Shown here: piece after piece, positions 1 through 64,000 of the stretch
Numbering within the stretch: the stretch's first letter is position 1
How the letters are laid out: every line of letters starts with the position of its first letter
Assembly (NCBI GenBank): GCA_021738725.1
Contig: JAIPBE010000002.1
Coordinates: forward strand, 1 to 64,000
Length of the DNA stretch: 64,000 nt
Direction of reading: 5' to 3'
From: Saprospiraceae bacterium
Lineage (GTDB): Bacteria > Bacteroidota > Bacteroidia > Chitinophagales > Saprospiraceae
The notes under the pieces: generated by a model
What the model was told of the DNA's origin: nothing
Database searches by the model: none
The model's input: the letters and a program-made list of their open reading frames with translations, nothing else
Position numbers and translations under genes: made by a program

Positions 1-27
1 ACTTGCGCCATGCCTGGCGCACAATTG

Positions 28-60
28 AAAAAAAGCGGCGTCCAATGGACGCCGCTTTTT
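28..60 (-). terminator. Intrinsic terminator of the type IX secretion operon
   Basis: A perfect 14-bp stem (30-43 with 47-60) and a 3-nt loop lie directly after the stop codon of the PD40-OmpA gene. Read on the minus strand, the hairpin is followed by a run of seven T (complement of 28-34), the form of a rho-independent terminator. A second small inverted repeat, GCGCCA/TGGCGC, lies just beyond at 5-20. Confidence 0.85.
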
Positions 61-62
61 GT

Positions 63-2588
63 TTACATGCGAACGATCTTGAATTCCGTTCGACGATTCA
101 TCTGGTGTTCCTCCTCTTTACATCGCACTCCGTCATCACATTTATTGACCAGTTGCCGCTCACCATATCCTTTGGCGATCAGACGATTGACATCGATCCC
201 TTTTTCCTGCAAATAGTTAATGGCTGATTGCGCCCTTCTCTGGGATAATTCCTCATTGTACTCATCCCGACCGCGGCAATCCGTGTGGGAACTGAGCTCG
301 ATTTCCATATTGGGAAACTTGTTCATCAGACGCACTAACTCATTCAAATTGTCGAAAGCATCCTTCCGAATGGTCGCCGCATCATAATCATAGTAGATGC
401 CTTCCAATTTAAACTTTGCTCCTTCAGTCAAATCTTCTTCTTCGATACCCAATATAATCGGTTCGATCTCGATCACCCGATTGGCCATCGGTGCCATACC
501 TTTTATTTCCGGTGCACTCAACGCGATTACAGAGCTGAGATAACCTTCTGCTTTTGCCCGGATCTGGTAGCGCTTGCGCTCATCTAGCATCCAGGGCAAG
601 TTGGGATCGGGGGCATCCCCGGTTGTGGCGGTCTCTGCAAATCCCTGATCGGTAAGAAACTTGGCCGTGATCAGATCAACTTGCACATCATTCCAATCCA
701 TAATGCCTTTTTCAGTTGTCGAACGCAACTGATAACGACCTTTGAACCAGGCACGCAATTCATCCGGATCAGCCGGCTTTTTCTCTTTGAGCGATCCCAA
801 TGGCTTCGCTTTCGGTATCGCCTCCAAACCAATGATCGGTTTTTTTGCCTTCCGATCACGTAGTTGGACCAGATCGCCCTCTACGAATATGGCTCCAGCA
901 GGAAAGAGGGAGGGATCGAAAAGATTCAACGCCGAATTCGATTTGTCTTCTTCCTTTGCGGATTGAGACACTGAAACCAGACGGCCTCCCGGTGTCATTT
1001 CAAATACTTCTAAAAAAGGATTTGGTACCGGCAAGCCACTGTCTTTATCCAATACTTTGAATACAAAAGGCTGATAAACACCTCGCTCCAGTTTGATGAT
1101 CTGGTCATCATCATTGGGCAGAGTGACCGCATAGTTGCCCGAGATAAATCCGGAAGCAGATACTTCGATCGTATGAGAACCTGGAGTGAGGGATTGCATC
1201 TTCAATTTCCCGTCATCATTAGATTCCAGCAATTGTTTGCCAAATTTCACTTTTGCACCGGGGATGGACAATCCCGTTTCCGAATCGACGATCATCAATT
1301 CTGCAGTTGCGTACGGAAGTTCACCCAGGGGTTTGTTGGAGACCCACTGATAGATGTCGTCCTGCCCTGCTCCACCCGGTCTGTTTGTGCTGACATATCC
1401 GGTTCTGCGGCCGGTCATTGTGGTCAATGCAAAATCATCATAGCTTGTATTGATCGCCTCGCCGAGATTCCGACCTATCGTTAGTGCTTTATCTTCTCCC
1501 GGGGAAACCACAAAGAGGTCAAGGCCTCCAAATCCGGGCAATCCATCAGATGAATAGAATAAGAATCCATCGTCACTGATGTGTGGAAAGACCTCATTGC
1601 CCGGGCTGTTGATCCCGGGGCCCATATTCTGCGGAACACCCCAGATAGCACCCAATCGTTCCACCTTATAGATATCCATCCCCCCCAGCCCACCGGGCAT
1701 ATCCGATGCGAAATAGAGTGTTTTGCCAGAAATATCCATGGTGGGATGGCAGGTCGCATATGCCGGAGAAGAAAATGGAACGCGTGATATGGCCTTCCAT
1801 CGATTTCCTTTGCGCCTGGCTTCCCAGATCGTCAGGTCACGCATGCCTTGTTCATTGAGTCCGCCATCCTGGGTCCGAGTCAGATACAGACTTTGGGCAT
1901 CTGGCGCTACGACCGCAGAGCCATCATGGAACCGAGTATCCAATTCACGAAATTGGGTTGGCTTCGACCATTGGCCACTTTCATTACGTTCAGCTGTGAA
2001 AATCTCTGTGTATCCGCGCATGGTCCAAGGATCATGGAGGATCCCTGGACGACTGAAGGTGCGATCTGTTGTGAACAACAATTTATTCTCCCAGGGAAAA
2101 GCAGAAAATTCACTGGAAGCCGTATTGATCCCGGCGAGACCATTGAACTGTACAACGAGCGGATTCTCCTCCTTTGAAACGACAGGACAGAGCACTTCAG
2201 CAGACCTGCCCATCTCCTCCAGATATCGAGTATACCATAACTGCCCTTCCTCACATTGGCCGGTCATTTTCAGGACAAGTGCATAGTAGAGATAGTCCTC
2301 TGGAGTGCGGACCTGCTGAATGCCCTTGCCATACCAGATGGAGGCCTCCACAGGCTGTCCGTTCAGGCGATAATTGTCACCCAACTGGAGACAGATCGTC
2401 GGCGACTTCTCCAACGCTTCAATATCCTTCAGATACTTGGCGGTTGACAGGGCAAATCCCCCCCGATGAGGAAGATTAAACGGATCCGCCTTCTTCATAT
2501 AGGTTTTATCCGTATAGTCGAATCCCGACTGCGCCAGTATACTACCAGCGAACAGGATCAGGATGAATATGGTGATTGTGCGTGTCAT
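63..2588 (-). CDS. PD40-repeat, OmpA-family outer membrane lipid/peptidoglycan anchor (PorE-like)
   Basis: This 841-aa secreted protein begins with a signal peptide (about residues 1-20, ending at LAQ). A short TPR-like helical stretch follows (about 60-125), then WD40-like PD40 beta-propeller repeats (about 150-410), a carboxypeptidase-regulatory-like beta domain (about 430-505), and a C-terminal OmpA peptidoglycan-binding domain (about 725-841). In the OmpA domain the motif SHTDCRGRDEYNEELSQRRA carries the Asp and Arg that hold diaminopimelate. This architecture is common in Bacteroidota next to PorP/SprF genes and resembles PorE, which ties the type IX secretion machine to peptidoglycan; the exact role here is inferred. 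It is the last gene of the operon, 12 bp after the PorP/SprF gene, and ends at a strong terminator. Confidence 0.85.
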   Translation of the reverse strand: MTRTITIFILILFAGSILAQSGFDYTDKTYMKKADPFNLPHRGGFALSTAKYLKDIEALEKSPTICLQLGDNYRLNGQPVEASIWYGKGIQQVRTPEDYLYYALVLKMTGQCEEGQLWYTRYLEEMGRSAEVLCPVVSKEENPLVVQFNGLAGINTASSEFSAFPWENKLLFTTDRTFSRPGILHDPWTMRGYTEIFTAERNESGQWSKPTQFRELDTRFHDGSAVVAPDAQSLYLTRTQDGGLNEQGMRDLTIWEARRKGNRWKAISRVPFSSPAYATCHPTMDISGKTLYFASDMPGGLGGMDIYKVERLGAIWGVPQNMGPGINSPGNEVFPHISDDGFLFYSSDGLPGFGGLDLFVVSPGEDKALTIGRNLGEAINTSYDDFALTTMTGRRTGYVSTNRPGGAGQDDIYQWVSNKPLGELPYATAELMIVDSETGLSIPGAKVKFGKQLLESNDDGKLKMQSLTPGSHTIEVSASGFISGNYAVTLPNDDDQIIKLERGVYQPFVFKVLDKDSGLPVPNPFLEVFEMTPGGRLVSVSQSAKEEDKSNSALNLFDPSLFPAGAIFVEGDLVQLRDRKAKKPIIGLEAIPKAKPLGSLKEKKPADPDELRAWFKGRYQLRSTTEKGIMDWNDVQVDLITAKFLTDQGFAETATTGDAPDPNLPWMLDERKRYQIRAKAEGYLSSVIALSAPEIKGMAPMANRVIEIEPIILGIEEEDLTEGAKFKLEGIYYDYDAATIRKDAFDNLNELVRLMNKFPNMEIELSSHTDCRGRDEYNEELSQRRAQSAINYLQEKGIDVNRLIAKGYGERQLVNKCDDGVRCKEEEHQMNRRTEFKIVRM

Positions 2589-2600
2589 GTACTTGGGGGA

Positions 2601-3524
2601 TTAAAAGAATCGAATGTGACGGGTTCCATCGGTCGCGCGGTCCAGGCTGTATTCCAGCATGATCTCCGCTGTACCATTGGAATACTGGTTCAAGGCAGAG
2701 ACCGTGAAATCATAGCCCATACCCAACTTCCACTGGGTTGACAATCGATACTGAACGATCCCGGAAAAGGCATCATCCAGCCGATAGGCGGCACCGATGA
2801 TCAACTGATTCATAAAGAGCATACTGAGATCGACTCCCAGATCCAGAGGGGCGGAAGGGTTATAGCTCATCAGCACGCCCGGCCGCACTCTGAAGTTGGG
2901 TGAAATGCCAACATCAAAGCCTGCCATACCATAGACTTCACGGATCTCACCCGACTTGACATCTTGGCTTCCACTCCCGCGATACAAGTGATTCTTCAGC
3001 AAACGCGGAATCGAAACCCCGACATACCAGGCCCGGCTATGGAGCGTCAGACCTGCACCAAAATTGGGCTTCCACACATTTTTCATTCCACTTCCGAGGA
3101 GTGGATCTCCGACATCGGCCGGATCGGCCATATCCCAGTTGATCCGACCATATTCAAGGGTTCCGGACAAGCCTCCCAGCAGTTGTAAATTTCCTGGCAA
3201 GCGCATGATATACGCATAGGAGGCTGTGGCCTGCCCGGTCTGGGTGATCCCGATCAGGTCGTAACTCATGGCCATACCCAGCACTGCATTATGCTGTGAG
3301 AGTGGTGCCACGACATTGAACATGCCTGTTCTGGGCGCTCCTTCCACACCAAACCACTGGTGACGGTATATGCCCGTAAAGGTCAGGGCTTCATAAGCGC
3401 CCACCAATGAAGGGTTGAAGTTCAACTTGTTGAACGTGAACTGCGTAAACTGCGCCGCCTGCTGTGATCGAGCAGCCGGAAGGCTGAATAGCAGGCTCAA
3501 TATGATGATGGATAATGTCCTCAT
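2601..3524 (-). CDS. PorP/SprF family type IX secretion outer membrane protein
   Basis: A 307-aa outer membrane beta-barrel with an N-terminal signal peptide (MRTLSIIILSLLFSLPAARS) followed by the family's opening signature QAAQFTQFTFNKLNFNPSLVGAY and the phrase YRHQWFGVEGAP. PorP/SprF proteins are partners of type B-signal cargo and help attach or export those giant proteins. The start at 3524 is preferred over an upstream ATG at 3563, because it gives a clean signal peptide and begins 10 bp after the stop of the giant cargo gene, while the longer form would overlap that gene. Its place between a type B cargo gene and a PD40-OmpA gene is the usual arrangement, so it probably serves the 1794-aa protein upstream. 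Confidence 0.9.
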   Translation of the reverse strand: MRTLSIIILSLLFSLPAARSQQAAQFTQFTFNKLNFNPSLVGAYEALTFTGIYRHQWFGVEGAPRTGMFNVVAPLSQHNAVLGMAMSYDLIGITQTGQATASYAYIMRLPGNLQLLGGLSGTLEYGRINWDMADPADVGDPLLGSGMKNVWKPNFGAGLTLHSRAWYVGVSIPRLLKNHLYRGSGSQDVKSGEIREVYGMAGFDVGISPNFRVRPGVLMSYNPSAPLDLGVDLSMLFMNQLIIGAAYRLDDAFSGIVQYRLSTQWKLGMGYDFTVSALNQYSNGTAEIMLEYSLDRATDGTRHIRFF

Positions 3525-3534
3525 TGTATTTACT

Positions 3535-6500
3535 TTAATCCCGTTGAATATGGAGATAACCACTCAGGGTTTGTTCATTCAATCCTTTGATCTGAATCAG
3601 ATAGAAATAGGTGCCATGGGTCAATGGAGTGCCATTGTAGGTACCATTCCAATCCTGTTGATAATTGTCTGTTGAATAGACCAGGCCACCCCATCGGTTG
3701 AAGATGGACAAGGTGTGTTCCGGATAGTCGTCCAGACAGGGCACCAGAAAATAGTCGTTGAACCCATCCCCGTTAGGGGTGATGATATTGTGAATATCAC
3801 AGTCCGTCGGTGTAATATCTTCTGATATTTCAATGGTCAGGATACCCTCATCACAGGCTTCTTCGCAGATACTTCCGCAAATGGAGTAGACAACCGTCAC
3901 GGTTCCGGTAAAGCCCGGCTCTGTTTCGTATTTGAATGTTCCATCTGCCTGCAAGGTCAATTCGCCGAAGGCCGGACCACTGACGATGGAGATCAATAGA
4001 CTCTTGGTGTTGAATTGATCGTTGGCGAGCAAGTTACCCTGAAGCAACTTCTGGGTATACGGAATCTGGTAATTGTCATTCTGGGCCACTACGATCGCGG
4101 CAGGTAACACGGTCAGATTGAACGGCAATGCATTGGCCGATGTACAACCATCCACTGTCACATTGACGGCATATCCACCATTGTCATCTTCCTGGGCATC
4201 CTTCAGGATATAGAAAGGTTCCAGAGAGGACCCGATCGGGTTGAATGATCCACCTTGTGATTGGAACAACCACGTGTATCCAACGTCCTGTCCGGAATAG
4301 AGCTGACTGGACAGAATAATGGAATCACCAATGCAGATCTCCGCAGGATCGATATCGATCAGTGGTGTGGTCGGCACAGGCTTCACATCCAGGAAGAGCG
4401 ACATGGTATCTCCGGAACACCCTTGACTGGATAAGACGGTCAGGGTATAATATCCCTCAGCAGCAGGGGTTGCTACGACTGGTGCCGTTAAGGGTGCTGC
4501 ATTCGGTACGGTCTTTTTGACCTTGTAGTTGGCAGGCCCAGTCCAGATGTAGGTCAGGTCTGCGGGAAATAGTTGAATGTTCTGGCCGGTCAGGATCACC
4601 TGCGAACCATTGCAGATCTCAATAACCGGTGGCAAGTCGTCCAACACTGGGGTCACATCCGGCCAGCAGTTGAACTGGCGGAATTCATCTACGTTATTCA
4701 TATCCGTATCTGGACATGGCTCTCCTCCAGGGCACTCCTCTTCATCCGTCCAGAAGTCGTTATCACTGTTGAGGTCATCCACATCCGGAATACCATCACC
4801 ATCTGAATCCACACAATTCCAGGGATCCGGGCATTCGTAGCCATCGCCAATACCATCCCCGTCCCGATCGATATCCTGGAAGTCGGGTGCCAGGTCCAGA
4901 TCGAGGTCGCGCGGATTAGAGATAGAGGCCAGAGTGGTGCCTGTGGCATCCATGATCAGTGCTCCACGGTTATTGGCCTGTACCGGGCTCACACCTGGAT
5001 GGAGATCTTGATCTGGGTCAGCCAGTGGTGCTTCGACCACATCGGGCAACGAATCTCCGTCCGAGTCAAGGTCTCGGTAGTCTGGTTCTGCATCCTTGTC
5101 CGTATTGACCAGCTTGGAGGTAGACTTGATCGTAAATCCGACCGCATCGCTCAACAATCGGCCATTGGCATCGACAGTGACCGGCCCCTGACCCGGCTCG
5201 CCATCCTTGTCGGCATCCGACTGGATATTCTCCAATGCGTCATGGATACCATCATTATCCGAATCGAGATCGCGGTAGTCCGGGACACCATCCTGATCAG
5301 CGTCACGAGGCTGCTTCAATGGATTACCGGTATTCATTGGATCGATCACCAAGGCGATGCCCCGCAAGCCAACGGCTGGTGATCCAGAGCCATCATCCAA
5401 TCGGCCATCGTCATTACTGTCCAGGAAGGCATACCCTTCTTCGGCCGCATCGTGCAAACCATCATTGTCACTGTCCAAATCAAGGTGATCATAGAGGATA
5501 TCACCATCGCTATTCAGACGTACATAATTAATCGTAGCCGTAAATGCGTCCGGATCTGTCGCTATTGGATTGTACAGGCCATTGGCACCAAAGAAAAGTT
5601 TTGGACCATCGATGATGCCATTACCATTGGCGTCTGGTGCATCATGGCCGGCCTCGAACAGATCGGTCAGTCCATCATTATCACTGTCGAGATCGACATG
5701 ATTGGCCACTCCATCACCGTCCGAATCATATGCTGCAGCCACACGATCGCATATACCATCATTATTGGCATCGATGCAACCATTGTTGACAGCTGGGTCA
5801 TTCGCATCCCAGTAATTGGGGATAAAGTCATTGTCTGCATCGCCGTCGGGGTCCTTTCCACCAGGCAGACAGGCAAATCCGGGAACCCCTTTACAGAATT
5901 CCATATTATCTGGAATACCGTCATTGTCATTATCGAGGTCTTCATAGTCACGTACGCCGTCACCATCAGTATCGTTGGTATAGAAGCTGTTGGGATCCCG
6001 GAAGTCATCGACTCCATCCGTATCCGAATCCGGGCAATCTGGATCATCGCCATTCGGACATTCGACAGCATCCCCCAGGCCATCATTGTCACTATCCAGG
6101 TCGTGATAATCCGGAATGCCATCCCCGTCCGTATCCGGACAAGGAACCCCCGTTTCACACTCATAACCATCTGAGATGCCGTCATTGTCACTATCGGTAT
6201 CCTGGAAATCCGGAGTGCCATCACCATCAAAATCAGGTGGAATATGCACATTGACCAGGGGATCGCCATTTTCATCAGAAATGGGGACACCAAATGTATT
6301 TACGGTAGGAATACCAAAACCTGAAATGCCATCGTGATCCGGGTCGTAGACGCCGGCTTCATAGGTATCAAAGATGCCATCTGCATCACTGTCCAGATCC
6401 TGAAAATCTGGTAGTCCCAGCATATCTGTATTCACTGGATACGAGGTTGTCGAAACGGAATTTCCATCACCATCCTCATAGACCTGTCCGTTGGCATTGA

Positions 6501-8919
6501 CCTTGAGATCGACATTTGCACCAGTCCCCAGAAAGCCATTGTTATCGCCATCCGGATTGACTGTTTCGATGACATCCATCAAACCGTCATTATCCGAGTC
6601 ATGGTCCAGATAATTGGGGATTCCATCTCCGTCAAAATCTATGGCAGGTTTCAAGGGATTCCCGCTGGCGGACGGACTGATCTGGATGGGAAATCCAACG
6701 CTGTCAACCATAATCCCGCCAAAACCATCGTCGATGGCTCCATCATTATTACTGTCCAACATCCCCATGTCGTTTTCAGCAACGTCGTTGATGCCATCGT
6801 TATCTGATTCGCGATCATCGTTATCTGGAACGCCATCGTTGTCCTTATCCGGAGGGAGATAGGTGGCAACTGCCAACTGTCCATTCGCCACACTGGAGAT
6901 ACTGTTATAAAACCCATTGTTCCCGAAATCAGCAGTGGGTGCATTGATCACACCGTTTCCATCCGGGTCCGGCACATCATGACCTGCTTCGTACATGTCA
7001 GGAATGCCATCATTATCGGAATCCAGATCCAGATGATCTGGCACTCCATCTCCATCCAAATCATACACACTCGCCACCTGGTCGCATATTCCATCGCCAT
7101 TGGCATCTGTACATGGGTTGACAAATGCGGGATCATTCGCATCTCTGAAGTTCAGGATCTTATCCTTGTCTTCATCATGTGACGGATCAAATCCTCCCGG
7201 CAAGCAGGCAAAACTGCCTGCCACCGAACAAAACTCCCGGATATCCGGAATACCGTCATTGTCGTCATCCAGGTCAATTACGTCAATAATTCCATCTCCG
7301 TCTGAATCAAGAGAAGGATCAATACAACTATCCACGATATCGATTATAATCGTTTTATCCTCAGAGATATCAGTGGTGGCCATGAAGGACCAATAGTCCA
7401 TCATCTTCTCATCTCCCAGAGAATTGGCATAGGCATATGGCTGATCTGTAGGTTGTGGATCCCCTGGCGTCCCTCCTCCACTGACGCCTCCTCCAATTGT
7501 GGAGTGATCGTACAGAAAGGATACTGTCCCTGGGTTTACCCCATTGAGTCGCGTGATATTGATACCCCCTGTAGTATTCTCAACGTCAAAAACCAGAAAG
7601 TGCATTTCACCACTGTAGATCGTACCAGACATCCGTAATGTCAATGGGAAATTCTTTTGTGGGGGAATGGGTACACCCAAATTGTCCAACCCATCCCAAA
7701 AAATGGAATCCATCCCTCCGAGCACTTCTTTAGCCATGGATACATCCACCGGATCATCGAATGATCCGTTCTGATCGACATCAATGCGTAATTCCACATC
7801 GCCACGACCTACTGTTTCAAAGCTGATAAAGCCGCCCTCTCCTACACCCATCACATAATCCCCGCAAATGGAATAAATGCTTGTATCTGCTACATAAGCG
7901 GAAAAATCAATATTGAAAAGTGGATTTGAATAGTCCGGGATAACCGGATTGAGCCAGTTTGAAAATTTGATATTTCTGAAAATATCAAAATCCGGTGCCT
8001 CTAATGGAAGATCTGGATCAGGAATATTGAAGAAGAGCTTGTTATTTGCAATCGGAGCAAAGTCTTTTGTTTGGGGTTCATAGAAGTATTTATTGCCATT
8101 TTGCCAGTTCAAAGCCTGCCAGGAACGGATAAACTCCGTATCCTCTGCAGAACGCAATATGGGCTTGCGTTCATGGTCTACAATTCCCCTGTTATTACTG
8201 GAAAGAAACCAACCCCAGGGATCCATATCTTCCATCTTGAGATTATACTGAATCCCTTCATCACTGAGTACATACAGGTCGATATCCGTCAAATTGCCAT
8301 TGTTGTTAACCACATAGGAGATTTCCTGAGTGAACACCCGACCTGTCAACATCTCTCCTCCATTGTTCGATGGGGCCATTTTAGACACCGTAATATCCCA
8401 GGCCAGAACAACCCGTTGATTCGTTGGCTGATCGACGATTCGTTGCCAGTTGTCTACATTCAACACGTTATTGAAGGGGCTGGTACTATATGCCGGATAT
8501 TCCAGCGTCACCGTCCATATACCTCCTTTGCCAGCCAGAACAGGTACAACACCAGGAATATACCCGGGCCCATTCAAAGTTCCACCACCAGTCGGTCCTG
8601 CAAACTCTTGTGTCTTATTGTAGATGATCCCCTTCTGAAAATTTTCACCCTTATTGTCGAATATGGCATATGTGGTACCATCTGGACGGATCACCTGGAT
8701 AAATCCCCCAGTAATTCCTACATGGCTCGATCCTACCTGGATAAATTCTCCAGCATTCGCATACACCTTGATCTGCTGGCGTTGCTGAGCATTGAAAAAT
8801 AGTCTGTACCCTTTCGTACTCACCAGGTCTTTGGAGCCCTCCGCATACAAGCCTGCTGAAGACAGAATAAGCCCGAACATCAAGGCCAGCACATTCCAAC
8901 GATACGTCATGGAGATCAT
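3535..8919 (-). CDS. Giant T9SS type B cargo protein with calcium-type DxDGDG repeats
   Basis: A 1794-aa secreted protein. It has a signal peptide (ends near residue 26, GLYA), an N-terminal beta-rich region of about 500 residues without a recognised fold, then about 880 residues of thrombospondin type 3-like repeats (DSDGDGIPD, DLDSDNDG) whose acidic residues bind calcium in that family. Two Ig/PKD-like domains follow (about 1420-1600), then a cadherin-like domain (NLLANDQFN) and the gliding-motility-associated C-terminal domain (ITPNGDGFNDYF, IFNRWGG, DWNGTYNG) used as a type B sorting signal by the type IX system. ATGs at 8917-8919 and 8908-8910 are both possible starts. It heads an operon with PorP/SprF and PD40-OmpA. 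The role is most likely a surface adhesin or stalk-like structural protein, which is inference. Confidence 0.85.
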   Translation of the reverse strand: MISMTYRWNVLALMFGLILSSAGLYAEGSKDLVSTKGYRLFFNAQQRQQIKVYANAGEFIQVGSSHVGITGGFIQVIRPDGTTYAIFDNKGENFQKGIIYNKTQEFAGPTGGGTLNGPGYIPGVVPVLAGKGGIWTVTLEYPAYSTSPFNNVLNVDNWQRIVDQPTNQRVVLAWDITVSKMAPSNNGGEMLTGRVFTQEISYVVNNNGNLTDIDLYVLSDEGIQYNLKMEDMDPWGWFLSSNNRGIVDHERKPILRSAEDTEFIRSWQALNWQNGNKYFYEPQTKDFAPIANNKLFFNIPDPDLPLEAPDFDIFRNIKFSNWLNPVIPDYSNPLFNIDFSAYVADTSIYSICGDYVMGVGEGGFISFETVGRGDVELRIDVDQNGSFDDPVDVSMAKEVLGGMDSIFWDGLDNLGVPIPPQKNFPLTLRMSGTIYSGEMHFLVFDVENTTGGINITRLNGVNPGTVSFLYDHSTIGGGVSGGGTPGDPQPTDQPYAYANSLGDEKMMDYWSFMATTDISEDKTIIIDIVDSCIDPSLDSDGDGIIDVIDLDDDNDGIPDIREFCSVAGSFACLPGGFDPSHDEDKDKILNFRDANDPAFVNPCTDANGDGICDQVASVYDLDGDGVPDHLDLDSDNDGIPDMYEAGHDVPDPDGNGVINAPTADFGNNGFYNSISSVANGQLAVATYLPPDKDNDGVPDNDDRESDNDGINDVAENDMGMLDSNNDGAIDDGFGGIMVDSVGFPIQISPSASGNPLKPAIDFDGDGIPNYLDHDSDNDGLMDVIETVNPDGDNNGFLGTGANVDLKVNANGQVYEDGDGNSVSTTSYPVNTDMLGLPDFQDLDSDADGIFDTYEAGVYDPDHDGISGFGIPTVNTFGVPISDENGDPLVNVHIPPDFDGDGTPDFQDTDSDNDGISDGYECETGVPCPDTDGDGIPDYHDLDSDNDGLGDAVECPNGDDPDCPDSDTDGVDDFRDPNSFYTNDTDGDGVRDYEDLDNDNDGIPDNMEFCKGVPGFACLPGGKDPDGDADNDFIPNYWDANDPAVNNGCIDANNDGICDRVAAAYDSDGDGVANHVDLDSDNDGLTDLFEAGHDAPDANGNGIIDGPKLFFGANGLYNPIATDPDAFTATINYVRLNSDGDILYDHLDLDSDNDGLHDAAEEGYAFLDSNDDGRLDDGSGSPAVGLRGIALVIDPMNTGNPLKQPRDADQDGVPDYRDLDSDNDGIHDALENIQSDADKDGEPGQGPVTVDANGRLLSDAVGFTIKSTSKLVNTDKDAEPDYRDLDSDGDSLPDVVEAPLADPDQDLHPGVSPVQANNRGALIMDATGTTLASISNPRDLDLDLAPDFQDIDRDGDGIGDGYECPDPWNCVDSDGDGIPDVDDLNSDNDFWTDEEECPGGEPCPDTDMNNVDEFRQFNCWPDVTPVLDDLPPVIEICNGSQVILTGQNIQLFPADLTYIWTGPANYKVKKTVPNAAPLTAPVVATPAAEGYYTLTVLSSQGCSGDTMSLFLDVKPVPTTPLIDIDPAEICIGDSIILSSQLYSGQDVGYTWLFQSQGGSFNPIGSSLEPFYILKDAQEDDNGGYAVNVTVDGCTSANALPFNLTVLPAAIVVAQNDNYQIPYTQKLLQGNLLANDQFNTKSLLISIVSGPAFGELTLQADGTFKYETEPGFTGTVTVVYSICGSICEEACDEGILTIEISEDITPTDCDIHNIITPNGDGFNDYFLVPCLDDYPEHTLSIFNRWGGLVYSTDNYQQDWNGTYNGTPLTHGTYFYLIQIKGLNEQTLSGYLHIQRD
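4670..7315 (-). repeat. Tandem duplication of a ~1.3-kb calcium-repeat supermodule
   Basis: Inside the giant cargo gene, two successive blocks (about 5990-7315 and 4670-5975) encode the same order of landmarks. These are FACLPGG, a DANDPA segment, CxDANxDGICDxVA, YEAGHD/FEAGHD, a DLDSDNDG series, GNPLK, and a closing Cys-rich stretch with CPDxDxxxVDxFR. This is a duplication of a unit of roughly 440 residues made of many short calcium repeats. Boundaries are approximate because they were placed by eye. Confidence 0.7.
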
Positions 8920-8968
8920 ATTAAAGAAATTTCAAATACATATTAATCAATATCTGTACCAACTTCAT

Positions 8969-8989
8969 TGCATGCACTCTATGCATGCA
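8969..8989. promoter_or_regulatory. Paired TGCATGCA palindromes between divergent genes
   Basis: The perfect palindrome TGCATGCA occurs twice, at 8969-8976 and 8982-8989, with centres 13 bp apart, in the 168-bp spacer between the giant cargo gene and the S9 peptidase. Two copies of one palindrome about one and a quarter helix turns apart look like an operator, but no regulator gene is adjacent and this remains a guess. Confidence 0.25.
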
Positions 8990-9059
8990 TGAAAAAATCA
9001 TGTCACAGATATGACCCCATATACGCAGAACCCTGATTTCAGGTTTCAAGGAGAATGTG

Positions 9060-9067
9060 TAGCTTTC
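9060..9067 (+). promoter_or_regulatory. Possible -7 promoter element for the S9 peptidase
   Basis: TAGCTTTC matches the Bacteroidota -7 consensus TAnnTTTG except for the last base. It would place transcription start near 9073, just before the ATG at 9088 and after the alternative upstream start, which supports the shorter reading of the peptidase. No clear -33 TTG is seen. Confidence 0.25.
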
Positions 9068-9087
9068 GAAATCCAACAGATTTACTC

Positions 9088-11451
9088 ATGAGATGTCTCT
9101 TCACCGCCTTGTGCGGGATTCTTCTTTTTTCCCATTCTTTGACCGCACAATCCTTGACAGTAGAGGAGATCATGAATGGCGAATCATTTGTGGGTTTTCT
9201 ACCCGAAGACCCCGTATGGTCGCCGGATAATGAAACATTGTTTTTCAGCTGGAACCCGGAAGGCCAGCTATTGAGAAGCACCTGGTCCTGGAGACCTAAA
9301 ACCGGTACGCACAAACTGAATGCGGAGGAGGAGCTGGCCCGACCGACGGCTAACCTCCAATGGTCTCTCAACAGGAATAAAGCCCTGTATGCCAAGCATG
9401 GAGACATCTTTCTGTGGGACGCACAACAACGAGCAAGCAGGCAATTGACGGCTACATCTGCCATTGAATACAATCCCTTTTTTGGCCGATCAGAGCAAGA
9501 AATCATCTATCGGAATGGAAATAATCTGTTTCTTCAGGATCTTCATAAAGGATCCATCACGCAATTGACTGACTTCCAGAAAGGAAAGAAAAAATCAGAT
9601 CCTCCTCCTGGAGAGCAGGGCAAATGGCTGCAGCAGGATCAGGAGCACCTGTCGACTGTGCTGGAAGCCCGTCATCAATCCCAAAAGGCCAGAAAAGAAT
9701 GGGATGAAAAAACCAAACCGAAACGCCCACTAACTATTTATCTGGGTGAGGACCGAGTTGCATCACTTTCTGCCGCCCCCGCTATCCAATATATCACCTG
9801 GAACCAGGTTGAATCAGCAAAAACCACTGCGACTGAGGTGCCCAGCTATGTCACAGAATCGGGATATACGGATCAATTGCAGGCCAGACCATATGTTGGC
9901 CATAACCAAGACAAGTTTACCTTTCATTGTTACGACAGACTGGCTGACACGATCTATCAATTGAACATTGACAGCCTCCCGGGCATCCATCAAAAGCCGC
10001 TCTTCCTGGCTGAATATCACGCAGACTCCATTCCCTGGAACCCCCGATATTCGAAACCCAAGCCTGTCATCTACCACGGACCTGTTTGGTCCATCTCTGG
10101 CATGGCCCTGCTTGAATTGAAAAGTCAGGATCACAAGGACAGATGGATCCTGGTATATCACCCGGATCAGAACAACTACCAACTGATCGATCATCAACAT
10201 GATGAGGCCTGGATCGGAGGTCCGGGTATCAGCAGTTGGACCGATGAGGGAGGTGATATGGGCTGGATTGAAGATGGAAAATCCCTCTGGTTTCAATCCG
10301 AACAAACGGGATATTCTCATCTGTATACCTACGATCTCACTTCAGGAGTACGGAAAGCGCTGACCTCAGGTTCTTTTGAGATCTTGCATGCCCAATTGTC
10401 TACTGACAAAAAAACCTTTTACATCAGTGCGAATGCAGAGGGCCCGGCAGAACACCATTTTTATCATCTTTCAGTAAAGGGTGGCCCACTGAAGCGGATC
10501 ACGACGCAACCCGGGAATCATGAGGTGACCCTTTCTCCTGATGAACGCCATCTGGCAATTCGGTATTCCTTTGCCAATCAACCCTGGGAATTGTTCATGA
10601 TGGACAATCAGCCAGGAGCCCAAAGACAACAGATCACCCGATCGACCACGCCGGCGTTTCAGGCCTATCTATGGCGGGTTCCGGAGATCATTGAGGTAGC
10701 TGCCAATGATGGTGTAGAGGTACCTGGCAGGATCTATCGACCTGAACATCCGAATGGAGCCGCCGTGATCTTCGTACACGGAGCGGGATATCTGCAAAAT
10801 GTGCATCGATGGTGGAGCAGTTACTTCCGGGAGTATATGTTTCACAATTTGCTCTGCGATGAAGGGTATACCGTTCTCGATCTGGACTACCGAGCCAGCG
10901 AAGGGTATGGCCGGGACTGGCGAACCGCCATCTATAGACATATGGGTGGCCGGGATCTGGACGATCAGATTGACGGCGCAAAATTTCTTGTGGATAGTGT
11001 CGGCATCGACCCGGAACGGATCGGCATCTACGGCGGATCCTACGGTGGATTCATCACCCTGATGGCCTTGTTTCAACACCCTGGCACGTTCGCTTGCGGA
11101 GCAGCATTGCGGTCCGTTACCGATTGGGCACACTATAACCACCCTTATACCGCCAACATCCTGAACACCCCGGTCGAAGACAGCCTGGCGTATCGGAGAT
11201 CATCGCCGATCTACTATGCAGAGGGCTTGCAAGATCCCCTGGTCATGCTCCACGGCATGATTGATACAAATGTCCACTATCAGGATGTGGTCCGACTGAG
11301 CCAACGACTTATCGAAATAGGAAAAAAGGATTGGGAACTCGCGGTATTTCCACTCGAAGATCATGGCTTTGTCGAAGCCAGTTCCTGGCAGGATGAATAC
11401 CGACGCATCCACGAATTATTCAACCGATATCTGATGCCCCGCGAGCATTGA
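9088..11451 (+). CDS. S9 family serine peptidase (dipeptidyl-peptidase IV / prolyl oligopeptidase type)
   Basis: A 787-aa exported peptidase with a signal peptide (residues 1-22, ending SLTAQS). A DPP IV-like beta-propeller comes first (about 30-520), then a C-terminal alpha/beta hydrolase domain. The catalytic triad is visible: Ser651 in IYGGSYGGF, Asp726 in HGMIDTNVH and His759 in LEDHGF. Such enzymes cleave dipeptides after proline or alanine in the periplasm. The start at 9088 gives a normal signal peptide; the next upstream ATG (9055) adds 11 residues that do not fit one. It converges with murQ and the two coding ends overlap by 32 bp. It is not in an operon. Confidence 0.9.
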   Translation: MRCLFTALCGILLFSHSLTAQSLTVEEIMNGESFVGFLPEDPVWSPDNETLFFSWNPEGQLLRSTWSWRPKTGTHKLNAEEELARPTANLQWSLNRNKALYAKHGDIFLWDAQQRASRQLTATSAIEYNPFFGRSEQEIIYRNGNNLFLQDLHKGSITQLTDFQKGKKKSDPPPGEQGKWLQQDQEHLSTVLEARHQSQKARKEWDEKTKPKRPLTIYLGEDRVASLSAAPAIQYITWNQVESAKTTATEVPSYVTESGYTDQLQARPYVGHNQDKFTFHCYDRLADTIYQLNIDSLPGIHQKPLFLAEYHADSIPWNPRYSKPKPVIYHGPVWSISGMALLELKSQDHKDRWILVYHPDQNNYQLIDHQHDEAWIGGPGISSWTDEGGDMGWIEDGKSLWFQSEQTGYSHLYTYDLTSGVRKALTSGSFEILHAQLSTDKKTFYISANAEGPAEHHFYHLSVKGGPLKRITTQPGNHEVTLSPDERHLAIRYSFANQPWELFMMDNQPGAQRQQITRSTTPAFQAYLWRVPEIIEVAANDGVEVPGRIYRPEHPNGAAVIFVHGAGYLQNVHRWWSSYFREYMFHNLLCDEGYTVLDLDYRASEGYGRDWRTAIYRHMGGRDLDDQIDGAKFLVDSVGIDPERIGIYGGSYGGFITLMALFQHPGTFACGAALRSVTDWAHYNHPYTANILNTPVEDSLAYRRSSPIYYAEGLQDPLVMLHGMIDTNVHYQDVVRLSQRLIEIGKKDWELAVFPLEDHGFVEASSWQDEYRRIHELFNRYLMPREH

Positions 11452-12241
11452 GCAGTGCCTTGCGCACACTTCCTGCCTCTAACAATTGAGCCACGGCCTG
11501 TTCTTCGGTCAGGTCGAGTTCCCGCATGAGGATCCTGGTACCTCGTTCTACCAATTTCTGATTGGACAGGTGCATATCCACCATCCGGTTATCCTCTACC
11601 CGACCGAGACGGATCATCGTCGCCGTGGTGATCATATTCAGGACCATCTTCTGTGCTGTGCCTGCTTTGAGACGAGTACTTCCGCTGATAAACTCCGGCC
11701 CCGTAACCACTTCGATCGGGAAATCACAGGATGCAGCTAATGGAGACTCCGGATTGCAGGTGATACATCCTGTCTGAATGCCATGCTCACGACAGGCAGC
11801 CAAACCCGTGACAACATAGGTCGTCGTCCCGGATGCAGCCAGGCCGATCACCACATCAAGGGTGCATACATCATGCGCCAGGAGATCCGACCAGGCTAAC
11901 CCGGGGTCGTCTTCCGCCCCTTCTACAGCCCTCCGGATCGCCTGATCACCCCCTGCGATCAGGCCATTCACCCAGTGGGCCGGCACGCCGAACGTAGGCG
12001 GGCATTCGGAAGCATCCAGGATGCCCAGTCGACCACTGGTTCCAGCCCCGATATAAAACAAACGCCCTCCTTTCTCCAGCGAAGTAACCACTCGCTCAAT
12101 GAGCTTTTCGATCTGAGGTAAAGCGCGCTCCACCGCCAAATGGACGGTGGCATCTTCCTGATTCATGCCCCTGATCAGTTCAATGACTGACCAGGTCTCC
12201 AGATGACGATGGGGGGATGCGGATTCCGTGATTCGTTCCAT
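11420..12241 (-). CDS. murQ: N-acetylmuramic acid 6-phosphate etherase
   Basis: A 273-aa cytoplasmic sugar isomerase (SIS) domain enzyme. It cleaves the lactyl ether of MurNAc-6-phosphate to give GlcNAc-6-phosphate and D-lactate in cell-wall recycling. Diagnostic segments are the N-terminal TESASPHRHLETWS, GAGTSGRLGILDASECPPTFG around residues 65-85 with the conserved Glu, and GAEDDPGLAW. It is somewhat shorter than typical MurQ proteins (about 300 aa), the difference lying at the C terminus, which converges with and overlaps the S9 peptidase gene by 32 bp. No other MurNAc-recycling gene (such as a kinase or transporter) is adjacent, so it stands alone here. Confidence 0.9.
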   Translation of the reverse strand: MERITESASPHRHLETWSVIELIRGMNQEDATVHLAVERALPQIEKLIERVVTSLEKGGRLFYIGAGTSGRLGILDASECPPTFGVPAHWVNGLIAGGDQAIRRAVEGAEDDPGLAWSDLLAHDVCTLDVVIGLAASGTTTYVVTGLAACREHGIQTGCITCNPESPLAASCDFPIEVVTGPEFISGSTRLKAGTAQKMVLNMITTATMIRLGRVEDNRMVDMHLSNQKLVERGTRILMRELDLTEEQAVAQLLEAGSVRKALLNARGASDIG

Positions 12242-12245
12242 TCCA

Positions 12246-12253
12246 TAAAGGTA
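12246..12253 (-). promoter_or_regulatory. Possible -7 element of murQ, nearly leaderless
   Basis: On the minus strand TACCTTTA, one mismatch from TAnnTTTG, ends only a few bases before the murQ ATG (12239-12241). If real, transcription would begin at or next to the start codon. No -33 TTG is found at the expected distance. Confidence 0.25.
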
Positions 12254-12341
12254 CGCTCAGAATTTGGAGGCCGGAATGGCCCAATTCACCGATCCAGGGA
12301 TGACATCTGACGAAAAAAGAGGCCCTTTGATCGAATCCTGT

Positions 12342-12372
12342 TTGCAAATATCATCTCAAAACAATACTATTG
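12342..12372 (+). promoter_or_regulatory. Promoter of the SPFH-RHH operon
   Basis: TTG at 12342-12344 is followed after exactly 20 nt by TACTATTG at 12365-12372, one mismatch from the Bacteroidota -7 consensus TAnnTTTG. The predicted start of transcription near 12378 leaves a leader of about 20 nt before the ATG at 12398. Confidence 0.5.
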
Positions 12373-12397
12373 TGATATCATTTTAATATCAATCACT

Positions 12398-13249
12398 ATG
12401 AAAGAGATCACCTCATCCCCACGTTCCGGATACACCATGCTGATGGTGCTACTGATTTTCCTAATTGGCGGCATCACCTTCATTGTGAGTCGGATGCCAA
12501 TGCCGGGCATTCTGACCCTGGTCACGATGTTCATCCTGATCCCCGGCTTTTTCTTCATCAATCCTAACGGGTCTGTTGTCCTCACCCTGTTTGGTGACTA
12601 CAAAGGGACCGTCAAAAGCAACGGCTTCTTTTGGGTTAATCCATTCTATTCAAAAAAGTCGATTTCTCTGCGCGCTCGGAACTTTGATTCTGACCGCCTG
12701 AAGGTCAACGATAAAATGGGCAACCCGGTCATCATTTCCGTCATCCTGGTCTGGCGGGTAGATGAGACCTTCAAAGCTGCATTTGAAGTGGACAACTATG
12801 AGACGTTTGTCAAAGTGCAGACAGATGCCGCCGTCCGGAAGCTGGCTGCCAGATACCCTTATGACAATTTCGACGATGAAATGGCAGAGATGACCCTTCG
12901 CTCCGGTCTGGAGGATGTCAACCACAATCTGGAGATCGAATTGCACGAACGCCTTGCCATTGCCGGTATCGAAGTGATCGAAGCACGTATCGGATACCTC
13001 GCTTATGCACCTGAGATCGCCAATGCCATGTTGCGTCGACAGCAGGCTACAGCCATTGTTTCGGCTCGATTCAAGATCGTAGAAGGTGCTGTCGGCATGG
13101 TAGAAGAAGCCCTCAAAATGCTCAGTGATAAGAATGTCATTGATCTGGATAATGACAAAAAGGCCGCCATGGTCAGCAACCTGATGGTGGTCCTCTGTGC
13201 AGATCACGATGCTGTACCCGTTTTGAATACGGGCACACTGCATCAGTAA
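12398..13249 (+). CDS. SPFH (stomatin/prohibitin-like) membrane protein
   Basis: A 283-aa protein with two closely spaced membrane segments at the N terminus (about 12-31 and 36-54) and an SPFH/band 7 domain (about 60-215), then a helical tail rich in Ala, Arg and Gln. SPFH proteins assemble into large rings on the cytoplasmic or periplasmic membrane face and organise membrane microdomains or control proteases; which applies here cannot be read from sequence. The stop lies 8 bp before a ribbon-helix-helix gene, and the two probably form one transcript from the promoter at 12342-12372. Confidence 0.85.
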   Translation: MKEITSSPRSGYTMLMVLLIFLIGGITFIVSRMPMPGILTLVTMFILIPGFFFINPNGSVVLTLFGDYKGTVKSNGFFWVNPFYSKKSISLRARNFDSDRLKVNDKMGNPVIISVILVWRVDETFKAAFEVDNYETFVKVQTDAAVRKLAARYPYDNFDDEMAEMTLRSGLEDVNHNLEIELHERLAIAGIEVIEARIGYLAYAPEIANAMLRRQQATAIVSARFKIVEGAVGMVEEALKMLSDKNVIDLDNDKKAAMVSNLMVVLCADHDAVPVLNTGTLHQ

Positions 13250-13257
13250 TCAGAATT

Positions 13258-13476
13258 ATGGAAAAGAAGAAATTCGTCCTTCGTATCGATGCGTCGACGA
13301 TGGCCGCGGTGGAGAAATGGGCAGCTGATGAATTCCGCAGTGTCAATGGTCAACTGGAATGGTTGATCACCAAATATCTACGCGAAAGAGGCCGTATGGC
13401 CCCAGAACAATCGGAATCCATCCCGGAGGATCAAAAAAAAGAAGGACCTGCTGACGCAGGTCCTTCCAATGCGTAA
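13258..13476 (+). CDS. Small ribbon-helix-helix (Arc-like) protein
   Basis: A 72-aa basic-acidic protein. Residues 1-45 show the Arc/MetJ pattern: a beta strand (KKFVLRIDAS), a helix (TMAAVEKWAADEF) and a second helix (NGQLEWLITKYLRERGR). Such proteins bind DNA as dimers. It follows the SPFH gene with an 8-bp gap, a pairing I recall in other genomes, which suggests a regulator or partner of the SPFH protein rather than a toxin-antitoxin system, as no toxin is adjacent. The last dozen codons (Gln-Lys-Lys-Glu-Gly-Pro onwards) are spelled by a hairpin that serves as the terminator of the opposite-strand heptose genes, so this tail is probably not functional as protein. Confidence 0.75.
   Translation: MEKKKFVLRIDASTMAAVEKWAADEFRSVNGQLEWLITKYLRERGRMAPEQSESIPEDQKKEGPADAGPSNA
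13433..13466 (-). terminator. Intrinsic terminator of gmhA/hddC-gmhB, inside the RHH gene
   Basis: A perfect 10-bp stem (13441-13450 with 13457-13466) and a 6-nt loop are followed on the minus strand by eight T (complement of 13433-13440). It lies 29 bp beyond the stop of the HddC-GmhB gene and overlaps the last codons of the convergent ribbon-helix-helix gene. On the plus strand no T-run follows, so it should act only on the minus strand. Confidence 0.8.
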
Positions 13477-13494
13477 CCGCCAGCCGCGAATAAC

Positions 13495-14748
13495 CTACTG
13501 TTCGAGTAGTGTACCGGATGCCTCCGCCAATGAAGAAACAGTCCAATCGGCCCGGTCATCCTGTTCGCCAATGCAAATCGTAAACATCCCCAGTCTGGAA
13601 CCAAAAGCAATATCACTTGGACTATCCCCAATCAAGACTGAACGATCAAATCGGATCTCTGGAAAATCGGATAATGCCTGCAAGGCCATGCCAGGAAGCG
13701 GCTTTCTACAGATTGGGTGATCCACAGCCAGGGAGGGGCAAAAGTAAATGCCATCCAGTTGTACACCCTTATCTCGGAGGTCAAGCTTCATCCGCTCATG
13801 GACGCGCGTAAGATCGGACTCTGTCATCAAGCCTTTCCCGATCCCTTGTTGATTGGTGACCACCACTACACGGCCAAATTTCGATCGCAGATCCAGCAGC
13901 GCATCTATTGCTCCAGGTAACCATTGAAACTGTGTGGATAGCCGGACATAATCATCCGGGATCCGCTCATTCATGACACCATCCCGATCCAGAAAAAGGG
14001 TCCAACTTTGGTCGGGTTTGGGAAGCTCCTTGCTCGCTCCACCAGCAGACCATTCCGGTATTGCTGTTTGGGCCAGATGATAATCGTCGGGAACCCCGAT
14101 ATCCAGAAAGTGGCCCCTGACCGGCATACCAGCCAATTTCCCACCGGTGACCTGCACTTCAAGGACATCCTGCTCAAATGAAAAACGCTCTTGAGGCGGG
14201 GCATCATCCAGGATATTTCGGTCTACCAGATAAACACCCGCGTTGATCAATCCCAGATCGACAGCCTGTTTTTCCACAAAACCGATGACCTTTCCATTCC
14301 CATCGATCTTCACTGTGCCATAACGATCAAACCTGGACATCTGCTTTAACGCCAGGGTACATCTGGCACTGCTGGCCTGATGAAATGCCCAGAGGCTGGA
14401 CCAGGAAAAGTCGGTATAGGTGTCACCGTTGAGGACCCAGGCACAAGGATTATCCAGATCCTTCCAGGCTCGGCGAATGGCTCCTCCGGTTCCCAGAGGT
14501 TGCTCTTCGCGGACATACAGAAGGGTCATTCCCTTCCACTGGTGGCCGATCAGCTCTTCAAATGCATCGGCCATATGCCCGATAGATAACACGACGGTTT
14601 GGATGCCCTGCGCTGCCAGATGATCCAATTGCCAGGCGAGAAAGGGCCTACCCCCGACGGGTGCCAAAGGTTTGGGCAGGTCGCTGACCACGGACTGTAG
14701 CCGTGTCCCTTTCCCGCCCGCAAGGATGATGGCCAGGTCGGGCATCAT
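13495..14748 (-). CDS. Bifunctional heptose-1-phosphate guanylyltransferase / heptose-1,7-bisphosphatase (HddC-GmhB fusion)
   Basis: A 417-aa cytoplasmic fusion. Residues 1-235 form a nucleotidyltransferase with LAGGKGTRL (9-17), the PKPLAPVGGRPFL segment and VLNGDT around 105-110, matching HddC, which joins GMP to D-glycero-alpha-D-manno-heptose 1-phosphate. Residues 248-417 form a HAD phosphatase with DRDGVMNE (nucleophile Asp254, acid/base Asp256), VVTNQQGIGKG and LIGDSPSDI, matching GmhB, which removes the 7-phosphate. The start codon overlaps the gmhA stop by 4 bp (ATGA), so translation is probably coupled. With GmhA and HddA the pathway from sedoheptulose 7-phosphate to GDP-heptose is complete. 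The nucleotide (GTP) is inferred from the pathway context. The C-terminal phosphatase could also act on related sugars. Confidence 0.85.
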   Translation of the reverse strand: MMPDLAIILAGGKGTRLQSVVSDLPKPLAPVGGRPFLAWQLDHLAAQGIQTVVLSIGHMADAFEELIGHQWKGMTLLYVREEQPLGTGGAIRRAWKDLDNPCAWVLNGDTYTDFSWSSLWAFHQASSARCTLALKQMSRFDRYGTVKIDGNGKVIGFVEKQAVDLGLINAGVYLVDRNILDDAPPQERFSFEQDVLEVQVTGGKLAGMPVRGHFLDIGVPDDYHLAQTAIPEWSAGGASKELPKPDQSWTLFLDRDGVMNERIPDDYVRLSTQFQWLPGAIDALLDLRSKFGRVVVVTNQQGIGKGLMTESDLTRVHERMKLDLRDKGVQLDGIYFCPSLAVDHPICRKPLPGMALQALSDFPEIRFDRSVLIGDSPSDIAFGSRLGMFTICIGEQDDRADWTVSSLAEASGTLLEQ

Positions 14749-15326
14749 GGCCGTGCAAACAATTGAGCTTCGGTCAATTCACAGAGAATATGCCCCAAAA
14801 GAATATGGGACTCCTGGACACGTGGAGTATCCGAAGAAGGTACTTTTAGCATGTAATCACATTGGTCGTTCAATTTGCCACCGGAAGCACCCGTCATGCC
14901 GATAATGATCATCTTTTTCTTGCGAGCTTCTTCTACTGCCCGCAGGATATTGGGTGAATTTCCTGAAGTGGATAAGGCGATCAGAATATCGCCTTCATGT
15001 CCCATTCCTTTCACCAGCCGACCATAGATCTCCTCATAACTGTAATCGTTGGCCACCGCTGTGAGATATGAAGTATTAACATGGAGGGCTTCAGCGGGCA
15101 GAGGATCTCGATCGAAATAAAAACGGCCACTCAACTCAGCTGCCAGATGCTGCGCATCTGCGGCACTGCCACCGTTCCCACAAAAGAGCACCTTCCGCCC
15201 ATTTTTCAAGGCATTGACCCAGGCATCCACCACATGTCCCACCACCTGGCAAAGTTGATCGTCTTGAAGTAAAGCTTGTTTGACCCGGATACTCTCCTGG
15301 ATGATCGATTGAATCTTGTTCTGCAT
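14745..15326 (-). CDS. gmhA: Phosphoheptose isomerase
   Basis: A 193-aa SIS-domain enzyme that converts sedoheptulose 7-phosphate to D-glycero-D-manno-heptose 7-phosphate, the first step of heptose synthesis. Family marks are CGNGGSAADAQHLAAEL (about 49-65, with zinc and substrate ligands), LSTSGNSPN (about 118-126) and a C-terminal ESHILLGHILCE with His. The length matches the family. It is followed by the HddC-GmhB fusion with a 4-bp overlap. A near-perfect -7 element lies 20 bp upstream, so these two genes form one transcript ending at the terminator at 13433-13466. Confidence 0.92.
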   Translation of the reverse strand: MQNKIQSIIQESIRVKQALLQDDQLCQVVGHVVDAWVNALKNGRKVLFCGNGGSAADAQHLAAELSGRFYFDRDPLPAEALHVNTSYLTAVANDYSYEEIYGRLVKGMGHEGDILIALSTSGNSPNILRAVEEARKKKMIIIGMTGASGGKLNDQCDYMLKVPSSDTPRVQESHILLGHILCELTEAQLFARP

Positions 15327-15345
15327 ATTTGACTGTAATTGCAGA

Positions 15346-15353
15346 CAAAAGTA
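15346..15353 (-). promoter_or_regulatory. -7 promoter element upstream of gmhA
   Basis: On the minus strand TACTTTTG matches TAnnTTTG fully and lies 19 bp before the gmhA ATG. A -33 TTG is not obvious. Transcription would begin near 15340. Confidence 0.45.
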
Positions 15354-15416
15354 GGGAGTTCACGCCACACCCGTTTGGGCCTGATGATGAGGCGACACAA
15401 TTCAGAAAGATTCAGG

Positions 15417-16442
15417 CTATTTCCCCGTCCAGGTCACCACACCGAGGTCGGTGAATTGGAAACGTCTCAACTCTCCACCAAACTGGAGGAGTCGGTCGGC
15501 AACTGCATACCGATTGTTCCCGGGTACATAGAACATCATAAAGCCTCCACCACCAGCACCGGAAATCTTCCCTCCTGTCGCACCGGCCAATCGCGCAGCT
15601 GTATAGATCTCATCAATGAGTGGATTTGTCACACCTGCAGCCGTTTGCTTCTTGTAGGTCCAGCCAAAATCAAGGATCTCACCAATGGAGTGCAGATCCC
15701 CCATGAAGAGTGCCTTTTTCATCATCTGTGCCTGCTCTTTAAGCTTGTGTGCGGCTTCTACCGGCTTCACAAACCCGGAAGTAAAGTTGGAAGACTGTTT
15801 TTCAATAATGTCTGCACTCAACCGGCTGGTGCCTGTGTAATAGAGGAGAATATTGAATTCGAGTTCTCTCAGAATATCCGGTCGGATTCGTAATGGATTG
15901 ACGATCACCTTGTCGTCCGCATAAAACTCCATAAAATTGAATCCGCCAAAGGTGGCTGCATACTGATCCTGCCGACCACCGGCCATACCCAAATCGATCC
16001 GTTCGATCTCGTACGCGAGATGGGCCATATCATATTCGCCGAGTGGGATTTGCAGCCACTCTGCGAATGCGCCGAGGATGGCCACTGTGATGGTGGAGGA
16101 TGTCCCCATACCGCTGCCTTTTGGCGCGTCTGCCCACGTGGTGAGGTGCAGGGCGAGGGGCTTGCCCCCCGTTTCTTTCACGACACGATTGTACACACCT
16201 TTCAATAAGGCGAGTGGCCCATCAATGGGCAATTCGGCCATCAAAGGGTATTCTTCCTTCACGCGCAGATCAACAGCTTCCAGGATGATCACAGGCTCAT
16301 CCAGTGGTTGGATGGATGCCTGGGCATACATACTCACGGTCGCATTGAGGATGGCCCCGCCATACAAGTCGGCATACGGACTTACGTCGGTGCCACCACC
16401 GGCCAATCCAATACGCAAGGGAGCTCTGGAACGAAAGAACAT
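15417..16442 (-). CDS. hddA: D-glycero-alpha-D-manno-heptose 7-phosphate kinase (GHMP kinase)
   Basis: A 341-aa GHMP-family sugar kinase that adds phosphate to C1 of heptose 7-phosphate. It opens with SRAPLRIGLAGGGTDVSPY, typical of HddA and related kinases, has the ATP-binding GHMP motif PKGSGMGTSS (107-116), and a C-terminal GGKISGAGGGGFMM loop. It lies upstream of gmhA on the same strand with a 90-bp gap that contains gmhA's own promoter element, and 43 bp after the dehydratase gene. With GmhA and the HddC-GmhB fusion it gives the D,D-alpha (GDP) branch of heptose synthesis, used for glycans other than the usual ADP-heptose LPS core. Confidence 0.88.
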   Translation of the reverse strand: MFFRSRAPLRIGLAGGGTDVSPYADLYGGAILNATVSMYAQASIQPLDEPVIILEAVDLRVKEEYPLMAELPIDGPLALLKGVYNRVVKETGGKPLALHLTTWADAPKGSGMGTSSTITVAILGAFAEWLQIPLGEYDMAHLAYEIERIDLGMAGGRQDQYAATFGGFNFMEFYADDKVIVNPLRIRPDILRELEFNILLYYTGTSRLSADIIEKQSSNFTSGFVKPVEAAHKLKEQAQMMKKALFMGDLHSIGEILDFGWTYKKQTAAGVTNPLIDEIYTAARLAGATGGKISGAGGGGFMMFYVPGNNRYAVADRLLQFGGELRRFQFTDLGVVTWTGK

Positions 16443-16463
16443 AACAACCGTGATTTTAGGAAG

Positions 16464-16471
16464 GAAAGATA
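16464..16471 (-). promoter_or_regulatory. Possible -7 promoter element upstream of hddA
   Basis: TATCTTTC on the minus strand has one mismatch to TAnnTTTG and lies 21 bp before the hddA ATG. No -33 element at the usual distance. Confidence 0.28.
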
Positions 16472-16485
16472 CTGGTTCAACTGGA

Positions 16486-17481
16486 TCAAAGGGTCATGGT
16501 TATCCCGGATTTTTGACGCCAGTAATGGATCGTATCCGCAATGGTCTGTTCGATAGAAAAATGTTGTTTCCATCCTGTACGTTCAATCAACCGGGTGGCA
16601 TCTCCGAAAATGACAGGTTCATCAGATGGACGAAGTAATACTGGATCCACCTCGATTGGGAGAGGGATGCCCACGACCTCTTCGATCATCGGGATCAGAT
16701 CGCCGATCCGATAATCATATTGCCCGCATATATTATAACATGCCCCCCACTCTCCTTTAGTCGACAGCAGGAGCAGCGCATGGACGAGATCGCGGACATC
16801 GGTGATCCCTCTTCGGGTTTCAAGATTCCCGACCCGCAATGTGGATGCGTCTCCATTTTCGATCGCCACCGCTCGCCGGGCAAAATCACTCAATACATCC
16901 CCTACCTTTCGTGGGCCGGTGGTATTGAAAATGCGTGCCCGAATGGTGCGAATACCTTCATTGGCGTGGTACTGATAGGCTAACAGATCCTGTCCGACCT
17001 TGCTGACACCATAGGGATGCAGAGGCAGGAGTTCGGCCTGTTCATTTACAGGTGTGTTTTCCGGGGTCAGGCTGGCTCCATATTCGGCACTGGAACAGGC
17101 CACGACCACGACCGGATCATAATCCGGATCGATCCGGCGAACACTGCGGATCGCCTCGAAGAGGTGGACAGTTCCCTGCACGTTGGTCTGCATGGTTTCT
17201 TCCGGGCGCTCCCAGGATACTGTGGGATAGCTCTGCGCTGCCAAATGAAAGATCGTTGTCGGCTTGACCGCCCGGATCAGATCATGAACCGGAGCACTGT
17301 ACCGAATATCCAGTTCAGAAAGCGTGGCCTTCCCTTTGATCTCTGCAATATCAGTGGTCGGTTTGTAATACGTACCGATGATCTGGTCTGGAGACAGCCC
17401 CTCCTTTGCAAGGGTATCCACCATATGAGACCCCACCATTCCACCGACACCAGTGATATATATTTTCTGTTGCATTTTCAT
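16486..17481 (-). CDS. GDP-sugar 4,6-dehydratase-like SDR enzyme
   Basis: A 331-aa extended short-chain dehydrogenase. The NAD(P)-binding motif TGVGGMVGSH (residues 10-19), the SSAEYG active-site segment, and HPYGVSK with the catalytic Tyr and Lys are visible, together with ARIFNTTGPRK and a C-terminal substrate domain. It resembles GDP-mannose 4,6-dehydratases. Next to HddA, GmhA and HddC its likely substrate is GDP-D-glycero-D-manno-heptose, which such enzymes convert to the 4-keto-6-deoxy sugar in some bacteria; this is inferred from context. The start at 17481 (or the ATG at 17475) is preferred: a longer reading to 17574 would run into the divergent glycosyltransferase gene and adds residues unlike the family. 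No separate 4-reductase or epimerase is seen nearby. Confidence 0.8.
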   Translation of the reverse strand: MKMQQKIYITGVGGMVGSHMVDTLAKEGLSPDQIIGTYYKPTTDIAEIKGKATLSELDIRYSAPVHDLIRAVKPTTIFHLAAQSYPTVSWERPEETMQTNVQGTVHLFEAIRSVRRIDPDYDPVVVVACSSAEYGASLTPENTPVNEQAELLPLHPYGVSKVGQDLLAYQYHANEGIRTIRARIFNTTGPRKVGDVLSDFARRAVAIENGDASTLRVGNLETRRGITDVRDLVHALLLLSTKGEWGACYNICGQYDYRIGDLIPMIEEVVGIPLPIEVDPVLLRPSDEPVIFGDATRLIERTGWKQHFSIEQTIADTIHYWRQKSGITMTL

Positions 17482-17524
17482 ATTATAACGAGAATCACGA
17501 AAATACGTTACCCACAGCGTACCG

Positions 17525-17532
17525 TATCTTTG
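17525..17532 (+). promoter_or_regulatory. -7 promoter element of the GT4 gene, nearly leaderless
   Basis: TATCTTTG, a perfect match to TAnnTTTG, ends 5 nt before the ATG at 17538. If used in the usual way, transcription starts at or beside the A of the ATG, giving a leaderless message. No TTG is present at the -33 distance. Confidence 0.45.
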
Positions 17533-17537
17533 CGGGG

Positions 17538-18689
17538 ATGAAAACACCACATATTGTCCTTCTGGGACCCACATATCCCTATCGTGGAGGGAATGCGCTC
17601 TTTATGACCTTCCTGTTTGAGGCCCTGGAAGAGCGTCATCGGGTAGATTTTATCAATTTCAAGATGATGTACCCGGCCCTCTTGTTCCCGGGGACAACGC
17701 CTTATGACGTCAGTGAAGAACATTTTCAGAAAGTGCCCAGCCAGCGTCTGATGCACTCCATGAATCCCTTCAGTTGGTGGGCCACAGCAAGGACGATCAA
17801 TCGCCTGGACCCGGATATCATCGTTTTTGACTGGTACCAGCCATTCTTTGGCCCCATGTTCTACGGTATTGGACTGTTCCTCAATCGCCGAATGAAGCAA
17901 CGCATCCTCTTCATTACTGAAAATGTCATCTCACATGAATCCCGATGGATCGACAAATGGTTGACCAGGCTGGGGGTGACCTTTGCGAAAGCCTTCTTGA
18001 CTCTGTCCAGAAAGGTGGAAGAGGACATTCAGTCACTGGCTCATGGCAGACCGGTCTATCGTTCCGAACTGCCCGTATATGGCTGGTATACTCGAAGTGA
18101 AGATGCTGACACGCTGTCTGCGCGAAGTGAATTTGACCTGCAGGAATCTGATAAAGTCCTGTTGTTCTTTGGATATATCCGCCATTACAAGGGACTGGAC
18201 ATTCTCATGGAAGCCCTGGCAAAACTCCTTCTGGAAGACTCTTCATACCAATTGCTTGTAGCTGGTGAGAGCTATGAAGAAGAAGCACTGTATCAGCAGT
18301 TGATGGACAAACTGGGCATTCGTGAGCACGTGAGATTCAAGAATGAATTCATCCCCAATGAGGGTGTAGCCCGATATTTTGAAGCCAGTGATGTCGTGGT
18401 CCTCCCCTACCGGTCAGCCACACAAAGCGGCATCCTGAACATGGCCTATGGGTTTGAGAAACCGGTGGTCATAACCGATGTAGGCGGACTGGGTGAGTTT
18501 GTCGATGAGGAAAAAACCGGGATCGTTGTCCCTGTTCCGACCGCCGATGCGGTGGCTACGGGCATTCGACGGTACTATGAGCTTCGCTCCACCACAGATT
18601 TTAGCACCCACATTCGTGAACGAGTGGCCGCCAACAGTTTTTCAGATATCCAGAATGTCTTTCAGGAAGTATATGAACTATTCCACTAG
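17538..18689 (+). CDS. Family 4-type glycosyltransferase
   Basis: A 383-aa GT-B fold glycosyltransferase. The N-terminal domain starts with VLLGPTYPYRGGNALF, a glycine-rich acceptor loop. The C-terminal donor domain has LLFFGYIRHYKGLDIL, the SDVVVLPYRSATQSGIL stretch with Ser-Gln-Ser in the usual EX7E region, and GGLGEFVDEEKTGIVVP. It is divergent from the heptose genes with a 56-bp spacer and may transfer the heptose-derived sugar; donor and acceptor cannot be read from sequence. It converges with the unknown secreted protein gene with a 6-bp gap and no terminator in between. Confidence 0.85.
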   Translation: MKTPHIVLLGPTYPYRGGNALFMTFLFEALEERHRVDFINFKMMYPALLFPGTTPYDVSEEHFQKVPSQRLMHSMNPFSWWATARTINRLDPDIIVFDWYQPFFGPMFYGIGLFLNRRMKQRILFITENVISHESRWIDKWLTRLGVTFAKAFLTLSRKVEEDIQSLAHGRPVYRSELPVYGWYTRSEDADTLSARSEFDLQESDKVLLFFGYIRHYKGLDILMEALAKLLLEDSSYQLLVAGESYEEEALYQQLMDKLGIREHVRFKNEFIPNEGVARYFEASDVVVLPYRSATQSGILNMAYGFEKPVVITDVGGLGEFVDEEKTGIVVPVPTADAVATGIRRYYELRSTTDFSTHIRERVAANSFSDIQNVFQEVYELFH

Positions 18690-18695
18690 GAAAGG

Positions 18696-19601
18696 CTATT
18701 GGGGCGACATGATCTGTTCGAACAGGATTGCATATAGCATACCATTCCGCTCATCTTCCCGCAATGCCCCTTCCAGGGCCCGTTCGAGCATCCGTCTGTC
18801 GGCGCGCTCCGTGATCGGAATGCGTTCAGCTAACCCTTCCAGAATTTTCTTCCAGGCACTGGCCTGACAATCCGGATCGGCAGCAATGGCCAGTTGCAGA
18901 CAACGGTGATCGTCTTGCTCTTTGAGGGCCACCTTGGCGGCAGCCATCAAGTCCTTGCAACGAGAAGACTTTTTATCTTTCATCAATACGGCCCACAGAT
19001 CCTGCACATCACGCGAGCAGGGTGTTCCGGGCGGAATACTCCCCAACATGACCAGAGCTGTCGGATGATGTCCGCTTTCAGCCTGGGTGCGGCATCCTTG
19101 CAAAAAAGTCTCACAATCATTCCAGCGGACCTCCTGTGTGTGATAGGCTTTATCGTAGGCTGCCTGTATACTGGAAGGATCTACTTCCAGATCCTGTATC
19201 GCTTCACGCAGAGCCATTTCACCACTCATCCCTTTGCCAAAAAACGGCGCTTCCACCAGTCCCAAATGCTGCATATCCCCTGGAGACAGGATGTGGAAAG
19301 TTATCATCCCATTGACGGTCACCGGCCGCCCATTCTCGGATTCTGGAGGCAGCCCGAGGCTGTCCAGGACAATCTCCGGCTGGATGATCAGCGAACTTGA
19401 TTTGCCTTCCGGAAACATCGCCGATCCCTGAAACAACCGCTCTGCCTTAGCTACTGCCATCTCGGATCCAGAGGATGGAATAGGCTTTGAAGATTTGCAA
19501 GGGGTGACAAACGGATACTGGGCCTGGCACAGGGAGCTGGAAACCAGAATGAAAAGGATCGTCCAAAGAGGACTGATCTGAGTCAGTGCAATTTGTTTCA
19601 T
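18696..19601 (-). CDS. Secreted protein of unknown function
   Basis: A 301-aa protein I do not recognise. It has an N-terminal signal peptide (about 1-27, cleavage near CQAQ). The middle part contains a short beta-rich segment (VNGMITFHILSPGD) with a faint likeness to TonB C-terminal domains, and the C-terminal half is helical and Cys-containing (CETFLQGC, CSRDVQ, SRCKD, HRCLQLA, DPDCQA), perhaps TPR-like. Seven or so cysteines suggest disulfides in the periplasm. It is the last gene of a minus-strand series, 107 bp after the GT2 gene. Confidence 0.6.
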   Translation of the reverse strand: MKQIALTQISPLWTILFILVSSSLCQAQYPFVTPCKSSKPIPSSGSEMAVAKAERLFQGSAMFPEGKSSSLIIQPEIVLDSLGLPPESENGRPVTVNGMITFHILSPGDMQHLGLVEAPFFGKGMSGEMALREAIQDLEVDPSSIQAAYDKAYHTQEVRWNDCETFLQGCRTQAESGHHPTALVMLGSIPPGTPCSRDVQDLWAVLMKDKKSSRCKDLMAAAKVALKEQDDHRCLQLAIAADPDCQASAWKKILEGLAERIPITERADRRMLERALEGALREDERNGMLYAILFEQIMSPQ

Positions 19602-19685
19602 GGGAGTTGAGAACTGGAGCTTTACAAATCAAGCACAACGAGAACGGCAATCCTGCCCATTCTGTTGCTCATCTCCTTATACTGG

Positions 19686-19693
19686 AAAAGATA
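19686..19693 (-). promoter_or_regulatory. Possible -7 element for the unknown secreted protein
   Basis: TATCTTTT on the minus strand, one mismatch to TAnnTTTG, in the 107-bp gap after the GT2 gene. It would give a leader of about 80 nt. No -33 TTG at the usual distance. Confidence 0.22.
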
Positions 19694-19708
19694 ATGCCAA
19701 ATCAGGTG

Positions 19709-20650
19709 CTAGCACCCCACTCTGTCCTTGATCAGATATTCATTCCGATTGTCGGCACTTCTGGAGATCAATTCTGCCAGAAATCCGGTCATGAAAAGCT
19801 GCGTCCCGACGATCAGCGCCAGGATACCGAAATAGAAAATAGGGCGATCCGCGATCCCGTATTCCAGTACGACCAGTTTCTGGTAGGACAACCAGGCGAG
19901 GATAAGAAAACCGATAATAAAGAAGAGGACCCCTAGAGGCCCGAAAAGATGCATGGGGCGCTTCCCAAATTTGCTGATAAAAATGACCGACATCAGATCC
20001 AGGGGCCCACGAATGAAGCGTTCGATCCCAAACTTGGAGATCCCATACTTCCGCTCCTGATGCTGCACCACCTTTTCGCCGATTTTATGATATCCTGCCC
20101 ACTTGGCCAGAACCGGGATATACCGGTGCATATCGCCATACACTTCTATACTCCTGACCACGTCTAAACGAAAGGCTTTCAGGCCGCAATTAAAGTCATG
20201 CAGGGGAATCCCGGACATGAGGCGGACGGTCCAATTATAGAACTTGCTCGGCAGGTTTTTGGTCAATGTGGGGTCCAATCGCTTTTTCTTCCAGCCAGAG
20301 ACCAGATCATAGTGTTGTTCCCGGATCATATTCACCATCTCGGGAATCTCCTCCGGGTTGTCCTGCAGATCGGCATCCATAGTGATGACCACATCACCCG
20401 TCACCAATGCAAACCCCGTATTCAAGGCAGCTGATTTGCCGTAATTCCGTTGGAACCGGATACCCTTGACCCGCTTATCTTCTTGTTCCAGGCGCTGGAT
20501 CACCTTCCAGGATCCATCTTGACTGCCATCATCAATAAACAGGATCTCGTAGGTCCATTTGGTCGGGAGCAATACTCGCCCGATCCACGCGTGCAGTTCA
20601 GGAATGGATTCTTCCTCATTCAACAATGGAATGACCAGACTTAGATCCAT
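19709..20650 (-). CDS. Family 2 glycosyltransferase, polyprenyl-phosphate type with two C-terminal membrane helices
   Basis: A 313-aa protein with a GT-A domain (LSLVIPLLNEEESI at the N terminus, FIDDGSQDGSW, and the DADLQDNPEEI segment carrying the DxD-type metal site around residue 90) followed by two membrane helices (about 235-258 and 269-293). This is the dolichyl/undecaprenyl-phosphate sugar transferase type, which loads a sugar onto a lipid carrier on the cytoplasmic face. It follows the DUF4199 gene by 19 bp. The neighbourhood of BatA, dihydroorotase-like, DUF4199 and GT2 genes is one I recall in many Bacteroidota. Confidence 0.88.
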   Translation of the reverse strand: MDLSLVIPLLNEEESIPELHAWIGRVLLPTKWTYEILFIDDGSQDGSWKVIQRLEQEDKRVKGIRFQRNYGKSAALNTGFALVTGDVVITMDADLQDNPEEIPEMVNMIREQHYDLVSGWKKKRLDPTLTKNLPSKFYNWTVRLMSGIPLHDFNCGLKAFRLDVVRSIEVYGDMHRYIPVLAKWAGYHKIGEKVVQHQERKYGISKFGIERFIRGPLDLMSVIFISKFGKRPMHLFGPLGVLFFIIGFLILAWLSYQKLVVLEYGIADRPIFYFGILALIVGTQLFMTGFLAELISRSADNRNEYLIKDRVGC

Positions 20651-20669
20651 ATGACCAACTTTTCTTGGA

Positions 20670-21194
20670 TCAGACCTCCAATTCGGGATTCTTCCTCCGA
20701 ATGATCAGAGACACGATCAGAGCAATGATGAAACCAGGGAAGATCAGACCAACACCATAGCCAAGCAGACTCTTCTTCAGATTCAGGCCAAATCCTTCCT
20801 CCGCTATTCGCTTGTTGATCTCATCCAGAGTCTCTTCATCCATATTGGCAGTAAATTTCTCCATCCACTCCATGGTGACCTCCTTCTGGACATCCACCAA
20901 TCCCGGATCGATGAAATTAAACATGGCATACATGAACAGGGTGGTCAGTATGGTACCGATCACCCACACCAGAAAGGTCACTTTCAAGGCCTCTTTAAAC
21001 TCGATGAATCCATCCTGAGCCTTGCGGATGGCCAAACCCGCCATGACCATGGTCGCGCCCAGAGCCAGATATGAAAACCAAGCGCCCCAGGTAATGAAAC
21101 CGCTCACATTCATCAGATAATACAGGAGCGAAAGCGCAATGGCGGCCATGCCACCGATCAAGCCATAATTAATACTGGTTTGGTTGGTATTCAT
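20670..21194 (-). CDS. DUF4199 family membrane protein
   Basis: A 174-aa integral membrane protein with four predicted membrane helices (about 10-30, 33-53, 71-92 and 145-166) and a polar, acidic loop between the third and fourth. The pattern NYGLIGGMAAIALSLLYYLM at the start and the FKEALKVTFLVW segment fit the DUF4199 family, which is confined largely to Bacteroidota and has no known function. A perfect -7 element precedes it, so it probably starts a transcript with the GT2 gene. Confidence 0.8.
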   Translation of the reverse strand: MNTNQTSINYGLIGGMAAIALSLLYYLMNVSGFITWGAWFSYLALGATMVMAGLAIRKAQDGFIEFKEALKVTFLVWVIGTILTTLFMYAMFNFIDPGLVDVQKEVTMEWMEKFTANMDEETLDEINKRIAEEGFGLNLKKSLLGYGVGLIFPGFIIALIVSLIIRRKNPELEV

Positions 21195-21216
21195 CTATTT
21201 ATGCTTTATTTCTTCC

Positions 21217-21224
21217 CAAAGATA
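21217..21224 (-). promoter_or_regulatory. -7 promoter element upstream of the DUF4199 gene
   Basis: TATCTTTG on the minus strand is a perfect match to TAnnTTTG, 22 bp before the DUF4199 ATG, inside the 74-bp gap after the dihydroorotase-like gene. A -33 TTG is not seen at 20 nt. Confidence 0.45.
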
Positions 21225-21268
21225 ATGGCTCAGATGAATCCGGCATCAGATTGGACAGAAGAACCCCA

Positions 21269-22537
21269 CTAATGTCGAATCGATTGCTGATTGGCGATCA
21301 CGCCAAACACTCGTCCCCTGAGTTCCACCCCGTCCAACGGATTGTTTCTTCCTTTGGATATCTGATCTGCGATGGTGAATGTCCAGGTCTGTTCAGGTTG
21401 AAACACCGTCAGATCGGCAGGCTCACCCACCTGGATGGTGCCTCCCGGCATGGAGAGCAACTTCCGAGGGCCTGTACTCATCCGATGGACCAGATCATCC
21501 AGGGTGAGTATATTCGGAACAAGATGTGTACAACACATGGCAAAGGTGGTCTCCAAACCGGTGGATCCGAATGCGGCATAGGGAAACTCGACCTCCTTCT
21601 GATCGTCTTCTAGTGGGACATGCTGACTGACAATGGCCTCGATCAATCCTTCTTTTACAGCCTTTTGCAAGGCCTTGCGATCGTCCGAGCCGCGCAAAGG
21701 AGGCATCAATTTGTAGCGAGTGTCATACGTTCTGACGGCGTCATCTGTAAACACCAGGTTCCATGCAGGGACTGTTGCACCCAGATGCAGTCCTTCTTTG
21801 CGTGCTCGTCTGATCATATCCAGGCTCTCACTTGCCGAAATCGCGTGCAAAACCAGGTGGGAGTCTGCATAGCGCAGCAATTGGATGTTGCGATACACTT
21901 GAACGGATTCGGCCAACGCAGGGATGCCCTGCATGCCCAACATAGTACTCACCGATCCTTCGTGGACCTGACCTTTAATGGAGAGTGAGGGGTCCAGGGG
22001 TTGATCGATCACGACCCCATTCATCGCCTTGACATACATCAAAGCCCGGAGTAAAACACCCGCCTTTTCGATTGGATGACTGCCATCACTGAAGGCAATG
22101 GCTCCGGCCGCATGCATATCATACATCTCGGCGATCTCATCTCCTTTTGCATCCCGAGATACGGCGCCAATCGGATGGATCTGTACGACCTGGGTGCGGT
22201 TGTTCTTCTGGAGGTATAACACCTCTGCCTTGCTATGGACCACCGGTTCGGTATTGGGAAAGACCGCAAGATGCGTGTAGCCGCCACGACCAGCCGATCG
22301 TACCAGGGTGTTGAGATCTTCACGGTGTTCCTGGCCGGGATCCATACTCTGCGCACCGATATCGACCCATCCAGGGGAGACATGCAGGTCCTCCCCTTCC
22401 CAAACTTCAACATCCCTAGCTTTGATTTTCGGCTCGATCCGATCGATCAAACCATCCTTGATCAGGATATCACAAGCCGTCAGGTGCAGGGGGTGGTTCG
22501 GGTTGTGAAGGGTTACGTGATGCAGCAACATGTTCAT
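21269..22537 (-). CDS. Dihydroorotase-like protein lacking metal ligands (probable non-catalytic PyrC homologue)
   Basis: A 422-aa amidohydrolase-fold protein aligned throughout with type I dihydroorotases: PGWVDIGAQSMDPGQEHRED (55-74), NTEPVV, LHAISASESL, and SQHVPLEDDQKE. The metal-binding residues of active enzymes are replaced. The HxH of the usual PGxxDxHxHxREPG reads GAQ (61-63), and the Asp of the TDHAPH motif is Gln in SQHVP. Such proteins are common in Bacteroidota and are often annotated pyrC; in other bacteria comparable inactive homologues serve as structural partners of aspartate transcarbamoylase. Here the gene sits 9 bp after the BatA gene in a membrane/cell-envelope context, so its role may be different. 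It should not be taken as evidence of pyrimidine synthesis. Confidence 0.8.
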   Translation of the reverse strand: MNMLLHHVTLHNPNHPLHLTACDILIKDGLIDRIEPKIKARDVEVWEGEDLHVSPGWVDIGAQSMDPGQEHREDLNTLVRSAGRGGYTHLAVFPNTEPVVHSKAEVLYLQKNNRTQVVQIHPIGAVSRDAKGDEIAEMYDMHAAGAIAFSDGSHPIEKAGVLLRALMYVKAMNGVVIDQPLDPSLSIKGQVHEGSVSTMLGMQGIPALAESVQVYRNIQLLRYADSHLVLHAISASESLDMIRRARKEGLHLGATVPAWNLVFTDDAVRTYDTRYKLMPPLRGSDDRKALQKAVKEGLIEAIVSQHVPLEDDQKEVEFPYAAFGSTGLETTFAMCCTHLVPNILTLDDLVHRMSTGPRKLLSMPGGTIQVGEPADLTVFQPEQTWTFTIADQISKGRNNPLDGVELRGRVFGVIANQQSIRH

Positions 22538-22546
22538 AATCAGTCC

Positions 22547-24574
22547 TTAGGTCTTCCAAAATCGCAATAGAAGCGACTCAATAGCGAGAAACGCCAAGGC
22601 TAAAATTACACACCAGCGCCATAAAACAATGCCTCGTTCCTGTTCACCCACCCAAACGGACAGGTCTGCTCGAGCTGTTTCATCCGGAATTTGAAATCCT
22701 TTCGCCAAAATATCTTCCATTCCAAGGATACTCAGATCCGACTCCCGTCGATCGTAGTTGAAAGCGACATTGGCCAGCACAGAGGTTTGATCATCCACAA
22801 CATCATAGATCCCTGAATGGGACAGTCCTACTTCCATACCCAGTTTGACACGCGAACCAATATATCGCTGAGATGGCACAAACTCCTCATTATCAGACCG
22901 GAGTCTGAGCAGGCTCTCTGCGGTTTTTCGAACAGGGACCGTCAGTTCAACTTCCCGGTCTTTTCCAATGGTGTAAGCCACTCGATGGTTGGTTCGACCA
23001 GAAAGGGCCATTTTATAGACCATTGGAATAAACACCTCTCCTGTCTTGACCAGATCGTTGAATTCTTCTCCCAGGGGTGCTGATGAGAGGAAGAGGTTGC
23101 CCAGCTCCAGAGGATACCGGGCCAGCATTCGTTGCCCACTGCGATAGGAGATCAACACTTCCTCATTCACGGGACCTGATGATTCCATTTGATAATTACC
23201 CAGGGTGGCTGGCAAACGCAAATTCGCTCTGGCGTTTGTATACACGTCCGAAAACACAAAGGATCGTGTGTTGATCTCACTGACATTCTGTGCCTTCGGG
23301 TCCCAGGCGCCATAACGCCTCGCTCCGGCTCGAGCACACAGATCTGCAAACCCGTTCAAGTTTGTCTGGTTGCCTTTAGGAAAGACGAGGACGTTGCCGC
23401 CGGACCTCATAAAGGACTCCAATTCGGCAATCAAGCCGGACGACAGGGCGCTGAGATCGTCCAGAATGATGAGTTGGTATCTGGCAAATTGACTGTAATC
23501 CACCTGACTGGCAGATTGAAACAACGGTTCAAAAGCTTGAATACCCGCAGTGCCTTTCTGCAAATGCGGTGTGACCGCCCCCTCATAGATCACCAGGATG
23601 CCGATTCGTTCCTTCACCTCTACAGCGAGAAAGTAAGAATCATCAAACTGTACAGGAAAGTCCGTGATCCGCAATTCAAGCGGCTGCCAACCGGCCACTT
23701 GAGCCGAGTAGAGCAGCGTATCTGTGACCGTTGCGCCAGGTGCTATGGTAAGTTGTCCGATGGGCTTTTCCTGGCCGTTCTCGAGGAGGGACAATCGCAC
23801 CTGCTCGACTTCTTCATCTCCATGATTGGTCACCTGGACCACCAACGGGTTGGCCTGTCGGGCGATCAGGACAGGCCCTTCAAACCAGGCTGAATCAATG
23901 CTGACGTTCTGCTCCTGCACAGCCTGGAGGGGAATGGCTGTAATCGTCATACTGGTATCCTGGAAGTCTCCGGTCAAAGATGAATTCTTCTGAAAGTCTG
24001 ATATCAGGTAGCTGAACCGGGTATGATCCGACTGGGAGCGCAAGGTCTGCTGCTGTCGTCGTAGGACGGTACCCAGGTCAGTTAGCTTTGGACTCAATTG
24101 AATATCCGCGATCAATTCCCGGGCCTGATCTCGAGAAACCATGCGTTGTTCTTGCCCGGCATAGGTGTTGGTCATGATCTGGAATTGATCTTCACCACCA
24201 TAACCATCCATGATTTCATTGGCCTTCATCTTGGCTACCTCTAACAAAGGAACATCCCTGCTGAGCGCGCCCATACTGAAGGAATTGTCAATATAGATAC
24301 CGACTGCCTTAGGGCCTTGATCAGCTGTTTCTCCACGAGGTAAAAATGGCTGTGCAAAAGCAGCCACCATGGCCAGAATGGCCAGGATACGGGCGAGCAA
24401 CACCAGTAAATTCCGCAATCTTGATCGAGAAGCTGTTTCTTCTTTGATCTCCCTGAGGAAGCGGACATTGGTAAAATAAATGGGTTTGAACCGCCTGAAA
24501 TAAAAGAGGTGGATCAAAATAGGAATGGCGATTGCCAACCCGGCAAGGAGAAATCCTGGAAATAAAAACTGCAT
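22547..24574 (-). CDS. BatA/vWA domain membrane protein
   Basis: A 675-aa inner-membrane protein. The N terminus is the BatA ('aerotolerance regulator') domain, with two membrane helices (about 5-25 and 56-76) flanking HLFYFRRFKPIYFTNVRFLR. A von Willebrand A-like domain follows, with the metal-site motif DNSFS (DxSxS, 96-100). A long periplasmic beta-rich region comes next (about 250-640), including LIILDDLSAL and a glutamine-amidotransferase-like fold, and a final membrane helix near 650-670. The family is frequent in Bacteroidota and often near MoxR/Bat genes; its function is not settled. It is the first gene of the series leading to the dihydroorotase-like protein. Confidence 0.82.
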   Translation of the reverse strand: MQFLFPGFLLAGLAIAIPILIHLFYFRRFKPIYFTNVRFLREIKEETASRSRLRNLLVLLARILAILAMVAAFAQPFLPRGETADQGPKAVGIYIDNSFSMGALSRDVPLLEVAKMKANEIMDGYGGEDQFQIMTNTYAGQEQRMVSRDQARELIADIQLSPKLTDLGTVLRRQQQTLRSQSDHTRFSYLISDFQKNSSLTGDFQDTSMTITAIPLQAVQEQNVSIDSAWFEGPVLIARQANPLVVQVTNHGDEEVEQVRLSLLENGQEKPIGQLTIAPGATVTDTLLYSAQVAGWQPLELRITDFPVQFDDSYFLAVEVKERIGILVIYEGAVTPHLQKGTAGIQAFEPLFQSASQVDYSQFARYQLIILDDLSALSSGLIAELESFMRSGGNVLVFPKGNQTNLNGFADLCARAGARRYGAWDPKAQNVSEINTRSFVFSDVYTNARANLRLPATLGNYQMESSGPVNEEVLISYRSGQRMLARYPLELGNLFLSSAPLGEEFNDLVKTGEVFIPMVYKMALSGRTNHRVAYTIGKDREVELTVPVRKTAESLLRLRSDNEEFVPSQRYIGSRVKLGMEVGLSHSGIYDVVDDQTSVLANVAFNYDRRESDLSILGMEDILAKGFQIPDETARADLSVWVGEQERGIVLWRWCVILALAFLAIESLLLRFWKT

Positions 24575-24795
24575 GGCCTGATACTAACGCGTCATTGCGT
24601 TCTTTCTTACGCAAAGAAAAGACCATTTGTTCATCCAACGGACATATATCCCGATATGGCAATCATTTCTCATCTGAATGGGAATGACTTCCAGCACTTA
24701 ACACCATGAATGGCATCTTATTTGCGTTCAGTTGATCGCGGGTTTGGGATTGTTCCTGGAAAACCCTCATTTTAACCCCACTAACCGATTTTATC

Positions 24796-25041
24796 ATGAC
24801 TGCTATTAAAGATTCTGTAAAAACATACTTGCTGGAGGAGCTGAATCTTCCGTTGACTTCGGAAGAATTGGGTGATGATACCCCCTTATTGAGTAGCCGT
24901 TTGATCGACTCGATCTCCGCCCTGCTTCTGGTGGAGTTCCTGGAAAAAGAATTCAAAATCGAATTCAAACCTCATGAGGTCAATAATGACAATCTGGATT
25001 CCCTTCAGCTGATCGAACAATTCGTCCAGGGCAAGCAATAG
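24796..25041 (+). CDS. Acyl/peptidyl carrier protein of the halopyrrole-type cluster
   Basis: An 81-aa four-helix carrier protein. The attachment Ser is Ser39 in LIDSISALLL, which fits the (D)S(I/L) phosphopantetheine motif, and the acidic face (EELNLP, DDTPLL, EFLEKEF) is typical. It is the first gene of a five-gene plus-strand cluster and ends 5 bp before the adenylation enzyme, so it is most likely the carrier loaded by that enzyme. This corresponds to the stand-alone prolyl carrier proteins of pyrrole pathways (PltL-like). It is not the fatty-acid carrier AcpP, whose motif and neighbours differ. Confidence 0.85.
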   Translation: MTAIKDSVKTYLLEELNLPLTSEELGDDTPLLSSRLIDSISALLLVEFLEKEFKIEFKPHEVNNDNLDSLQLIEQFVQGKQ

Positions 25042-25046
25042 CCAGA

Positions 25047-26576
25047 ATGAATGAACTTCGAATCCTCATTGAGCATGCCCTGACAAAACATGCTGCTCAG
25101 ATCGCTTTAGTCGAGGAATCGGGTGATCAATTGTCCTACCAGGATCTTGACGTAAGCAGTGCCGGCGTCGCCCATCATCTTCAAGATAACGGAGTTGGTC
25201 AAGGACAATGTGTCGCCATCTGTATTCCCAAGTCTTCCGTTTCGGTAGCATGCCTGCTGGGGGCTCTGAGAAGCAATGTAGCTTACATTCCGCTTGACCC
25301 GGATGCACCTGCCAGCCGAAATGGGTATATCGTTCGCGATGCCACGGCTTCTATGGTTTTGACGACACGTGACTTTGCGAATGTCCTCCTTCCCCATATC
25401 GGATCATGTCAAGTACTTGATATCACCGTCCTCAGTGAACCATGCAAACTGCTGGTCCGCCCCCAAGTAGAAGACAAAGTCGTGAGCATTCCAGATGACC
25501 TGGCCTACATCCTCTATACATCTGGATCCACAGGTCAGCCCAAAGGGGTCATGATCACGCATCGCAATGCAACATGCTTTGTCCGATGGGGCATTGACCT
25601 ATTCCAACTTCGTTCTTCTGATGTACTCTCATCCATTGCTCCCTTTCATTTCGATCTATCTGTATTTGATCTGTATGCCGGATTGGGAAGTGGTGCAAAG
25701 ATCCTCCTCATCCGGCCAGAATCGGTTAAAAATCCGATGATCCTGGCCGAATTCATCGACCAGTTTGCCATCACGATATGGTATGCCACTCCGACCACCC
25801 TGAAAATGATGCTTCGATTTGGACGGATGAACCGGTATCACCACTCTTCACTTCGCCACATACTGTTTGCTGGGGAAGTCTTTCCGTTAGCGCCGCTGAA
25901 TGATTTGCGCTCGCGCTGGTCACATGCGGCCTTTCACAACCTGTATGGCCCTACAGAGACGAATGTGTGTACCTACTTCTCCCTTCCCAGGGAGATCGAT
26001 CCGACACAGGAGAAACCCTTCCCGATCGGAGCGTCCTGTCCATATGCCCAGTGTTTTATCGATGATGGTACATCCATATGCCCGCCCGAACCAGGCATGG
26101 TCGGTGAGTTGCTGATCGCTGGTGATTCTGTGATGGCGGGCTATCTGAACCAACCTGAACGCAATGCAAAAGCATTGCTCGTACATGATCACAACCGATG
26201 TTACCGAACCGGGGATATCGTTCAGTACGATCAGGGAGGCCAATTGCATTACATCAGCCGGAAAGACAGGATGGTCAAACGACATGGCAACAGGATCGAA
26301 CTAGGTGAAATAGAAGCGGCTTTACATGAACATCCTGAGATTACAGAGGCCGGCGTTTTCCACACCATTGCCGGAGCGGATCACAGTGAAATCAGGATCG
26401 TCGCCTGTTATGCAACAGTTGATCCGGATCAACAGCTGGCAGTTTCCAAATTGCAAACATTTCTTCAGCAATATGTACCGTCATACATGCTGCCTGACAA
26501 ATTTGTTTATTTGGCTACCATGCCCAAGACCAGCACACATAAAGTCGATTATACCGCGTTGAAAGAGAATTCCTAA
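25047..26576 (+). CDS. Stand-alone amino acid adenylation enzyme, proline-type (PltF/RedM-like)
   Basis: A 509-aa ANL-family enzyme that activates an amino acid as the adenylate and transfers it to the carrier protein. Core motifs are A3 LYTSGSTGQPKG (157-167), A4 FHFDLSVFD (200-208), A5 NLYGPTETN (298-306), A7 YRTGD (386-390), and A10 ending with Lys499. By aligning to GrsA by eye, the nine variable specificity residues are D203, L204, F207, Y246, L273, A275, L299, V307, C308, giving DLFYLALVC. From memory the L-proline enzymes PltF and RedM read DLLYLALVC, a single difference. The likely substrate is therefore L-proline. There is no condensation or carrier domain attached. It sits between the carrier gene (5-bp gap) and the flavin dehydrogenase (14-bp gap). 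Confidence 0.85.
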   Translation: MNELRILIEHALTKHAAQIALVEESGDQLSYQDLDVSSAGVAHHLQDNGVGQGQCVAICIPKSSVSVACLLGALRSNVAYIPLDPDAPASRNGYIVRDATASMVLTTRDFANVLLPHIGSCQVLDITVLSEPCKLLVRPQVEDKVVSIPDDLAYILYTSGSTGQPKGVMITHRNATCFVRWGIDLFQLRSSDVLSSIAPFHFDLSVFDLYAGLGSGAKILLIRPESVKNPMILAEFIDQFAITIWYATPTTLKMMLRFGRMNRYHHSSLRHILFAGEVFPLAPLNDLRSRWSHAAFHNLYGPTETNVCTYFSLPREIDPTQEKPFPIGASCPYAQCFIDDGTSICPPEPGMVGELLIAGDSVMAGYLNQPERNAKALLVHDHNRCYRTGDIVQYDQGGQLHYISRKDRMVKRHGNRIELGEIEAALHEHPEITEAGVFHTIAGADHSEIRIVACYATVDPDQQLAVSKLQTFLQQYVPSYMLPDKFVYLATMPKTSTHKVDYTALKENS

Positions 26577-26590
26577 TCGGCTGCAGATCC

Positions 26591-27730
26591 ATGTATTCAT
26601 TCACCCCCGATCCCGACCAGAAAAAACTACGCCAGGAAATCCTGGAGGCAGTCGCTTCCCTCCCTGGAGTATACAACGGTGGTACTTCCGGCTTCGATCG
26701 GGAAAGATGGACACGTCTTGGCGCCGTCGGAATCCCCGGGTTGGCCATTCCTGAAGTATATGGTGGCAAAGGATGTAATGCCCTCTCCACCACCATTGCG
26801 TTGGAGGCACTTGGATATGCGCATCCGGATAACGGTTTCAATTTTTCTGTGGCCGCTCATTTGTTGGCTTGTGTGGTTCCGCTTTGGCTCTATGGCTCAG
26901 AAGAGTTGAAAACGCGATACCTGCCCGGACTGTGCAATGGTTCACTGATTGCTGCAAATGCCATGAGCGAGCCCTCTTCAGGGTCTGATGCTTTCAGTAT
27001 GAAAACTACCGCCCAGACGTCAGATGCAGGATACTCGATAACGGGATCAAAGACATTTGTCAGCAATGGTCCGATCGCCGATGTCGTATTACTTTATGCC
27101 GCGACTGATCCAACACAAGGATTCATGGGCGGGATCAGCGCGTTTTGGGTTGATAGACAATTTCATACCTATGCGCGTAGCGAGCCTCTTGAGAAGGCAG
27201 GTCTGCATCACAGCCAATTAGGCAGTCTCTTCTTTGAAGAGATGCACATTGAATCTAAATATATGGTTGGATCTGAAGGCAGAGGCGCACATCTGTTCAA
27301 CCGATCTATGGAATGGGAGCGAACCTGTCTGGGTGGACTACACATTGGCAACATGCATCGCTTGATAGATCGATGTGTCCGGCATCTGCGGGCAGGATTT
27401 CAACAAGGATGGTCACGAGAGGCCCATCAAATGGCCACTTATGACCTCGCCATCATCCAAACCCAACTGGAAGCGGTGCGATTGCAGGCATATGTAGCTG
27501 CCTGGAAGATCGATCTAGGAAAGCCGGCGGGCCGCGAATCTGCCATGGCCAAACTGGCTGTCAGTGACCTCTATCAACGAGCCACTTTACGTATAGCAAA
27601 CATTTACAACGAATGCGGTGTTCAGGATCTAGATGCAGATCAATCGGTCCTGGATGCACTCAGTAGCACCCTTTATTCCGGTACTTCCGAGATGCAGAAA
27701 ACGATCATTGCCCAGTCGATGGGTCTGTAA
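26591..27730 (+). CDS. Acyl-CoA dehydrogenase-like flavoenzyme, probable prolyl-carrier oxidase (PltE/RedW-like)
   Basis: A 379-aa protein of the acyl-CoA dehydrogenase fold: N-terminal helical domain, the AMSEPSSGSDAFSM flavin-binding strand (124-137), the beta-domain phrase KTFVSNGPIADVVLLY, and the C-terminal helical domain ending with YSGTSEMQKTIIAQ (typical of the flavin pocket). The catalytic base is expected in SMEWERT (Glu241 or Glu243). Next to a proline-type adenylation enzyme and a carrier, its predicted reaction is the four-electron oxidation of prolyl-carrier to pyrrole-2-carboxyl-carrier, as with PltE and RedW. An unrelated acyl-CoA dehydrogenase is less likely because no other fatty-acid genes are near. 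Confidence 0.82.
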   Translation: MYSFTPDPDQKKLRQEILEAVASLPGVYNGGTSGFDRERWTRLGAVGIPGLAIPEVYGGKGCNALSTTIALEALGYAHPDNGFNFSVAAHLLACVVPLWLYGSEELKTRYLPGLCNGSLIAANAMSEPSSGSDAFSMKTTAQTSDAGYSITGSKTFVSNGPIADVVLLYAATDPTQGFMGGISAFWVDRQFHTYARSEPLEKAGLHHSQLGSLFFEEMHIESKYMVGSEGRGAHLFNRSMEWERTCLGGLHIGNMHRLIDRCVRHLRAGFQQGWSREAHQMATYDLAIIQTQLEAVRLQAYVAAWKIDLGKPAGRESAMAKLAVSDLYQRATLRIANIYNECGVQDLDADQSVLDALSSTLYSGTSEMQKTIIAQSMGL

Positions 27731-27751
27731 CATATGAGTCAAATTTTCAAT

Positions 27752-27783
27752 TTGATCCTTATGGCACTACTATTGTTTATTTG
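27752..27783 (+). promoter_or_regulatory. Possible internal promoter before the halogenase
   Basis: In the 73-bp gap between the dehydrogenase and halogenase genes, TTG (27752-27754) is followed after 21 nt by TTTATTTG (27776-27783), one mismatch from TAnnTTTG. It could give separate expression of halogenase and methyltransferase. Confidence 0.32.
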
Positions 27784-27803
27784 CGAATTGAATAATTAAG
27801 CCC

Positions 27804-29153
27804 ATGAAAAAGGACGTCATTATCATCGGTGGGGGCCCCACAGGCAGCAGCTTAGCCATAAATCTGGCCAGAGAAGGCCTTGATGTTCAAATCCTGGAAA
27901 AAGCCAAATTTCCCAGGGAGCATGTCGGCGAATCCATGCTACCCTATTGCTACCATATCTTCGAGGAGTTGGGCGTATTGGACAAAATGAAGCAGAACTT
28001 TTCGCGAAAACCGGGGGTCACTTTTTCCAATCCGGATGGTAGTCAAGCCTCTCACTGGTGCTTTGACAAGGTGGTGGATGGGCCATCCAGCCTTTCTTTT
28101 CATGCCAGAAGATCCGAATTTGATCAGATGATGCTGGACCATGCCCGATCAGAAGGCGTTGACGCTCAGGAAGAAATGCAAGTCATGGATGTTGACCTCA
28201 ATGCGCCTGGTGGAGGTGTCCTGGTGAAAGCCTTGCATCAAGGAAATAAAGAGGTTGAGATTTCAGGGCGATTCCTCGTTGATGCAACAGGACAGGATTG
28301 TTTTCTGTCCCGAAAACTGGGCAACCAAAAGCGATTCGAAACCCTGAATATCCGATTGGCATTGAGCGCCCATTGGACGGACGTCAAATTGACGCCGTCA
28401 CTGGCCAATGGAAATATCACCATTGTACATATTGGAGGAGAGAAGTCCGGTTGGATTTGGCTGATCCCACTGAATGATGATCGCCTCAGTATCGGGCTTG
28501 CCATAAATATGGATTATGCTCAGGAACAGCGGAAGTCACTGATGAAAGAGCATGGGGTTCGTAATTGGCAGAAAGAACTCTACCTGCAAGAAATCAATAA
28601 CGCTCCTCTGGTTAAGGAAATTATTCAGAATGGATCTATGGCCTGGGAAGTGGTCAGTAATGGAGACTTCTCCTATTATGCAGAAGCCAAATTTGGTCCC
28701 AATCATGCGATTTTGGGTGATGCTGCGGCATTCCTGGACCCTATCTTCTCCAGTGGCATCTTTTTGGGCATGCATAGCTCAAAAACAATAGCCCCAGGGA
28801 TCGTCGCCATGCTACAAAAAGGAGACCCGTCTTTGATTGAATCCGGTTATAAAAGTCTTGAGGGAGGTTATCGTGTGATTGAAGAATTGATCTCTGCGTT
28901 TTACGATCCTGAAGCCATCAACTTCCCAGAGCTTTCAGTTTCTGACGGAATGGACTTCAACCAAATGGAATCAGCATATACCGTGTATCATATGCTTTTG
29001 GCTGGTGATTTCTTTAATGACAGCGAGCGATACTTGAAAGCGATCAGTGCCCTTCGGGATTCCTCCATGATCGAGAAATACAAGAATCTGAAAGGTCATG
29101 CAGATGAGGATTCCAAAAAACTTGTGTGTGCGATAAACCCCATTCTTGCTTGA
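27804..29153 (+). CDS. Flavin-dependent halogenase, PltA-like
   Basis: A 449-aa FAD protein with the dinucleotide motif IIGGGPTGSS (7-16), the halogenase-type KFPREHVGESMLP (35-47), the WxWxIP motif at 217-222 (WIWLIP), and GDAAAFLDPIFSSG (305-318). The last two are the segments shared with pyrrole halogenases such as PltA. Lys69, in NFSRKPG, is the likely catalytic lysine that carries the chloramine or guides hypohalous acid. These enzymes chlorinate or brominate electron-rich rings on a carrier protein, using FADH2 from a separate reductase; no reductase gene is in the cluster. The C-terminal part is typical of the phenol/pyrrole group rather than tryptophan halogenases. The stop overlaps the methyltransferase start by one base. 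Confidence 0.85.
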   Translation: MKKDVIIIGGGPTGSSLAINLAREGLDVQILEKAKFPREHVGESMLPYCYHIFEELGVLDKMKQNFSRKPGVTFSNPDGSQASHWCFDKVVDGPSSLSFHARRSEFDQMMLDHARSEGVDAQEEMQVMDVDLNAPGGGVLVKALHQGNKEVEISGRFLVDATGQDCFLSRKLGNQKRFETLNIRLALSAHWTDVKLTPSLANGNITIVHIGGEKSGWIWLIPLNDDRLSIGLAINMDYAQEQRKSLMKEHGVRNWQKELYLQEINNAPLVKEIIQNGSMAWEVVSNGDFSYYAEAKFGPNHAILGDAAAFLDPIFSSGIFLGMHSSKTIAPGIVAMLQKGDPSLIESGYKSLEGGYRVIEELISAFYDPEAINFPELSVSDGMDFNQMESAYTVYHMLLAGDFFNDSERYLKAISALRDSSMIEKYKNLKGHADEDSKKLVCAINPILA

Positions 29154-29884
29154 TGGACAACGTAAACTATGGTGAATATTGGGATAGGTTCTATCACGCA
29201 ACTTATCAACAACAACCTGGAGGCAAAGCACTCTGGGATGTACCCGTACATCGTTCGGCAGCGCTTGATCTCGTAGAGATGGATCACACGCTGCCGAAGG
29301 AACTACCTCTTCTGGATGTCGGATGTGGCACTGGGGAGATCGCCTCTTTCTTTACAAAGCACTTTCCGAAGGTCATCGGCGTGGATGTTGCCCAGGGAGC
29401 AATTGATATTGCTATAGAAAGGCAGACAGACGCACATATAGACTTCAAGATCCTCGACATCACAGATGCCACTTCTTGTCTGGCACTATCTGAACAGTAT
29501 GGCCCACTGAACATTTACATCCGTGGGGTCATGCATCAGGTTGAAGAGAACCATCTTCCTCAATATGTCAACAATCTGGAGACACTTCTCGGTGGGAAAG
29601 GTGTGCTGTATATGATCGAAGTGGCCTCCGGCATTCGGGACCATTTCCTGCACCACTCCGAAGGATATCATAAGCTGCCAGCTGCAGTTCAGAAGATCTT
29701 CATCAGCAATCTACCTCCGCGGGGCGTTACTGTAGAAGGCATTGCCACACACTTTCCACCCAATAGATTCGAAATTCTGAAATCGAATCCCGAAAAACTC
29801 TTTACGAATTTGCAATCCCCGGATGGCATGGAGATCTACATTCCTGCGGTCCAGGCCATTATAAAGGCTAAAAAGTTCTCTTAG
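29153..29884 (+). CDS. Class I SAM-dependent methyltransferase of the halopyrrole-type cluster
   Basis: A 243-aa Rossmann methyltransferase with motif I LLDVGCGTGE (about 45-54), the acidic strand VIGVDVAQGA, and motif II-like DFKILDITDA. The start at 29153 is chosen because its ATG overlaps the halogenase TGA (TGATG), implying translational coupling; a longer start at 29126 would lie within the halogenase. The substrate is unknown. In context it may methylate the pyrrole carboxylate (releasing an ester), the ring nitrogen, or a hydroxyl. It closes the cluster; a lipoprotein with its own promoter-like element follows after 37 bp. Confidence 0.8.
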   Translation: MDNVNYGEYWDRFYHATYQQQPGGKALWDVPVHRSAALDLVEMDHTLPKELPLLDVGCGTGEIASFFTKHFPKVIGVDVAQGAIDIAIERQTDAHIDFKILDITDATSCLALSEQYGPLNIYIRGVMHQVEENHLPQYVNNLETLLGGKGVLYMIEVASGIRDHFLHHSEGYHKLPAAVQKIFISNLPPRGVTVEGIATHFPPNRFEILKSNPEKLFTNLQSPDGMEIYIPAVQAIIKAKKFS

Positions 29885-29892
29885 ATATACAG

Positions 29893-29900
29893 TATCTTTA
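29893..29900 (+). promoter_or_regulatory. Possible -7 promoter element of the small lipoprotein
   Basis: TATCTTTA differs from TAnnTTTG in the last base and lies 21 bp before the ATG at 29922. No convincing -33 TTG. Confidence 0.3.
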
Positions 29901-29921
29901 CACCCTTAAATCAAAACACTC

Positions 29922-30296
29922 ATGAAAAGGTCCCTATTTTATTTCGCCTTTATGGTGATCGCCCTTGTTTTTGTCGCTTGTTCCGACTCTGCCCCTGCGA
30001 CTGAAGGCTCAGAAGCAGAAGCTCCTGCAGCAGAAGCACCTGCTGCCGCTGAACGCAATGTCAATCAAGACAATCCAGCAGAGCGTATGCTGAGCAAATA
30101 CCAATCAATGGGTCTTGAGCTCACGGAAGAGCAGGCCGCTAGTGTCCGCACAATCGCTGGTCAATATGACTTCTCAGCAACAACTGATAAGAGTGCCCGC
30201 CAGGACATGCGCACCAAAATGCAAAAGGAGATTATGGACAATGTCCTGACGCCTGAGCAAAAGGCAACTTTTGAAGCAAGTCGCAAGAAGCGATAG
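29922..30296 (+). CDS. Small lipoprotein with an LTEEQ/VLTPEQ helical unit
   Basis: A 124-aa exported lipoprotein. A signal peptide ends in the lipobox FVAC (Cys20). A low-complexity Ala/Glu/Pro stretch follows (25-45), then a helical domain (55-120). The domain opens with SMGLELTEEQ and closes with EIMDNVLTPEQ; paired LTxxQ motifs recall Spy/CpxP-like periplasmic chaperones, although spacing and sequence are not typical. The same 50-residue unit occurs twice inside the GT-C-like protein encoded at 32571-35978. It lies between the halopyrrole-type cluster and the glycan operon, with a terminator about 80 bp downstream, and has no recognised function. Confidence 0.7.
   Translation: MKRSLFYFAFMVIALVFVACSDSAPATEGSEAEAPAAEAPAAAERNVNQDNPAERMLSKYQSMGLELTEEQAASVRTIAGQYDFSATTDKSARQDMRTKMQKEIMDNVLTPEQKATFEASRKKR
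30108..30260 (+). repeat. VLTPEQ unit, copy C (in the lipoprotein)
   Basis: Residues 63-113 of the lipoprotein, a 51-residue segment beginning MGLELTEEQ and ending NVLTPEQ. It lines up with two 50-residue segments of the membrane protein encoded on the other strand at 34215-34364 and 33960-34109. Confidence 0.55.
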
Positions 30297-30376
30297 TCTA
30301 CCGAATTACCCATTCTTGTCCGAACTCCATCGCCAGGCTTTTTCCGGATGGCGGGACAGGTGAACAGGTGCTTACG

Positions 30377-30419
30377 AAAGCCCCTGACAGATCATTGATG
30401 TGTCAGGGGCTTTTCCTTT
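30377..30419 (+). terminator. Intrinsic terminator, shared with the end of a convergent gene
   Basis: A perfect 13-bp stem (30377-30389 with 30401-30413) with an 11-nt loop, followed on the plus strand by TTTTCCTTT-like bases. It ends the plus-strand transcript of the lipoprotein. Its right arm also spells the last codons (Lys-Pro-Leu-Thr-His-Gln) of the opposite-strand GT4 gene, whose stop is in the loop. Confidence 0.75.
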
Positions 30420-31513
30420 CTGAGGGATAACAGCTCCAATAAAAGTGCCTGATACTGTCGAACAGACTCGGATAATGGAAACTCTCTGATCGGTTTCTCC
30501 TCCCATTGGTTGTTCCAGGCCTGTTGGAGAGCCTGACTGACACCATCAATGGTCAATGAATCGATCCCGACCATCTTTCCACCCACCACTTCCTTCAACG
30601 CCGTTCGCTCAGAAGAAATGATCGGCACTCCCAAGCCGACTGCTTCCGCCGCGACAAAACAAAATCCCTCGCTGTAAGACGGAACCACAATACAGGTGGA
30701 TGTAGCCACCTCATTGTACAGGTCCTGCTGGGGCAGATCGTGATAGAGCATGACTCGGTCTTTTGAAGGCCACCTGTTCACCTGGCCCATCACCCATCTG
30801 TAGAGGGCCTCAGGTACTTGGGGAATGATCAGTTTGAACTGCGCCTCCGGATGATCCTCCAGGAATCGGGCCATAGCCGGCAGGAGGAGGTCCAGTCCCT
30901 TTGAAGTACCCAAACGACCAAAATAGGTGACTGTAAATTCGGATGGAGGCTGGTGTTTGTATCCTAGAAACTTATGATAATCCAGGCCGTTATAGATCAT
31001 GGAGATCCTGGTCGAGCTGATACCACTATGCCGGAGGGCCTGCGCAGTTGCGTTGGACACTGCGATAAACCGATCAAACGGCAATCGCAATAACAATTGT
31101 TCCCACATCCAGTATGCCCCTTTCAACCAAAGTGGGGTTTGGGGAAGTCGCCACCACAATCCGGCCCATACTTCATGGAAGGTCACAACGACTGGCTTCC
31201 TTCGAAATTTAGCCGCAAAAAATGCAGGAAAGGCCGCATTATATGAGGTCGTCTGCACCAGATCAGCTTTCCCAGCCTCTTCCAATACCTTGGGAAAACT
31301 GAGAAATGAAAAGAGGTACCGATTTCGGCAATCTACCCGAATGACCTTGACCCCATCAATCATTTCTGTCGAAGGCAGGTCTGGACGAAATCTTGTCGTG
31401 ACAACCGTCACCTGGTGTTCCTTTTCGATCAAGGCCCGGGACAACTCCCAAAACAAATGTTCCGCTCCTCCGATATAGGGATAGAAATGCTCCAGTACAA
31501 AAAGAATCCTCAC
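30392..31513 (-). CDS. Family 4-type glycosyltransferase
   Basis: A 373-aa GT-B glycosyltransferase. It starts ILFVLEHFYPYIGGAEHLFWELSRAL (acceptor-side glycine loop), and has TYFGRLGTSKGLDLLLPAM in the donor domain and PSYSEGFCFVAAEAVGLGVPII, which is the EX7E-type catalytic segment. Such enzymes transfer an activated sugar to a glycan acceptor on the cytoplasmic side. The start overlaps the stop of the DUF2304 gene by 4 bp. It is the last gene of the glycan operon, and the final residues are encoded by one arm of the terminator hairpin at 30377-30413. Confidence 0.87.
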   Translation of the reverse strand: MRILFVLEHFYPYIGGAEHLFWELSRALIEKEHQVTVVTTRFRPDLPSTEMIDGVKVIRVDCRNRYLFSFLSFPKVLEEAGKADLVQTTSYNAAFPAFFAAKFRRKPVVVTFHEVWAGLWWRLPQTPLWLKGAYWMWEQLLLRLPFDRFIAVSNATAQALRHSGISSTRISMIYNGLDYHKFLGYKHQPPSEFTVTYFGRLGTSKGLDLLLPAMARFLEDHPEAQFKLIIPQVPEALYRWVMGQVNRWPSKDRVMLYHDLPQQDLYNEVATSTCIVVPSYSEGFCFVAAEAVGLGVPIISSERTALKEVVGGKMVGIDSLTIDGVSQALQQAWNNQWEEKPIREFPLSESVRQYQALLLELLSLRKEKPLTHQ

Positions 31514-31860
31514 TGCCCCTTCTGCTTTTCTTCTTCATCAAGAGCAAGTCTTCTGGTCAAGGCGGTCAAGGCAGATTGCTGCTGTTTGAACAAAAGGAAG
31601 AGCTTGTATTGAAAGAAAAATATCAGTCCCAGACAAAAGAAAATAACCGCATTGATATTGCTTTTGATCCCGAAAACTTCGGCAATCGTCTGGGAAATAA
31701 GATCTGGGAAAAAGGCAAAAAAGATAACAGCGACCCAAAAGAATACGCCCACCATCGCTTCCTGCCAACCGGACTTACCGGCCCAGAAACGCTGCAATAA
31801 ACTGCTGATAAAAACAATGGAAACAAGCGGTACAATGATTTGATATAGTTCCAGCTGCAT
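31510..31860 (-). CDS. DUF2304 membrane protein
   Basis: A 116-aa protein with three membrane helices (about 5-24, 36-56 and 68-90) and a charged C-terminal tail (KQQQSALTALTRRLALDEEE). The size, the topology and the position right after a family 2 glycosyltransferase gene fit DUF2304, a family that regularly accompanies polyprenyl-phosphate sugar transferases; the biochemical role is unknown. It lies 7 bp after the GT2 gene and overlaps the next GT4 gene by 4 bp. Confidence 0.8.
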   Translation of the reverse strand: MQLELYQIIVPLVSIVFISSLLQRFWAGKSGWQEAMVGVFFWVAVIFFAFFPDLISQTIAEVFGIKSNINAVIFFCLGLIFFFQYKLFLLFKQQQSALTALTRRLALDEEEKQKGQ

Positions 31861-31867
31861 GATGGTA

Positions 31868-32560
31868 TTATTTGGGATGTGAGACTAATTTCCAGAGGAT
31901 GTTCATGGCCGTGTTGATACCCATATACAAGTCCTGTCCTTTGCTCATAGAATATGCCGTGTAAACAACGCGAATGGGCACTTCGGCGATCTTCAACCCT
32001 TTTTTCTCACCCAGGATGATCATCTCGCTGCAATAGCCAAAGCCGTCTATATGCAAATCAATTGTCTCGATGGCAGTCCGGTTAAGCATCCGAAATCCAG
32101 ACTGGGTATCCGAATACCAGCGAATACAAAACCAGTTGGTGAAGACATTCGACAACTTGTTGTATATCACCCGGATAGCCGGAATATCCTTATTTGGTCT
32201 CATAAAGCGACTTCCAATCACAATATCCGCTTTCTCCTCTTCCATGGCATCACTCAAGCCACGAATATCTTCAGGATAGTGTTGCCCATCTGCATCGATC
32301 TGCACGATAAAGGCGATCTGATGCTTTCTTGCATATGCAATGCCCGTTTGAGCACCTGCACCAGCTCCGCGATTGACGAGATGAGAAACCACGATGGCCC
32401 CGGCCTTTCTCGCCTCTTCACATGTTTGATCGGCAGAGCCATCGTTGATTACGAGGACATACGGATAGCCTTCATCCCTGACGCGACGTACCACATCAGC
32501 AATGACCGTACCTTCATTATAGGCCGGAATCACAACCAGTATGTCTTTAGGCTCGATCAT
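31868..32560 (-). CDS. Family 2 glycosyltransferase (polyprenyl-phosphate mannosyl/glucosyltransferase type)
   Basis: A 230-aa soluble GT-A enzyme: LVVIPAYNEGTVI (9-21), VINDGSADQTCEEA, and the metal-binding QIDADGQHYPEDI around residue 90. It lacks membrane helices. The dolichyl-phosphate mannose synthase-like group makes lipid-linked single sugars, which GT-C enzymes then use as donors outside the membrane. This fits the GT-C-like gene 10 bp upstream and the DUF2304 gene 7 bp downstream. Confidence 0.88.
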   Translation of the reverse strand: MIEPKDILVVIPAYNEGTVIADVVRRVRDEGYPYVLVINDGSADQTCEEARKAGAIVVSHLVNRGAGAGAQTGIAYARKHQIAFIVQIDADGQHYPEDIRGLSDAMEEEKADIVIGSRFMRPNKDIPAIRVIYNKLSNVFTNWFCIRWYSDTQSGFRMLNRTAIETIDLHIDGFGYCSEMIILGEKKGLKIAEVPIRVVYTAYSMSKGQDLYMGINTAMNILWKLVSHPK

Positions 32561-32570
32561 TCAGGTTTAC

Positions 32571-35500
32571 TCAATTCTCCATTTTCGTGGCTAATTCAAA
32601 TAGGATAAACGTTCCAGGAACAGTTGTTTTACCCCCCAACCCTGGTTTGCCGGGCCATACTTTGTCACCTACTTTTGTAGTCGGCACAGCCGGATCTTCA
32701 ATGAAGTTATCTGTATAGATTGGCGTAGCCAGGGGCGAGTCAAAGAGAAGCATCAATACCTCATCTGCCTTTTTCGCCAACGTCTGCTCCGGTGTCAAAT
32801 CTGTTCCTGCCAGGTTGACGTTGTACAACACATATTTGAACCCGTTGTCTATGAGCTTTCGAATAAAATCATTTTTATCCGTCATTTTTTTACTGAGCTC
32901 CATATAGATCCCTAACTGATTGTCCTCCAGAACACGTTTGTCATTCTGAAGAATATGGTAGTTGAGGTGGGTACCGATCCGATAGATCTTGGTGGACGGA
33001 TCTTCATTCATCTTTTGGATCGCCTCCGCCATGTACGGTCGGAATAATCCGAGACTCTTTTCAGCTGTCATGTTTGAAGATGCATACTGCAGGAAGGGCG
33101 ACTGGAATATGAGCCTAGCCCCATCCTGATTTTGCGTCGCACTGACCAGAAAGAGGGACAGGCAAAGCACCATCGATGTGCCAACCGCGATGCGCCACCA
33201 TTTCGTCAATAGAGCCTTGGGCAACTCGGGATACCATTCATGCAGGTGATCTGTCAGCCAGATGATCAGGAGGAAGCCCATCATAAACAGAATGAATCCA
33301 TACCAGATGATGGTATTACTGAAGAAAAACCACAACCCTCCGAAGGCCAGAGTGATCACAAAGAAGTTACCGAACGCTTCTGGGAGACGGGCAATTTTTT
33401 CCCTCATCAACCAGGCTGCCAGGCCGAATAGGACCAGGATGATGATATAGGTTTGGAGAAAACTCCAGTCGGCCATCCACTGATACAGGGCATTGAGGCT
33501 ATTGCCGAGACTGACGAGCATCGTTTGTAACGGTATAAAGATCATTCCCGGCAATGCCGCCAAACCACTTAAGGGTTCTCCCATCTGACGGAGAATGCTA
33601 TCATGCAATAACGCAGGATCCAACCGGGTGTCCAGGGGATACAATGACAAGACAGAGATTAACCACAAACCCAGGAATCCCAGAGCGACGATGACATTGC
33701 GATACCAGGTTCGTCCAAAGAACAAAAATGGTAAGAGCAGAAGAAACAGAAAGGAAATATCCAGGTATCGAGAGAACGGAATATTCATATTCATCGTCAT
33801 ATCATACGGAACAGAAAAGTAGAGAGGGGCGCCGGCTTCAAAGCCGAGGTACCGCCGGATCTCCTCCCGCTTCGTGCCCCCGAAAAAGGAGGCTTTCACC
33901 GGATGTTTCCCGAGCGCCTGTGCCAATGCACCCTGCTTTTTACCCGTGGCCGCTTCATATTGCTCACTGGTCAGAACCGTATTGAAGATATCCTGTCGCA
34001 ATGTGGCCAATCGTTTTCGACGCTCCATCTGATCTTCGACCATGACATCATTCCCCCGCAGCAATGAAACCACCTTGTTTTTTTGTTCAGAATCCAATGA
34101 AATACCTCTTCGCTTGAGGCTTTCAATAATCAATTCACAACCCATGGAGATGTCTTCCTCCATAGCGTCGTAATCCAATCCAAACTGATTGATGGACGAT
34201 TCGGAGATCTGCCTTTGTTCTGGTGTCAGCACATTCTGAATGATCTGATCTCGAGCCAGTTGTGATTGTGCTTCCACACTGGAAGAATCTGTTTTACCAG
34301 TGATGGTTTGGGTGAGAATTTGATCTGAAATTTGTCGTTGCTGCGCGTTCAGCTGCACGCCCATATTTTCCAGAGAGCTGTACAGCACACGCTTTTGGAA
34401 TTCCACCATCGATTCCTCACCCTTATCATCTAGATTCGCATCCAGGAGAGCGGTGGGGTTACGGCCAACCAGCAGGTTGTTGACACTGACGGTTTGATGT
34501 TCTGAAACGTTCTTGACCATCCAGGGTGAAAACGACAAAAGAGCAGCCAGAGCGAACCCGCCAATGGCCATTCCGATTGGAGCCAAACCCTTTGGACTGC
34601 GGATCGCCGCCCAGACCAGAAGTGGCAGTCCCAGCCCGAACCCGATCATCGCGAAGATGGTAGGGGGAGTATCGCCGAGTTCCATATAGCCAAACTGGTC
34701 GATGCCAACGAGAAATAATCCACCCAGGGCGGTGAAGAATAATCCCGCCGCTCCGCGCCATCCCCATTGCCAACGAAACAACATGGCCATTAAACCGATC
34801 ATGAACATGACGGCAGTATACTTGATCCCGAAGGCATATCCGCTCAACCATCCGGCGAGGATCCAGGGTAACCATTGAGGAGATGCTCCCTTCTGATTTG
34901 AACCAGACGCATCCTCTGGCGCACCAGCCGGCTGCCGCATATCCAGCAGCAAGAGAATGGCCGTCAGCAGGATAAACAAAAAACCTAGGTCGACTTTGGC
35001 ATCATGAGCCGCGTGAAACGAAAACGCCGGATTGACATAAAACAATGCCACGGCCAACCAGGAGCTTTGCTTGTTCAGGACGGTGCGCGCCAGACGGTAA
35101 AAGGCGAATACACAGAGAAGCATGGCACTGTGAGACAACATGATGGAGACAGATACCGACTGAAACATCAACTCACCAAGACTGGTCCATAATGGCCAGC
35201 CATCGGCTTGCCCGCCGGCTATCAATCCTCCATATTGAGCGATCAAATGAGACCGGTTCATGTACAGACTGACAGCATCAAACCCGATCGGAAAGGCTTT
35301 CAAAGCCGTGACTTGGTTGAAGGCTACCGCGATCAACAACATCATGATCGGGATGATCCCCCACCCGGAGGTCACTCCTTTTTTGATGGGCGCCCAAAAG
35401 AACTGTTTTAACACGTCCATCACCATGCGGTAACGTAAGGCTACTGGTAAGAGCGTGAGCCCCCATAACACCCATGTATTCAGGCCACCCAACATACCCA

Positions 35501-35978
35501 GTATCACCAGAACAAATCCGGTGACACTCAAGCCGACGGCCAGATTGATCACCATGGTATTCTCCTTCCTGATCCCGGATGGGAGAAGCCTCATCAGACT
35601 GTCACCAATCGCGATTTGAACCAGAAATAAATATGCGACAGCACTGTGAATGAACAGGTTAAAGCCAAGGAAATAAGGTATGTGCGTTGCTGCACTATCG
35701 GAAAAAACCTTTTCTCGCGAAGCATACATCAGGAAGATCACCATTTCCAGAAACAGGACAAAGGCATAGATCATCCAACCCCTGACAGGGGTTTTTCTGG
35801 ACCGCAAGATCCACCAGGCACCACAAGCAAGTCCAACCAAAACCACCAGAATGCTCACATTCGGCAGGTCCTGAATGACCAGACCGTAATAAGGATGAAA
35901 TCCCCAATAACTAAAAAGCACCAGGATGGTCCAGATCGCTCCGAACCCGATTATCAGCCATTTATTTACATTTTCCAT
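32571..35978 (-). CDS. Large GT-C-like membrane glycosyltransferase with soluble VLTPEQ insertion
   Basis: A 1135-aa multi-pass protein with about 12 N-terminal membrane helices in residues 1-490, a soluble insertion (about 495-735), more helices (about 738-930) and a soluble C-terminal domain (about 945-1135). The first external loop after the eighth or so helix (PIGFDAVSLYMNRSHLIAQYG, from 230) carries Asp234 and resembles GT-C enzymes such as ArnT/PMT relatives that use lipid-linked sugars, but I cannot place it in a named family. The insertion contains two copies of a 50-residue unit ending VLTPEQ/VLTSEQ at residues 539-588 and 624-673. It is the third gene of the glycan operon, 70 bp after GT4 and 10 bp before GT2, which probably supplies its donor. 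Confidence 0.72.
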   Translation of the reverse strand: MENVNKWLIIGFGAIWTILVLFSYWGFHPYYGLVIQDLPNVSILVVLVGLACGAWWILRSRKTPVRGWMIYAFVLFLEMVIFLMYASREKVFSDSAATHIPYFLGFNLFIHSAVAYLFLVQIAIGDSLMRLLPSGIRKENTMVINLAVGLSVTGFVLVILGMLGGLNTWVLWGLTLLPVALRYRMVMDVLKQFFWAPIKKGVTSGWGIIPIMMLLIAVAFNQVTALKAFPIGFDAVSLYMNRSHLIAQYGGLIAGGQADGWPLWTSLGELMFQSVSVSIMLSHSAMLLCVFAFYRLARTVLNKQSSWLAVALFYVNPAFSFHAAHDAKVDLGFLFILLTAILLLLDMRQPAGAPEDASGSNQKGASPQWLPWILAGWLSGYAFGIKYTAVMFMIGLMAMLFRWQWGWRGAAGLFFTALGGLFLVGIDQFGYMELGDTPPTIFAMIGFGLGLPLLVWAAIRSPKGLAPIGMAIGGFALAALLSFSPWMVKNVSEHQTVSVNNLLVGRNPTALLDANLDDKGEESMVEFQKRVLYSSLENMGVQLNAQQRQISDQILTQTITGKTDSSSVEAQSQLARDQIIQNVLTPEQRQISESSINQFGLDYDAMEEDISMGCELIIESLKRRGISLDSEQKNKVVSLLRGNDVMVEDQMERRKRLATLRQDIFNTVLTSEQYEAATGKKQGALAQALGKHPVKASFFGGTKREEIRRYLGFEAGAPLYFSVPYDMTMNMNIPFSRYLDISFLFLLLLPFLFFGRTWYRNVIVALGFLGLWLISVLSLYPLDTRLDPALLHDSILRQMGEPLSGLAALPGMIFIPLQTMLVSLGNSLNALYQWMADWSFLQTYIIILVLFGLAAWLMREKIARLPEAFGNFFVITLAFGGLWFFFSNTIIWYGFILFMMGFLLIIWLTDHLHEWYPELPKALLTKWWRIAVGTSMVLCLSLFLVSATQNQDGARLIFQSPFLQYASSNMTAEKSLGLFRPYMAEAIQKMNEDPSTKIYRIGTHLNYHILQNDKRVLEDNQLGIYMELSKKMTDKNDFIRKLIDNGFKYVLYNVNLAGTDLTPEQTLAKKADEVLMLLFDSPLATPIYTDNFIEDPAVPTTKVGDKVWPGKPGLGGKTTVPGTFILFELATKMEN
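33960..34109 (-). repeat. VLTPEQ unit, copy B (in the GT-C-like protein)
   Basis: Residues 624-673, a 50-residue segment beginning RGISLDSEQ and ending NTVLTSEQ. Its length equals that of copy A and is one less than the lipoprotein copy. Confidence 0.55.
34215..34364 (-). repeat. VLTPEQ unit, copy A (in the GT-C-like protein)
   Basis: Residues 539-588, a 50-residue segment beginning MGVQLNAQQ and ending QNVLTPEQ, preceded by SLEN as copy B is preceded by SLKR. It matches copy B and the lipoprotein copy at both ends. Confidence 0.55.
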
Positions 35979-36048
35979 AGTGGCGATGGTGTTATTTGAT
36001 CAAGTACTGTACGTAATTAACAATGGTTTGTTCCTTCTACATTCTCCT

Positions 36049-37233
36049 CTAGTGTGGTGGTACAGAATGGATTGACTCCTGATCCGATGGAGCTTCTCCC
36101 ATCCAAAGAGCCTTCAATCTCTGGATAAATTCACGAGCATGGATATCCCAACCAAATGCTGCAGCGCGCTCCAGACAAGCCATCCTTAACTGGATGCTAT
36201 CCCGGTCCGGGAGATGAGCCAATTGGATCATACTTCCAGCAATGCTTTTTTCATCCAGGGGGTCGACATACCAGGCCGTATCTCCGCCCACCTCCGGCAG
36301 GCTGGATACATTTGAACAGATGACAGGACAACCGCAGGCAAATGCTTCCAGAACAGGCAGTCCGAAGCCTTCATATTCCGATGGATAAACCAATCCAATT
36401 GCAAGGGAATACAATGCCGTCAGCTGATGCTGGGAAACGTACCCCGTCAAGAGAATATCCGCTCGAAAAGGATGGTGTTCCAGCGCTTCAAAAAAAGGTT
36501 CAGATTTCCAACCGCGCTCACCGACAATGACCATACACACTCTTGCATCATGGCTCTCTCGGAAAAGCCGATAAGCCTCTAATAATCGGACCAGGTTCTT
36601 TCGGGGCTCAATGGTTCCTACTGCCAACCAAAATGGTGAGGTGATCTCTAAATTCTTCAATACTGCCGTATCCTCTACACGCTGCATAGACGGGTCATAT
36701 CCCAATAATATCGATGCCACTTTACCTCGGGTAAACGGAAAAAAACGACGGATATCGTCGGCTGTATAGGTTGAATTGGCGACAATGAGCGATGCTTTGG
36801 ATAAGATCCTTTTCAAGAAAATACGTTGTAACCATTGGCTGTGGAACCGATGATACTGCGGAAAGAGCAAGGGCGTCAAATCATGAATGACCGTCACCCG
36901 CTTGATTCGTTTGGGAAGATTGAATGGTCCGAAATGGGCCGGTTCGATCACCGCATCCACCCGGTTCCACCAGAGAATGAATGGCACGATCAGAAAGAGT
37001 CGTACCGCAGCCAATCCAAGCCCGATCCGGATATTGGGGATTACGATCTGACGCATACCTTGCAAATGAGGATCTCTTTTTTCACGCAACAGGAGAAACT
37101 CCAGATCTCCCGGAGAGGCGAGGAGCAGGCCCTTGACCAATTCACGTGTATAGACATGCACACCCCCCTTCTGATTGTCGATGGAATCAGCAATAATGGC
37201 GATACGCTTCTTATGATGCATGGTCTGAGTCAT
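36049..37233 (-). CDS. Family 4-type glycosyltransferase
   Basis: A 394-aa GT-B enzyme. It begins RIAIIADSIDNQKGGVHVYTRELVKG, a glycine-rich acceptor loop, and the donor domain has VGTIEPRKNLVRLLEAY, LTGYVSQHQLTALY and PSEYEGFGLPVLEAFACGCPVI (EX7E). The closest relative in the window is the C-terminal half of the sulfotransferase fusion upstream (EPRKNL and EGFGLPxLEA in both), so these two may add successive, similar sugars. Its start codon overlaps the stop of the fusion gene by 4 bp. It lies 70 bp before the GT-C-like gene. Confidence 0.88.
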   Translation of the reverse strand: MTQTMHHKKRIAIIADSIDNQKGGVHVYTRELVKGLLLASPGDLEFLLLREKRDPHLQGMRQIVIPNIRIGLGLAAVRLFLIVPFILWWNRVDAVIEPAHFGPFNLPKRIKRVTVIHDLTPLLFPQYHRFHSQWLQRIFLKRILSKASLIVANSTYTADDIRRFFPFTRGKVASILLGYDPSMQRVEDTAVLKNLEITSPFWLAVGTIEPRKNLVRLLEAYRLFRESHDARVCMVIVGERGWKSEPFFEALEHHPFRADILLTGYVSQHQLTALYSLAIGLVYPSEYEGFGLPVLEAFACGCPVICSNVSSLPEVGGDTAWYVDPLDEKSIAGSMIQLAHLPDRDSIQLRMACLERAAAFGWDIHAREFIQRLKALWMGEAPSDQESIHSVPPH

Positions 37234-39287
37234 GAGCGTTCACCGATATCAGCCCGATTCGATTCGATGATCTGCTGATAGATATTCAAGGTTTGAAAGG
37301 CCGTCTTCAACCAGGAGAAATACCATGATCTCTCCAGTGCCTTTTGTCCCAATTCCTGGCGGAGGCTTGCATCGTCAACCACTCTGGCCATACATCTGGC
37401 AATATCCTCCGGTTGTGAAGGGTCTGCAGGTAACCCACCCTGTGCGATGATTTCAGGCATCGCGCTATTCTGACCGTAGATCACCGGTGTTTGGCAACGC
37501 ATGGCCTCCAGAGGAGGAAGGCCGAATCCCTCATAATACGCTACATAGCAAAGCGCTAAAGCATGGTGGTACAACAGGGGAAGGTCGTCATCCAGGACAT
37601 GTCCTGTAAATATGATCCGATCGAATCCAGGTGCTCGGGCATCTGCCAAATCCTCTAACTTCCACCCTCTCCGTCCGCAAATAACCAGGTAAACATCAGC
37701 ATACCGAGGATCTTTGGCAAGAGACAGAAATGCCTGGATCACATGTTTGAGATTTTTTCGTGGCTCCAGAGTAGACAGGCTGATCAGATATGACCCTAGA
37801 GGGAGTCCGTAACGATGTCGGATCTCATTCCATTCCTCTTCGTTCTGCTGTGGCCTGAAACGATCGCCATTGGCAGCCTCATAAACAGTGTGGATACGAT
37901 CCGCCTGGATGCCATATACCTGGATGAGATCCTGGCGGGTGCATTCTGAAACAGCGATCACGGCACTCGCTTTTTCACGGATGAAATCCATCCCTTTTTC
38001 GGCCAGATCGATGTTTTCCTTTTCGTGATATTCCGGAAAGAAATGGTGGGTCAGATCATGTGCCGTCACCACGAAGGGCAGTTTGAATGGCTCCACCAGG
38101 AAGGCATGCTGAGGCAGTGGAACATGCATCAGTTGATGGTTCCTGCCCGCTTCCTTCCACACCTTCCGGTATTGTTCTTTGATGGTGCCTCCCCGAATCC
38201 AACTCAGTACCCTTCGTACTGGCAGGTCCCGATAGATAGGACTCAACCGGTTGTACCAGGACTCCGGAAGTGTCTTCTGAATGAACGCTTTGAAGGCTAG
38301 AAGAGACTGTTCAAAAAAACCTTTTTTCAAAGCGAATAAGCCCAGCTGCCTTTTTTCCGCCTCCCGGCGTTCGATGATCTTGCCATAATATTGGTCCAAT
38401 GGAAAGATCTTGCCGTTGACCAGTACATCGATACGCCACTTGTCAGGAAGGCGATGCTGAAACGCCCGAAGCCCCCCGATCAACTCCTCTGTATACCGAC
38501 GAATCCCATCCATATGCAGGTCCGTCATCTTGTTCCCTTCGATTAGAATGCGGTATGGGTCAATGACACCCGATGCCTTCTTTTCTGCCCAGGCTTCCCC
38601 GATCGGACCTCTGGTGTATCCCATCTGGTCCATCACTTCGCCATGCAAATCCCAGAACAGAGCCTCCAGCTCGGGAGGCATTTCATCTTTCCATCCACCT
38701 GCAACGCCCCGTCTGAAGTTCTTTTTAGCCAGGCGAGCCACTTCATCTGAATCGACTTGTGCAACCCCGGCTCCATAGTGCGGCGTTCCAAACTTCAAGT
38801 CCTTGAAGGTGGGCAGCTTATCCAGATTGGGTTCCCCCAGATCCATAAACTCACGCAGTTTCTCAATCTCTCGAATAGGGTCCGCAATCAAATCTTCAAA
38901 ACGGATCACGACGTCGGCTACTTCTGTCCAGGCTTTGACATTTTCAGACCAGCCCCCGAAAAAGCTCCCATCCATGGCCAGGATGGCTTCCAGTAAATTG
39001 AGCTCGTAGTCAGTGCCCGGCTGGACGATGTCTTTTCGATGGTGCGCGATGGAGACCAGCGCGTCGCGCCCTTCCCGTACGATGTAGACCTTTTTTATGG
39101 ACGGATCGGAGGGAACCAGTTGGTGTGGTAGAAGATGGGTCTTGATCACCGGATAGGTCGCATAATCCGGTTCCAGGGGATAGTTGACCTCCTGGTGATA
39201 GGTGCTGGACTCAATACCATACACCTCATAGAGCACATTCCGAAAGAATGTGTTCCCAGAACGCGGAAAGGAAGCGAGCCAGATCAT
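37230..39287 (-). CDS. Fusion of a PAPS sulfotransferase and a family 4 glycosyltransferase
   Basis: A 685-aa two-domain enzyme. Residues 1-235 are a sulfotransferase: the 5'-phosphosulfate loop is SFPRSGNT (6-13), the 3'-phosphate motif is VYIVREGRDALVS (67-79, Arg71 and Ser79), and GGWKDEM lies near the end. Residues about 255-685 are a GT-B glycosyltransferase with MDGIRRYTEEL, STLEPRKNLKHV and YEGFGLPPLEAMRCQTPVI (EX7E). It would transfer a sugar and sulfate the product, using PAPS in the cytoplasm. The start at 39287 gives MIWLASFPRSGNT directly; earlier codons up to 39467 read poorly and lie upstream of a good -7 element at 39343-39350. It is the first gene of the six-gene glycan operon. 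No PAPS synthesis gene is in the window. Confidence 0.85.
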   Translation of the reverse strand: MIWLASFPRSGNTFFRNVLYEVYGIESSTYHQEVNYPLEPDYATYPVIKTHLLPHQLVPSDPSIKKVYIVREGRDALVSIAHHRKDIVQPGTDYELNLLEAILAMDGSFFGGWSENVKAWTEVADVVIRFEDLIADPIREIEKLREFMDLGEPNLDKLPTFKDLKFGTPHYGAGVAQVDSDEVARLAKKNFRRGVAGGWKDEMPPELEALFWDLHGEVMDQMGYTRGPIGEAWAEKKASGVIDPYRILIEGNKMTDLHMDGIRRYTEELIGGLRAFQHRLPDKWRIDVLVNGKIFPLDQYYGKIIERREAEKRQLGLFALKKGFFEQSLLAFKAFIQKTLPESWYNRLSPIYRDLPVRRVLSWIRGGTIKEQYRKVWKEAGRNHQLMHVPLPQHAFLVEPFKLPFVVTAHDLTHHFFPEYHEKENIDLAEKGMDFIREKASAVIAVSECTRQDLIQVYGIQADRIHTVYEAANGDRFRPQQNEEEWNEIRHRYGLPLGSYLISLSTLEPRKNLKHVIQAFLSLAKDPRYADVYLVICGRRGWKLEDLADARAPGFDRIIFTGHVLDDDLPLLYHHALALCYVAYYEGFGLPPLEAMRCQTPVIYGQNSAMPEIIAQGGLPADPSQPEDIARCMARVVDDASLRQELGQKALERSWYFSWLKTAFQTLNIYQQIIESNRADIGERS

Positions 39288-39342
39288 GAACGGTTTTTTG
39301 GGTGTCACTTTGAGAATGCAAAAACTCAGCCACACCCCGTTA

Positions 39343-39350
39343 CAAATGTA
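39343..39350 (-). promoter_or_regulatory. -7 promoter element of the glycan operon
   Basis: TACATTTG on the minus strand matches TAnnTTTG perfectly, about 55 bp before the chosen start at 39287. The surrounding sequence is AT-rich. No TTG is present at 20 nt upstream. Its position supports the shorter start of the sulfotransferase fusion. Confidence 0.42.
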
Positions 39351-39540
39351 AAATATTTTAATACTTATAGATCGCAGATCCGCCGGGACAACCGGGATGC
39401 CAGGAAGGCTGAACATTAGTGCTTTATCAGAGAATGGGGTCCAAGCGAGCGCATCAAGCCCTGTCAATAAGAATCAGCAGTCATGCTGAACCCATTCAAA
39501 TGGCAATACCAATCCTCCTCTCATCTCTGGCTTATGGCAC

Positions 39541-39548
39541 TATATTTG
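39541..39548 (+). promoter_or_regulatory. Possible -7 promoter element of the MBOAT-SGNH pair
   Basis: TATATTTG matches TAnnTTTG perfectly but leaves a leader of about 160 nt before the ATG at 39713, and no -33 TTG is found. Included with low confidence. Confidence 0.3.
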
Positions 39549-39712
39549 GCATTTACACATATCCGGTATTTTCATATTACGTATGAATCCTTTGTGCGAA
39601 TGATGTATACCGGCGCACCTGTATCAATCGCCATTTGCGGAGTCTCTCCTCGAGCAAATGGTTGACTGGTTCAGGGTTTAGCAGTTTCGTCAACACTTTT
39701 TGAATCGATCAT

Positions 39713-42238
39713 ATGGATTTCGTCTGGAAGATGTTTCGTGCCGATGGTGCCAATAAATCGAGCCGTGTACGAGCGATCACCTTTCTGCTCCTTCAGCTGG
39801 CCGGTCTCAGTTGGGTCAGCTATCAGTATGAGATTGAACCCTCCCTCCTTATTCCAGATCTGATCCTCGTCGCTTCTATCGGATTTCTGGTTCATGCTTT
39901 ACTCCCCTCCTCATTCAAGCCTCTATTCTTCCTGTTATTTAGCTTGGCCGGTCTCGTATATTTCGTCGGTTTTGAAGACGCTGCTTTGGGATTGGGATAT
40001 ACCCTGATCCTCTTTCTGGCAGCTCGCGAAATACCCCTCAGATGGATGCGCAATGCAACAGTGGCAGCGATCGTAGCCATCCCGATCGCGATGATCGTCG
40101 TCGGTTCGTCCTGGGTGGATGATCACTTTAAAGCGTTTTCTCTCTTCGGGTCCATGACGATTTACAGGTTGTTGATATTCATGTATGACAAGCAGCATCA
40201 AAAGGAGTCACCCACCTTCTCCAAGGATCTTTCCTATTTCTTTATGCTGCCCAACATGGCGTTGATGCTGTTTCCAGCCGTCGACTATACACATTGGCTC
40301 AAAAGCTACTACAACGACCGGGATATCCTGATCTATAAAAAGGGTGTCCAATGGATGGTCCTGGGTGTTTTCCACCTGATGGTTTATCGGGCCATCTATT
40401 TCTATATGGTCCTTCCCATTGCTGAAGTGACCGATCTACAGAGCTTTTTCTGGCACACCACTTCCAATTATGTATTAATCCTCCGATTGTCGGGCATTTT
40501 CCACCTGGGTGTAGGCACCTTGTGCCTGTTTGGATTCAATATGGCGCCGGTCTTCAACAACTATTTCCTAGCCACTGGGTTCAGCGATCTCTGGCGACGG
40601 TTGAACATTTATTTTCGAGATTTTCTGGTCAAAGTGTTCTACTACCCCATCTTCTTTAAAATAAGAAAGCTGGGGACGAAAAGAGCGACATTCCTGACCA
40701 TCCTCATCATGTTCATGATCTCATGGATGTTACATTCCTACCAATGGTTCTGGTTTAAAGGCGATTTTCCACTCAAGATGGTGGACGCCATATTCTGGAA
40801 CACCTGGGGTATTCTGGTCGCCACCACTGCCTTTAGCGGAGGAGGAGCTCGGCGTAATGAAGAACCCAAACCCTGGACCGAGGCCGCCATCATGGTAGCC
40901 CAGATCATTGGCACACTGTTGTTGATGAGTTTCATGTGGTCCATATGGTCCGTCAATGAATTGTCGCAATGGCTAGTCCCCATCCGTGCGGCTCTGGCAA
41001 GCCCTGCCAACCAGTTTCTGACCGTCATCGCCAGCATCCTCGGCTTATGGTCGGTGGGGACGTTACTTGCCCGCCTGATCAAAGCATATCAGTTGGATGA
41101 ATGGATCAATCCACCTGCACCGTCAGGTATGGCTTCCTTCTGGAGTTTATCCATGCTGGGCCTGTTAATGCTCTTGCAGATTCCCACACTGACAGACCAA
41201 GTTGGTCAATCATTGGACATCGATACGGGTGGTTTCCTCAAGGCCAAACTCTCCGCTCAGGATGAAGAGATCCAGGTGGAGGGATATTACACAGACTTGC
41301 TCTTTCAGACAAACCTGACCAGCCCACTGGCCAATATGGATGAAAAAGGAAGGGCTCAATTTCAGAACACGGAGGGTGCCATACAATTGTTCGGCTATCG
41401 AAATATTGTGATGCGGCCGAATGCCTCCTTTCTGTTCAAAGACAAACAATTTTCCATCAATGATTGGGGTTTTCGGGATAAGAATTATTCCCTTCTCCCT
41501 GATTCCAATACTATTCGAACCTTGTTCCTGGGTGGCTCATTTGTCGCCGGTTCCGGCGTAGCAGACAACGAGGTCATGGATGTCCTCCTGGAAGAACGGA
41601 TGAACAGTGCATCCACCAGCCAGAAATATGAGTTCCTGAACTTCGGCTGTCCATCCTACGACCTCATCGATTGTGTCGTACAATTCGAAGAGGACAACCT
41701 GGCCAAGTTCAAACCGCAATACCTTGTTTTCTTTTCTCAAGGCAAGGACCTTGCAAAGAATGCAAGAGACGTTGCCGGTTGTGTCATGAAAAACAAACCG
41801 ATCCCATATCCCTTTCTGAAACGGATCGTTGAGAAAAGTGGCATCAAACCCGACATGTCTGTTCAGGAGTTGCTGCAACGCATGGCGCCCTATGAACAGG
41901 AGATCCTGGATAGCACCTACCATTATCTAAACCAGATCTGTGTCGCCCGCAACATTACTCCTATCTGGGTCTTCTGGCCCACTCCGAATATCCAGGCATC
42001 CTCCATCGCTGAGAAGAATATTGTCAAGGAAATAGCTGAAAAAAACGGTTTTCAGATCCTCGATTTGGAATCGATCAACCAGCCGTATAAGACAAGCGAG
42101 ATCAGCATTAGCAATGAGGATATCCATCCGAATGAAAAGAGCCATCACATGATTGCAGATACGCTCTTCCACTACTTTACAAAGGAGTTCCCCTTGAAAT
42201 ACAAGCAATCAGATCTACAAAAGGTCGGGCAAAAATGA
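39713..42238 (+). CDS. MBOAT O-acyltransferase fused to an SGNH domain (first copy)
   Basis: An 841-aa membrane protein. Residues 1-500 contain about ten or more membrane helices in the MBOAT pattern: DLWRRLNIYFRDFLVKVFYYP, like the DFWRRWHIS...RDY motif of AlgI, and the catalytic His341 in SWMLHSYQWF. After a last helix near 480-500, residues 590-830 form an SGNH/GDSL-like domain with LGGSFVAGSGVADN (Ser609 as nucleophile; Gly where GDS has Asp) and EDIHPN (His805). MBOAT proteins pass acyl groups across the membrane and SGNH partners place them on glycans, as in AlgI/AlgJ/AlgX; here both are one chain. The predicted role is O-acylation of the glycan made next door. A near-identical-length paralogue follows after 48 bp. 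Confidence 0.82.
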   Translation: MDFVWKMFRADGANKSSRVRAITFLLLQLAGLSWVSYQYEIEPSLLIPDLILVASIGFLVHALLPSSFKPLFFLLFSLAGLVYFVGFEDAALGLGYTLILFLAAREIPLRWMRNATVAAIVAIPIAMIVVGSSWVDDHFKAFSLFGSMTIYRLLIFMYDKQHQKESPTFSKDLSYFFMLPNMALMLFPAVDYTHWLKSYYNDRDILIYKKGVQWMVLGVFHLMVYRAIYFYMVLPIAEVTDLQSFFWHTTSNYVLILRLSGIFHLGVGTLCLFGFNMAPVFNNYFLATGFSDLWRRLNIYFRDFLVKVFYYPIFFKIRKLGTKRATFLTILIMFMISWMLHSYQWFWFKGDFPLKMVDAIFWNTWGILVATTAFSGGGARRNEEPKPWTEAAIMVAQIIGTLLLMSFMWSIWSVNELSQWLVPIRAALASPANQFLTVIASILGLWSVGTLLARLIKAYQLDEWINPPAPSGMASFWSLSMLGLLMLLQIPTLTDQVGQSLDIDTGGFLKAKLSAQDEEIQVEGYYTDLLFQTNLTSPLANMDEKGRAQFQNTEGAIQLFGYRNIVMRPNASFLFKDKQFSINDWGFRDKNYSLLPDSNTIRTLFLGGSFVAGSGVADNEVMDVLLEERMNSASTSQKYEFLNFGCPSYDLIDCVVQFEEDNLAKFKPQYLVFFSQGKDLAKNARDVAGCVMKNKPIPYPFLKRIVEKSGIKPDMSVQELLQRMAPYEQEILDSTYHYLNQICVARNITPIWVFWPTPNIQASSIAEKNIVKEIAEKNGFQILDLESINQPYKTSEISISNEDIHPNEKSHHMIADTLFHYFTKEFPLKYKQSDLQKVGQK

Positions 42239-42286
42239 TTGCTTTGCCCCCTGTTCCAGCTTTCGACCAGATCTAATCAGCATGCC

Positions 42287-44809
42287 ATGATCACCATCAA
42301 ACATCTCTTTTCAGAGAACGAAAAATCAGCCTCTTCCCGGATGGTGGCTTATCTTTTTCTGGTTGCTCAGTTGGCCATACTGACCTTTCTTACCTGGCAG
42401 TATAATGTAGAACAATCACTCCATATACCGGAACTGGCCCTTGCGACGAACCTGGGATTCATTGGATATCTATTTATACCCGTTCCTTGGAAGTTGCGCT
42501 ATTTCCTCCTCCTGGGATGGGCTGGAATGGTCTATTTTATCGGGATCACAGATGCGTTGTTAGGCATAGGATACGGTTTGATCCTGTTTGCGGCCACCAT
42601 GTTTACCCACCACTCATGGTTAAGAAGAGGGCTGATCGTCCTCATCATCGGTATTCCCATCGCATTGCTGATCCAAAGAAGCGACTGGACCCTGACCCAT
42701 TTGAATGCCTTCTCCCTGTTCGGTTCGATGACCATCTACCGGTTGTTGATCTTCCTGTATGACAAGAAGCATCAAAAGGAAGAACCGGGTATCGTCAAAG
42801 ACCTGACCTATTTTTTCATGCTGCCCAATATGGCGCTGACCCTCTTTCCGGCAGTCGACTATACCCTCTGGTTGAAAAACTATATGAATGACCGGGTCCT
42901 GTTGATCCAAAAGAAAGGTGTTCAATGGATGGCGTTGGGACTCTTTCATCTGATCCTTTACCGGATGATCTATTTCTATCTGGTCCTCCCCCTCTCCGAG
43001 GTGCAGGACCTGTACACCTTTGTCTGGCATGCGACTTCGACCTATGTGCTGATACTCCGACTTTCCGGCATTTTCCACCTGGCCGCCGGCATTCTTTGCC
43101 TGTTTGGTTTCAATATGCCTCCGGTATTCAACAATTACTTTCTGGCAACCGGATTCAGCGATATCTGGAGGAGATTGAACATCTACTTCCGGGATTTCAT
43201 GGTCAAAATATTCTACTACCCTGTCTATTTCAAGATTCGCAAGCTGGGAAATCAACGGGCGACCGTCCTGGCGATCCTCGCGATGTTCATTATTTCCTGG
43301 ATGCTCCATTCTTACCAATGGTTTTGGTTTAAAGGAACATTTCCACTCAAGTGGGTCGATCTGATCTTCTGGAATACCTGGGGAGTCCTGGTGGCAGCCT
43401 CTGTTTTCTTGCCAAAAGACCTGTGGCGAGAAAAAGCCCAGGAGAGCCCCTGGTTTTCGGCTGGTATCCATATGCTCAAGATGCTGGCTACCTTTTTCAC
43501 CATGAGCTTTCTCTGGTCGCTCTGGTCCGTTTCAAACCTGTCCGACTGGACCAGAGTGGTCTCTCAGGCACTCCGGAGTCCAGCGCATCAGTTTTTCTGG
43601 ATCGCCATTGGTGGGATCGCGATATGGTCGGTGGGTACGCTACTGCTCCGGATAGATAAGCGCCGACCCATGGGCGCATTTTTCAACCCACCATCTGTGT
43701 CAGGACTGGCTTCTTTCTGGTCCCTCTCCATGCTCGGGTTTCTGCTGCTTTTACAGATCCCTGACGTCCACCAGCGCCTTGGACATACGTTTGGAATCGA
43801 CATGAATGGTCTGCTGACCGCAAAGCTATCTGCAGAAGATACCGAACTGCAGATCGAAGGATATTATACCGACCTGTTGTACGAAAGCAATCTGACCAGT
43901 CCATTGGTAAATATGAACGCCCCGGGAGGCAAACAATTCCAGCAAACCGAAGGGGCCATTCAACAGGAGGGATTTCTAAACTTTACCATGCGGCCGAATA
44001 CCTCCTTCCTGTTCAAGGACAAGCCGTTTACCATCAACAGTTGGGGATTTCGGGATAGGGAATATACGCTGGAGCCACCTCCCAAAACGATTCGTTCTCT
44101 TTTGATGGGTGGATCCTTTGTGGCCGGCTCAGGTGTTGCCGACAATGAAGTGGTTGATTTTCTTCTAGAATCCAGGATGAATCAGGCTGACTCTATAAAC
44201 AACTACGAATTCCTCAATCTCGGTTGTCCGCATTATGACCTGCTTGAATCTGTCTGGCAGTTTGAAGAAAATCACCTGGAGAAATTCAAACCCCGGTATC
44301 TGTTCTATTTCTCTCATGGCCGAGACCTGCACCGAAACAATAAGGATATCCTCAAATGCTTCAAAGAGGGCTATGATCTGCCCTACCTGTTCATCAAAGA
44401 GGTCATTCAAAAAAGTGGGATCCAGAAAACCATGTCTGACCTGGAGATGATGGATCGATTGGAGCCTTATGGTCCGGAAATTCTGGAGAAGACCTACGAC
44501 CAATTGAGGAGGCTCTGTCAGACGAATCACATTACGCCGATTTGGGTCTTCTGGCCCACAGTCGATATTCGGGGGCCACAAATAGATGCCAAAGAACAGG
44601 TGAAAGCAATCGCCAAAAAAAGCGGTTTTACCATCCTTGATTTGCAGGGGATCTACGAGCCCTACACCAGAGAAGCCATGAAGATCAGTGAGGAGGATAT
44701 CCATCCAAGTCCGCAAAATCATCGATTGATAGCGGATACGTTATTTCATTTCGTCCAATCTGAATTGCTGGCAAAACCTGCAGAACAACAGCCTGCTGAA
44801 GAAAAATAA
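42287..44809 (+). CDS. MBOAT O-acyltransferase fused to an SGNH domain (second copy)
   Basis: An 840-aa paralogue of the preceding gene, similar over its entire length: the same helices, DIWRRLNIYFRDFMVKIFYYP, catalytic His341, MGGSFVAGSGVADN with Ser610, and EDIHPS near the C terminus. The ATG at 42287 is chosen as it restores the same N-terminal layout as the first copy (FSENEKSASSR matching FRADGANKSSR); a TTG at 42239 would add unrelated residues. The gene lies 48 bp after the first copy, likely in one transcript. It converges with a type IX cargo gene at 44837 with no terminator visible in the 27-bp gap. The two copies may use different acyl donors or acceptors; this is not readable from sequence. 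Confidence 0.82.
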   Translation: MITIKHLFSENEKSASSRMVAYLFLVAQLAILTFLTWQYNVEQSLHIPELALATNLGFIGYLFIPVPWKLRYFLLLGWAGMVYFIGITDALLGIGYGLILFAATMFTHHSWLRRGLIVLIIGIPIALLIQRSDWTLTHLNAFSLFGSMTIYRLLIFLYDKKHQKEEPGIVKDLTYFFMLPNMALTLFPAVDYTLWLKNYMNDRVLLIQKKGVQWMALGLFHLILYRMIYFYLVLPLSEVQDLYTFVWHATSTYVLILRLSGIFHLAAGILCLFGFNMPPVFNNYFLATGFSDIWRRLNIYFRDFMVKIFYYPVYFKIRKLGNQRATVLAILAMFIISWMLHSYQWFWFKGTFPLKWVDLIFWNTWGVLVAASVFLPKDLWREKAQESPWFSAGIHMLKMLATFFTMSFLWSLWSVSNLSDWTRVVSQALRSPAHQFFWIAIGGIAIWSVGTLLLRIDKRRPMGAFFNPPSVSGLASFWSLSMLGFLLLLQIPDVHQRLGHTFGIDMNGLLTAKLSAEDTELQIEGYYTDLLYESNLTSPLVNMNAPGGKQFQQTEGAIQQEGFLNFTMRPNTSFLFKDKPFTINSWGFRDREYTLEPPPKTIRSLLMGGSFVAGSGVADNEVVDFLLESRMNQADSINNYEFLNLGCPHYDLLESVWQFEENHLEKFKPRYLFYFSHGRDLHRNNKDILKCFKEGYDLPYLFIKEVIQKSGIQKTMSDLEMMDRLEPYGPEILEKTYDQLRRLCQTNHITPIWVFWPTVDIRGPQIDAKEQVKAIAKKSGFTILDLQGIYEPYTREAMKISEEDIHPSPQNHRLIADTLFHFVQSELLAKPAEQQPAEEK

Positions 44810-44836
44810 CGGTTTCGCCAGAAGACTGTTTCTACG

Positions 44837-47800
44837 CTATTTCATGATCTGCACATCTCCCTTGTACAGACGGACAGAACCATCCTTGAAGGCAATCTCG
44901 ACTACATAGACGTACACGCCCGGATCCATTGGCTTTCCTCGATACATCCCGTCCCACCCGGCGATCCCATCTGCAGAAATGTCCTTCACCTGGAAAAGAT
45001 CATTTCCCCATCGATCGAATATGGCCATCGTTTGCACCCGTTCGACCACATCCCCTCCGTGAACAGAGAAAATATCGTTGATCCCATCGAAATTGGGTGA
45101 AAAACTATTCGGTATATACACCCGCCTTCGGATGATGACACGAATCTCAACCACAGCTTCCGCTATACACCCGTTTTGATCTGTCACCTTGAGCGTGATG
45201 AGTCGGTTCGTGGCGGGTGTGATCGTCAACTGCGGACATCCCAGGCAAAGGATACTATCCTGGTCTGACCATTCATAGGATACACCGCCTGCACCAATGC
45301 TCTTCAAATCTGGCACCACCACCACGGATGCCCCATATTCAACCGTCAGGTCGACACCCAGATCGATCAACAATACCGGCGGTTCATCGATCGTCAAGGT
45401 CGAATCCCAGGAACATCCGAAAGCATCCGTAATCTGAATCGCATATTGGCCTCCTGTCAACCCCGATATCACACCGGGTACCGGAAAGCTCGCGGATCCC
45501 ACCATGGCCATAAAAGGCGCCTGACCTCCGATCACGGCCTGAATGTCGATCTGGCCAGTGGCTTCGCCAAAACACAGCGGAGGGTCAATACTGATCTCAT
45601 CCACCGAAAGACCACCAGTATAGATCAGGGCCACCTCATCAGTGTCTGTACATCCGTTGACCGGATCCACGACTGTCAACAGATAATGCCCCGGATCAGC
45701 AGGCAGGATATCCATCTGATCAGGTGGCGTAACAATAGCCCCATCCACAGTGGACCAGTGAAAGGAAAGGTTTCCTTGTCCGCTTGAATTGCTGCCACTT
45801 AATACGGGCAGTGCCTGACCGCATGGAATCAATTTGTCCACGCCTGCATCAGCAACAGGTGCCATAGTGTCCTGGTACACCAATATACTACTTGTCGATA
45901 GACAAAGACTCTTTTCATCCAATATGCTGAGTTGGTAGGTTCCGGGTAAATTGACCGTTGGGAAGAGGGAATTTCCACCACTCTGGATCTGACCATCTGC
46001 CGTAGACCATTGGAGCACAAACCCGGTCCCCGAAGAGGAGCCTGTCGCATCCAGAGTCACTTCACTCTGTAGACAATTCAGCGTTGCCGGCGGGAGGATG
46101 GTCACCTGAGGGACGTCCTGGCTGGCCGCCAAGTAAATGCCAGCACTATCCTGACATCCTGCCACAGTCTCGACAATCGTCAAGGTGTACCAACCGGAGG
46201 CGTTCGTCTGAACCATTGCCTGGTTCAGAGGTGGAACGAGCCCACCCCCACTGGCACTCCAGGTATACACTAATCCGTTCTGAGGGGAGGTCATCGCGGT
46301 CAGTGTAATAACACTGTCCTGGCAGGAAAACTGGCTGGTCGGAGACGGTAAAATATCCTCTATTTGCGGTGATTCGATAAAAGAAACTGGCAGTCCGTTA
46401 CTCCAGTCCAGGCAGGCATCCGTCGTATCTATTCCGCCCGTACTGCCTGCATTTCCAGCAATGGCAACTAAATAGTAGATCGTTCCGGTCTGCACAGGCA
46501 GTCCCGGATAAAACAACTGCTTTATATTGGTCTGCCAAAGCAAGGTACCTGCTGGGTCTGCCAGGTCTGCCACCAACCAGTAGACCAATGTGTCGTCAGA
46601 ATCCAAAAAAGTACCTGCTCCCAGGAATCCAAGGGTATCTCCCACACAGATATTCAATGGGGCCCCACTGAGACTGCCCGCATTGGTCAGACAGAGGCAA
46701 TCATAGGTGCCGGACACCTGAAAAGGTTTGCAATTAAACTGATCGGAGACCACAAATGAATAGGCAGAACCCGCAGGAATCGGTTGGGAAGTGAACACAT
46801 TCCCTGTCAATGCACCCGGGCCAGAAACAGTATAGCTTCCCGAATCTCCACCAATGATCTGAAACGAGATCGTGTATTCGGTATTGGTCCCGTTGCAATT
46901 GAAATTGATCCCTGTGACTGTTGGTCCCTTATTCACCACCAGTGTAAAGGAGTCCTGAAGATCCACACTGCAAAATGCATCTGACAATGTCAGCCACTGA
47001 ACGGTACTGCTATTCAACCCCGGTATCGATAAGGTTGCAACGGGATTCAACCAGGTCATCTGTTGTGTAGCTCCTCCATTAACCTGATAGGTCAAGGTAA
47101 AAGGTAGAGACCCTCCGAATACCAGCGGAAGGGAATAGGTAGGCTTAGAACAAATGGTATCCGAATGGGGAACATTGAATGTGGGTGGGCCATGAAAAAT
47201 GACGGGTATGCCAGGCGTTACGGAAAGACAAATGTCCATTGTATCGACCACTCCCCCACTCATATTCCCGGCGATCGGAGAAACATAATAGGTCACTTCG
47301 GCCATCATGGTCGACGGATCAAAGACAAAGACTGGTTGATCATTCCAGGCGTGGATCGCTTGGAGGATGGTGCCGCTCCCATCATGCAACACAAATTGAC
47401 GGATGTCATCCGGATCCAGAAACCCGTTTCCGGAAAATGTGAGAAGTAAAGTATCCGTCAAACAGATATCTGCCTTCGTTTCGACCAGGTTTCCAGCGTC
47501 AGTCAGGCAATCACAATTCTGACTGCCGCTCAGGAACAAAGTATCACATCCACTACTATCCCAGACCATAAAAGAATACGGCACCCCACTGACAATGGGG
47601 TCAGACACAAACGTATCGCTTATCAAGGTACCGGCATTACCTCCTACCTGCCAACTGGTAGAATCGCCTCCGATGAGGGTAAATGTTACCACGTATTGAT
47701 TCTGGTCGCACACTTTAATGACGGGAGAGGCCTTTAATTCAGGGGTGACCGTAAAAGTGGCGATGCCGCCTGACGCCGGTGGACAACCGGGTGGAGTTTG

Positions 47801-49738
47801 ATCCGAAAAGGATAAAATGGAATAGCTGACTGATTGATCGGGCAAGTGGATTTGGACGAGTGGATTTAAGGAGCCACTGATAGTAAATGTGTCCACCCCA
47901 TCTGTATAGGTCACACTGAACGGGGGCACCCCACCAAATTGAAACGTCAGTTCTGCTCCATCCCCTTCACAGATAGCCTCACCCCCGGAAAGAAACACAG
48001 AAGGCGTTTCCAGAAAGGTCAAGGCAAAGGAAAGTGTATCAAAACAACCGGCCAGATTGGTCATGCGCACCCAGTAGGTCCCGGGCTGATTGACAATCGG
48101 CGGGTCGATGGCCGGCATACCGGATACCGCTGCCAAAGCGGTTGCATGAAACGTAATAGTATAACTATTGGGGGGCAATCCAGAGAGCTCCTGAATATCG
48201 ATGGCGCTCAGATCAAAGCTGTCGACGGCACATTGTACCGGAGGGGGGACCAGGCTTATGTCGGGCGGAGGCAGGAACTCAACCAGAATCTCGGCCACTG
48301 CATAGCATCCATTAAATGTTTCTGCACGGACCCAATAGGAACCGGTAGCAGTCACGATCGAACTGGATAATGGATTGGTTTGATCCTCTGCATCGATCTG
48401 GGTGGGATAATAGCCGAAACCGGTCAGGAGATTTCCATTCAAGTCGATCACATCAATTAAACTCAGATCCAATGATCCGGGCGCACACAAGGGGTCTGGC
48501 TGCACCACAAAAAGATCCAGCCATTCCATTTCGATCACGACCGGAATCAACTGATAACATCCATCACCTGCCTCGACCCGGATCCAGTAGGTACCGCTTG
48601 CATTTACTATGGGTGGATTTCCCATATCCGGGGTTCCCGCTTCAGCCGCATTTTCATCTGGATGGAACGTAAACGTTTCACCGGGTTGCAAATTGAAAAT
48701 GACCAGATCATTCAAGTCGAATTCCTGATCACAGATCACCCCAAGTGGATCAACCTGTGCTTCTGGAATGGGGGTCACTTCTACTGTAACGCATACAGGA
48801 TCACTGGTTCCGCAGCCGTTATCCAATTCCACACAAACATCTCCGCCTTCGGTCCCCCAGTCGATCGTAACAGACGCTCCTGTTCCATTGATCGTCGCAC
48901 CGGGAGGGGCTGTCCATTGATAGGTAACTCCCGAAATGGGGTCCACTGCATAGATTACTCCCTTTTCATTGGCACAAACAGACAGATCCGACTCAATAAA
49001 TGTGGCAGGATCGGGAGGTCCCACCGGATCATCTTCGGGGCAGACAATCTGGTTATTCCATGCTCCACCCGTGCTGGCAGTGAATCCAAGGAAAGCTTCT
49101 GAACCGCCGATAACAGAGGTGAAATCATAGTTGCCGGACAAGACCAGTGCGCCATCAAAAAAGATCTGAAACCCACCAGCCCCATCCCATACAAATCGAA
49201 CCATATGTGTGCCTCCATCTTCAATATTACCGAGGTCTGAGGGGCCAAAAAGAGGTGTGCTCATCACACCATTGATATCCATGGAGACATGATCATTCGG
49301 CAAGTCACCATAACCCGATCCATTATCCCAGGTATCAAATTCGAAGATCACCGAATTGGGAATACCGCCAGCGCCAATATCCGCTCCATACATCCCACAA
49401 TCCGGAGATGCTGCAAATACAAGGCAAATCCCATCCGCTCCTGCATCACTATCTCCAAAAAACATCTTGACCGTAAAGTCGAGTGGACCGCCCAGATCAA
49501 CTGTCTCGTCATCCCACAGACAGCCTGCCTGGGAGGGCCCTTCAGTGGTCAATTGAAAACAGTTGTTACAATCGAGCACTGTGGGTTGGGTTTCACCCAT
49601 CATGGTCCAGGGCGGGGGTGGCGGACTTGGTGGCGCAGAAAGGACATACCCCACCTGGGGAATAGGATCGCTATCAGCCGATACAAGTAAAGGAAGCAAC
49701 GAAAAACAAAGAATAAGGAAGGTTATAGACAGGCGCAC
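44837..49738 (-). CDS. T9SS type B surface protein with L-type lectin-like head
   Basis: A 1633-aa secreted protein. It starts at a GTG (49736-49738) with a signal peptide (MRLSITFLILCFSLLPLLVSA). Residues about 50-240 look like a legume-type (L-type) lectin domain (CFQLTTEG, DFTVKMFFGD, VIFEFDTWDNG, MVRFVWDG, AFLGFTASTGG), a fold that binds sugars. A chain of Ig/PKD-like modules with many paired Cys follows, including two copies of the roughly 84-residue unit found in the next protein, then the type B C-terminal domain (YIPNSFSPNFDGINDIFS, IFDRWGN, GWDGMYRGK). It is exported by the type IX system, probably as an adhesin. There is a terminator 24 bp upstream of its start and no room for a normal promoter. 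Confidence 0.85.
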   Translation of the reverse strand: MRLSITFLILCFSLLPLLVSADSDPIPQVGYVLSAPPSPPPPPWTMMGETQPTVLDCNNCFQLTTEGPSQAGCLWDDETVDLGGPLDFTVKMFFGDSDAGADGICLVFAASPDCGMYGADIGAGGIPNSVIFEFDTWDNGSGYGDLPNDHVSMDINGVMSTPLFGPSDLGNIEDGGTHMVRFVWDGAGGFQIFFDGALVLSGNYDFTSVIGGSEAFLGFTASTGGAWNNQIVCPEDDPVGPPDPATFIESDLSVCANEKGVIYAVDPISGVTYQWTAPPGATINGTGASVTIDWGTEGGDVCVELDNGCGTSDPVCVTVEVTPIPEAQVDPLGVICDQEFDLNDLVIFNLQPGETFTFHPDENAAEAGTPDMGNPPIVNASGTYWIRVEAGDGCYQLIPVVIEMEWLDLFVVQPDPLCAPGSLDLSLIDVIDLNGNLLTGFGYYPTQIDAEDQTNPLSSSIVTATGSYWVRAETFNGCYAVAEILVEFLPPPDISLVPPPVQCAVDSFDLSAIDIQELSGLPPNSYTITFHATALAAVSGMPAIDPPIVNQPGTYWVRMTNLAGCFDTLSFALTFLETPSVFLSGGEAICEGDGAELTFQFGGVPPFSVTYTDGVDTFTISGSLNPLVQIHLPDQSVSYSILSFSDQTPPGCPPASGGIATFTVTPELKASPVIKVCDQNQYVVTFTLIGGDSTSWQVGGNAGTLISDTFVSDPIVSGVPYSFMVWDSSGCDTLFLSGSQNCDCLTDAGNLVETKADICLTDTLLLTFSGNGFLDPDDIRQFVLHDGSGTILQAIHAWNDQPVFVFDPSTMMAEVTYYVSPIAGNMSGGVVDTMDICLSVTPGIPVIFHGPPTFNVPHSDTICSKPTYSLPLVFGGSLPFTLTYQVNGGATQQMTWLNPVATLSIPGLNSSTVQWLTLSDAFCSVDLQDSFTLVVNKGPTVTGINFNCNGTNTEYTISFQIIGGDSGSYTVSGPGALTGNVFTSQPIPAGSAYSFVVSDQFNCKPFQVSGTYDCLCLTNAGSLSGAPLNICVGDTLGFLGAGTFLDSDDTLVYWLVADLADPAGTLLWQTNIKQLFYPGLPVQTGTIYYLVAIAGNAGSTGGIDTTDACLDWSNGLPVSFIESPQIEDILPSPTSQFSCQDSVITLTAMTSPQNGLVYTWSASGGGLVPPLNQAMVQTNASGWYTLTIVETVAGCQDSAGIYLAASQDVPQVTILPPATLNCLQSEVTLDATGSSSGTGFVLQWSTADGQIQSGGNSLFPTVNLPGTYQLSILDEKSLCLSTSSILVYQDTMAPVADAGVDKLIPCGQALPVLSGSNSSGQGNLSFHWSTVDGAIVTPPDQMDILPADPGHYLLTVVDPVNGCTDTDEVALIYTGGLSVDEISIDPPLCFGEATGQIDIQAVIGGQAPFMAMVGSASFPVPGVISGLTGGQYAIQITDAFGCSWDSTLTIDEPPVLLIDLGVDLTVEYGASVVVVPDLKSIGAGGVSYEWSDQDSILCLGCPQLTITPATNRLITLKVTDQNGCIAEAVVEIRVIIRRRVYIPNSFSPNFDGINDIFSVHGGDVVERVQTMAIFDRWGNDLFQVKDISADGIAGWDGMYRGKPMDPGVYVYVVEIAFKDGSVRLYKGDVQIMK

Positions 49739-49754
49739 TGGCTCAGGGTTTCCT

Positions 49755-49797
49755 AAAATTAAAAAAAAGTGGAGCAGGAATGTCCTGCTCCACTTTT
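49755..49797 (-). terminator. Intrinsic terminator between two type IX cargo genes
   Basis: A perfect 15-bp stem (49765-49779 with 49783-49797) with a 3-nt loop, followed on the minus strand by a T-rich run (complement of 49755-49764). It lies 24 bp after the stop of the 1740-aa cargo gene and ends about 22 bp before the start of the next one. Confidence 0.85.
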
Positions 49798-49821
49798 AAT
49801 ATATCCATTTACCTCCAGATA

Positions 49822-52800
49822 TTATTCCAAGAGGGAGACATCGCCTTTCAGTGTCAGCACTCGGCCATCGATCAATTTGATCTTGGCGTAGTAGACAAAT
49901 ACTGCAGGATTCATCAGATTTCCCTGGTACATGCCATTCCAACCATAATTCTCGTCATTTGCCTGGAACTTCTCTGCATGGAAAACGCGCTCACCCCAAC
50001 GGGTAAAGACTTCGAAGAGTTCGACCTCCTGAATGCCAAAGTCCTGAGCAAAGATCATGAAGATATCGTTGTTGCCATCGTTGTTATGCGGAGAGAAGGC
50101 CGTAGGAATGAAAATATTCGGATCCCGAACAATGATCTTCATTTCTGTCTGCCCTGGACAACCATTGATATCTACAACGGAGATGAAATACGGAGTTGTG
50201 ATATATGGCTGAGCAAACACAACAAGGCTATCTGTCCGATCCAAGCCATAAGCCGGATACCAGGTCACACCCCCTACCTGCGAAATATCAATATTCAGTT
50301 GCGCCTCCAGACGGATCTCTTCACCAAGGTTGATGTAGACCACCGGATCAACATGAACCAACAATTCATTTACATCCGGTATCTCAAAATCCTTTTTGAT
50401 AATACATCCTTTCGCATCTTTAACCACCATCTTATAGGCACCAGAGGATAAATTCCGGAAGCGTGGATTGTATTGATACGACGTGCCCCCATCCAGTGAA
50501 TACTGGTATGGATATAGACCACCAATCACATTATAGATCTCCAATGTACCTGGATCGTTGTAACAGATCGGGTCAGACATCTTGATATCTGCACTTTGCA
50601 GATAATCAGATCCGATTTCTACTTCGTCTACTGCGGTACAACCATTCCGGGTATCCGTAACCACCAGGTAATATGTTCCTGATTCGGAAGTAGCCGGTGT
50701 TTGTTCATTCAAAAATGAAGCCGGACCACCAAGTTCCAGATACCAGTCATAGGTATAGAATGTACCGGTAGATGACTTGGATCCATCCAGGATCACCGAA
50801 TCACCCAAACAGTATATCTCTGAAGGTTTTCCAGCATCGGCTTTGGGAATGGTTTTGTCTTCCTTGACAACAACAGAGGCCGAGCCCGTACATCCGTTAT
50901 CGGTATTCGTCGCTGTCAGGGTGTAGGACCCTGCCGCATTGACGGTAGGCGTCACAGTAGTCGATCCGGAAACGATATTCCCACTACCAGTGGTCCACAG
51001 ATATTGAATAGCGGAGCTGAAGTCCGATTGTGAACCATCCAGAACAACCTCATCAATCGTACAGGTCAATTTATCAGGATCCTGGATGATCACCTGAGGA
51101 ACAGTTACATCCCCATCCACCACTGTGGAAGACTGGGCTGTACAACCATTGTCTGTATCGGTCACCAGCAAGGTATACGTACCTGTCTGATTCACTGTTG
51201 GTGTCAAAGAATTTGCACCGGCAAGAATATTACCATTTGGAGTTGTCCATTGATAGGTCATTGCCGCCGTGTTACTTGAACCCGTACCATTCAATGTGGC
51301 AATCGGGTCAGAGCAATCGATCAGAGCACCGGCACCTGCATAAGCGACAGGTGGAACAGTATCGAGATCCACCACAGTCGTCACACTGGATGTACATCCA
51401 TTCAGCAGATTTGTCACTGTCAAGACATAGGTTCCCGGTTTATCACATTCTGTGTTGATCGAGGAGTTGCTTCCGGTAATGTTGCCGAGGAATGTGCTCC
51501 ACTTATAGGTATAGTCTGCACCTGTAGAAGACCCAGTTCCTATCAGATCCACGACTGTGTTGGTACAGTTGAGAATTTCGGGAGCGGCTGCATTGCTGAG
51601 AGGCTTTACTTTATCCTCAATGACATTGACTGTCTTCGAATTGATACAACCAGTAACAGGATTGACAACCTCCAGTGTATAGACGCCTTTCGCATTCACC
51701 GTAGCGAGATCCGAACTAAATCCATTCACAATGTTTCCGTTGGATGTCGTCCAGATATACTGAGTTCCCGGGAGATTGAGCGATCCGCTGCCATCCAGCG
51801 TAATGGATGGATTTGCGCAGGTAATCACGGCTGGAGGCAAGATATCAACCGGAGGCGGGGTAAGGTCACCTTCAACAGTGACATCCTCTACTGATACACA
51901 ATTATTTGACGCGTTGACTAATGTCAAAGTATACACACCGGGTGCCCCTACCGTTGGCATCAGAGTATTACCACCACTGGTGATCACCCCATTTGCCGTA
52001 GACCAGGAGGCTGTATAATTCGGTCCTGAACTGGATCCTGAGGCATCAATGACCGTCGTCGTGTCCTTGCAGGTCACATTCGCAATCGGATCGATTTGAA
52101 CTGTTGGAGAATCATTGTCGGGTAGAACTTTAACAATATCCATGGCGGTACAACCATTGAGGCTATTGGTCACCACGATCTGATACGTACCTGGCAATCC
52201 AATCGTGGGTGTTAACGAAGTCGCCCCACTGAGGATGTTTCCGTTGGTGGTGGTCCACTGATAAGAATAGCTATTGCCTTGATCTGATCCGGTTCCATCC
52301 AGGTTGAGACTGGTAATACCGCAGTTCAGTGTATCTGGCAAACCTGCTTCCGCCAATGGTGGCAAGGTATCCACCGGAATGGTGACAGATACCACTGTCG
52401 TGCAGCCACCATCATCTGTTACCGTCACTTTGTACAGACCTCCACCCAGACCAACCGGGTCTTCATTCGATCCACCATTTCCGCTCCAGTTGAACATGTA
52501 TGGTGGAAGCCCTCCATTCACTGTCAGATCTGCGCTTCCCGAAAATGGATCTGCGCAATCAACACCCGTTAAGGCTTGCGCATTGCCAGCGGGTGCATCA
52601 GACGCGACAATAACGAAATCAGCGTATTGCTGACATCCACGTGAATCTGTAACTGTTACGCTATTCACGCCAGCAGGTAAATCATCGGGGTCCTCATTCG
52701 TATTACCATTACTCCAGGAGAAATTGAATGGACCATTGCCTCCTGCGACCACGAGGTCAACTGAACCGGTGGCATCCTTACAGGCTGTGCCGCCTGTTAT

Positions 52801-55044
52801 CATCCCATTCACTGTGATATCGGCAGGGGACGACAAGATCACACTATCCTTCAGCGTACAACCCTGGTCATCGGTTATAGTCACATAGTAGGTACCTACT
52901 CCAACCGGATCCAATAGATCTGTCCATCCAAAGCCGTTTGACCAGAAGTACTGGTACGGCTCTGTGCCACCATAGGCAAAGACACTAATACTTCCATCGT
53001 CAATACCCTGGCAGGAGACACCGGTTGTGTCGAAGAAGGGCTCAATGACTACTTCCTCAATAAAGGCGCCGCCTTCTACTGTCCCTTCACATAAACCGCC
53101 AGAATAGACGGTTAACAAATCAACTGGGCCCGCTTCGTTTACAGTTAGAATATAAGGTGAATTCGTTATGCCTGTTAAAGGCGTTTGCGGTACACCATTT
53201 ATCATATAGGTCAACTCCCACGGGCTGGAACCCGGTGGACTGAAGGAAATGCTCAGATTAACTTCCGCATTCGGATCGCCCGCGCATAATTTGCCATCCC
53301 CTTCCAGAGTAGCAATCGGTCGGGGATAAACGGTTACATTCGATGTAGCTGTGACCTCCTGCCCACATTGATCGGTGACTGTCACAGTATACATCCCTGA
53401 AGTCGAGGGAAAGAGGGAAATAGATTCACCATCATCCCCTGTATTCCACAAGAATTCATAGTCTTCGACCCCTCCCGAGACGAGAGCATCGATATCGACC
53501 CCGTCATTTTCACAGATGGAGAAGTCCTCGACCTCCACCCCCAAGGGCGGCGTGTCCGCTATCAGAATCTCTACAAAGGGGTTTTCACACGAACAGGGTA
53601 TTTCTAATTCGAGGAGAATGGTTTCAATTCCTTCCTCAATGACATCATCTATCACATCCAACTGGAATTCGATACATTCTTCACCCGCTGGGATCAGAAA
53701 CTGCGTAGGCAGATTGGTATAATCGACACCAGCTGTAGCTGTACTCATCGAGTTCACTGTGAATTCCAACACGACGTCAATATCAATATCTGCCGGAGAT
53801 GATTTACAGATCGTAATGATCCCGTCATCACACTTCTCATATACCAGGTTTGTCCCGGTAGATGGGGACGCAAATTCAAGGTTAGCTTCACCACCTGCAT
53901 TAAAGCTATTCGCCTCGAGGAATACTGCGGAATCAAAGATCCCGTCACCAGCATCAGCGACGACCAACTTGATATGGTATTGGGCACATATCTCCACATC
54001 GATTTCAGCTGTGAAGACAGTTGTCCAACCATCATACTGCAATTCCTGGCCACCTGTATTATCGACGTAATACTGAGAATAATTCAAGGAACCTTTCCCC
54101 ATACAGTTCGCGGGATTGCCAAACGCACCTGCGACACCGGGATTGACCGTATTGATTCCAACAGGAATGAATGTACCTGGGATCCAGGCGATATTATCGG
54201 AGTTGTTTGAAAATGCCCCGGATATACCTGGCCCACTGATGAAAAACCCGAAAACGTCGTTAAAACCGGCGCAGACATACTCCGGATATTCCTCTGAAGC
54301 AAATGCGTATTTGAATTCAATATGCGGTATCGTAGGTTGAAAATCGAATTCTATACCCGTGGCATCAAAAGTATTCTGGTTGGATATTAGGGTCAGATCC
54401 GGGTCGCCTGGCTGTCCAAATGAGTTTCCGGCACTGCCCGAATTATTTGGCCCCTGGGAATTAGTGACATTACCGGAAGCCATGATGACTCCACTCTCAA
54501 TACCGATGGGGCCCCCATCAGAAAACTCGCCCAATCCACCTGCTGCACCGATCGAAGTCACCCCGCTCACATCGAAACATCCTCCTCCAATAAAGACTTC
54601 CTTGATCAGGTATTCTGCATTACTATTGGGTGATACATCATATCTCTTTCCGATGGACGAAGCCGATTTGCAACTCATACAAAACGATGACAACCAGGTG
54701 TTCATATCCTTGATCGGATTACCACAGTTCACATCAAATTGCAACGTCACACATGATCCTGCGGCCTTGAATTTGTGGATTGTGCCAGTTGTCACTTGCA
54801 CAAAAGCACCATTCTGGATGGTCACTTCATCAATACAATCTTCTGACACCTGACCATTCATCATGAAGCCATATGTCTCACCAGGTGTTAAACCACAAAT
54901 CTGGATCTCATTTGCACCTTTCGCAAGGGTGAGATAGTCCCGGGAAGCGGTTTCGGTCATCACGACCTTATTCAATCCAGATTGGGCAGTTACCCCTGAA
55001 ATACAGAGGAATACAAAACTGAAAAAAAGTGAAAAGCGTGTCAT
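49822..55044 (-). CDS. T9SS type B surface protein with choice-of-anchor L-type head and seven Ig-like repeats
   Basis: A 1740-aa secreted protein. The signal peptide is MTRFSLFFSFVFLCISGVTA. Residues about 120-380 show the choice-of-anchor L pattern (GIESGVIMASGNV, FKYAFASEEYPEYV, DVFGFFISGPG) with a Calx-beta-like domain behind (about 400-510). PKD/SprB-like repeats follow (CSxDGSI, YxYxWSNG), then seven units of about 84 residues (about 885-1480), and the type B C-terminal domain (FIPTAFSPHNNDGNNDIF, VFTRWGERVF, GWNGMYQGN). The start at 55044 gives a compact signal peptide; 55056 is also possible, but the promoter at 55079-55109 excludes the ATG at 55098. It is probably a long filamentous adhesin of the SprB kind. 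Confidence 0.83.
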   Translation of the reverse strand: MTRFSLFFSFVFLCISGVTAQSGLNKVVMTETASRDYLTLAKGANEIQICGLTPGETYGFMMNGQVSEDCIDEVTIQNGAFVQVTTGTIHKFKAAGSCVTLQFDVNCGNPIKDMNTWLSSFCMSCKSASSIGKRYDVSPNSNAEYLIKEVFIGGGCFDVSGVTSIGAAGGLGEFSDGGPIGIESGVIMASGNVTNSQGPNNSGSAGNSFGQPGDPDLTLISNQNTFDATGIEFDFQPTIPHIEFKYAFASEEYPEYVCAGFNDVFGFFISGPGISGAFSNNSDNIAWIPGTFIPVGINTVNPGVAGAFGNPANCMGKGSLNYSQYYVDNTGGQELQYDGWTTVFTAEIDVEICAQYHIKLVVADAGDGIFDSAVFLEANSFNAGGEANLEFASPSTGTNLVYEKCDDGIITICKSSPADIDIDVVLEFTVNSMSTATAGVDYTNLPTQFLIPAGEECIEFQLDVIDDVIEEGIETILLELEIPCSCENPFVEILIADTPPLGVEVEDFSICENDGVDIDALVSGGVEDYEFLWNTGDDGESISLFPSTSGMYTVTVTDQCGQEVTATSNVTVYPRPIATLEGDGKLCAGDPNAEVNLSISFSPPGSSPWELTYMINGVPQTPLTGITNSPYILTVNEAGPVDLLTVYSGGLCEGTVEGGAFIEEVVIEPFFDTTGVSCQGIDDGSISVFAYGGTEPYQYFWSNGFGWTDLLDPVGVGTYYVTITDDQGCTLKDSVILSSPADITVNGMITGGTACKDATGSVDLVVAGGNGPFNFSWSNGNTNEDPDDLPAGVNSVTVTDSRGCQQYADFVIVASDAPAGNAQALTGVDCADPFSGSADLTVNGGLPPYMFNWSGNGGSNEDPVGLGGGLYKVTVTDDGGCTTVVSVTIPVDTLPPLAEAGLPDTLNCGITSLNLDGTGSDQGNSYSYQWTTTNGNILSGATSLTPTIGLPGTYQIVVTNSLNGCTAMDIVKVLPDNDSPTVQIDPIANVTCKDTTTVIDASGSSSGPNYTASWSTANGVITSGGNTLMPTVGAPGVYTLTLVNASNNCVSVEDVTVEGDLTPPPVDILPPAVITCANPSITLDGSGSLNLPGTQYIWTTSNGNIVNGFSSDLATVNAKGVYTLEVVNPVTGCINSKTVNVIEDKVKPLSNAAAPEILNCTNTVVDLIGTGSSTGADYTYKWSTFLGNITGSNSSINTECDKPGTYVLTVTNLLNGCTSSVTTVVDLDTVPPVAYAGAGALIDCSDPIATLNGTGSSNTAAMTYQWTTPNGNILAGANSLTPTVNQTGTYTLLVTDTDNGCTAQSSTVVDGDVTVPQVIIQDPDKLTCTIDEVVLDGSQSDFSSAIQYLWTTGSGNIVSGSTTVTPTVNAAGSYTLTATNTDNGCTGSASVVVKEDKTIPKADAGKPSEIYCLGDSVILDGSKSSTGTFYTYDWYLELGGPASFLNEQTPATSESGTYYLVVTDTRNGCTAVDEVEIGSDYLQSADIKMSDPICYNDPGTLEIYNVIGGLYPYQYSLDGGTSYQYNPRFRNLSSGAYKMVVKDAKGCIIKKDFEIPDVNELLVHVDPVVYINLGEEIRLEAQLNIDISQVGGVTWYPAYGLDRTDSLVVFAQPYITTPYFISVVDINGCPGQTEMKIIVRDPNIFIPTAFSPHNNDGNNDIFMIFAQDFGIQEVELFEVFTRWGERVFHAEKFQANDENYGWNGMYQGNLMNPAVFVYYAKIKLIDGRVLTLKGDVSLLE
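50610..52390 (-). repeat. Seven tandem ~252-bp Ig-like repeat units
   Basis: Within the preceding gene, seven successive units of about 84 residues each carry xxxP near the start, a Cys, LDGTGS-type and WTTxxGNIxxG segments, TPTVxxxGTYTLxVT and NGCTA. They resemble PKD/Ig-like domains of surface proteins. Unit borders are approximate. Confidence 0.7.
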
Positions 55045-55078
55045 GTCTTGGCGCATCGGATTTGGCTTATTGAGTACG

Positions 55079-55109
55079 TTAAGATAAGATGAATTCACGG
55101 TTCATCCAA
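55079..55109 (-). promoter_or_regulatory. Promoter of the choice-of-anchor L-type cargo gene
   Basis: On the minus strand TTG (55107-55109) is followed after exactly 20 nt by TATCTTAA (55079-55086), which agrees with TAnnTTTG at the TA and two of the four end bases. Transcription would begin near 55072, upstream of the starts at 55056 and 55044. Confidence 0.42.
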
Positions 55110-55146
55110 AATCATAGGGCAGACCCTTTAATATAGAGTACCTAAG

Positions 55147-55163
55147 GGGCAGGTACGCTGCCC
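55147..55163 (-). terminator. Weak hairpin after the galactose-binding-like cargo gene
   Basis: A 6-bp stem GGGCAG/CTGCCC with a 5-nt loop lies directly after the stop codon of the 758-aa cargo gene. There is no T-run on the minus strand, so termination here would be inefficient or factor-dependent. Confidence 0.25.
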
Positions 55164-55166
55164 GAA

Positions 55167-57443
55167 TCATCGAAATAATTGCACTTCCCCCTTGATTTTT
55201 TCGACTTTTCCTGAAATCAACACCACTTGCAGAGAGTACACATACACACCGGATGGTGCCAATCGATCTCCGATCTCCCCGTTCCACCCCAGTGGTTGGT
55301 TGATTGCAGGGTCATTCTGCCAGCGGTATTGCTGATTTCCCCATCGGTCAAATACCTCCATTTGATCCACACGTTGGATCACTTCCGGATTCAAAATCGG
55401 TACAAACAGGTCATTCACGCCATCTTCATTCGGAGAAAATGCGGAAGGCACATAGCTGTACCAGGTGTCTTCAAACTTCAGATAGGTCTGAGCACAGATC
55501 TCACAATCGGGGCCAAATTGAATACACAAGGTCAGAATGCCGCCCCCGATTCCGGATACGTTCACCTGCTGACAGTCCGTGCAATCCAGAATCAATTGCG
55601 GAGCAGACCAGGTGAATCCAATTACCAGTGAATCAGAAAATCCCAGGACAGGTTTGACATGGATCTGTTCACCTGCAATGCCTGTCAATCCCTGGGGCAA
55701 ACCCAGCATTGGCAATACCGTTTCCGGCACCGTGAGCAAGGTATCCCACATGCAACCATTGGCATCCATCACCTGTAGTAAATAGTCACCCGGGGTAAGG
55801 CCCGCAAACGCAGGTCCTCCGGTGACGCTAGTGCCGGCCCCCTCCAGGGTAAGCACAAAAGGCGGAACACCCGTATCTAGATCAGAGAATTGGATCAGCC
55901 CGTTGTCCCCTTCACAAACCGGCGCTTGCACATCGTATTGCAGCCCTCCAAGACTCAGCCGAAAGTCGTTGACCTCCACTGTATCCAGTGCGGTACAACC
56001 ATTGAACGGGTCCGTCACTTTCACCTGATAGATCCCTGAATCTCCAACAGTCAACTTCCCTCCAGTCTCCAGGCCCCAGGCGGGATCTGTCAAGCTGGTC
56101 CATACAGCAATCAAGGGAGGGGATACCATTCCCTGCCCGATCACAACAGAATCCGTCAGACAGGTCAGGGCCCTATCCGGTCCGGCATCGGCTTGCGGAT
56201 TGACCTCATTTTCTGCGACCGTCACCATCAGCTGCACTGTGCATGCACCCGTACTTCCAGCCAACGAAGATGTCAGCGTATAATTTCCAGGTGTTTGCAC
56301 CCATAAGTTCGGGTTTGTAGCACCGGGTATAACGTTCCCGAGAGGGTCAGTCCAGGAGAATGACAGAGCACCCGGGCCACCGGGGACATCGGCAGAGATC
56401 AGGACTTCATCCAGGAGACAATCCAGGGTGTCTGGAGTTTGTATCTGAATGGCTGGATCCCAGAAAAATGCATCTATCCTAATCGTAGAGTCACATCCCC
56501 ATTGATCCTGTAATACGACCGTATCCATACCCGAATTCACAATAGAAACGCCACCCACCTCCAACAGATCTCCAGCACAAAGGAGGGTATCCAGAGTGGT
56601 GATCTTTTGGGGCACGTGACGCACGACAACCGTATCAGATATCGTGCATCGTTCCTTCATGACAATATCGTCCAGGGCAAAATCATTCCCCGAATTGGCG
56701 CCTTTCAGGTTGCGAATACACACCTGGACATTGGTCTGCAACCCCGCTGTCCAGGTCAGCGTCGTTTCGATCCATTCACAGGTGACCGGCCCCAACAGGT
56801 TGGGCATTCCATAATTCTGTCCATCGATCCGAAAGACCAGTTCTGGTGATTCATTTTCAGTCAGGGCCGACGCCCAAAACGACAGGTCATATACCCCTCC
56901 CGGCTCGACGGTCACATTCTGACACCAGATATCCCGATTGCCGAGAAAGCTGCCGTTACAAGCAAGCATCAGACCACTCCCGGTGGTATGATCCTGGCAC
57001 TGTTTAAAGTCCGGATGGATGGACGATGGATCGCTGACGATCCCATAGGAGCCGGGGATGAATAATGTAAATGGTGAATACAGCATGGAGGAAGTAAACC
57101 CACTGTTGCCTGCTGAAAAATCACCATTTTGGATCTTGTTTGGAGATTGGATTTGTGCCGAGGCGATCAACGTCTCCACATTGGTCGTAGTGACAGACCA
57201 GGTGGCTGAATCCACATAAACCGGCACTGGACTCACCACCCAGTTGAGATTCAACACATCCCAGTCACATTGTGCCTGCACCTGAGTCTGTGTTTGTGGC
57301 GCACAAAGTATCTGATCGGGGCCCAACGTGAATGCCTGCTGGCATGCGGAGGTCTGGGCCATCACATCGTGGGTTAAAATGGCGAAGAAAATGACTAACG
57401 AAGGGAGATACCACCTGGATGGAAAGAATTGTTTCTCAGGCAT
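55167..57443 (-). CDS. T9SS type B surface protein with galactose-binding-like head
   Basis: A 758-aa secreted protein with a signal peptide (ends near residue 30, DVMAQ). Residues about 105-270 look like a jelly-roll, carbohydrate-binding-type domain (IQNGDFSAGNSGF, VEPGGVYDLSFWASA, FRIDGQNYG, FALDDIVMKE). This is followed by a Cys-containing segment, two or three Ig/PKD-like modules and the type B C-terminal domain (YVPSAFSPNEDGVNDLFVP, VFDRWGNQQY, GWNGEIGDR). It is the smallest of three neighbouring cargo proteins and probably a sugar-binding surface protein. It has a perfect -7 element 34 bp upstream, in the space after the permease gene. Confidence 0.83.
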   Translation of the reverse strand: MPEKQFFPSRWYLPSLVIFFAILTHDVMAQTSACQQAFTLGPDQILCAPQTQTQVQAQCDWDVLNLNWVVSPVPVYVDSATWSVTTTNVETLIASAQIQSPNKIQNGDFSAGNSGFTSSMLYSPFTLFIPGSYGIVSDPSSIHPDFKQCQDHTTGSGLMLACNGSFLGNRDIWCQNVTVEPGGVYDLSFWASALTENESPELVFRIDGQNYGMPNLLGPVTCEWIETTLTWTAGLQTNVQVCIRNLKGANSGNDFALDDIVMKERCTISDTVVVRHVPQKITTLDTLLCAGDLLEVGGVSIVNSGMDTVVLQDQWGCDSTIRIDAFFWDPAIQIQTPDTLDCLLDEVLISADVPGGPGALSFSWTDPLGNVIPGATNPNLWVQTPGNYTLTSSLAGSTGACTVQLMVTVAENEVNPQADAGPDRALTCLTDSVVIGQGMVSPPLIAVWTSLTDPAWGLETGGKLTVGDSGIYQVKVTDPFNGCTALDTVEVNDFRLSLGGLQYDVQAPVCEGDNGLIQFSDLDTGVPPFVLTLEGAGTSVTGGPAFAGLTPGDYLLQVMDANGCMWDTLLTVPETVLPMLGLPQGLTGIAGEQIHVKPVLGFSDSLVIGFTWSAPQLILDCTDCQQVNVSGIGGGILTLCIQFGPDCEICAQTYLKFEDTWYSYVPSAFSPNEDGVNDLFVPILNPEVIQRVDQMEVFDRWGNQQYRWQNDPAINQPLGWNGEIGDRLAPSGVYVYSLQVVLISGKVEKIKGEVQLFR

Positions 57444-57476
57444 ATATTGGCAAGGTCAGAGGAGCATCATATCGAC

Positions 57477-57484
57477 CAAAGATA
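57477..57484 (-). promoter_or_regulatory. -7 promoter element of the galactose-binding-like cargo gene
   Basis: TATCTTTG on the minus strand is a perfect match to TAnnTTTG, 34 bp before the ATG and 14 bp after the permease stop. A -33 TTG at 20 nt would lie in the permease coding end but is not seen. Confidence 0.45.
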
Positions 57485-57497
57485 ACAGATAATCCAG

Positions 57498-58817
57498 CTA
57501 TGATCGCTGCTGTTTCCGATCCCGTCTGAACCACCAGAATACGGGAATACCCGCACTGCAAACCAGCAATCCTGCCCACGCCTGCACAGGTTGACTCCAC
57601 AGGACAGTGCCCAGGAACCATAAACAAAGACAAATGTAGATCAACGGGATGAAGGGGAAGAACGGCACCCGAAAAGCAGGCATTTCCTGCTCAGGTCGCC
57701 TCCGAAAGATGAAGATCCCCACCGCCGCCATGACCATGAATACCACATCCATAAAGACGACATAAGTGATCAGATTTTCGAAAGTTGACCAAAACCAGAG
57801 CAAGACAATGGACCAGGTGGATTGCAACAGGATGGCCAGATAAGGCGTTTGAAAACGGGGATGGATCCTGGCCAGCTGCGGCAAAAAAGAACCGTCATGA
57901 CCCATTGAATAATAGAGTCTGGGGGCGGAAAGCGTGTATATACTGGCTGTCCCCAAGGTGGAAAGAATGATCAACAAGGCAATAAAAACGCCTCCTTGAT
58001 GAAAGACCTGACCGATGGCATCGGCTGCCACTGCCGAGGATTGTGCGATCTCAGCTGGTGAAAGCAGTTGCAGATATGCCCAATTGGCAGTCACATACAC
58101 CGTCGTCACCACCAATGCCCCAATGATCATGGCCCGCGGAACTGTTTTCGCAGGCTGAATGGTCTCGCCAGCCAGGTAGGAGGCATGATGCCATCCGCCA
58201 TAGGACCAGAACACACCGACGAGGGCCAGGCCCAAACCAGATACTCCCCAAGTGCCATTCCCGGGAGGTCTGGTATTGCCTGTACTGAATAAATACCACG
58301 CACTAACAGCGACGATCATACCGATTCCCAGGATCTTCATCAATGTGAGAGCAGAAGCAACGCCGGCGCCCGATCTGACCCCTCGAATATTGATCAGTGT
58401 CAGCAATATCAAGAGGACTGTGCCCACGATGGGGACACCCTCGGGACCAATAGGCAGAAAGTAATCGAGATACCGTACACAGGCCAGGACCAGTGCTGCG
58501 ATCGCACCAGACGTGATCACGGTCAGGGAGACCCATCCATACAGAAAGGCGACCAGGTCACCATATGCTTCCCGCAGATAGGCATAGACGCCTCCGATGC
58601 CGGGGTATCGACTGCCGAGTTCAGCAAATGTGAGGGACCCGGTCAGGGCGACGACCCCGCCGATCATCCAGGCAATCAGGATTCCGTCCGCATGGGGAAC
58701 TTTTGCAGCGATATCACTGGGGGTGAGAAAAATGCCGGAACCAATGCATGCCCCGATCGCGATCAGGGCCAACGGCATCAATCCAATCTGGCGTTGAAAG
58801 CCGTGCGGCTCCTTCAT
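57498..58817 (-). CDS. APC superfamily amino acid permease
   Basis: A 439-aa inner-membrane transporter with about twelve helices. The first helix carries the APC substrate motif IGACIGSGIF (21-30), and the consensus GSLTFAELGSRYPGIGGVYAYLREAYG (59-85) follows. It is related to the LAT/serine-threonine-exchanger type. The substrate cannot be told from sequence. It lies 9 bp after the secreted metal-binding gene on the same strand, and a PLP amino acid decarboxylase is divergent from that gene, which suggests an amino acid as cargo. Confidence 0.87.
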   Translation of the reverse strand: MKEPHGFQRQIGLMPLALIAIGACIGSGIFLTPSDIAAKVPHADGILIAWMIGGVVALTGSLTFAELGSRYPGIGGVYAYLREAYGDLVAFLYGWVSLTVITSGAIAALVLACVRYLDYFLPIGPEGVPIVGTVLLILLTLINIRGVRSGAGVASALTLMKILGIGMIVAVSAWYLFSTGNTRPPGNGTWGVSGLGLALVGVFWSYGGWHHASYLAGETIQPAKTVPRAMIIGALVVTTVYVTANWAYLQLLSPAEIAQSSAVAADAIGQVFHQGGVFIALLIILSTLGTASIYTLSAPRLYYSMGHDGSFLPQLARIHPRFQTPYLAILLQSTWSIVLLWFWSTFENLITYVVFMDVVFMVMAAVGIFIFRRRPEQEMPAFRVPFFPFIPLIYICLCLWFLGTVLWSQPVQAWAGLLVCSAGIPVFWWFRRDRKQQRS

Positions 58818-58826
58818 CAGGGCAGG

Positions 58827-59414
58827 TTATTTCTCGAGGGCGGCCGGACGATCATATTTGCAGCAGGTGTGCAGGGTATTGTACACATCATCAGCTGCAC
58901 GAACGGCATCTGTGTCATGTCCAACGGCAGCGATCGCCTGTTGAATGGCGGCGACATCGGTTTTTCCTGGGAGATATTTGAGCGTCAGCTGTTGAGTTTC
59001 CTCACTCCAATTGGCCATCACTACTCCTTTGACCGATCGAGTGGCGCGTTCGATCCGATCCTTACACATTCCGCACTTGCCATACACAATGAATTGAGCG
59101 GATTCTAGGGATTTCTTGCTGGCACCATTCCAGTGGCCCGGCTGGGATTGGACATCCGTTGCAGCGACCTGTTTTTGTGCCAGGATCTCCCTGATCGTCA
59201 AAATGGGATAGTCGTCCTTGTTCGGCACGGTCAGAGTCAGCCGATTTCCTCCTACCTGTACCTGGCGGATATCGGTATACTCTGCGAAGAGTGCCTTAAT
59301 ATCCTCATCCGAAACGTTTTCGGGACGCTCCAGTTGGATGGTGTATTGAATTTGTGCCTTCAAGCTGGAAATGCTCAGGATAACGAGCAGAGAAAGAAGA
59401 ATGCGGATACGCAT
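58827..59414 (-). CDS. Exported heavy-metal-associated domain protein
   Basis: A 195-aa protein with a signal peptide (residues 1-20, SSLKA). The first part (22-85) is a small alpha/beta domain. Residues 103-170 are a heavy-metal-associated (HMA) domain with the metal site CGMC (Cys114 and Cys117). The C-terminal tail has a Cys-Cys pair (LHTCCKYDR) that may complete a second site. HMA domains bind Cu(I), Zn or similar ions and pass them between partners. The start at 59414 is chosen over a longer frame to 59564, since it gives a clean signal peptide and does not overlap the divergent decarboxylase gene. The permease gene follows after 9 bp. Confidence 0.75.
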   Translation of the reverse strand: MRIRILLSLLVILSISSLKAQIQYTIQLERPENVSDEDIKALFAEYTDIRQVQVGGNRLTLTVPNKDDYPILTIREILAQKQVAATDVQSQPGHWNGASKKSLESAQFIVYGKCGMCKDRIERATRSVKGVVMANWSEETQQLTLKYLPGKTDVAAIQQAIAAVGHDTDAVRAADDVYNTLHTCCKYDRPAALEK

Positions 59415-59528
59415 ATGTAGAGATGTTTTATTTATAATGCCATTTGGGGACGTTAAGTTACCTTCTTTGCAAATAATAACAAGGATCTTGCTTTTTTTCA
59501 AAGAAATGACTTTACAAGCGATCGTTAT

Positions 59529-61004
59529 ATGAATATGTCTGCACCATTGGATGACCTGCGACAACAGATCAACGCCTTAGAAATACAGACCAATGACATG
59601 GACCCCAGCCCGATTGAATGGGGAAGGTGGTTGGACCAGATGAAGGCTTATACGGATGACTTCCTGATCGACACCAGAGATGGCCCGGCATATCGCCAAC
59701 CGCCCGTTGGTTTGAAACAGGAGAATTATCCGTTTCATCTGTCCGAGACGGGTGTTTCCCTGTCGGAAGTCCTGTCGGAAATGCATCAAATGGTGGACTA
59801 TTCAGGTTTGAATCCTGCTTCAGGAGGTCATCTGGCCTATATCCCCGGAGGAGGAGTCCTCCCCTCTGCGCTGGGTGATCTGCTGGCAGCCGTAACAAAT
59901 CGCTATGCCGGCGTTGCCTTTGCCAACCCGGGGGCGGTCGCTCTGGAGCATTTTCTGATCCGATGGATGACCGAACTCTTTGGATTTCCGGCCACTACTG
60001 GTGGTAATTTGAGTAGTGGTGGATCTATTGCCAATCTGATCGCCATTACCACCGCCAGGGACGCACGACAGGTAAAGCCATCTGCATATGAGCGGCTGGT
60101 GATCTATGGTTCAGAGCGGATGCACCATTGCCTCCACAAAGCCTTGCGTATTGCTGGACTTGGTTTCAGTCCTCTGCGCGAAATCGAATTGGATGATCGC
60201 CAACGAATGATACCGGAAGCGCTCGAAGTGCAGATCATCCAGGACAAAACGGATGGTTTGATCCCCTTCCTGATCATCGGTTCAGCCGGAACAACAGATA
60301 CAGGCAGTATCGACCCGCTGGATGCTTTGGCCGACTTGGCAGAACGTCACTCCCTCTGGTTTCATATCGATGCGGCATATGGTGGCTTCTTTTATCTGGT
60401 ACCAGAATTCAGATCCAGGTTGAGTGGTATCTCCCGTGCGCATTCACTGGTCATCGATCCGCACAAGGGCTTGTTCCTTCCGTATGGCACAGGGGCTGTT
60501 TTAATTCGGGACATCCATCAACTTCATGCCAGTCAGTATTATCAGGCCAATTATATGCAGGATGCTGCCATGGCCGACCTGGGATGGTCACCTGCTGATC
60601 TATCACCGGAACTGACCAAACACTTTCGCGGTCTGCGCATGTACTTTGCGTTAAAGATGTTTGGCATTGACATATTCAGGAACTGCCTGAAAGAAAAAAT
60701 TTTCCTTTGCCAATATTTTCATCTGGCTGTACAAGACCTCGGTTTTGAGGTAGGTCCAGACCCCGAACTTTCTGTGACACATTTTCGTTGGGCACCGGTA
60801 GGAAATCCGGACCATAATGCTGTGAATCGCAGGATCATGGACCTCGTTCATGCAGATGGACGTGTTTTCCTGTCCTCCACAACCCTGAACGGGCAGATCT
60901 GGATCCGGTTCGCCGTTCTCAGCTTTCGAACCAAGTTTCGTCATATCTCCATGACTCTGGAACTTCTTCAGCAGGTATTGAACCAACTATCTGAAAATGA
61001 TTAA
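59529..61004 (+). CDS. PLP-dependent amino acid decarboxylase (group II)
   Basis: A 491-aa enzyme of the aromatic-L-amino-acid/glutamate decarboxylase group. The PLP lysine is Lys313 in VIDPHKGLF, the cofactor Asp is in FHIDAAYGGF (Asp281), and NLSSGGSIANL and the middle SAGTTDTGSIDPL are typical. It catalyses decarboxylation of an amino acid (aromatic or related) to an amine, or a related aldehyde-forming reaction; the substrate is not evident. The gene is divergent from the metal-binding and permease genes with a 114-bp spacer, and 33 bp before the aspartyl protease on the same strand. Confidence 0.87.
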   Translation: MNMSAPLDDLRQQINALEIQTNDMDPSPIEWGRWLDQMKAYTDDFLIDTRDGPAYRQPPVGLKQENYPFHLSETGVSLSEVLSEMHQMVDYSGLNPASGGHLAYIPGGGVLPSALGDLLAAVTNRYAGVAFANPGAVALEHFLIRWMTELFGFPATTGGNLSSGGSIANLIAITTARDARQVKPSAYERLVIYGSERMHHCLHKALRIAGLGFSPLREIELDDRQRMIPEALEVQIIQDKTDGLIPFLIIGSAGTTDTGSIDPLDALADLAERHSLWFHIDAAYGGFFYLVPEFRSRLSGISRAHSLVIDPHKGLFLPYGTGAVLIRDIHQLHASQYYQANYMQDAAMADLGWSPADLSPELTKHFRGLRMYFALKMFGIDIFRNCLKEKIFLCQYFHLAVQDLGFEVGPDPELSVTHFRWAPVGNPDHNAVNRRIMDLVHADGRVFLSSTTLNGQIWIRFAVLSFRTKFRHISMTLELLQQVLNQLSEND

Positions 61005-61037
61005 GTTCGCTTTCATTCATTCCACTTGAATCCGCTC

Positions 61038-62306
61038 ATGAGGTATCAAGCCATTCAATTAAGGTCGCAATTTCGTTTGATGGCGGTGGCGTTGATCCTT
61101 TGCTTGATCAGTCTACTTCGCCTCCACTCCCAACCAGCCAATACACCCCCTATTCTGGTCATGCCAGGCAAGGTCGTCCGTGTTCCTTTCCACTATGAAA
61201 ATGGCTTTATCGTCGTCAACATCCTCTTCCAGCACATCCTGCCCTTGCGCTTTATCATCGATACAGGTGCTGAATACACCATCCTGACCCAAAAGGCAGT
61301 CAGTGACCTTCTGAAAATGACATATGACCGTGAATATTCCATGATGGGTTCGGATATGCGGACGGTGATAGAGGCCTTACTGGTCCGCGATGTAGACCTG
61401 GAGATCAGGCACATACAATTGTTGCACCGCGATATTCTGGTCACAAAAGAGGACTATTTCCAGATCAATTACTTCACAGGATCTCCGATTCATGGCATCC
61501 TGGGAGCAGATATCCTCAGTCGATTTGTCATCCGTATTGACTATAAAAGACAGTTGATCGACTTTATTGACCCGGCAGCATTCGATGTAGAAAGGGGGTA
61601 TGAAGAAATACCGATGACACTTTATCGCAACAAACCCTTTCTTCATCTGGCCACGAAGATCCATGAGAATACGGATCCTCTTCCGTTCAAATATCTGTTG
61701 GATACAGGAGCTGCTCTACCCTTGCTGCTCCTGACCAACAGCCACCCGGCCATACATTTGCCGGATCATGTCATTCAGGGCATTTTGGGGATGGGGCTCG
61801 GCGGATTTCTAACAGGGGCCATCGGGCGGGTGCAGCAGGTACATCTGGCAACATTTCCGATCAACAATCTGGTCGGTAGCTTTCAGGATGTTTCGCTTTA
61901 TCCGGACACAACGCATTTGCAGGGCCGCCACGGTATTTTGGGCAATCTGGTCCTGGACCGGTTTGATCTGATCCTGGACTATCCCCGCGAACGGGTATTT
62001 GTCCGTCCGAACGATAACTATTCGGACCCATTCCCGGTAGATCGAAGTGGCCTGTTTCTAATCAGTTCAGGGTTTGATCTGTCTACCATTATGGTTCAGG
62101 ATGTGATTCCGGGGTCTCCTGCCTTTTTCGCCGGGATCCGACCGGGTGATATCATCAAAAAATACAAATGCTGGCCAGTGAGCTTTTTCGGCTTGTCGGG
62201 CTTGACCCAGCGTTTCAGGAAGGAGGCTGGAAAGAAGATCCGGTTGAAGATCAAACGGGGACGGAAACGACTGCATCGGCACTTTGTACTGAAGGACTAT
62301 ATTTAG
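61038..62306 (+). CDS. Two-domain retropepsin-like aspartyl protease with PDZ domain
   Basis: A 422-aa protein with an N-terminal hydrophobic signal or anchor (about 14-32). Two separate aspartyl protease motifs are visible: FIIDTGAEYTIL (Asp75) and YLLDTGAALPLLL (Asp222), so one chain may form the pseudo-dimer that retropepsins need. A PDZ domain follows (about 335-420, with VIPGSPAFFAGIRPGDII). PDZ-bearing clan AA proteases are frequent in Bacteroidota. The ATG at 61038 is used rather than a TTG at 61026. It probably shares a transcript with the decarboxylase 33 bp upstream, but no functional link is seen. Confidence 0.8.
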   Translation: MRYQAIQLRSQFRLMAVALILCLISLLRLHSQPANTPPILVMPGKVVRVPFHYENGFIVVNILFQHILPLRFIIDTGAEYTILTQKAVSDLLKMTYDREYSMMGSDMRTVIEALLVRDVDLEIRHIQLLHRDILVTKEDYFQINYFTGSPIHGILGADILSRFVIRIDYKRQLIDFIDPAAFDVERGYEEIPMTLYRNKPFLHLATKIHENTDPLPFKYLLDTGAALPLLLLTNSHPAIHLPDHVIQGILGMGLGGFLTGAIGRVQQVHLATFPINNLVGSFQDVSLYPDTTHLQGRHGILGNLVLDRFDLILDYPRERVFVRPNDNYSDPFPVDRSGLFLISSGFDLSTIMVQDVIPGSPAFFAGIRPGDIIKKYKCWPVSFFGLSGLTQRFRKEAGKKIRLKIKRGRKRLHRHFVLKDYI

Positions 62307-62329
62307 CCTTGTACATTCAAGCTTAACCT

Positions 62330-62360
62330 TTGGAATTCAGCGAATGAAGTACTATCTTTG
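62330..62360 (+). promoter_or_regulatory. Promoter of rplU-rpmA
   Basis: TTG (62330-62332) and a perfect TATCTTTG (62353-62360) are separated by exactly 20 nt, the best match to the Bacteroidota promoter in the window. The transcript would start near 62367 with a leader of about 17 nt before the rplU ATG. Confidence 0.75.
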
Positions 62361-62383
62361 CAGCCGCTAAAAATAACTCATCT

Positions 62384-62695
62384 ATGTTCGCAATTGTCAC
62401 TATTGCTGGTCAGCAATTCAAAGTCGAGGAAGGGCAAGAGCTCTTCGTCCACCAGCTGGAGGCAGGCGAAGGAGATCAAGTCTCTTTCGCGGAAGTCCTG
62501 CTCACCGAAAACAACGGTCAGGTCACGGTTGGAAAACCCTTTGTTTCAGGGGCTGTGGTTACGGCCTCTGTCATTGGACAACAGAAAGGTGACAAAGTAA
62601 TTGTTTTCAAAAAGAAAAGACGGAAGGGATACCGGGTCAAAAATGGCCACCGTCAAAGTTTCACCAAGATCAAGGTTGAATCCATCAACGCTTAA
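62384..62695 (+). CDS. rplU: 50S ribosomal protein L21
   Basis: A 103-aa protein with the full L21 pattern: MFAIVTIAGQQFKVEEGQ at the start, VSFAEVLL, TVGKPFVSGAVVTASV and the basic end FKKKRRKGYRVKNGHRQSFTKI. L21 binds 23S rRNA in the large subunit. It is followed after 20 bp by rpmA, the usual order. Length is normal for the family. Confidence 0.96.
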   Translation: MFAIVTIAGQQFKVEEGQELFVHQLEAGEGDQVSFAEVLLTENNGQVTVGKPFVSGAVVTASVIGQQKGDKVIVFKKKRRKGYRVKNGHRQSFTKIKVESINA

Positions 62696-62715
62696 TTCAG
62701 AAAAATTAACCGACC

Positions 62716-63441
62716 ATGGCTCACAAGAAAGGGGTAGGTAGTTCAGATAACGGACGCGACAGTAAAAGTAAACGACTTGGTGTCAAGCTCTTCGGAGGAC
62801 AAGACGCCATTGCTGGAAATATCATCATTCGTCAGCGCGGTACCAAATTTCACCCAGGTGAAAATGTGGGAATGGGCAAAGACTTTACCCTGTTTGCACT
62901 TGCTGACGGCGTGGTCAATTTTCGTACGGGTCGCAAAGACCGGACGTATGTGAACATCCTGCCAGATATGACAAAAGTCGCTGAAACTCCGGCTCCTAAG
63001 AAAGCTGCCAAAGCTGCGCCAGCGCCAAAAGCAGCTGCTCCAGCGCCGGCACCGGAGGCGCCAAAAGCTTCCGAAGCACCGGTCGAGAAGGCCGCTGCAA
63101 AGAAAGCGGATACGCCAACTCCAAAGGCGGCAGAGAAAGCAGCTCCGAAGGCAGCTCCTGCGAAAAAGTCGACCAAGAAGATCAAGCCAGACGATCTGAA
63201 GATCGTTGAAGGTGTTGGTCCGAAGATCGAAGAGCTCCTGAAAGCAGCCGGCATCTCCACACTGGAGATCATGGGTGATACCACGACAGATCGCATCAAA
63301 GAAGTTCTCAGCGAAGCGGGTTCACGATATCAGATGCACGACCCGACTACATGGCCAGCACAGGCGAAGATCGCCGCTGCTGGTGACTGGGACGCGCTGA
63401 AGGAATACCAGGATAGCCTGCAAGGCGGCCGCGAGGCATAA
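62716..63441 (+). CDS. rpmA: 50S ribosomal protein L27 with long C-terminal helix-hairpin-helix extension
   Basis: A 241-aa protein. Residues 1-85 are a normal L27 ([41 protein letters not shown]), a protein whose N terminus reaches toward the peptidyl transferase centre. Residues about 88-155 are a flexible Ala/Pro/Lys linker, and residues 156-241 form a compact domain with [19 protein letters not shown], a helix-hairpin-helix pattern (VGPKI) seen in DNA/RNA-binding domains and DUF4332-like proteins, then [14 protein letters not shown]. Typical L27 is about 85-95 residues. The extension is in frame with no stop, so it is part of one chain. The gene ends before a strong terminator. Confidence 0.92.
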
Positions 63442-63461
63442 GTCTTGCCCCACACAATTAT

Positions 63462-63500
63462 AAAGAGGCGATGATCCGTGGATCATCGCCTCTTTTTTTT
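63462..63500 (+). terminator. Intrinsic terminator of rplU-rpmA
   Basis: A perfect 15-bp stem (63462-63476 with 63481-63495), a CGTG loop and a run of T to 63500 lie 20 bp after the rpmA stop. The T-run overlaps the end of the convergent OstA-like gene (stop at 63499-63501). Confidence 0.88.
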
Positions 63501-64000
63501 ATTCATCGATTCTGGAAGTCTGTTTTGCTCGCCATTTGTCGAGCAGATCAGCATAGTTCATGGGCTTTTCAGCGACTCTCCACTTGAACGCTTCCAACTT
63601 CAGGCTGCCATGATCTACCTGGTCCATCGGATACATGACTGACTTCGGCTCACGGAGATAATAGATATCCTGCACCTGATTGTCCTTGAAAAACAAGACC
63701 ATCTCACTACAGGCGGAGGTATTCACCCCGAGGTATTCATTCTTCTCATCCCGGGCATAATAGACAGATTCGGCATTGCCATTCACATCCATCCTTGACA
63801 GCTCCCCATCCACAAAGGAGGCGATAATAGTGCGTCCTTTGATCTGGTTGTAATAAGGCTCGTCCGGAGCATTGATAATAAGCGCTTTTCTCCACAAATA
63901 GATTGAATCAATGGCGTCATTGGCCATTCGAATAGAGACCGTATCTGCTGTGAACTGGGAAGTATCCGACCAGATGACCGGGTCCTGATAAAAGAAAAAT
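63499..64000 (-). CDS. OstA/LptA-like protein, C-terminal part (runs off the window)
   Basis: The 3' part of a minus-strand gene whose reading frame stays open from 63927 to the right edge (codons give FYQDPVIWSDTSQFTADTV), so the ATG at 63925-63927 is internal and the true start lies beyond 64000. At least 166 residues are visible. Phrases such as IKGRTIIASFVDGELSRMDV, ESVYYARDEKNEYLGVNT and YYLREPKSVMYPMDQ fit OstA-like proteins of Bacteroidota, relatives of the periplasmic LPS-transport protein LptA with repeated beta-strand units. It converges with rpmA and its end overlaps that gene's terminator. Confidence 0.8.
   Translation of the reverse strand, partial: FFFYQDPVIWSDTSQFTADTVSIRMANDAIDSIYLWRKALIINAPDEPYYNQIKGRTIIASFVDGELSRMDVNGNAESVYYARDEKNEYLGVNTSACSEMVLFFKDNQVQDIYYLREPKSVMYPMDQVDHGSLKLEAFKWRVAEKPMNYADLLDKWRAKQTSRIDE

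Follow-up and report, generated by a model that had tools for sequence, protein, structure and literature searches.

The five co-directional genes that an earlier note on this DNA had listed are all present and complete on the forward strand at 24796–29884 of the window, the 64,000-nucleotide stretch analysed here, which derives from a 4.18-Mb MAG of a Saprospiraceae-like member of the Bacteroidota. They encode a carrier protein (CP), a stand-alone adenylation enzyme (AD), a predicted prolyl-carrier dehydrogenase (DH), a predicted flavin-dependent halogenase (HAL), and a SAM methyltransferase (MT). The gaps from CP through AD and DH to HAL are 5, 14, and 73 bp, and the HAL stop codon overlaps the MT start in TGATG. 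The host genome has only one copy of this cassette and also contains a PPTase gene; a scan for promoter patterns upstream of CP gave no match. A small lipoprotein gene (29922–30296) with a weak LTXXQ match adjoins the cassette.

CP (24796–25041, forward strand; 81 residues) scores above the cut-off of PF00550 (E 8.4e-6), and its matches in the PDB include PltL and PigG. Its phosphopantetheine site reads LIDSIS, with DSIS or DSVS kept in the relatives. AD (25047–26576, forward strand; 509 residues) matches the AMP-binding family (E 8e-76) and TIGR01733 (353 bits), and aligns with the PltF-type ligase of PDB entry 6o6e at 302 bits. The specificity pocket of AD, with positions taken from an alignment to the PheA motifs, is D-LFYLALVC-K, an exact fit to the consensus L(L/F)YLALVC published for stand-alone L-proline ligases, whose characterised members include PltF, RedM, and CloN4 (PMC3874040). 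The ligases of the related cassettes carry DL[LF]Y[LFNH]ALVC in every locus (L numbers; genomes, G numbers) but L047, where DLHYHALVV is found. AD is predicted to load L-proline on CP, in line with the proline-type adenylation enzyme of the earlier note. DH (26591–27730, forward strand; 379 residues) shows acyl-CoA dehydrogenase domains and keeps, together with its relatives, the Glu residue in SMEWER; it scores 333 bits against the NCBIfam PigA model (equivalog cut-off, 500) and 300 bits against the RedW model (equivalog cut-off, 650). Its top PDB matches are a prolyl-ACP dehydrogenase (4irn) and a prolyl-PCP dehydrogenase (5zw0), and these nearest solved relatives support the oxidation of prolyl-carrier that had been proposed for the acyl-CoA-dehydrogenase-like enzyme. 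As far as pyrrolyl-CP, the chemistry of the cassette is thus well predicted.

HAL (27804–29153, forward strand; 449 residues) matches Trp_halogenase (E 9e-25), and its top PDB matches are CmlS, CndH, and PltA, followed by 5bva and 5buk. It contains IGGGPT, WIWLIP, and FLDPIFSSG, as well as Lys69, which is common to PltA, Mpy16, and CmlS. The class motifs of flavin-dependent halogenases are GxGxxG, WxWxI(P), and Fx.Px.Sx.G, and WxWxIP has been reported as preventing monooxygenation (PMC12871659). All three are present in the halogenases of the type-1 relatives, save for WIFVIP in L049, and they are also seen in other flavoproteins of Bacteroidota. In a halogenase tree built without Bmp2, PltA, Mpy16, and ChlB4 group tightly in one clade, and HAL falls outside it; HAL and its relatives (a Bacteroidia MAG, a Saprospiraceae MAG, and a Bacteroidota MAG being nearest, with 84%, 67%, and 61% identity) make up their own clade with a support of 1.0, and its join to the PltA clade has a support of 0.64. 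The 'PltA-like flavin halogenase' of the earlier note therefore holds, by motifs and lysine, as a halogenase-type flavoenzyme, but not as a member of the PltA clade. HAL likely halogenates; the number, position, and halide of the halogens are not readable from its sequence, and an AlphaFold model made with four sequences had a pLDDT of 43, too low for use. A second halogenase type, ~30% identical to HAL, occupies the slot after DH in L052, L053, L058, and L180, and in L052 and L058 DUF3179 genes lie downstream of it.

MT (29153–29884, forward strand; 243 residues) matches PF13649 (Methyltransf_25; E 5.8e-9). Its start is most likely the ATG at 29153, and a GTG at 29126 was set aside, because the ATG gives the TGATG overlap with the HAL stop codon and a protein of the same length (243 residues) as the homologues in L060 and L062. 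The gene follows HAL in L047, L060, and L062, whereas none is found after HAL in the other cassettes; its substrate may be the pyrrole group or a sugar. A search for the gene order in related genomes recovered CP-AD-DH-HAL, recurring in several families and hence not a chance arrangement, with the fifth gene in only some of them; some of the recurring cassettes end at contig ends.

Beyond the lipoprotein gene, an island of glycan genes extends on the reverse strand. It consists of a GT4 glycosyltransferase (30392–31513; PF13439, E 9e-30), a DUF2304 membrane protein (31510–31860; PF10066, E 1.3e-17), a GT2 glycosyltransferase (31868–32560; PF00535, E 3.5e-21), a multipass membrane protein of 1135 residues (32571–35978) that is GT-C-like by eye and has no Pfam match, another GT4 glycosyltransferase (36049–37233; PF00534, E 1e-27), and a sulfotransferase-GT4 fusion (37230–39467; PF00685, E 6e-18, and PF00534, E 7e-28). 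The 1135-residue protein is syntenic in the islands of L046, L047, L048, L050, L060, and L062; its internal LTxEQ-like repeats resemble, by eye, the lipoprotein at 29922–30296. The full-length sulfotransferase-GT4 protein was found, among 100 relatives, only in the 11 genomes with a type-1 cassette. In the relatives, the islands contain further sulfotransferases as well as an ABC exporter of the Wzm/Wzt type. The glycan made by these genes is probably sulfated. No thioesterase, PKS/ketosynthase, or NRPS was recognised beside the cassette in the window or in the loci of the type-1 relatives. The host genome has a second glycan island (L136:1985-9351, G000 contig C5) with a Wzm/Wzt-type exporter, sulfotransferases, and a third copy of the MBOAT-SGNH gene described below, without a second cassette.

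Two tandem paralogues with 57% identity, encoding proteins of 841 and 840 residues (39713–42238 and 42287–44809, both on the forward strand), follow these reverse-strand genes within the island. Pfam PF03062 gave no match to either, and their MBOAT identity comes from profile–profile comparison: in hhalign, a profile of 32 homologues aligned with genomic PF03062 MBOATs over 407 columns (Prob 98.4; E 7.9e-15), with His341 in register with the MBOAT histidine. The C-terminal part is of the GDSL/SGNH type, Lipase_GDSL_2 being matched in four of four members (E 1.8e-4 in the first paralogue, and down to 6.8e-7 in homologues), with the scores of the window copies below the gathering score. His341, Tyr525, Tyr526, Ser609, Asp803, and His805 are invariant in 32/32 sequences, and their equivalents are kept in a Microvirga homologue. 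The two tyrosines belong to an invariant GYY located between the membrane and SGNH parts, which differs from FXYXXF, the shuttle motif of DltX (PMC12148441). From these sequence features, the proteins are identified as MBOAT-SGNH fusions that would combine the functions of DltB and DltD in one chain. An assignment of these ~850-residue neighbours as MMPL-type exporters of a flexirubin-like cluster was ruled out by NWFLHGYQW, the GDSL-like C terminus, and the hhalign result; an AlphaFold model of the fusion (four sequences) reached a pLDDT of 48, too low for use. Five MBOAT-SGNH copies occur in the island of G033 (L129:3880-14275 with L047:15354-17930), which suggests that a single glycan is acylated at several sites or with several cargos.

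Within the window, 10 kb separates the fusion genes from the cassette, and the two belong to different transcription units; their association was surveyed in other genomes. Of 100 relatives, 14 carry the cassette and 13 the fusion, the latter always together with the cassette (Fisher p about 2e-15; 1e-10 at the genus level), p-values that, like those given next, treat genomes as independent of shared ancestry. In a phylum sample of 395 genomes, the fusion is present in four, all within the seven strongest matches to the prolyl-carrier dehydrogenase (p 3.5e-8), top scores alone being used since the NF045652 search over the phylum returned mostly ordinary acyl-CoA dehydrogenases. Of 244 genomes from a different class, nine contain the fusion, and eight of these are the very genomes that have the DH clade (p 3e-14). 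That the link recurs in distinct families and classes, and in a second phylum, is a better argument than these p-values. Ordinary MBOATs are found in 34 of 40 genomes without a link to the cassette, so the link is specific to the fusion. The pairing is looser in G127, where fusion and DH are megabases apart on one contig, and in G577, which has the fusion but lacks the DH clade. Three Bacteroidota loci (L024, L025, and L026 in G314, G298, and G160) combine a strong match to the prolyl-carrier dehydrogenase with a ligase-like gene in the absence of the fusion, and probably represent a different pathway.

In L051, L053, L174, L178, L179, and L180, the fusion and CP-AD-DH(-HAL) form operons, often with the fusion as the first gene (HAL of L051 is cut by the contig end, and L179 is cut inside DH), and L134 shows fusion and CP before its contig stops within the ligase. 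In L051, L053, L134, L174, L179, and L180, the fusion and CP genes are immediate neighbours with the same orientation. A search of 72,556 plasmids yielded a single good match to the fusion, on pMVF16-2 of Microvirga sp. VF16, ~3 kb from the best-scoring DH match of the collection and accompanied by CP and a ligase with the DLFYLALVC pocket. Around it are genes for Wzy, Wzz, a bacterial sugar transferase, and glycosyltransferases, which mark the region as an exopolysaccharide locus, and no halogenase was found near this cassette. The stretch L181:10867-17136 of the plasmid, with DH-AD-CP and the divergent fusion, is unannotated in the PLSDB table. Cassettes beside the fusion without a neighbouring halogenase are also seen in L174 and L178, and G055 and G099 have the fusion without the sulfotransferase-GT. 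In G349 (L124:137-6977), another copy of the fusion is co-directional with an AMP-binding ligase, a PaaK-like ligase, a carrier protein, and a chorismate-pyruvate-lyase-like gene, a set that one would expect for a fusion accepting aromatic acyl groups from carriers in general; it is possible that this locus is a 4-hydroxybenzoyl version of the acylation machine.

The analysis shows by computation what the genes are, which proline pocket and catalytic residues they encode, and that cassette and fusion co-occur and share operons. Based on these results, we consider it probable that the operon and the fusions together attach (halo)pyrrole-2-carboxylate in ester linkage to an exported glycan, in the manner of Dlt. 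The reactions and their order are all inferred, as are the halogen and the identity of the acceptor as a glycan. AD would load L-proline on CP, DH would oxidise prolyl-S-CP to pyrrolyl-S-CP, and HAL would halogenate the pyrrole ring while it is bound to CP; MT would perhaps methylate this group or a sugar. The MBOAT part of the fusion would then take the acyl group from CP on the inner side of the membrane and hand it, perhaps via the invariant tyrosine pair of GYY, to the extracytoplasmic serine of the SGNH domain, which would esterify a hydroxyl group of the glycan made by the neighbouring genes. The pyoluteorin- or bromopyrrole-type pathway of the earlier note is accordingly kept up to (halo)pyrrolyl-CP; its end product and context are read instead as surface-glycan acylation, because of the glycan-export island and the link to MBOAT-SGNH acyltransferases.

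A free halopyrrole metabolite, for which an unlinked thioesterase would serve in release or an unlinked synthase in extension, with the glycan genes as bystanders, would suit the four enzymes, which fit a known natural-product set, and the orientation of most island genes in the window on the opposite strand; since the type-1 cassettes read have no recognised thioesterase, ketosynthase, PKS, or NRPS beside them, and the cassette has fusions as neighbours in Bacteroidia and a second class as well as in an alphaproteobacterium, in many cases within one operon, we regard such a product as quite improbable. The fusions may instead be plain acetyl-CoA O-acetyltransferases of the glycan that are co-inherited with the cassette and not fed by it, as acyl-CoA is the presumed donor of the MBOAT/SGNH systems apart from Dlt (PMC12148441) and the sulfotransferase-GT is co-inherited too. 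The fusion, however, tracks the cassette across glycan contexts and phyla, including G055 and G099 with no sulfotransferase-GT, directly adjoins the CP gene on the same strand in the six loci named above, and is paired in G349 with another carrier and aryl-acid-type genes, so that little weight is given to plain acetylation.

It is also conceivable that the flavoenzyme is not a halogenase but, for example, a monooxygenase, the cargo being plain or hydroxylated pyrrole-2-carboxylate. The fusion-linked cassettes without a neighbouring halogenase (L174, L178, and Microvirga) are compatible with such a cargo, and the motifs, occurring in other flavoproteins as well, are by themselves no proof of halogenation. 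However, HAL has the WxWxIP motif reported to prevent monooxygenation (PMC12871659) in addition to Fx.Px.Sx.G and the lysine common to PltA, Mpy16, and CmlS, and we judge a non-halogenating enzyme to be unlikely.

A wider reading, on which our judgement is evenly divided, is that a widespread carrier-fed transmembrane aryl-acylation machine puts aromatic acyl groups on surface polysaccharides: halopyrrole-2-carboxylate here, unhalogenated pyrrole in some genomes of a second Bacteroidota class and in Microvirga, and perhaps 4-hydroxybenzoate in G349. If acylation by the cassette and fusions is true, the proline-to-halopyrrole carrier chemistry of antibiotics and pigments would also serve the building of the cell surface, the fields of pyrrole/halogenase biosynthesis and Dlt-type envelope acylation would become joined, and MBOAT-SGNH transferases would accept aromatic cargo from carrier proteins, with a fused architecture added to those described. 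Genome mining for halogenases that assumes a free product would then mislead. Microvirga sp. VF16 is a cultured alphaproteobacterium that would have the pyrrole version. We know of no earlier biologically halogenated bacterial surface glycan, and a halopyrrole-decorated glycan would be the first. In the open-access papers searched, we found no halogenated or pyrrole-bearing bacterial polysaccharide, no halopyrrole pathway of Saprospiraceae, and no carrier-fed (halo)pyrrole glycan-acylation system of this kind.

Among known systems, Plt (PltL/PltF/PltE/PltA) and Bmp1-4 resemble the cassette in having a carrier, stand-alone L-proline ligase, prolyl-carrier dehydrogenase (predicted in the cassette), and flavin halogenase, and the prodiginine systems RedM/RedW and PigI/PigA resemble it in all but the halogenase. 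In contrast to all of these, the cassette has no recognised thioesterase or synthase nearby, a halogenase clade of its own, a glycan island, and the link to MBOAT-SGNH proteins. In coumermycin and clorobiocin (CouN/CloN genes), the pyrrole-2-carboxyl group ends on a sugar hydroxyl, but the transfer is soluble, and its acceptor is the deoxysugar of a small molecule instead of an exported glycan. PatA/PatB, AlgI/AlgJ/AlgX, and WssH/WssI likewise modify an envelope or exported glycan by means of an MBOAT and an SGNH serine transferase, but as separate proteins with an acyl-CoA donor and no carrier (PMC12148441), and the AT3-SGNH fusions of the OatA type also join a membrane transferase to SGNH in one chain, but with an AT3 instead of an MBOAT domain and an acetyl donor (PMC12148441). 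Dlt is the known MBOAT/SGNH pathway fed by a carrier protein, and the MBOAT/SGNH systems described to date have MBOAT and SGNH on separate proteins (PMC12148441). Teichoic acid D-alanylation by DltA, DltC, DltB/DltX, and DltD similarly combines a stand-alone ligase, carrier, MBOAT, and SGNH on a surface polymer. The present locus is not a Dlt system, because AD falls below the cut-off of the DltA equivalog TIGR01734 (295 bits against 560) and the predicted cargo is another one, L-proline that would be modified to (halo)pyrrole on the carrier. It differs further in that MBOAT and SGNH are joined in one chain, no DltX was noticed, and the host is not a teichoic acid host.

Follow-up and report, generated by a model that had tools for sequence, protein, structure and literature searches.

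The window (the whole 64,000-nucleotide stretch of DNA that was analyzed) encodes a GT-C glycosyltransferase and a small lipoprotein that share a helical unit. A preliminary description placed these two genes on either side of one operon; rather, GT-C lies inside a minus-strand operon (gene order sulfotransferase/GT4, GT4, GT-C, GT2, DUF2304, GT4), and the lipoprotein gene ends a facing plus-strand operon (carrier protein, adenylation enzyme, prolyl-carrier dehydrogenase-like protein, halogenase-like flavoprotein, methyltransferase, lipoprotein). The features of the locus are as follows.

24796..25041, plus strand: carrier protein of 81 aa that opens the facing operon (passes the cut-off of PP-binding PF00550 at 8.4e-6)
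25047..29884, plus strand: amino-acid adenylation enzyme, prolyl-carrier dehydrogenase-like protein (PigA/RedW), halogenase-like flavoprotein and methyltransferase, in the operon that ends in the lipoprotein
29922..30296, plus strand: LTxxQ lipoprotein gene, encoding 124 aa: a signal peptide whose lipobox is VACS, a linker of low complexity and finally the unit
30072..30293, plus strand: Spy/CpxP-like four-helix unit of the lipoprotein, residues 51-124
30392..31513, minus strand: GT4 glycosyltransferase that closes the GT-C operon (3' end) and runs convergently to the lipoprotein gene (supported by synteny)
31510..31860, minus strand: DUF2304 small membrane protein (PF10066, 1.3e-17), kept beside GT2/GT-C in other loci
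31868..32560, minus strand: GT2, polyprenyl-phosphate sugar synthase-like (Glycos_transf_2, 3.5e-21; best NCBIfam match PpgS, 4e-55, below cut-off)
32571..35978, minus strand: GT-C glycosyltransferase gene, 1135 aa
33750..34520, minus strand: periplasmic linker between the two GT-C transmembrane halves, residues 487-743; both unit copies, then EExxRYxGYExGxPLYxSLPYD (705-726)
33945..34157, minus strand: GT-C unit copy 2, residues 608-678; helices 608-623, 630-643, 650-668 and 671-678; motifs LDSEQ and LTSEQ
34188..34409, minus strand: GT-C unit copy 1, residues 524-597; helices 524-538, 545-560, 568-582 and 586-597; motifs LNAQQ and LTPEQ

The gene order of the plus-strand operon is kept in many loci, and its prolyl-carrier dehydrogenase-like protein matches PigA (3e-99) and RedW (3e-89), both below cut-off. 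In the minus-strand operon, GT2 is likely the donor synthase for GT-C; it is this PpgS-like neighbor, and only this neighbor, that points to use of a polyprenyl-phosphate-sugar donor by GT-C.

Three shared segments had been delineated at first: lipoprotein residues 63-113 (30108-30260, plus strand), GT-C residues 539-588 (34215-34364, minus strand) and GT-C residues 624-673 (33960-34109, minus strand). Both proteins and all three segments were located at these positions, and their reported lengths (51, 50 and 50 residues, respectively) are correct. The proposed N-x-VLT ending holds for GT-C copy 2 (NTVLTSEQ), whereas the other two segments end in N-VLTPEQ. Structure models of the lipoprotein and GT-C indicate that the unit is larger than these segments, comprising ~70 residues in four helices. 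A candidate third copy at GT-C residues 1062-1066 (DLTPEQ) was rejected, since it is part of a family-wide DxTPExSLxKK motif in the C-terminal domain that alignments also reveal in GT-C homologs without the unit.

The lipoprotein model comprises four confident helices across residues 52-123, with block means of pLDDT between 92 and 97 over residues 51-120, falling to 87 in the final four. Both of its LTxxQ motifs, LTEEQ (67-71) and LTPEQ (109-113), start a helix (at residues 69 and 111, respectively). Searched against PDB sequences, the lipoprotein family profile matched Spy best (E = 1.5e-4). In a second structural comparison covering 160 ranked chains, ranks 1-10 were Spy, 5io8/5ihf and CpxP (Z 6.9-8.8), with Spy 6bie aligned over 63 residues at 2.1 A and 30% identity with a Z of 8.8, a value that for a helical protein this small falls short of 13, the level under which the tool calls for caution; Z was 8.7 for 5io8 and 6.9 for CpxP. 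Plain Foldseek with the lipoprotein model returned no match at E <= 0.001. The lipoprotein scored 21.0 bits against Pfam LTXXQ (PF07813), below the gathering cut-off of 24.3, and we therefore class it as Spy/CpxP-like but not as a member of the Pfam family; LTXXQ appears at E <= 1 for eight of 18 lipoproteins (best 5.6e-4). Collectively, these results bear out the suggested kinship with Spy and CpxP: the shared unit is a divergent form of the four-helix LTxxQ mini-domain, and the lipoprotein, as modeled, has a Spy-like helical fold. LTxxQ proteins include known stress chaperones and sensors. Spy itself is described as having two LTxxQ motifs and a cradle that holds its substrate (PMC4791398).

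GT-C matched no Pfam family, and a PDB sequence search with its profile was empty at E <= 1. Its structure model (pLDDT 85.7, pTM 0.81) best matched ArnT (Z 13.8 over 414 residues, 4.8 A), followed by AglB (Z 13.2), and rows 1-45 of the comparison were all GT-C-fold proteins by title (Z 7.6-13.8). D234 in the first outer loop is invariant in 41 of 41 aligned rows, and D330 is likewise invariant in the alignments. The enzyme is a GT-C glycosyltransferase by the fold of its ArnT/AglB-like model. Both unit copies lie in its linker, which is hypervariable in sequence and in length (~30 to 190 residues across homologs) and which alone gave no LTXXQ match in a Pfam search. The copies retain the second motif (LTPEQ and LTSEQ), while the first is degenerate (LNAQQ and LDSEQ), and in the full-length model they follow the four-helix order of the lipoprotein at moderate pLDDT (~58-88).

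Placement of the linker is based on alignments, family hydropathy and charge, and in split homologs the second gene opens with a signal-peptide-like stretch at the linker point. This strongly suggests that the linker faces the periplasm. The copies directly precede a strongly conserved loop that by helix count corresponds to external loop 5 (EL5) of oligosaccharyltransferases, and EL5 of PglB is described as touching both substrates (PMC6215017). Insertion of the unit into a glycosyltransferase, as originally proposed, is thus upheld by the GT-C fold matches, by the position of the copies within the modeled linker and by the restriction of the unit to one clade (see below).

Might the likeness simply reflect short, helical, Gln/Glu-rich segments of biased composition? 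When the 4.18 Mb genome was searched with the lipoprotein sequence by itself, GT-C copy 1 ranked second among the matches, with an E of only 0.023. However, an HMM built from seven lipoprotein units, with no GT sequence included, matched the two window GT-C copies with E-values of 2.1e-4 and 4e-8. Reciprocally, HMMs of copy 1 and copy 2 each recovered all seven lipoprotein ORFs present (1.2e-10 to 5.1e-5 and 3.1e-9 to 9.2e-6, respectively). Among 1781 stop-to-stop ORFs, the lipoprotein-unit HMM matched at E < 4 only lipoproteins, GT-Cs and three small ORFs, which occupy the syntenic lipoprotein position in other genomes. In five genomes of the genus (G000-G004), a pooled unit profile matched nothing at E <= 0.1 other than the lipoprotein(s) and both GT-C copies; as this profile contains the units of those genomes, the result shows exclusiveness rather than independent detection. 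The profile is thus specific instead of fitting unrelated helical proteins equally well, and the two models predict the same four helices in the same order. The similarity is not due to chance, an explanation that the reciprocal profiles refute and to which we assign a negligible probability. A DNA-level search found no repeat, direct or inverted, that joins the two genes, which suggests that the sharing is old and led us to reject recent gene conversion or DNA duplication.

In 18 of 60 named loci the lipoprotein gene lies close to GT-C, and in 396 genomes of the order each of the nine strong lipoprotein matches (E <= 1e-15) was within 7 kb of a GT-C gene. Phylogenetic reconstruction of GT-C (65 rows, including 21 labeled as split, of which 18 are real, L127_S and L096_S being contig-truncated and L105_S frame-broken) placed all 11 unit-bearing GT-Cs in one clade (SH-aLRT 99). 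Most members of this clade have one unit in the linker; the genus of the window has two. In three members (L072, L076 and L078) the unit is present in GT-C and no comparable separate lipoprotein was found in the genome, which is a Rosetta-stone pattern. The cultured Phaeodactylibacter xiamenensis encodes both forms, and the lipoprotein lies beside an insert-free GT-C in the cultured Dokdonia pacifica, Lewinella cohaerens and Neolewinella aurantiaca. In D. pacifica (L094) the lipoprotein gene is directly upstream of, and overlaps, the GT-C frame in one co-directional array. Neither form occurs in most fused GT-Cs or in any split one counted, so the module is dispensable for the GT-C reaction.

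Association was evaluated in those 39 of 60 loci whose sequence extends 7 kb or more past GT-C on its downstream side, where the 'split or broken' class includes a Gracilibacteria contig (L128) fragmented under table 11. Among fused loci, insert and lipoprotein gene were not associated (4/6 vs. 9/24, p = 0.36). The strongest association of the lipoprotein was with the pyrrole-type operon (9/11 vs. 4/28, p = 1.4e-4).

The proposed functional link between the two genes is well supported by their recurrent linkage across loci, by the proximity of 7 kb or less in the order-wide search and by GT-C-adjacent lipoproteins at loci where no pyrrole-type operon was seen nearby. The presence of one unit both in the enzyme's outer loop near the active site and in a separate lipoprotein of the locus suggests cooperation between the two proteins. 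We consider it moderately probable that the unit serves GT-C as an accessory module in the periplasm, provided in trans by the lipoprotein and in cis by the insert. The free lipoprotein is an old member of the locus, situated beside the GT-C cassette (polyprenyl-phosphate-sugar synthase-like GT2, DUF2304, GT-C and GT4) and usually closing the pyrroloyl-carrier-protein-type operon. A single event in one GT-C clade would have brought a copy of the unit into the periplasmic loop that joins the transmembrane halves, immediately ahead of the EL5-like loop (EL5 by helix count), and this copy would later have been duplicated in the genus of the window. There it would most likely assist periplasmic transfer, either by holding or presenting the acceptor or by docking partner LTxxQ domains at the active-site entrance. 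Physical contact of the lipoprotein with GT-C, the identity of what is bound, and any chaperone action or sensing by the unit are presumed from these data. More tentatively, LTxxQ domains might constitute a docking code, in which the lipid-anchored protein, as a dedicated GT-C subunit, binds like-with-like to the repeats in the substrate-gating outer loop and thereby couples glycan transfer to delivery of a pyrroloyl-type substituent or acceptor.

Since the GT-C loop is hypervariable in length and sequence, the insert could be neutral. A common periplasmic LTxxQ block may have been taken into a tolerant linker to act as a spacer, independently of the lipoprotein, as would fit the occurrence of canonical LTxxQ proteins elsewhere in these genomes, the wide range of linker lengths, the absence of association among fused loci and the three genomes with an insert and no lipoprotein. 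However, the unit profile matches these genes alone in the five genomes of the genus, and the lipoprotein keeps to the GT-C locus. In a low-resolution tree of the units (47 rows of 69 columns, which cannot firmly settle direction), GT units nest among lipoprotein units of this locus and nine of ten canonical LTxxQ units cluster separately, a topology that is no more than consistent with derivation of GT units from lipoprotein units. By eye, lipoprotein units of insert-bearing lineages also share with GT units an extra G-hydrophobic-x-L start residue. We regard unlinked recruitment as rather doubtful.

Because its statistical association is strongest there, the primary role of the lipoprotein could instead lie in the pyrrole-type pathway. 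If it were a Spy-like stress chaperone or sensor of that pathway only, adjacency to GT-C would reflect joint operon selection and the insert would be a duplication by-product. The lipoprotein is detected by profile in 11 of 13 pyrrole-type loci, the remaining two having a small, divergent lipoprotein in the corresponding position, and it follows the halogenase-like gene, directly or past the methyltransferase, in G005 C137, G003 C66 and G416. Yet G203, G179, L100 and the G005 C70 copy keep the lipoprotein beside the GT-C cassette with no pyrrole-type operon in the stretch read, which makes an exclusive role in that pathway unlikely. We find it distinctly improbable that the lipoprotein is an acceptor or cargo, modified by GT-C or by pyrroloyl transfer machinery and mimicked by the insert (e.g., as a pseudo-substrate). 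Recurrent gene linkage and the abundance of Ser, Thr, Ala and Pro in the lipoprotein stalks would accord with such a role, but a conserved sequon was not found in the stalks, conservation resides in the helical domain rather than the stalk, and many GT-C loci are without the lipoprotein.

Four known systems come closest to parts of this locus. Like Spy, CpxP and the STV protein 5ihf/5io8 of the LTxxQ family, the lipoprotein is exported and all-helical with two helix-starting LTxxQ motifs. Unlike them, its unit is shorter (~70 residues), anchored to lipid through a lipobox, below the Pfam LTXXQ cut-off, linked to glycan genes and present as copies embedded in a membrane enzyme. GT-C shares with ArnT, AglB, PglB and STT3 the fold, the invariant Asp234 in the first outer loop and a C-terminal periplasmic domain, but it differs in having six extra N-terminal transmembrane helices (by count), an LTxxQ insert in an outer loop and no detectable PDB sequence match; its sister group, also unlike these enzymes, is encoded as two genes. 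The mycobacterial/corynebacterial galactosamine pathway PpgS-Rv3632-Rv3779 is described as a polyprenyl-phosphate-sugar synthase, a small helper and an extra-membrane transferase (PMC9671496). The window has a comparable set of synthase, putative small helper (DUF2304) and transferase, and PpgS is the best match of its GT2; the available part of that account, unlike the window locus, features no LTxxQ protein. The facing operon resembles the pyrrole start unit of prodigiosin and undecylprodigiosin (PigA, RedW) in its carrier protein, adenylation enzyme and prolyl-carrier dehydrogenase, but adds a halogenase-like flavoprotein, a methyltransferase and the LTxxQ lipoprotein and adjoins glycosyltransferases.

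Word-based literature searches of titles yielded, among the matches listed, no earlier report of an LTxxQ-glycosyltransferase fusion, including in the domain-architecture literature. In the one library covered, word searches likewise found no paper on split-gene GT-C, on a pyrrole-type pathway in Bacteroidetes, or on LTXXQ together with Spy, CpxP and periplasm. An LTxxQ domain that is both a conserved locus partner and an insert in an active-site-proximal GT-C loop points to a new role for this domain as an accessory subunit in periplasmic glycan transfer, and such a role can be tested directly, as related genomes offer both a cis and a trans version. The hosts of this GT-C are little-studied Bacteroidota. 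In Phaeodactylibacter, a single lineage on which we base no conclusion, a loop is shortened in parallel in the lipoprotein and GT-C units, as judged by eye.

The lipoprotein gene, the last of a plus-strand operon, faces the operon that encodes the membrane glycosyltransferase (GT-C) together with PpgS-like GT2, DUF2304, and GT4 genes.

Genes of the two operons in the window
29922-30296, plus strand: lipoprotein, intact ORF, 124 aa
32571-35978, minus strand: GT-C-like protein, intact ORF, 1135 aa
pyrrole-type operon, plus strand: carrier protein (PF00550 above cut-off)
pyrrole-type operon, plus strand: amino-acid adenylation enzyme
pyrrole-type operon, plus strand: prolyl-carrier dehydrogenase-like protein (PigA 3e-99 and RedW 3e-89, both below cut-offs)
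pyrrole-type operon, plus strand: halogenase-like flavoprotein
pyrrole-type operon, plus strand: methyltransferase, preceding the lipoprotein

The preliminary description had identified three VLTPEQ segments, one in the lipoprotein and two in the GT-C; their positions proved exact and the observation was confirmed. The similarity is marginal between single sequences (GT-C copy 1 at E = 0.023 in a search of the whole genome) but clear between families. An HMM built from seven lipoprotein units, with no GT sequence included, matched the two copies in the window's GT-C (2.1e-4 and 4e-8) and those of related genomes at 1.7e-8 and 4e-4 (G004), 5.5e-6 and 4.7e-6 (G002), 8.9e-5 and 1.2e-4 (G003), 0.003 (G005, one value), and, weakly, 8.4 and 0.015 (G001). 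In the reverse direction, HMMs of GT copy 1 and GT copy 2 each recovered 7/7 lipoprotein ORFs from a set of 1781 ORFs. When 60 relatives were searched with a pooled unit profile, the sole matches at E ≤ 0.1 in each of five genus genomes were the lipoprotein (on two contigs in G003) and two GT-C copies; since the profile contains these very units, this result demonstrates exclusiveness rather than independent detection. On another contig, the window's own genome encodes a single protein that passes the Pfam cut-off for the LTXXQ family, and this protein did not match the pooled profile at E ≤ 0.1. No DNA-level repeat joining the lipoprotein and GT-C genes remains.

The lipoprotein model comprises four helices (52-62, 69-80, 90-107, and 111-123), one beginning at each LTxxQ motif, with pLDDT block means of 92-97 as far as residue 120. 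Ranked PDB chains were given a second look, and ranks 1-10 went to Spy, the STV protein, and CpxP. The match to Spy (6bie; 63 residues, 2.1 A, 30% identity) had a Z of 8.8, which is below the comparison tool's caution level for helical proteins; CpxP scored Z 6.9. Independently of structure, the lipoprotein family profile reached Spy at E 1.5e-4, and Spy ranked first in an NCBIfam search with the lipoprotein (7e-7, below its cut-off). The Pfam LTXXQ cut-off was not reached by the lipoprotein (21.0 vs 24.3 bits). The matches to Spy and CpxP, together with the missed cut-off, indicate a divergent, Spy/CpxP-like domain, in agreement with the relatedness initially suggested. Both copies in the GT-C model (pLDDT 85.7, pTM 0.81) repeat the lipoprotein's order of four helices, with lower model confidence. 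Residues 607-680 (copy 2; 33939-34160, minus strand) also aligned to 3g6i (Z 5.5, 70 residues), a protein of the Bacteroides thetaiotaomicron outer membrane that is described as belonging to a putative carbohydrate-binding complex; this may reflect only a helical-hairpin match.

The first 45 rows of the GT-C model comparison were all GT-C-fold proteins, as judged by title, with ArnT the top match (Z 13.8, 414 residues, 4.8 A). With both unit copies in the linker between its transmembrane halves, this bears out the earlier claim of insertion into a GT-C glycosyltransferase. Homologues are alignable over residues 1-510 and 700-1130, with the linker variable, and the segment directly after the insert (EExxRYxGYExGxPLYxSLPYD) holds many of the family's invariant residues. 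In a sister group the GT-C is encoded by two adjacent genes broken at the linker position, and the second gene opens with a signal-peptide-like stretch in 8/8 cases examined by eye. Because of these starts, with which the loop charges of the family agree, there is strong reason to place the linker in the periplasm. Counted on the model from the helix aligned with the ArnT start, the linker would lie after the ninth canonical transmembrane helix and before the tenth, a count that depends on taking the long model helix 389-424 as two spans. This position would correspond to EL5 of oligosaccharyltransferases, described between the ninth and tenth transmembrane helices (PMC7801869); the two halves of PglB EL5 are described as touching the lipid-linked glycan and the acceptor peptide (PMC6215017).

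Two-gene GT-Cs were observed at loci L055, L056, L058, L059, L060, L061, L065, and L066 and at 11 further named loci (L107, L109, L111, L114, L115, L117, L118, L120, L121, L124, and L126), with the break coinciding exactly with the linker position of other lineages. In a tree of 65 GT-Cs, 18 split rows formed one clade (SH-aLRT 99). A GT-C made of two polypeptides would be unusual. Relatives L104, L112, and L128 were on contigs labelled Candidatus Dojkabacteria (two, from one MAG) or Candidatus Gracilibacteria (broken under table 11), reflecting either transfer from Bacteroidota or binning error.

All 11 unit-bearing GT-Cs in the tree fell in one clade (SH-aLRT 99), such that a single capture of the unit would be the simplest reading. 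In the low-resolution unit tree, GT units were placed among lipoprotein units, with 9/10 canonical LTxxQ units apart. Apart from the GT-C unit, the genomes of L072, L076, and L078 (completeness ungraded), which belong to this clade, gave no lipoprotein match on a par with the others; their remaining profile matches were at 1e-4 or weaker.

Among 60 named loci drawn from a scan of genome contigs, 11 had the unit in the GT-C, several of them from genomes also sampled as G001-G005: two copies in L069, L070, L071, and L074, and one in L072, L073, L075, L076, L077, L078, and L080 (weak). A separate LTxxQ gene was recognised (E ≤ 0.01) at 18/60. The pyrrole-type operon was present at 13 loci, 11 with a recognised LTxxQ gene and two with a divergent small lipoprotein in the corresponding place. 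Across the 39 loci that extend 7 kb or more downstream of the GT-C, whose mutual relatedness makes p-values descriptive, the LTxxQ gene was associated with the pyrrole-type operon (9/11 with vs 4/28 without, p = 1.4e-4) and with fused rather than split or broken GT-Cs (13/30 vs 0/9, p = 0.018); its association with a unit-bearing linker was not significant (4/6 vs 9/24, p = 0.36). Of 396 genomes of the order, 44 encoded the GT-C and nine had a lipoprotein-profile match at E ≤ 1e-15, all within 7 kb of a GT-C, although some of the nine probably supplied rows to the profile; the next best match outside the GT-C was 2.4e-9.

The lipoprotein also occurs in other settings. It adjoins GT4a in G203 and G179, with no pyrrole-type operon in the stretch examined, and in G003 it shares a contig, apart from the GT-C, with carrier protein, adenylation enzyme, dehydrogenase, and halogenase-like genes. 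G005 encodes two, on different contigs: one with the GT-C cassette (L053, 6222-6788, plus strand), and another, with a long Pro/Ala-rich stalk, that is preceded by halogenase-like and methyltransferase genes and accompanied by two SGNH-like genes (L207, 2212-2982, plus strand).

The preliminary interpretation, a domain possibly related to Spy/CpxP and inserted into a glycosyltransferase, stands in part, with an interaction or sensing role only putative. The homologous shared domain, GT-C fold, and gene linkage are established, as are the loop position and the single insert-bearing clade, and we infer that the unit serves a periplasmic transfer step, free as the lipoprotein and tethered as the GT-C insert. 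Since Spy is described as holding clients on its cradle surface (PMC4791398), it is plausible by analogy that the unit holds acceptor or glycan, or that LTxxQ domains pair. A strict need for pairing is disfavoured by the non-significant association between unit and lipoprotein gene and by the many GT-Cs with neither. Among the papers listed by word searches within one literature collection, none was by its title a report combining a Spy-like domain with a GT-C.

The pyrrole-type genes (24796-29884, plus strand) are neighbours of glycan genes and of genes for two large proteins that match SGNH/GDSL weakly (39713-44809, plus strand). A candidate role is to decorate a surface glycan with a group of pyrrole-2-carboxyl type, perhaps halogenated. 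A single ORF (37230-39467, minus strand) combines a sulfotransferase domain (PF00685) with a GT4 glycosyltransferase, and its homologue lies upstream of the GT-C at several unit-bearing loci. In layout, the GT2/DUF2304/GT-C set is similar to the mycobacterial PpgS-Rv3632-Rv3779 route as described (PMC9671496). Where the convergent lipoprotein and GT4 genes meet, an inverted repeat of 18 bp, its arms 1 nt apart (30377-30413), overlaps the GT4 stop and looks like a shared two-way terminator.
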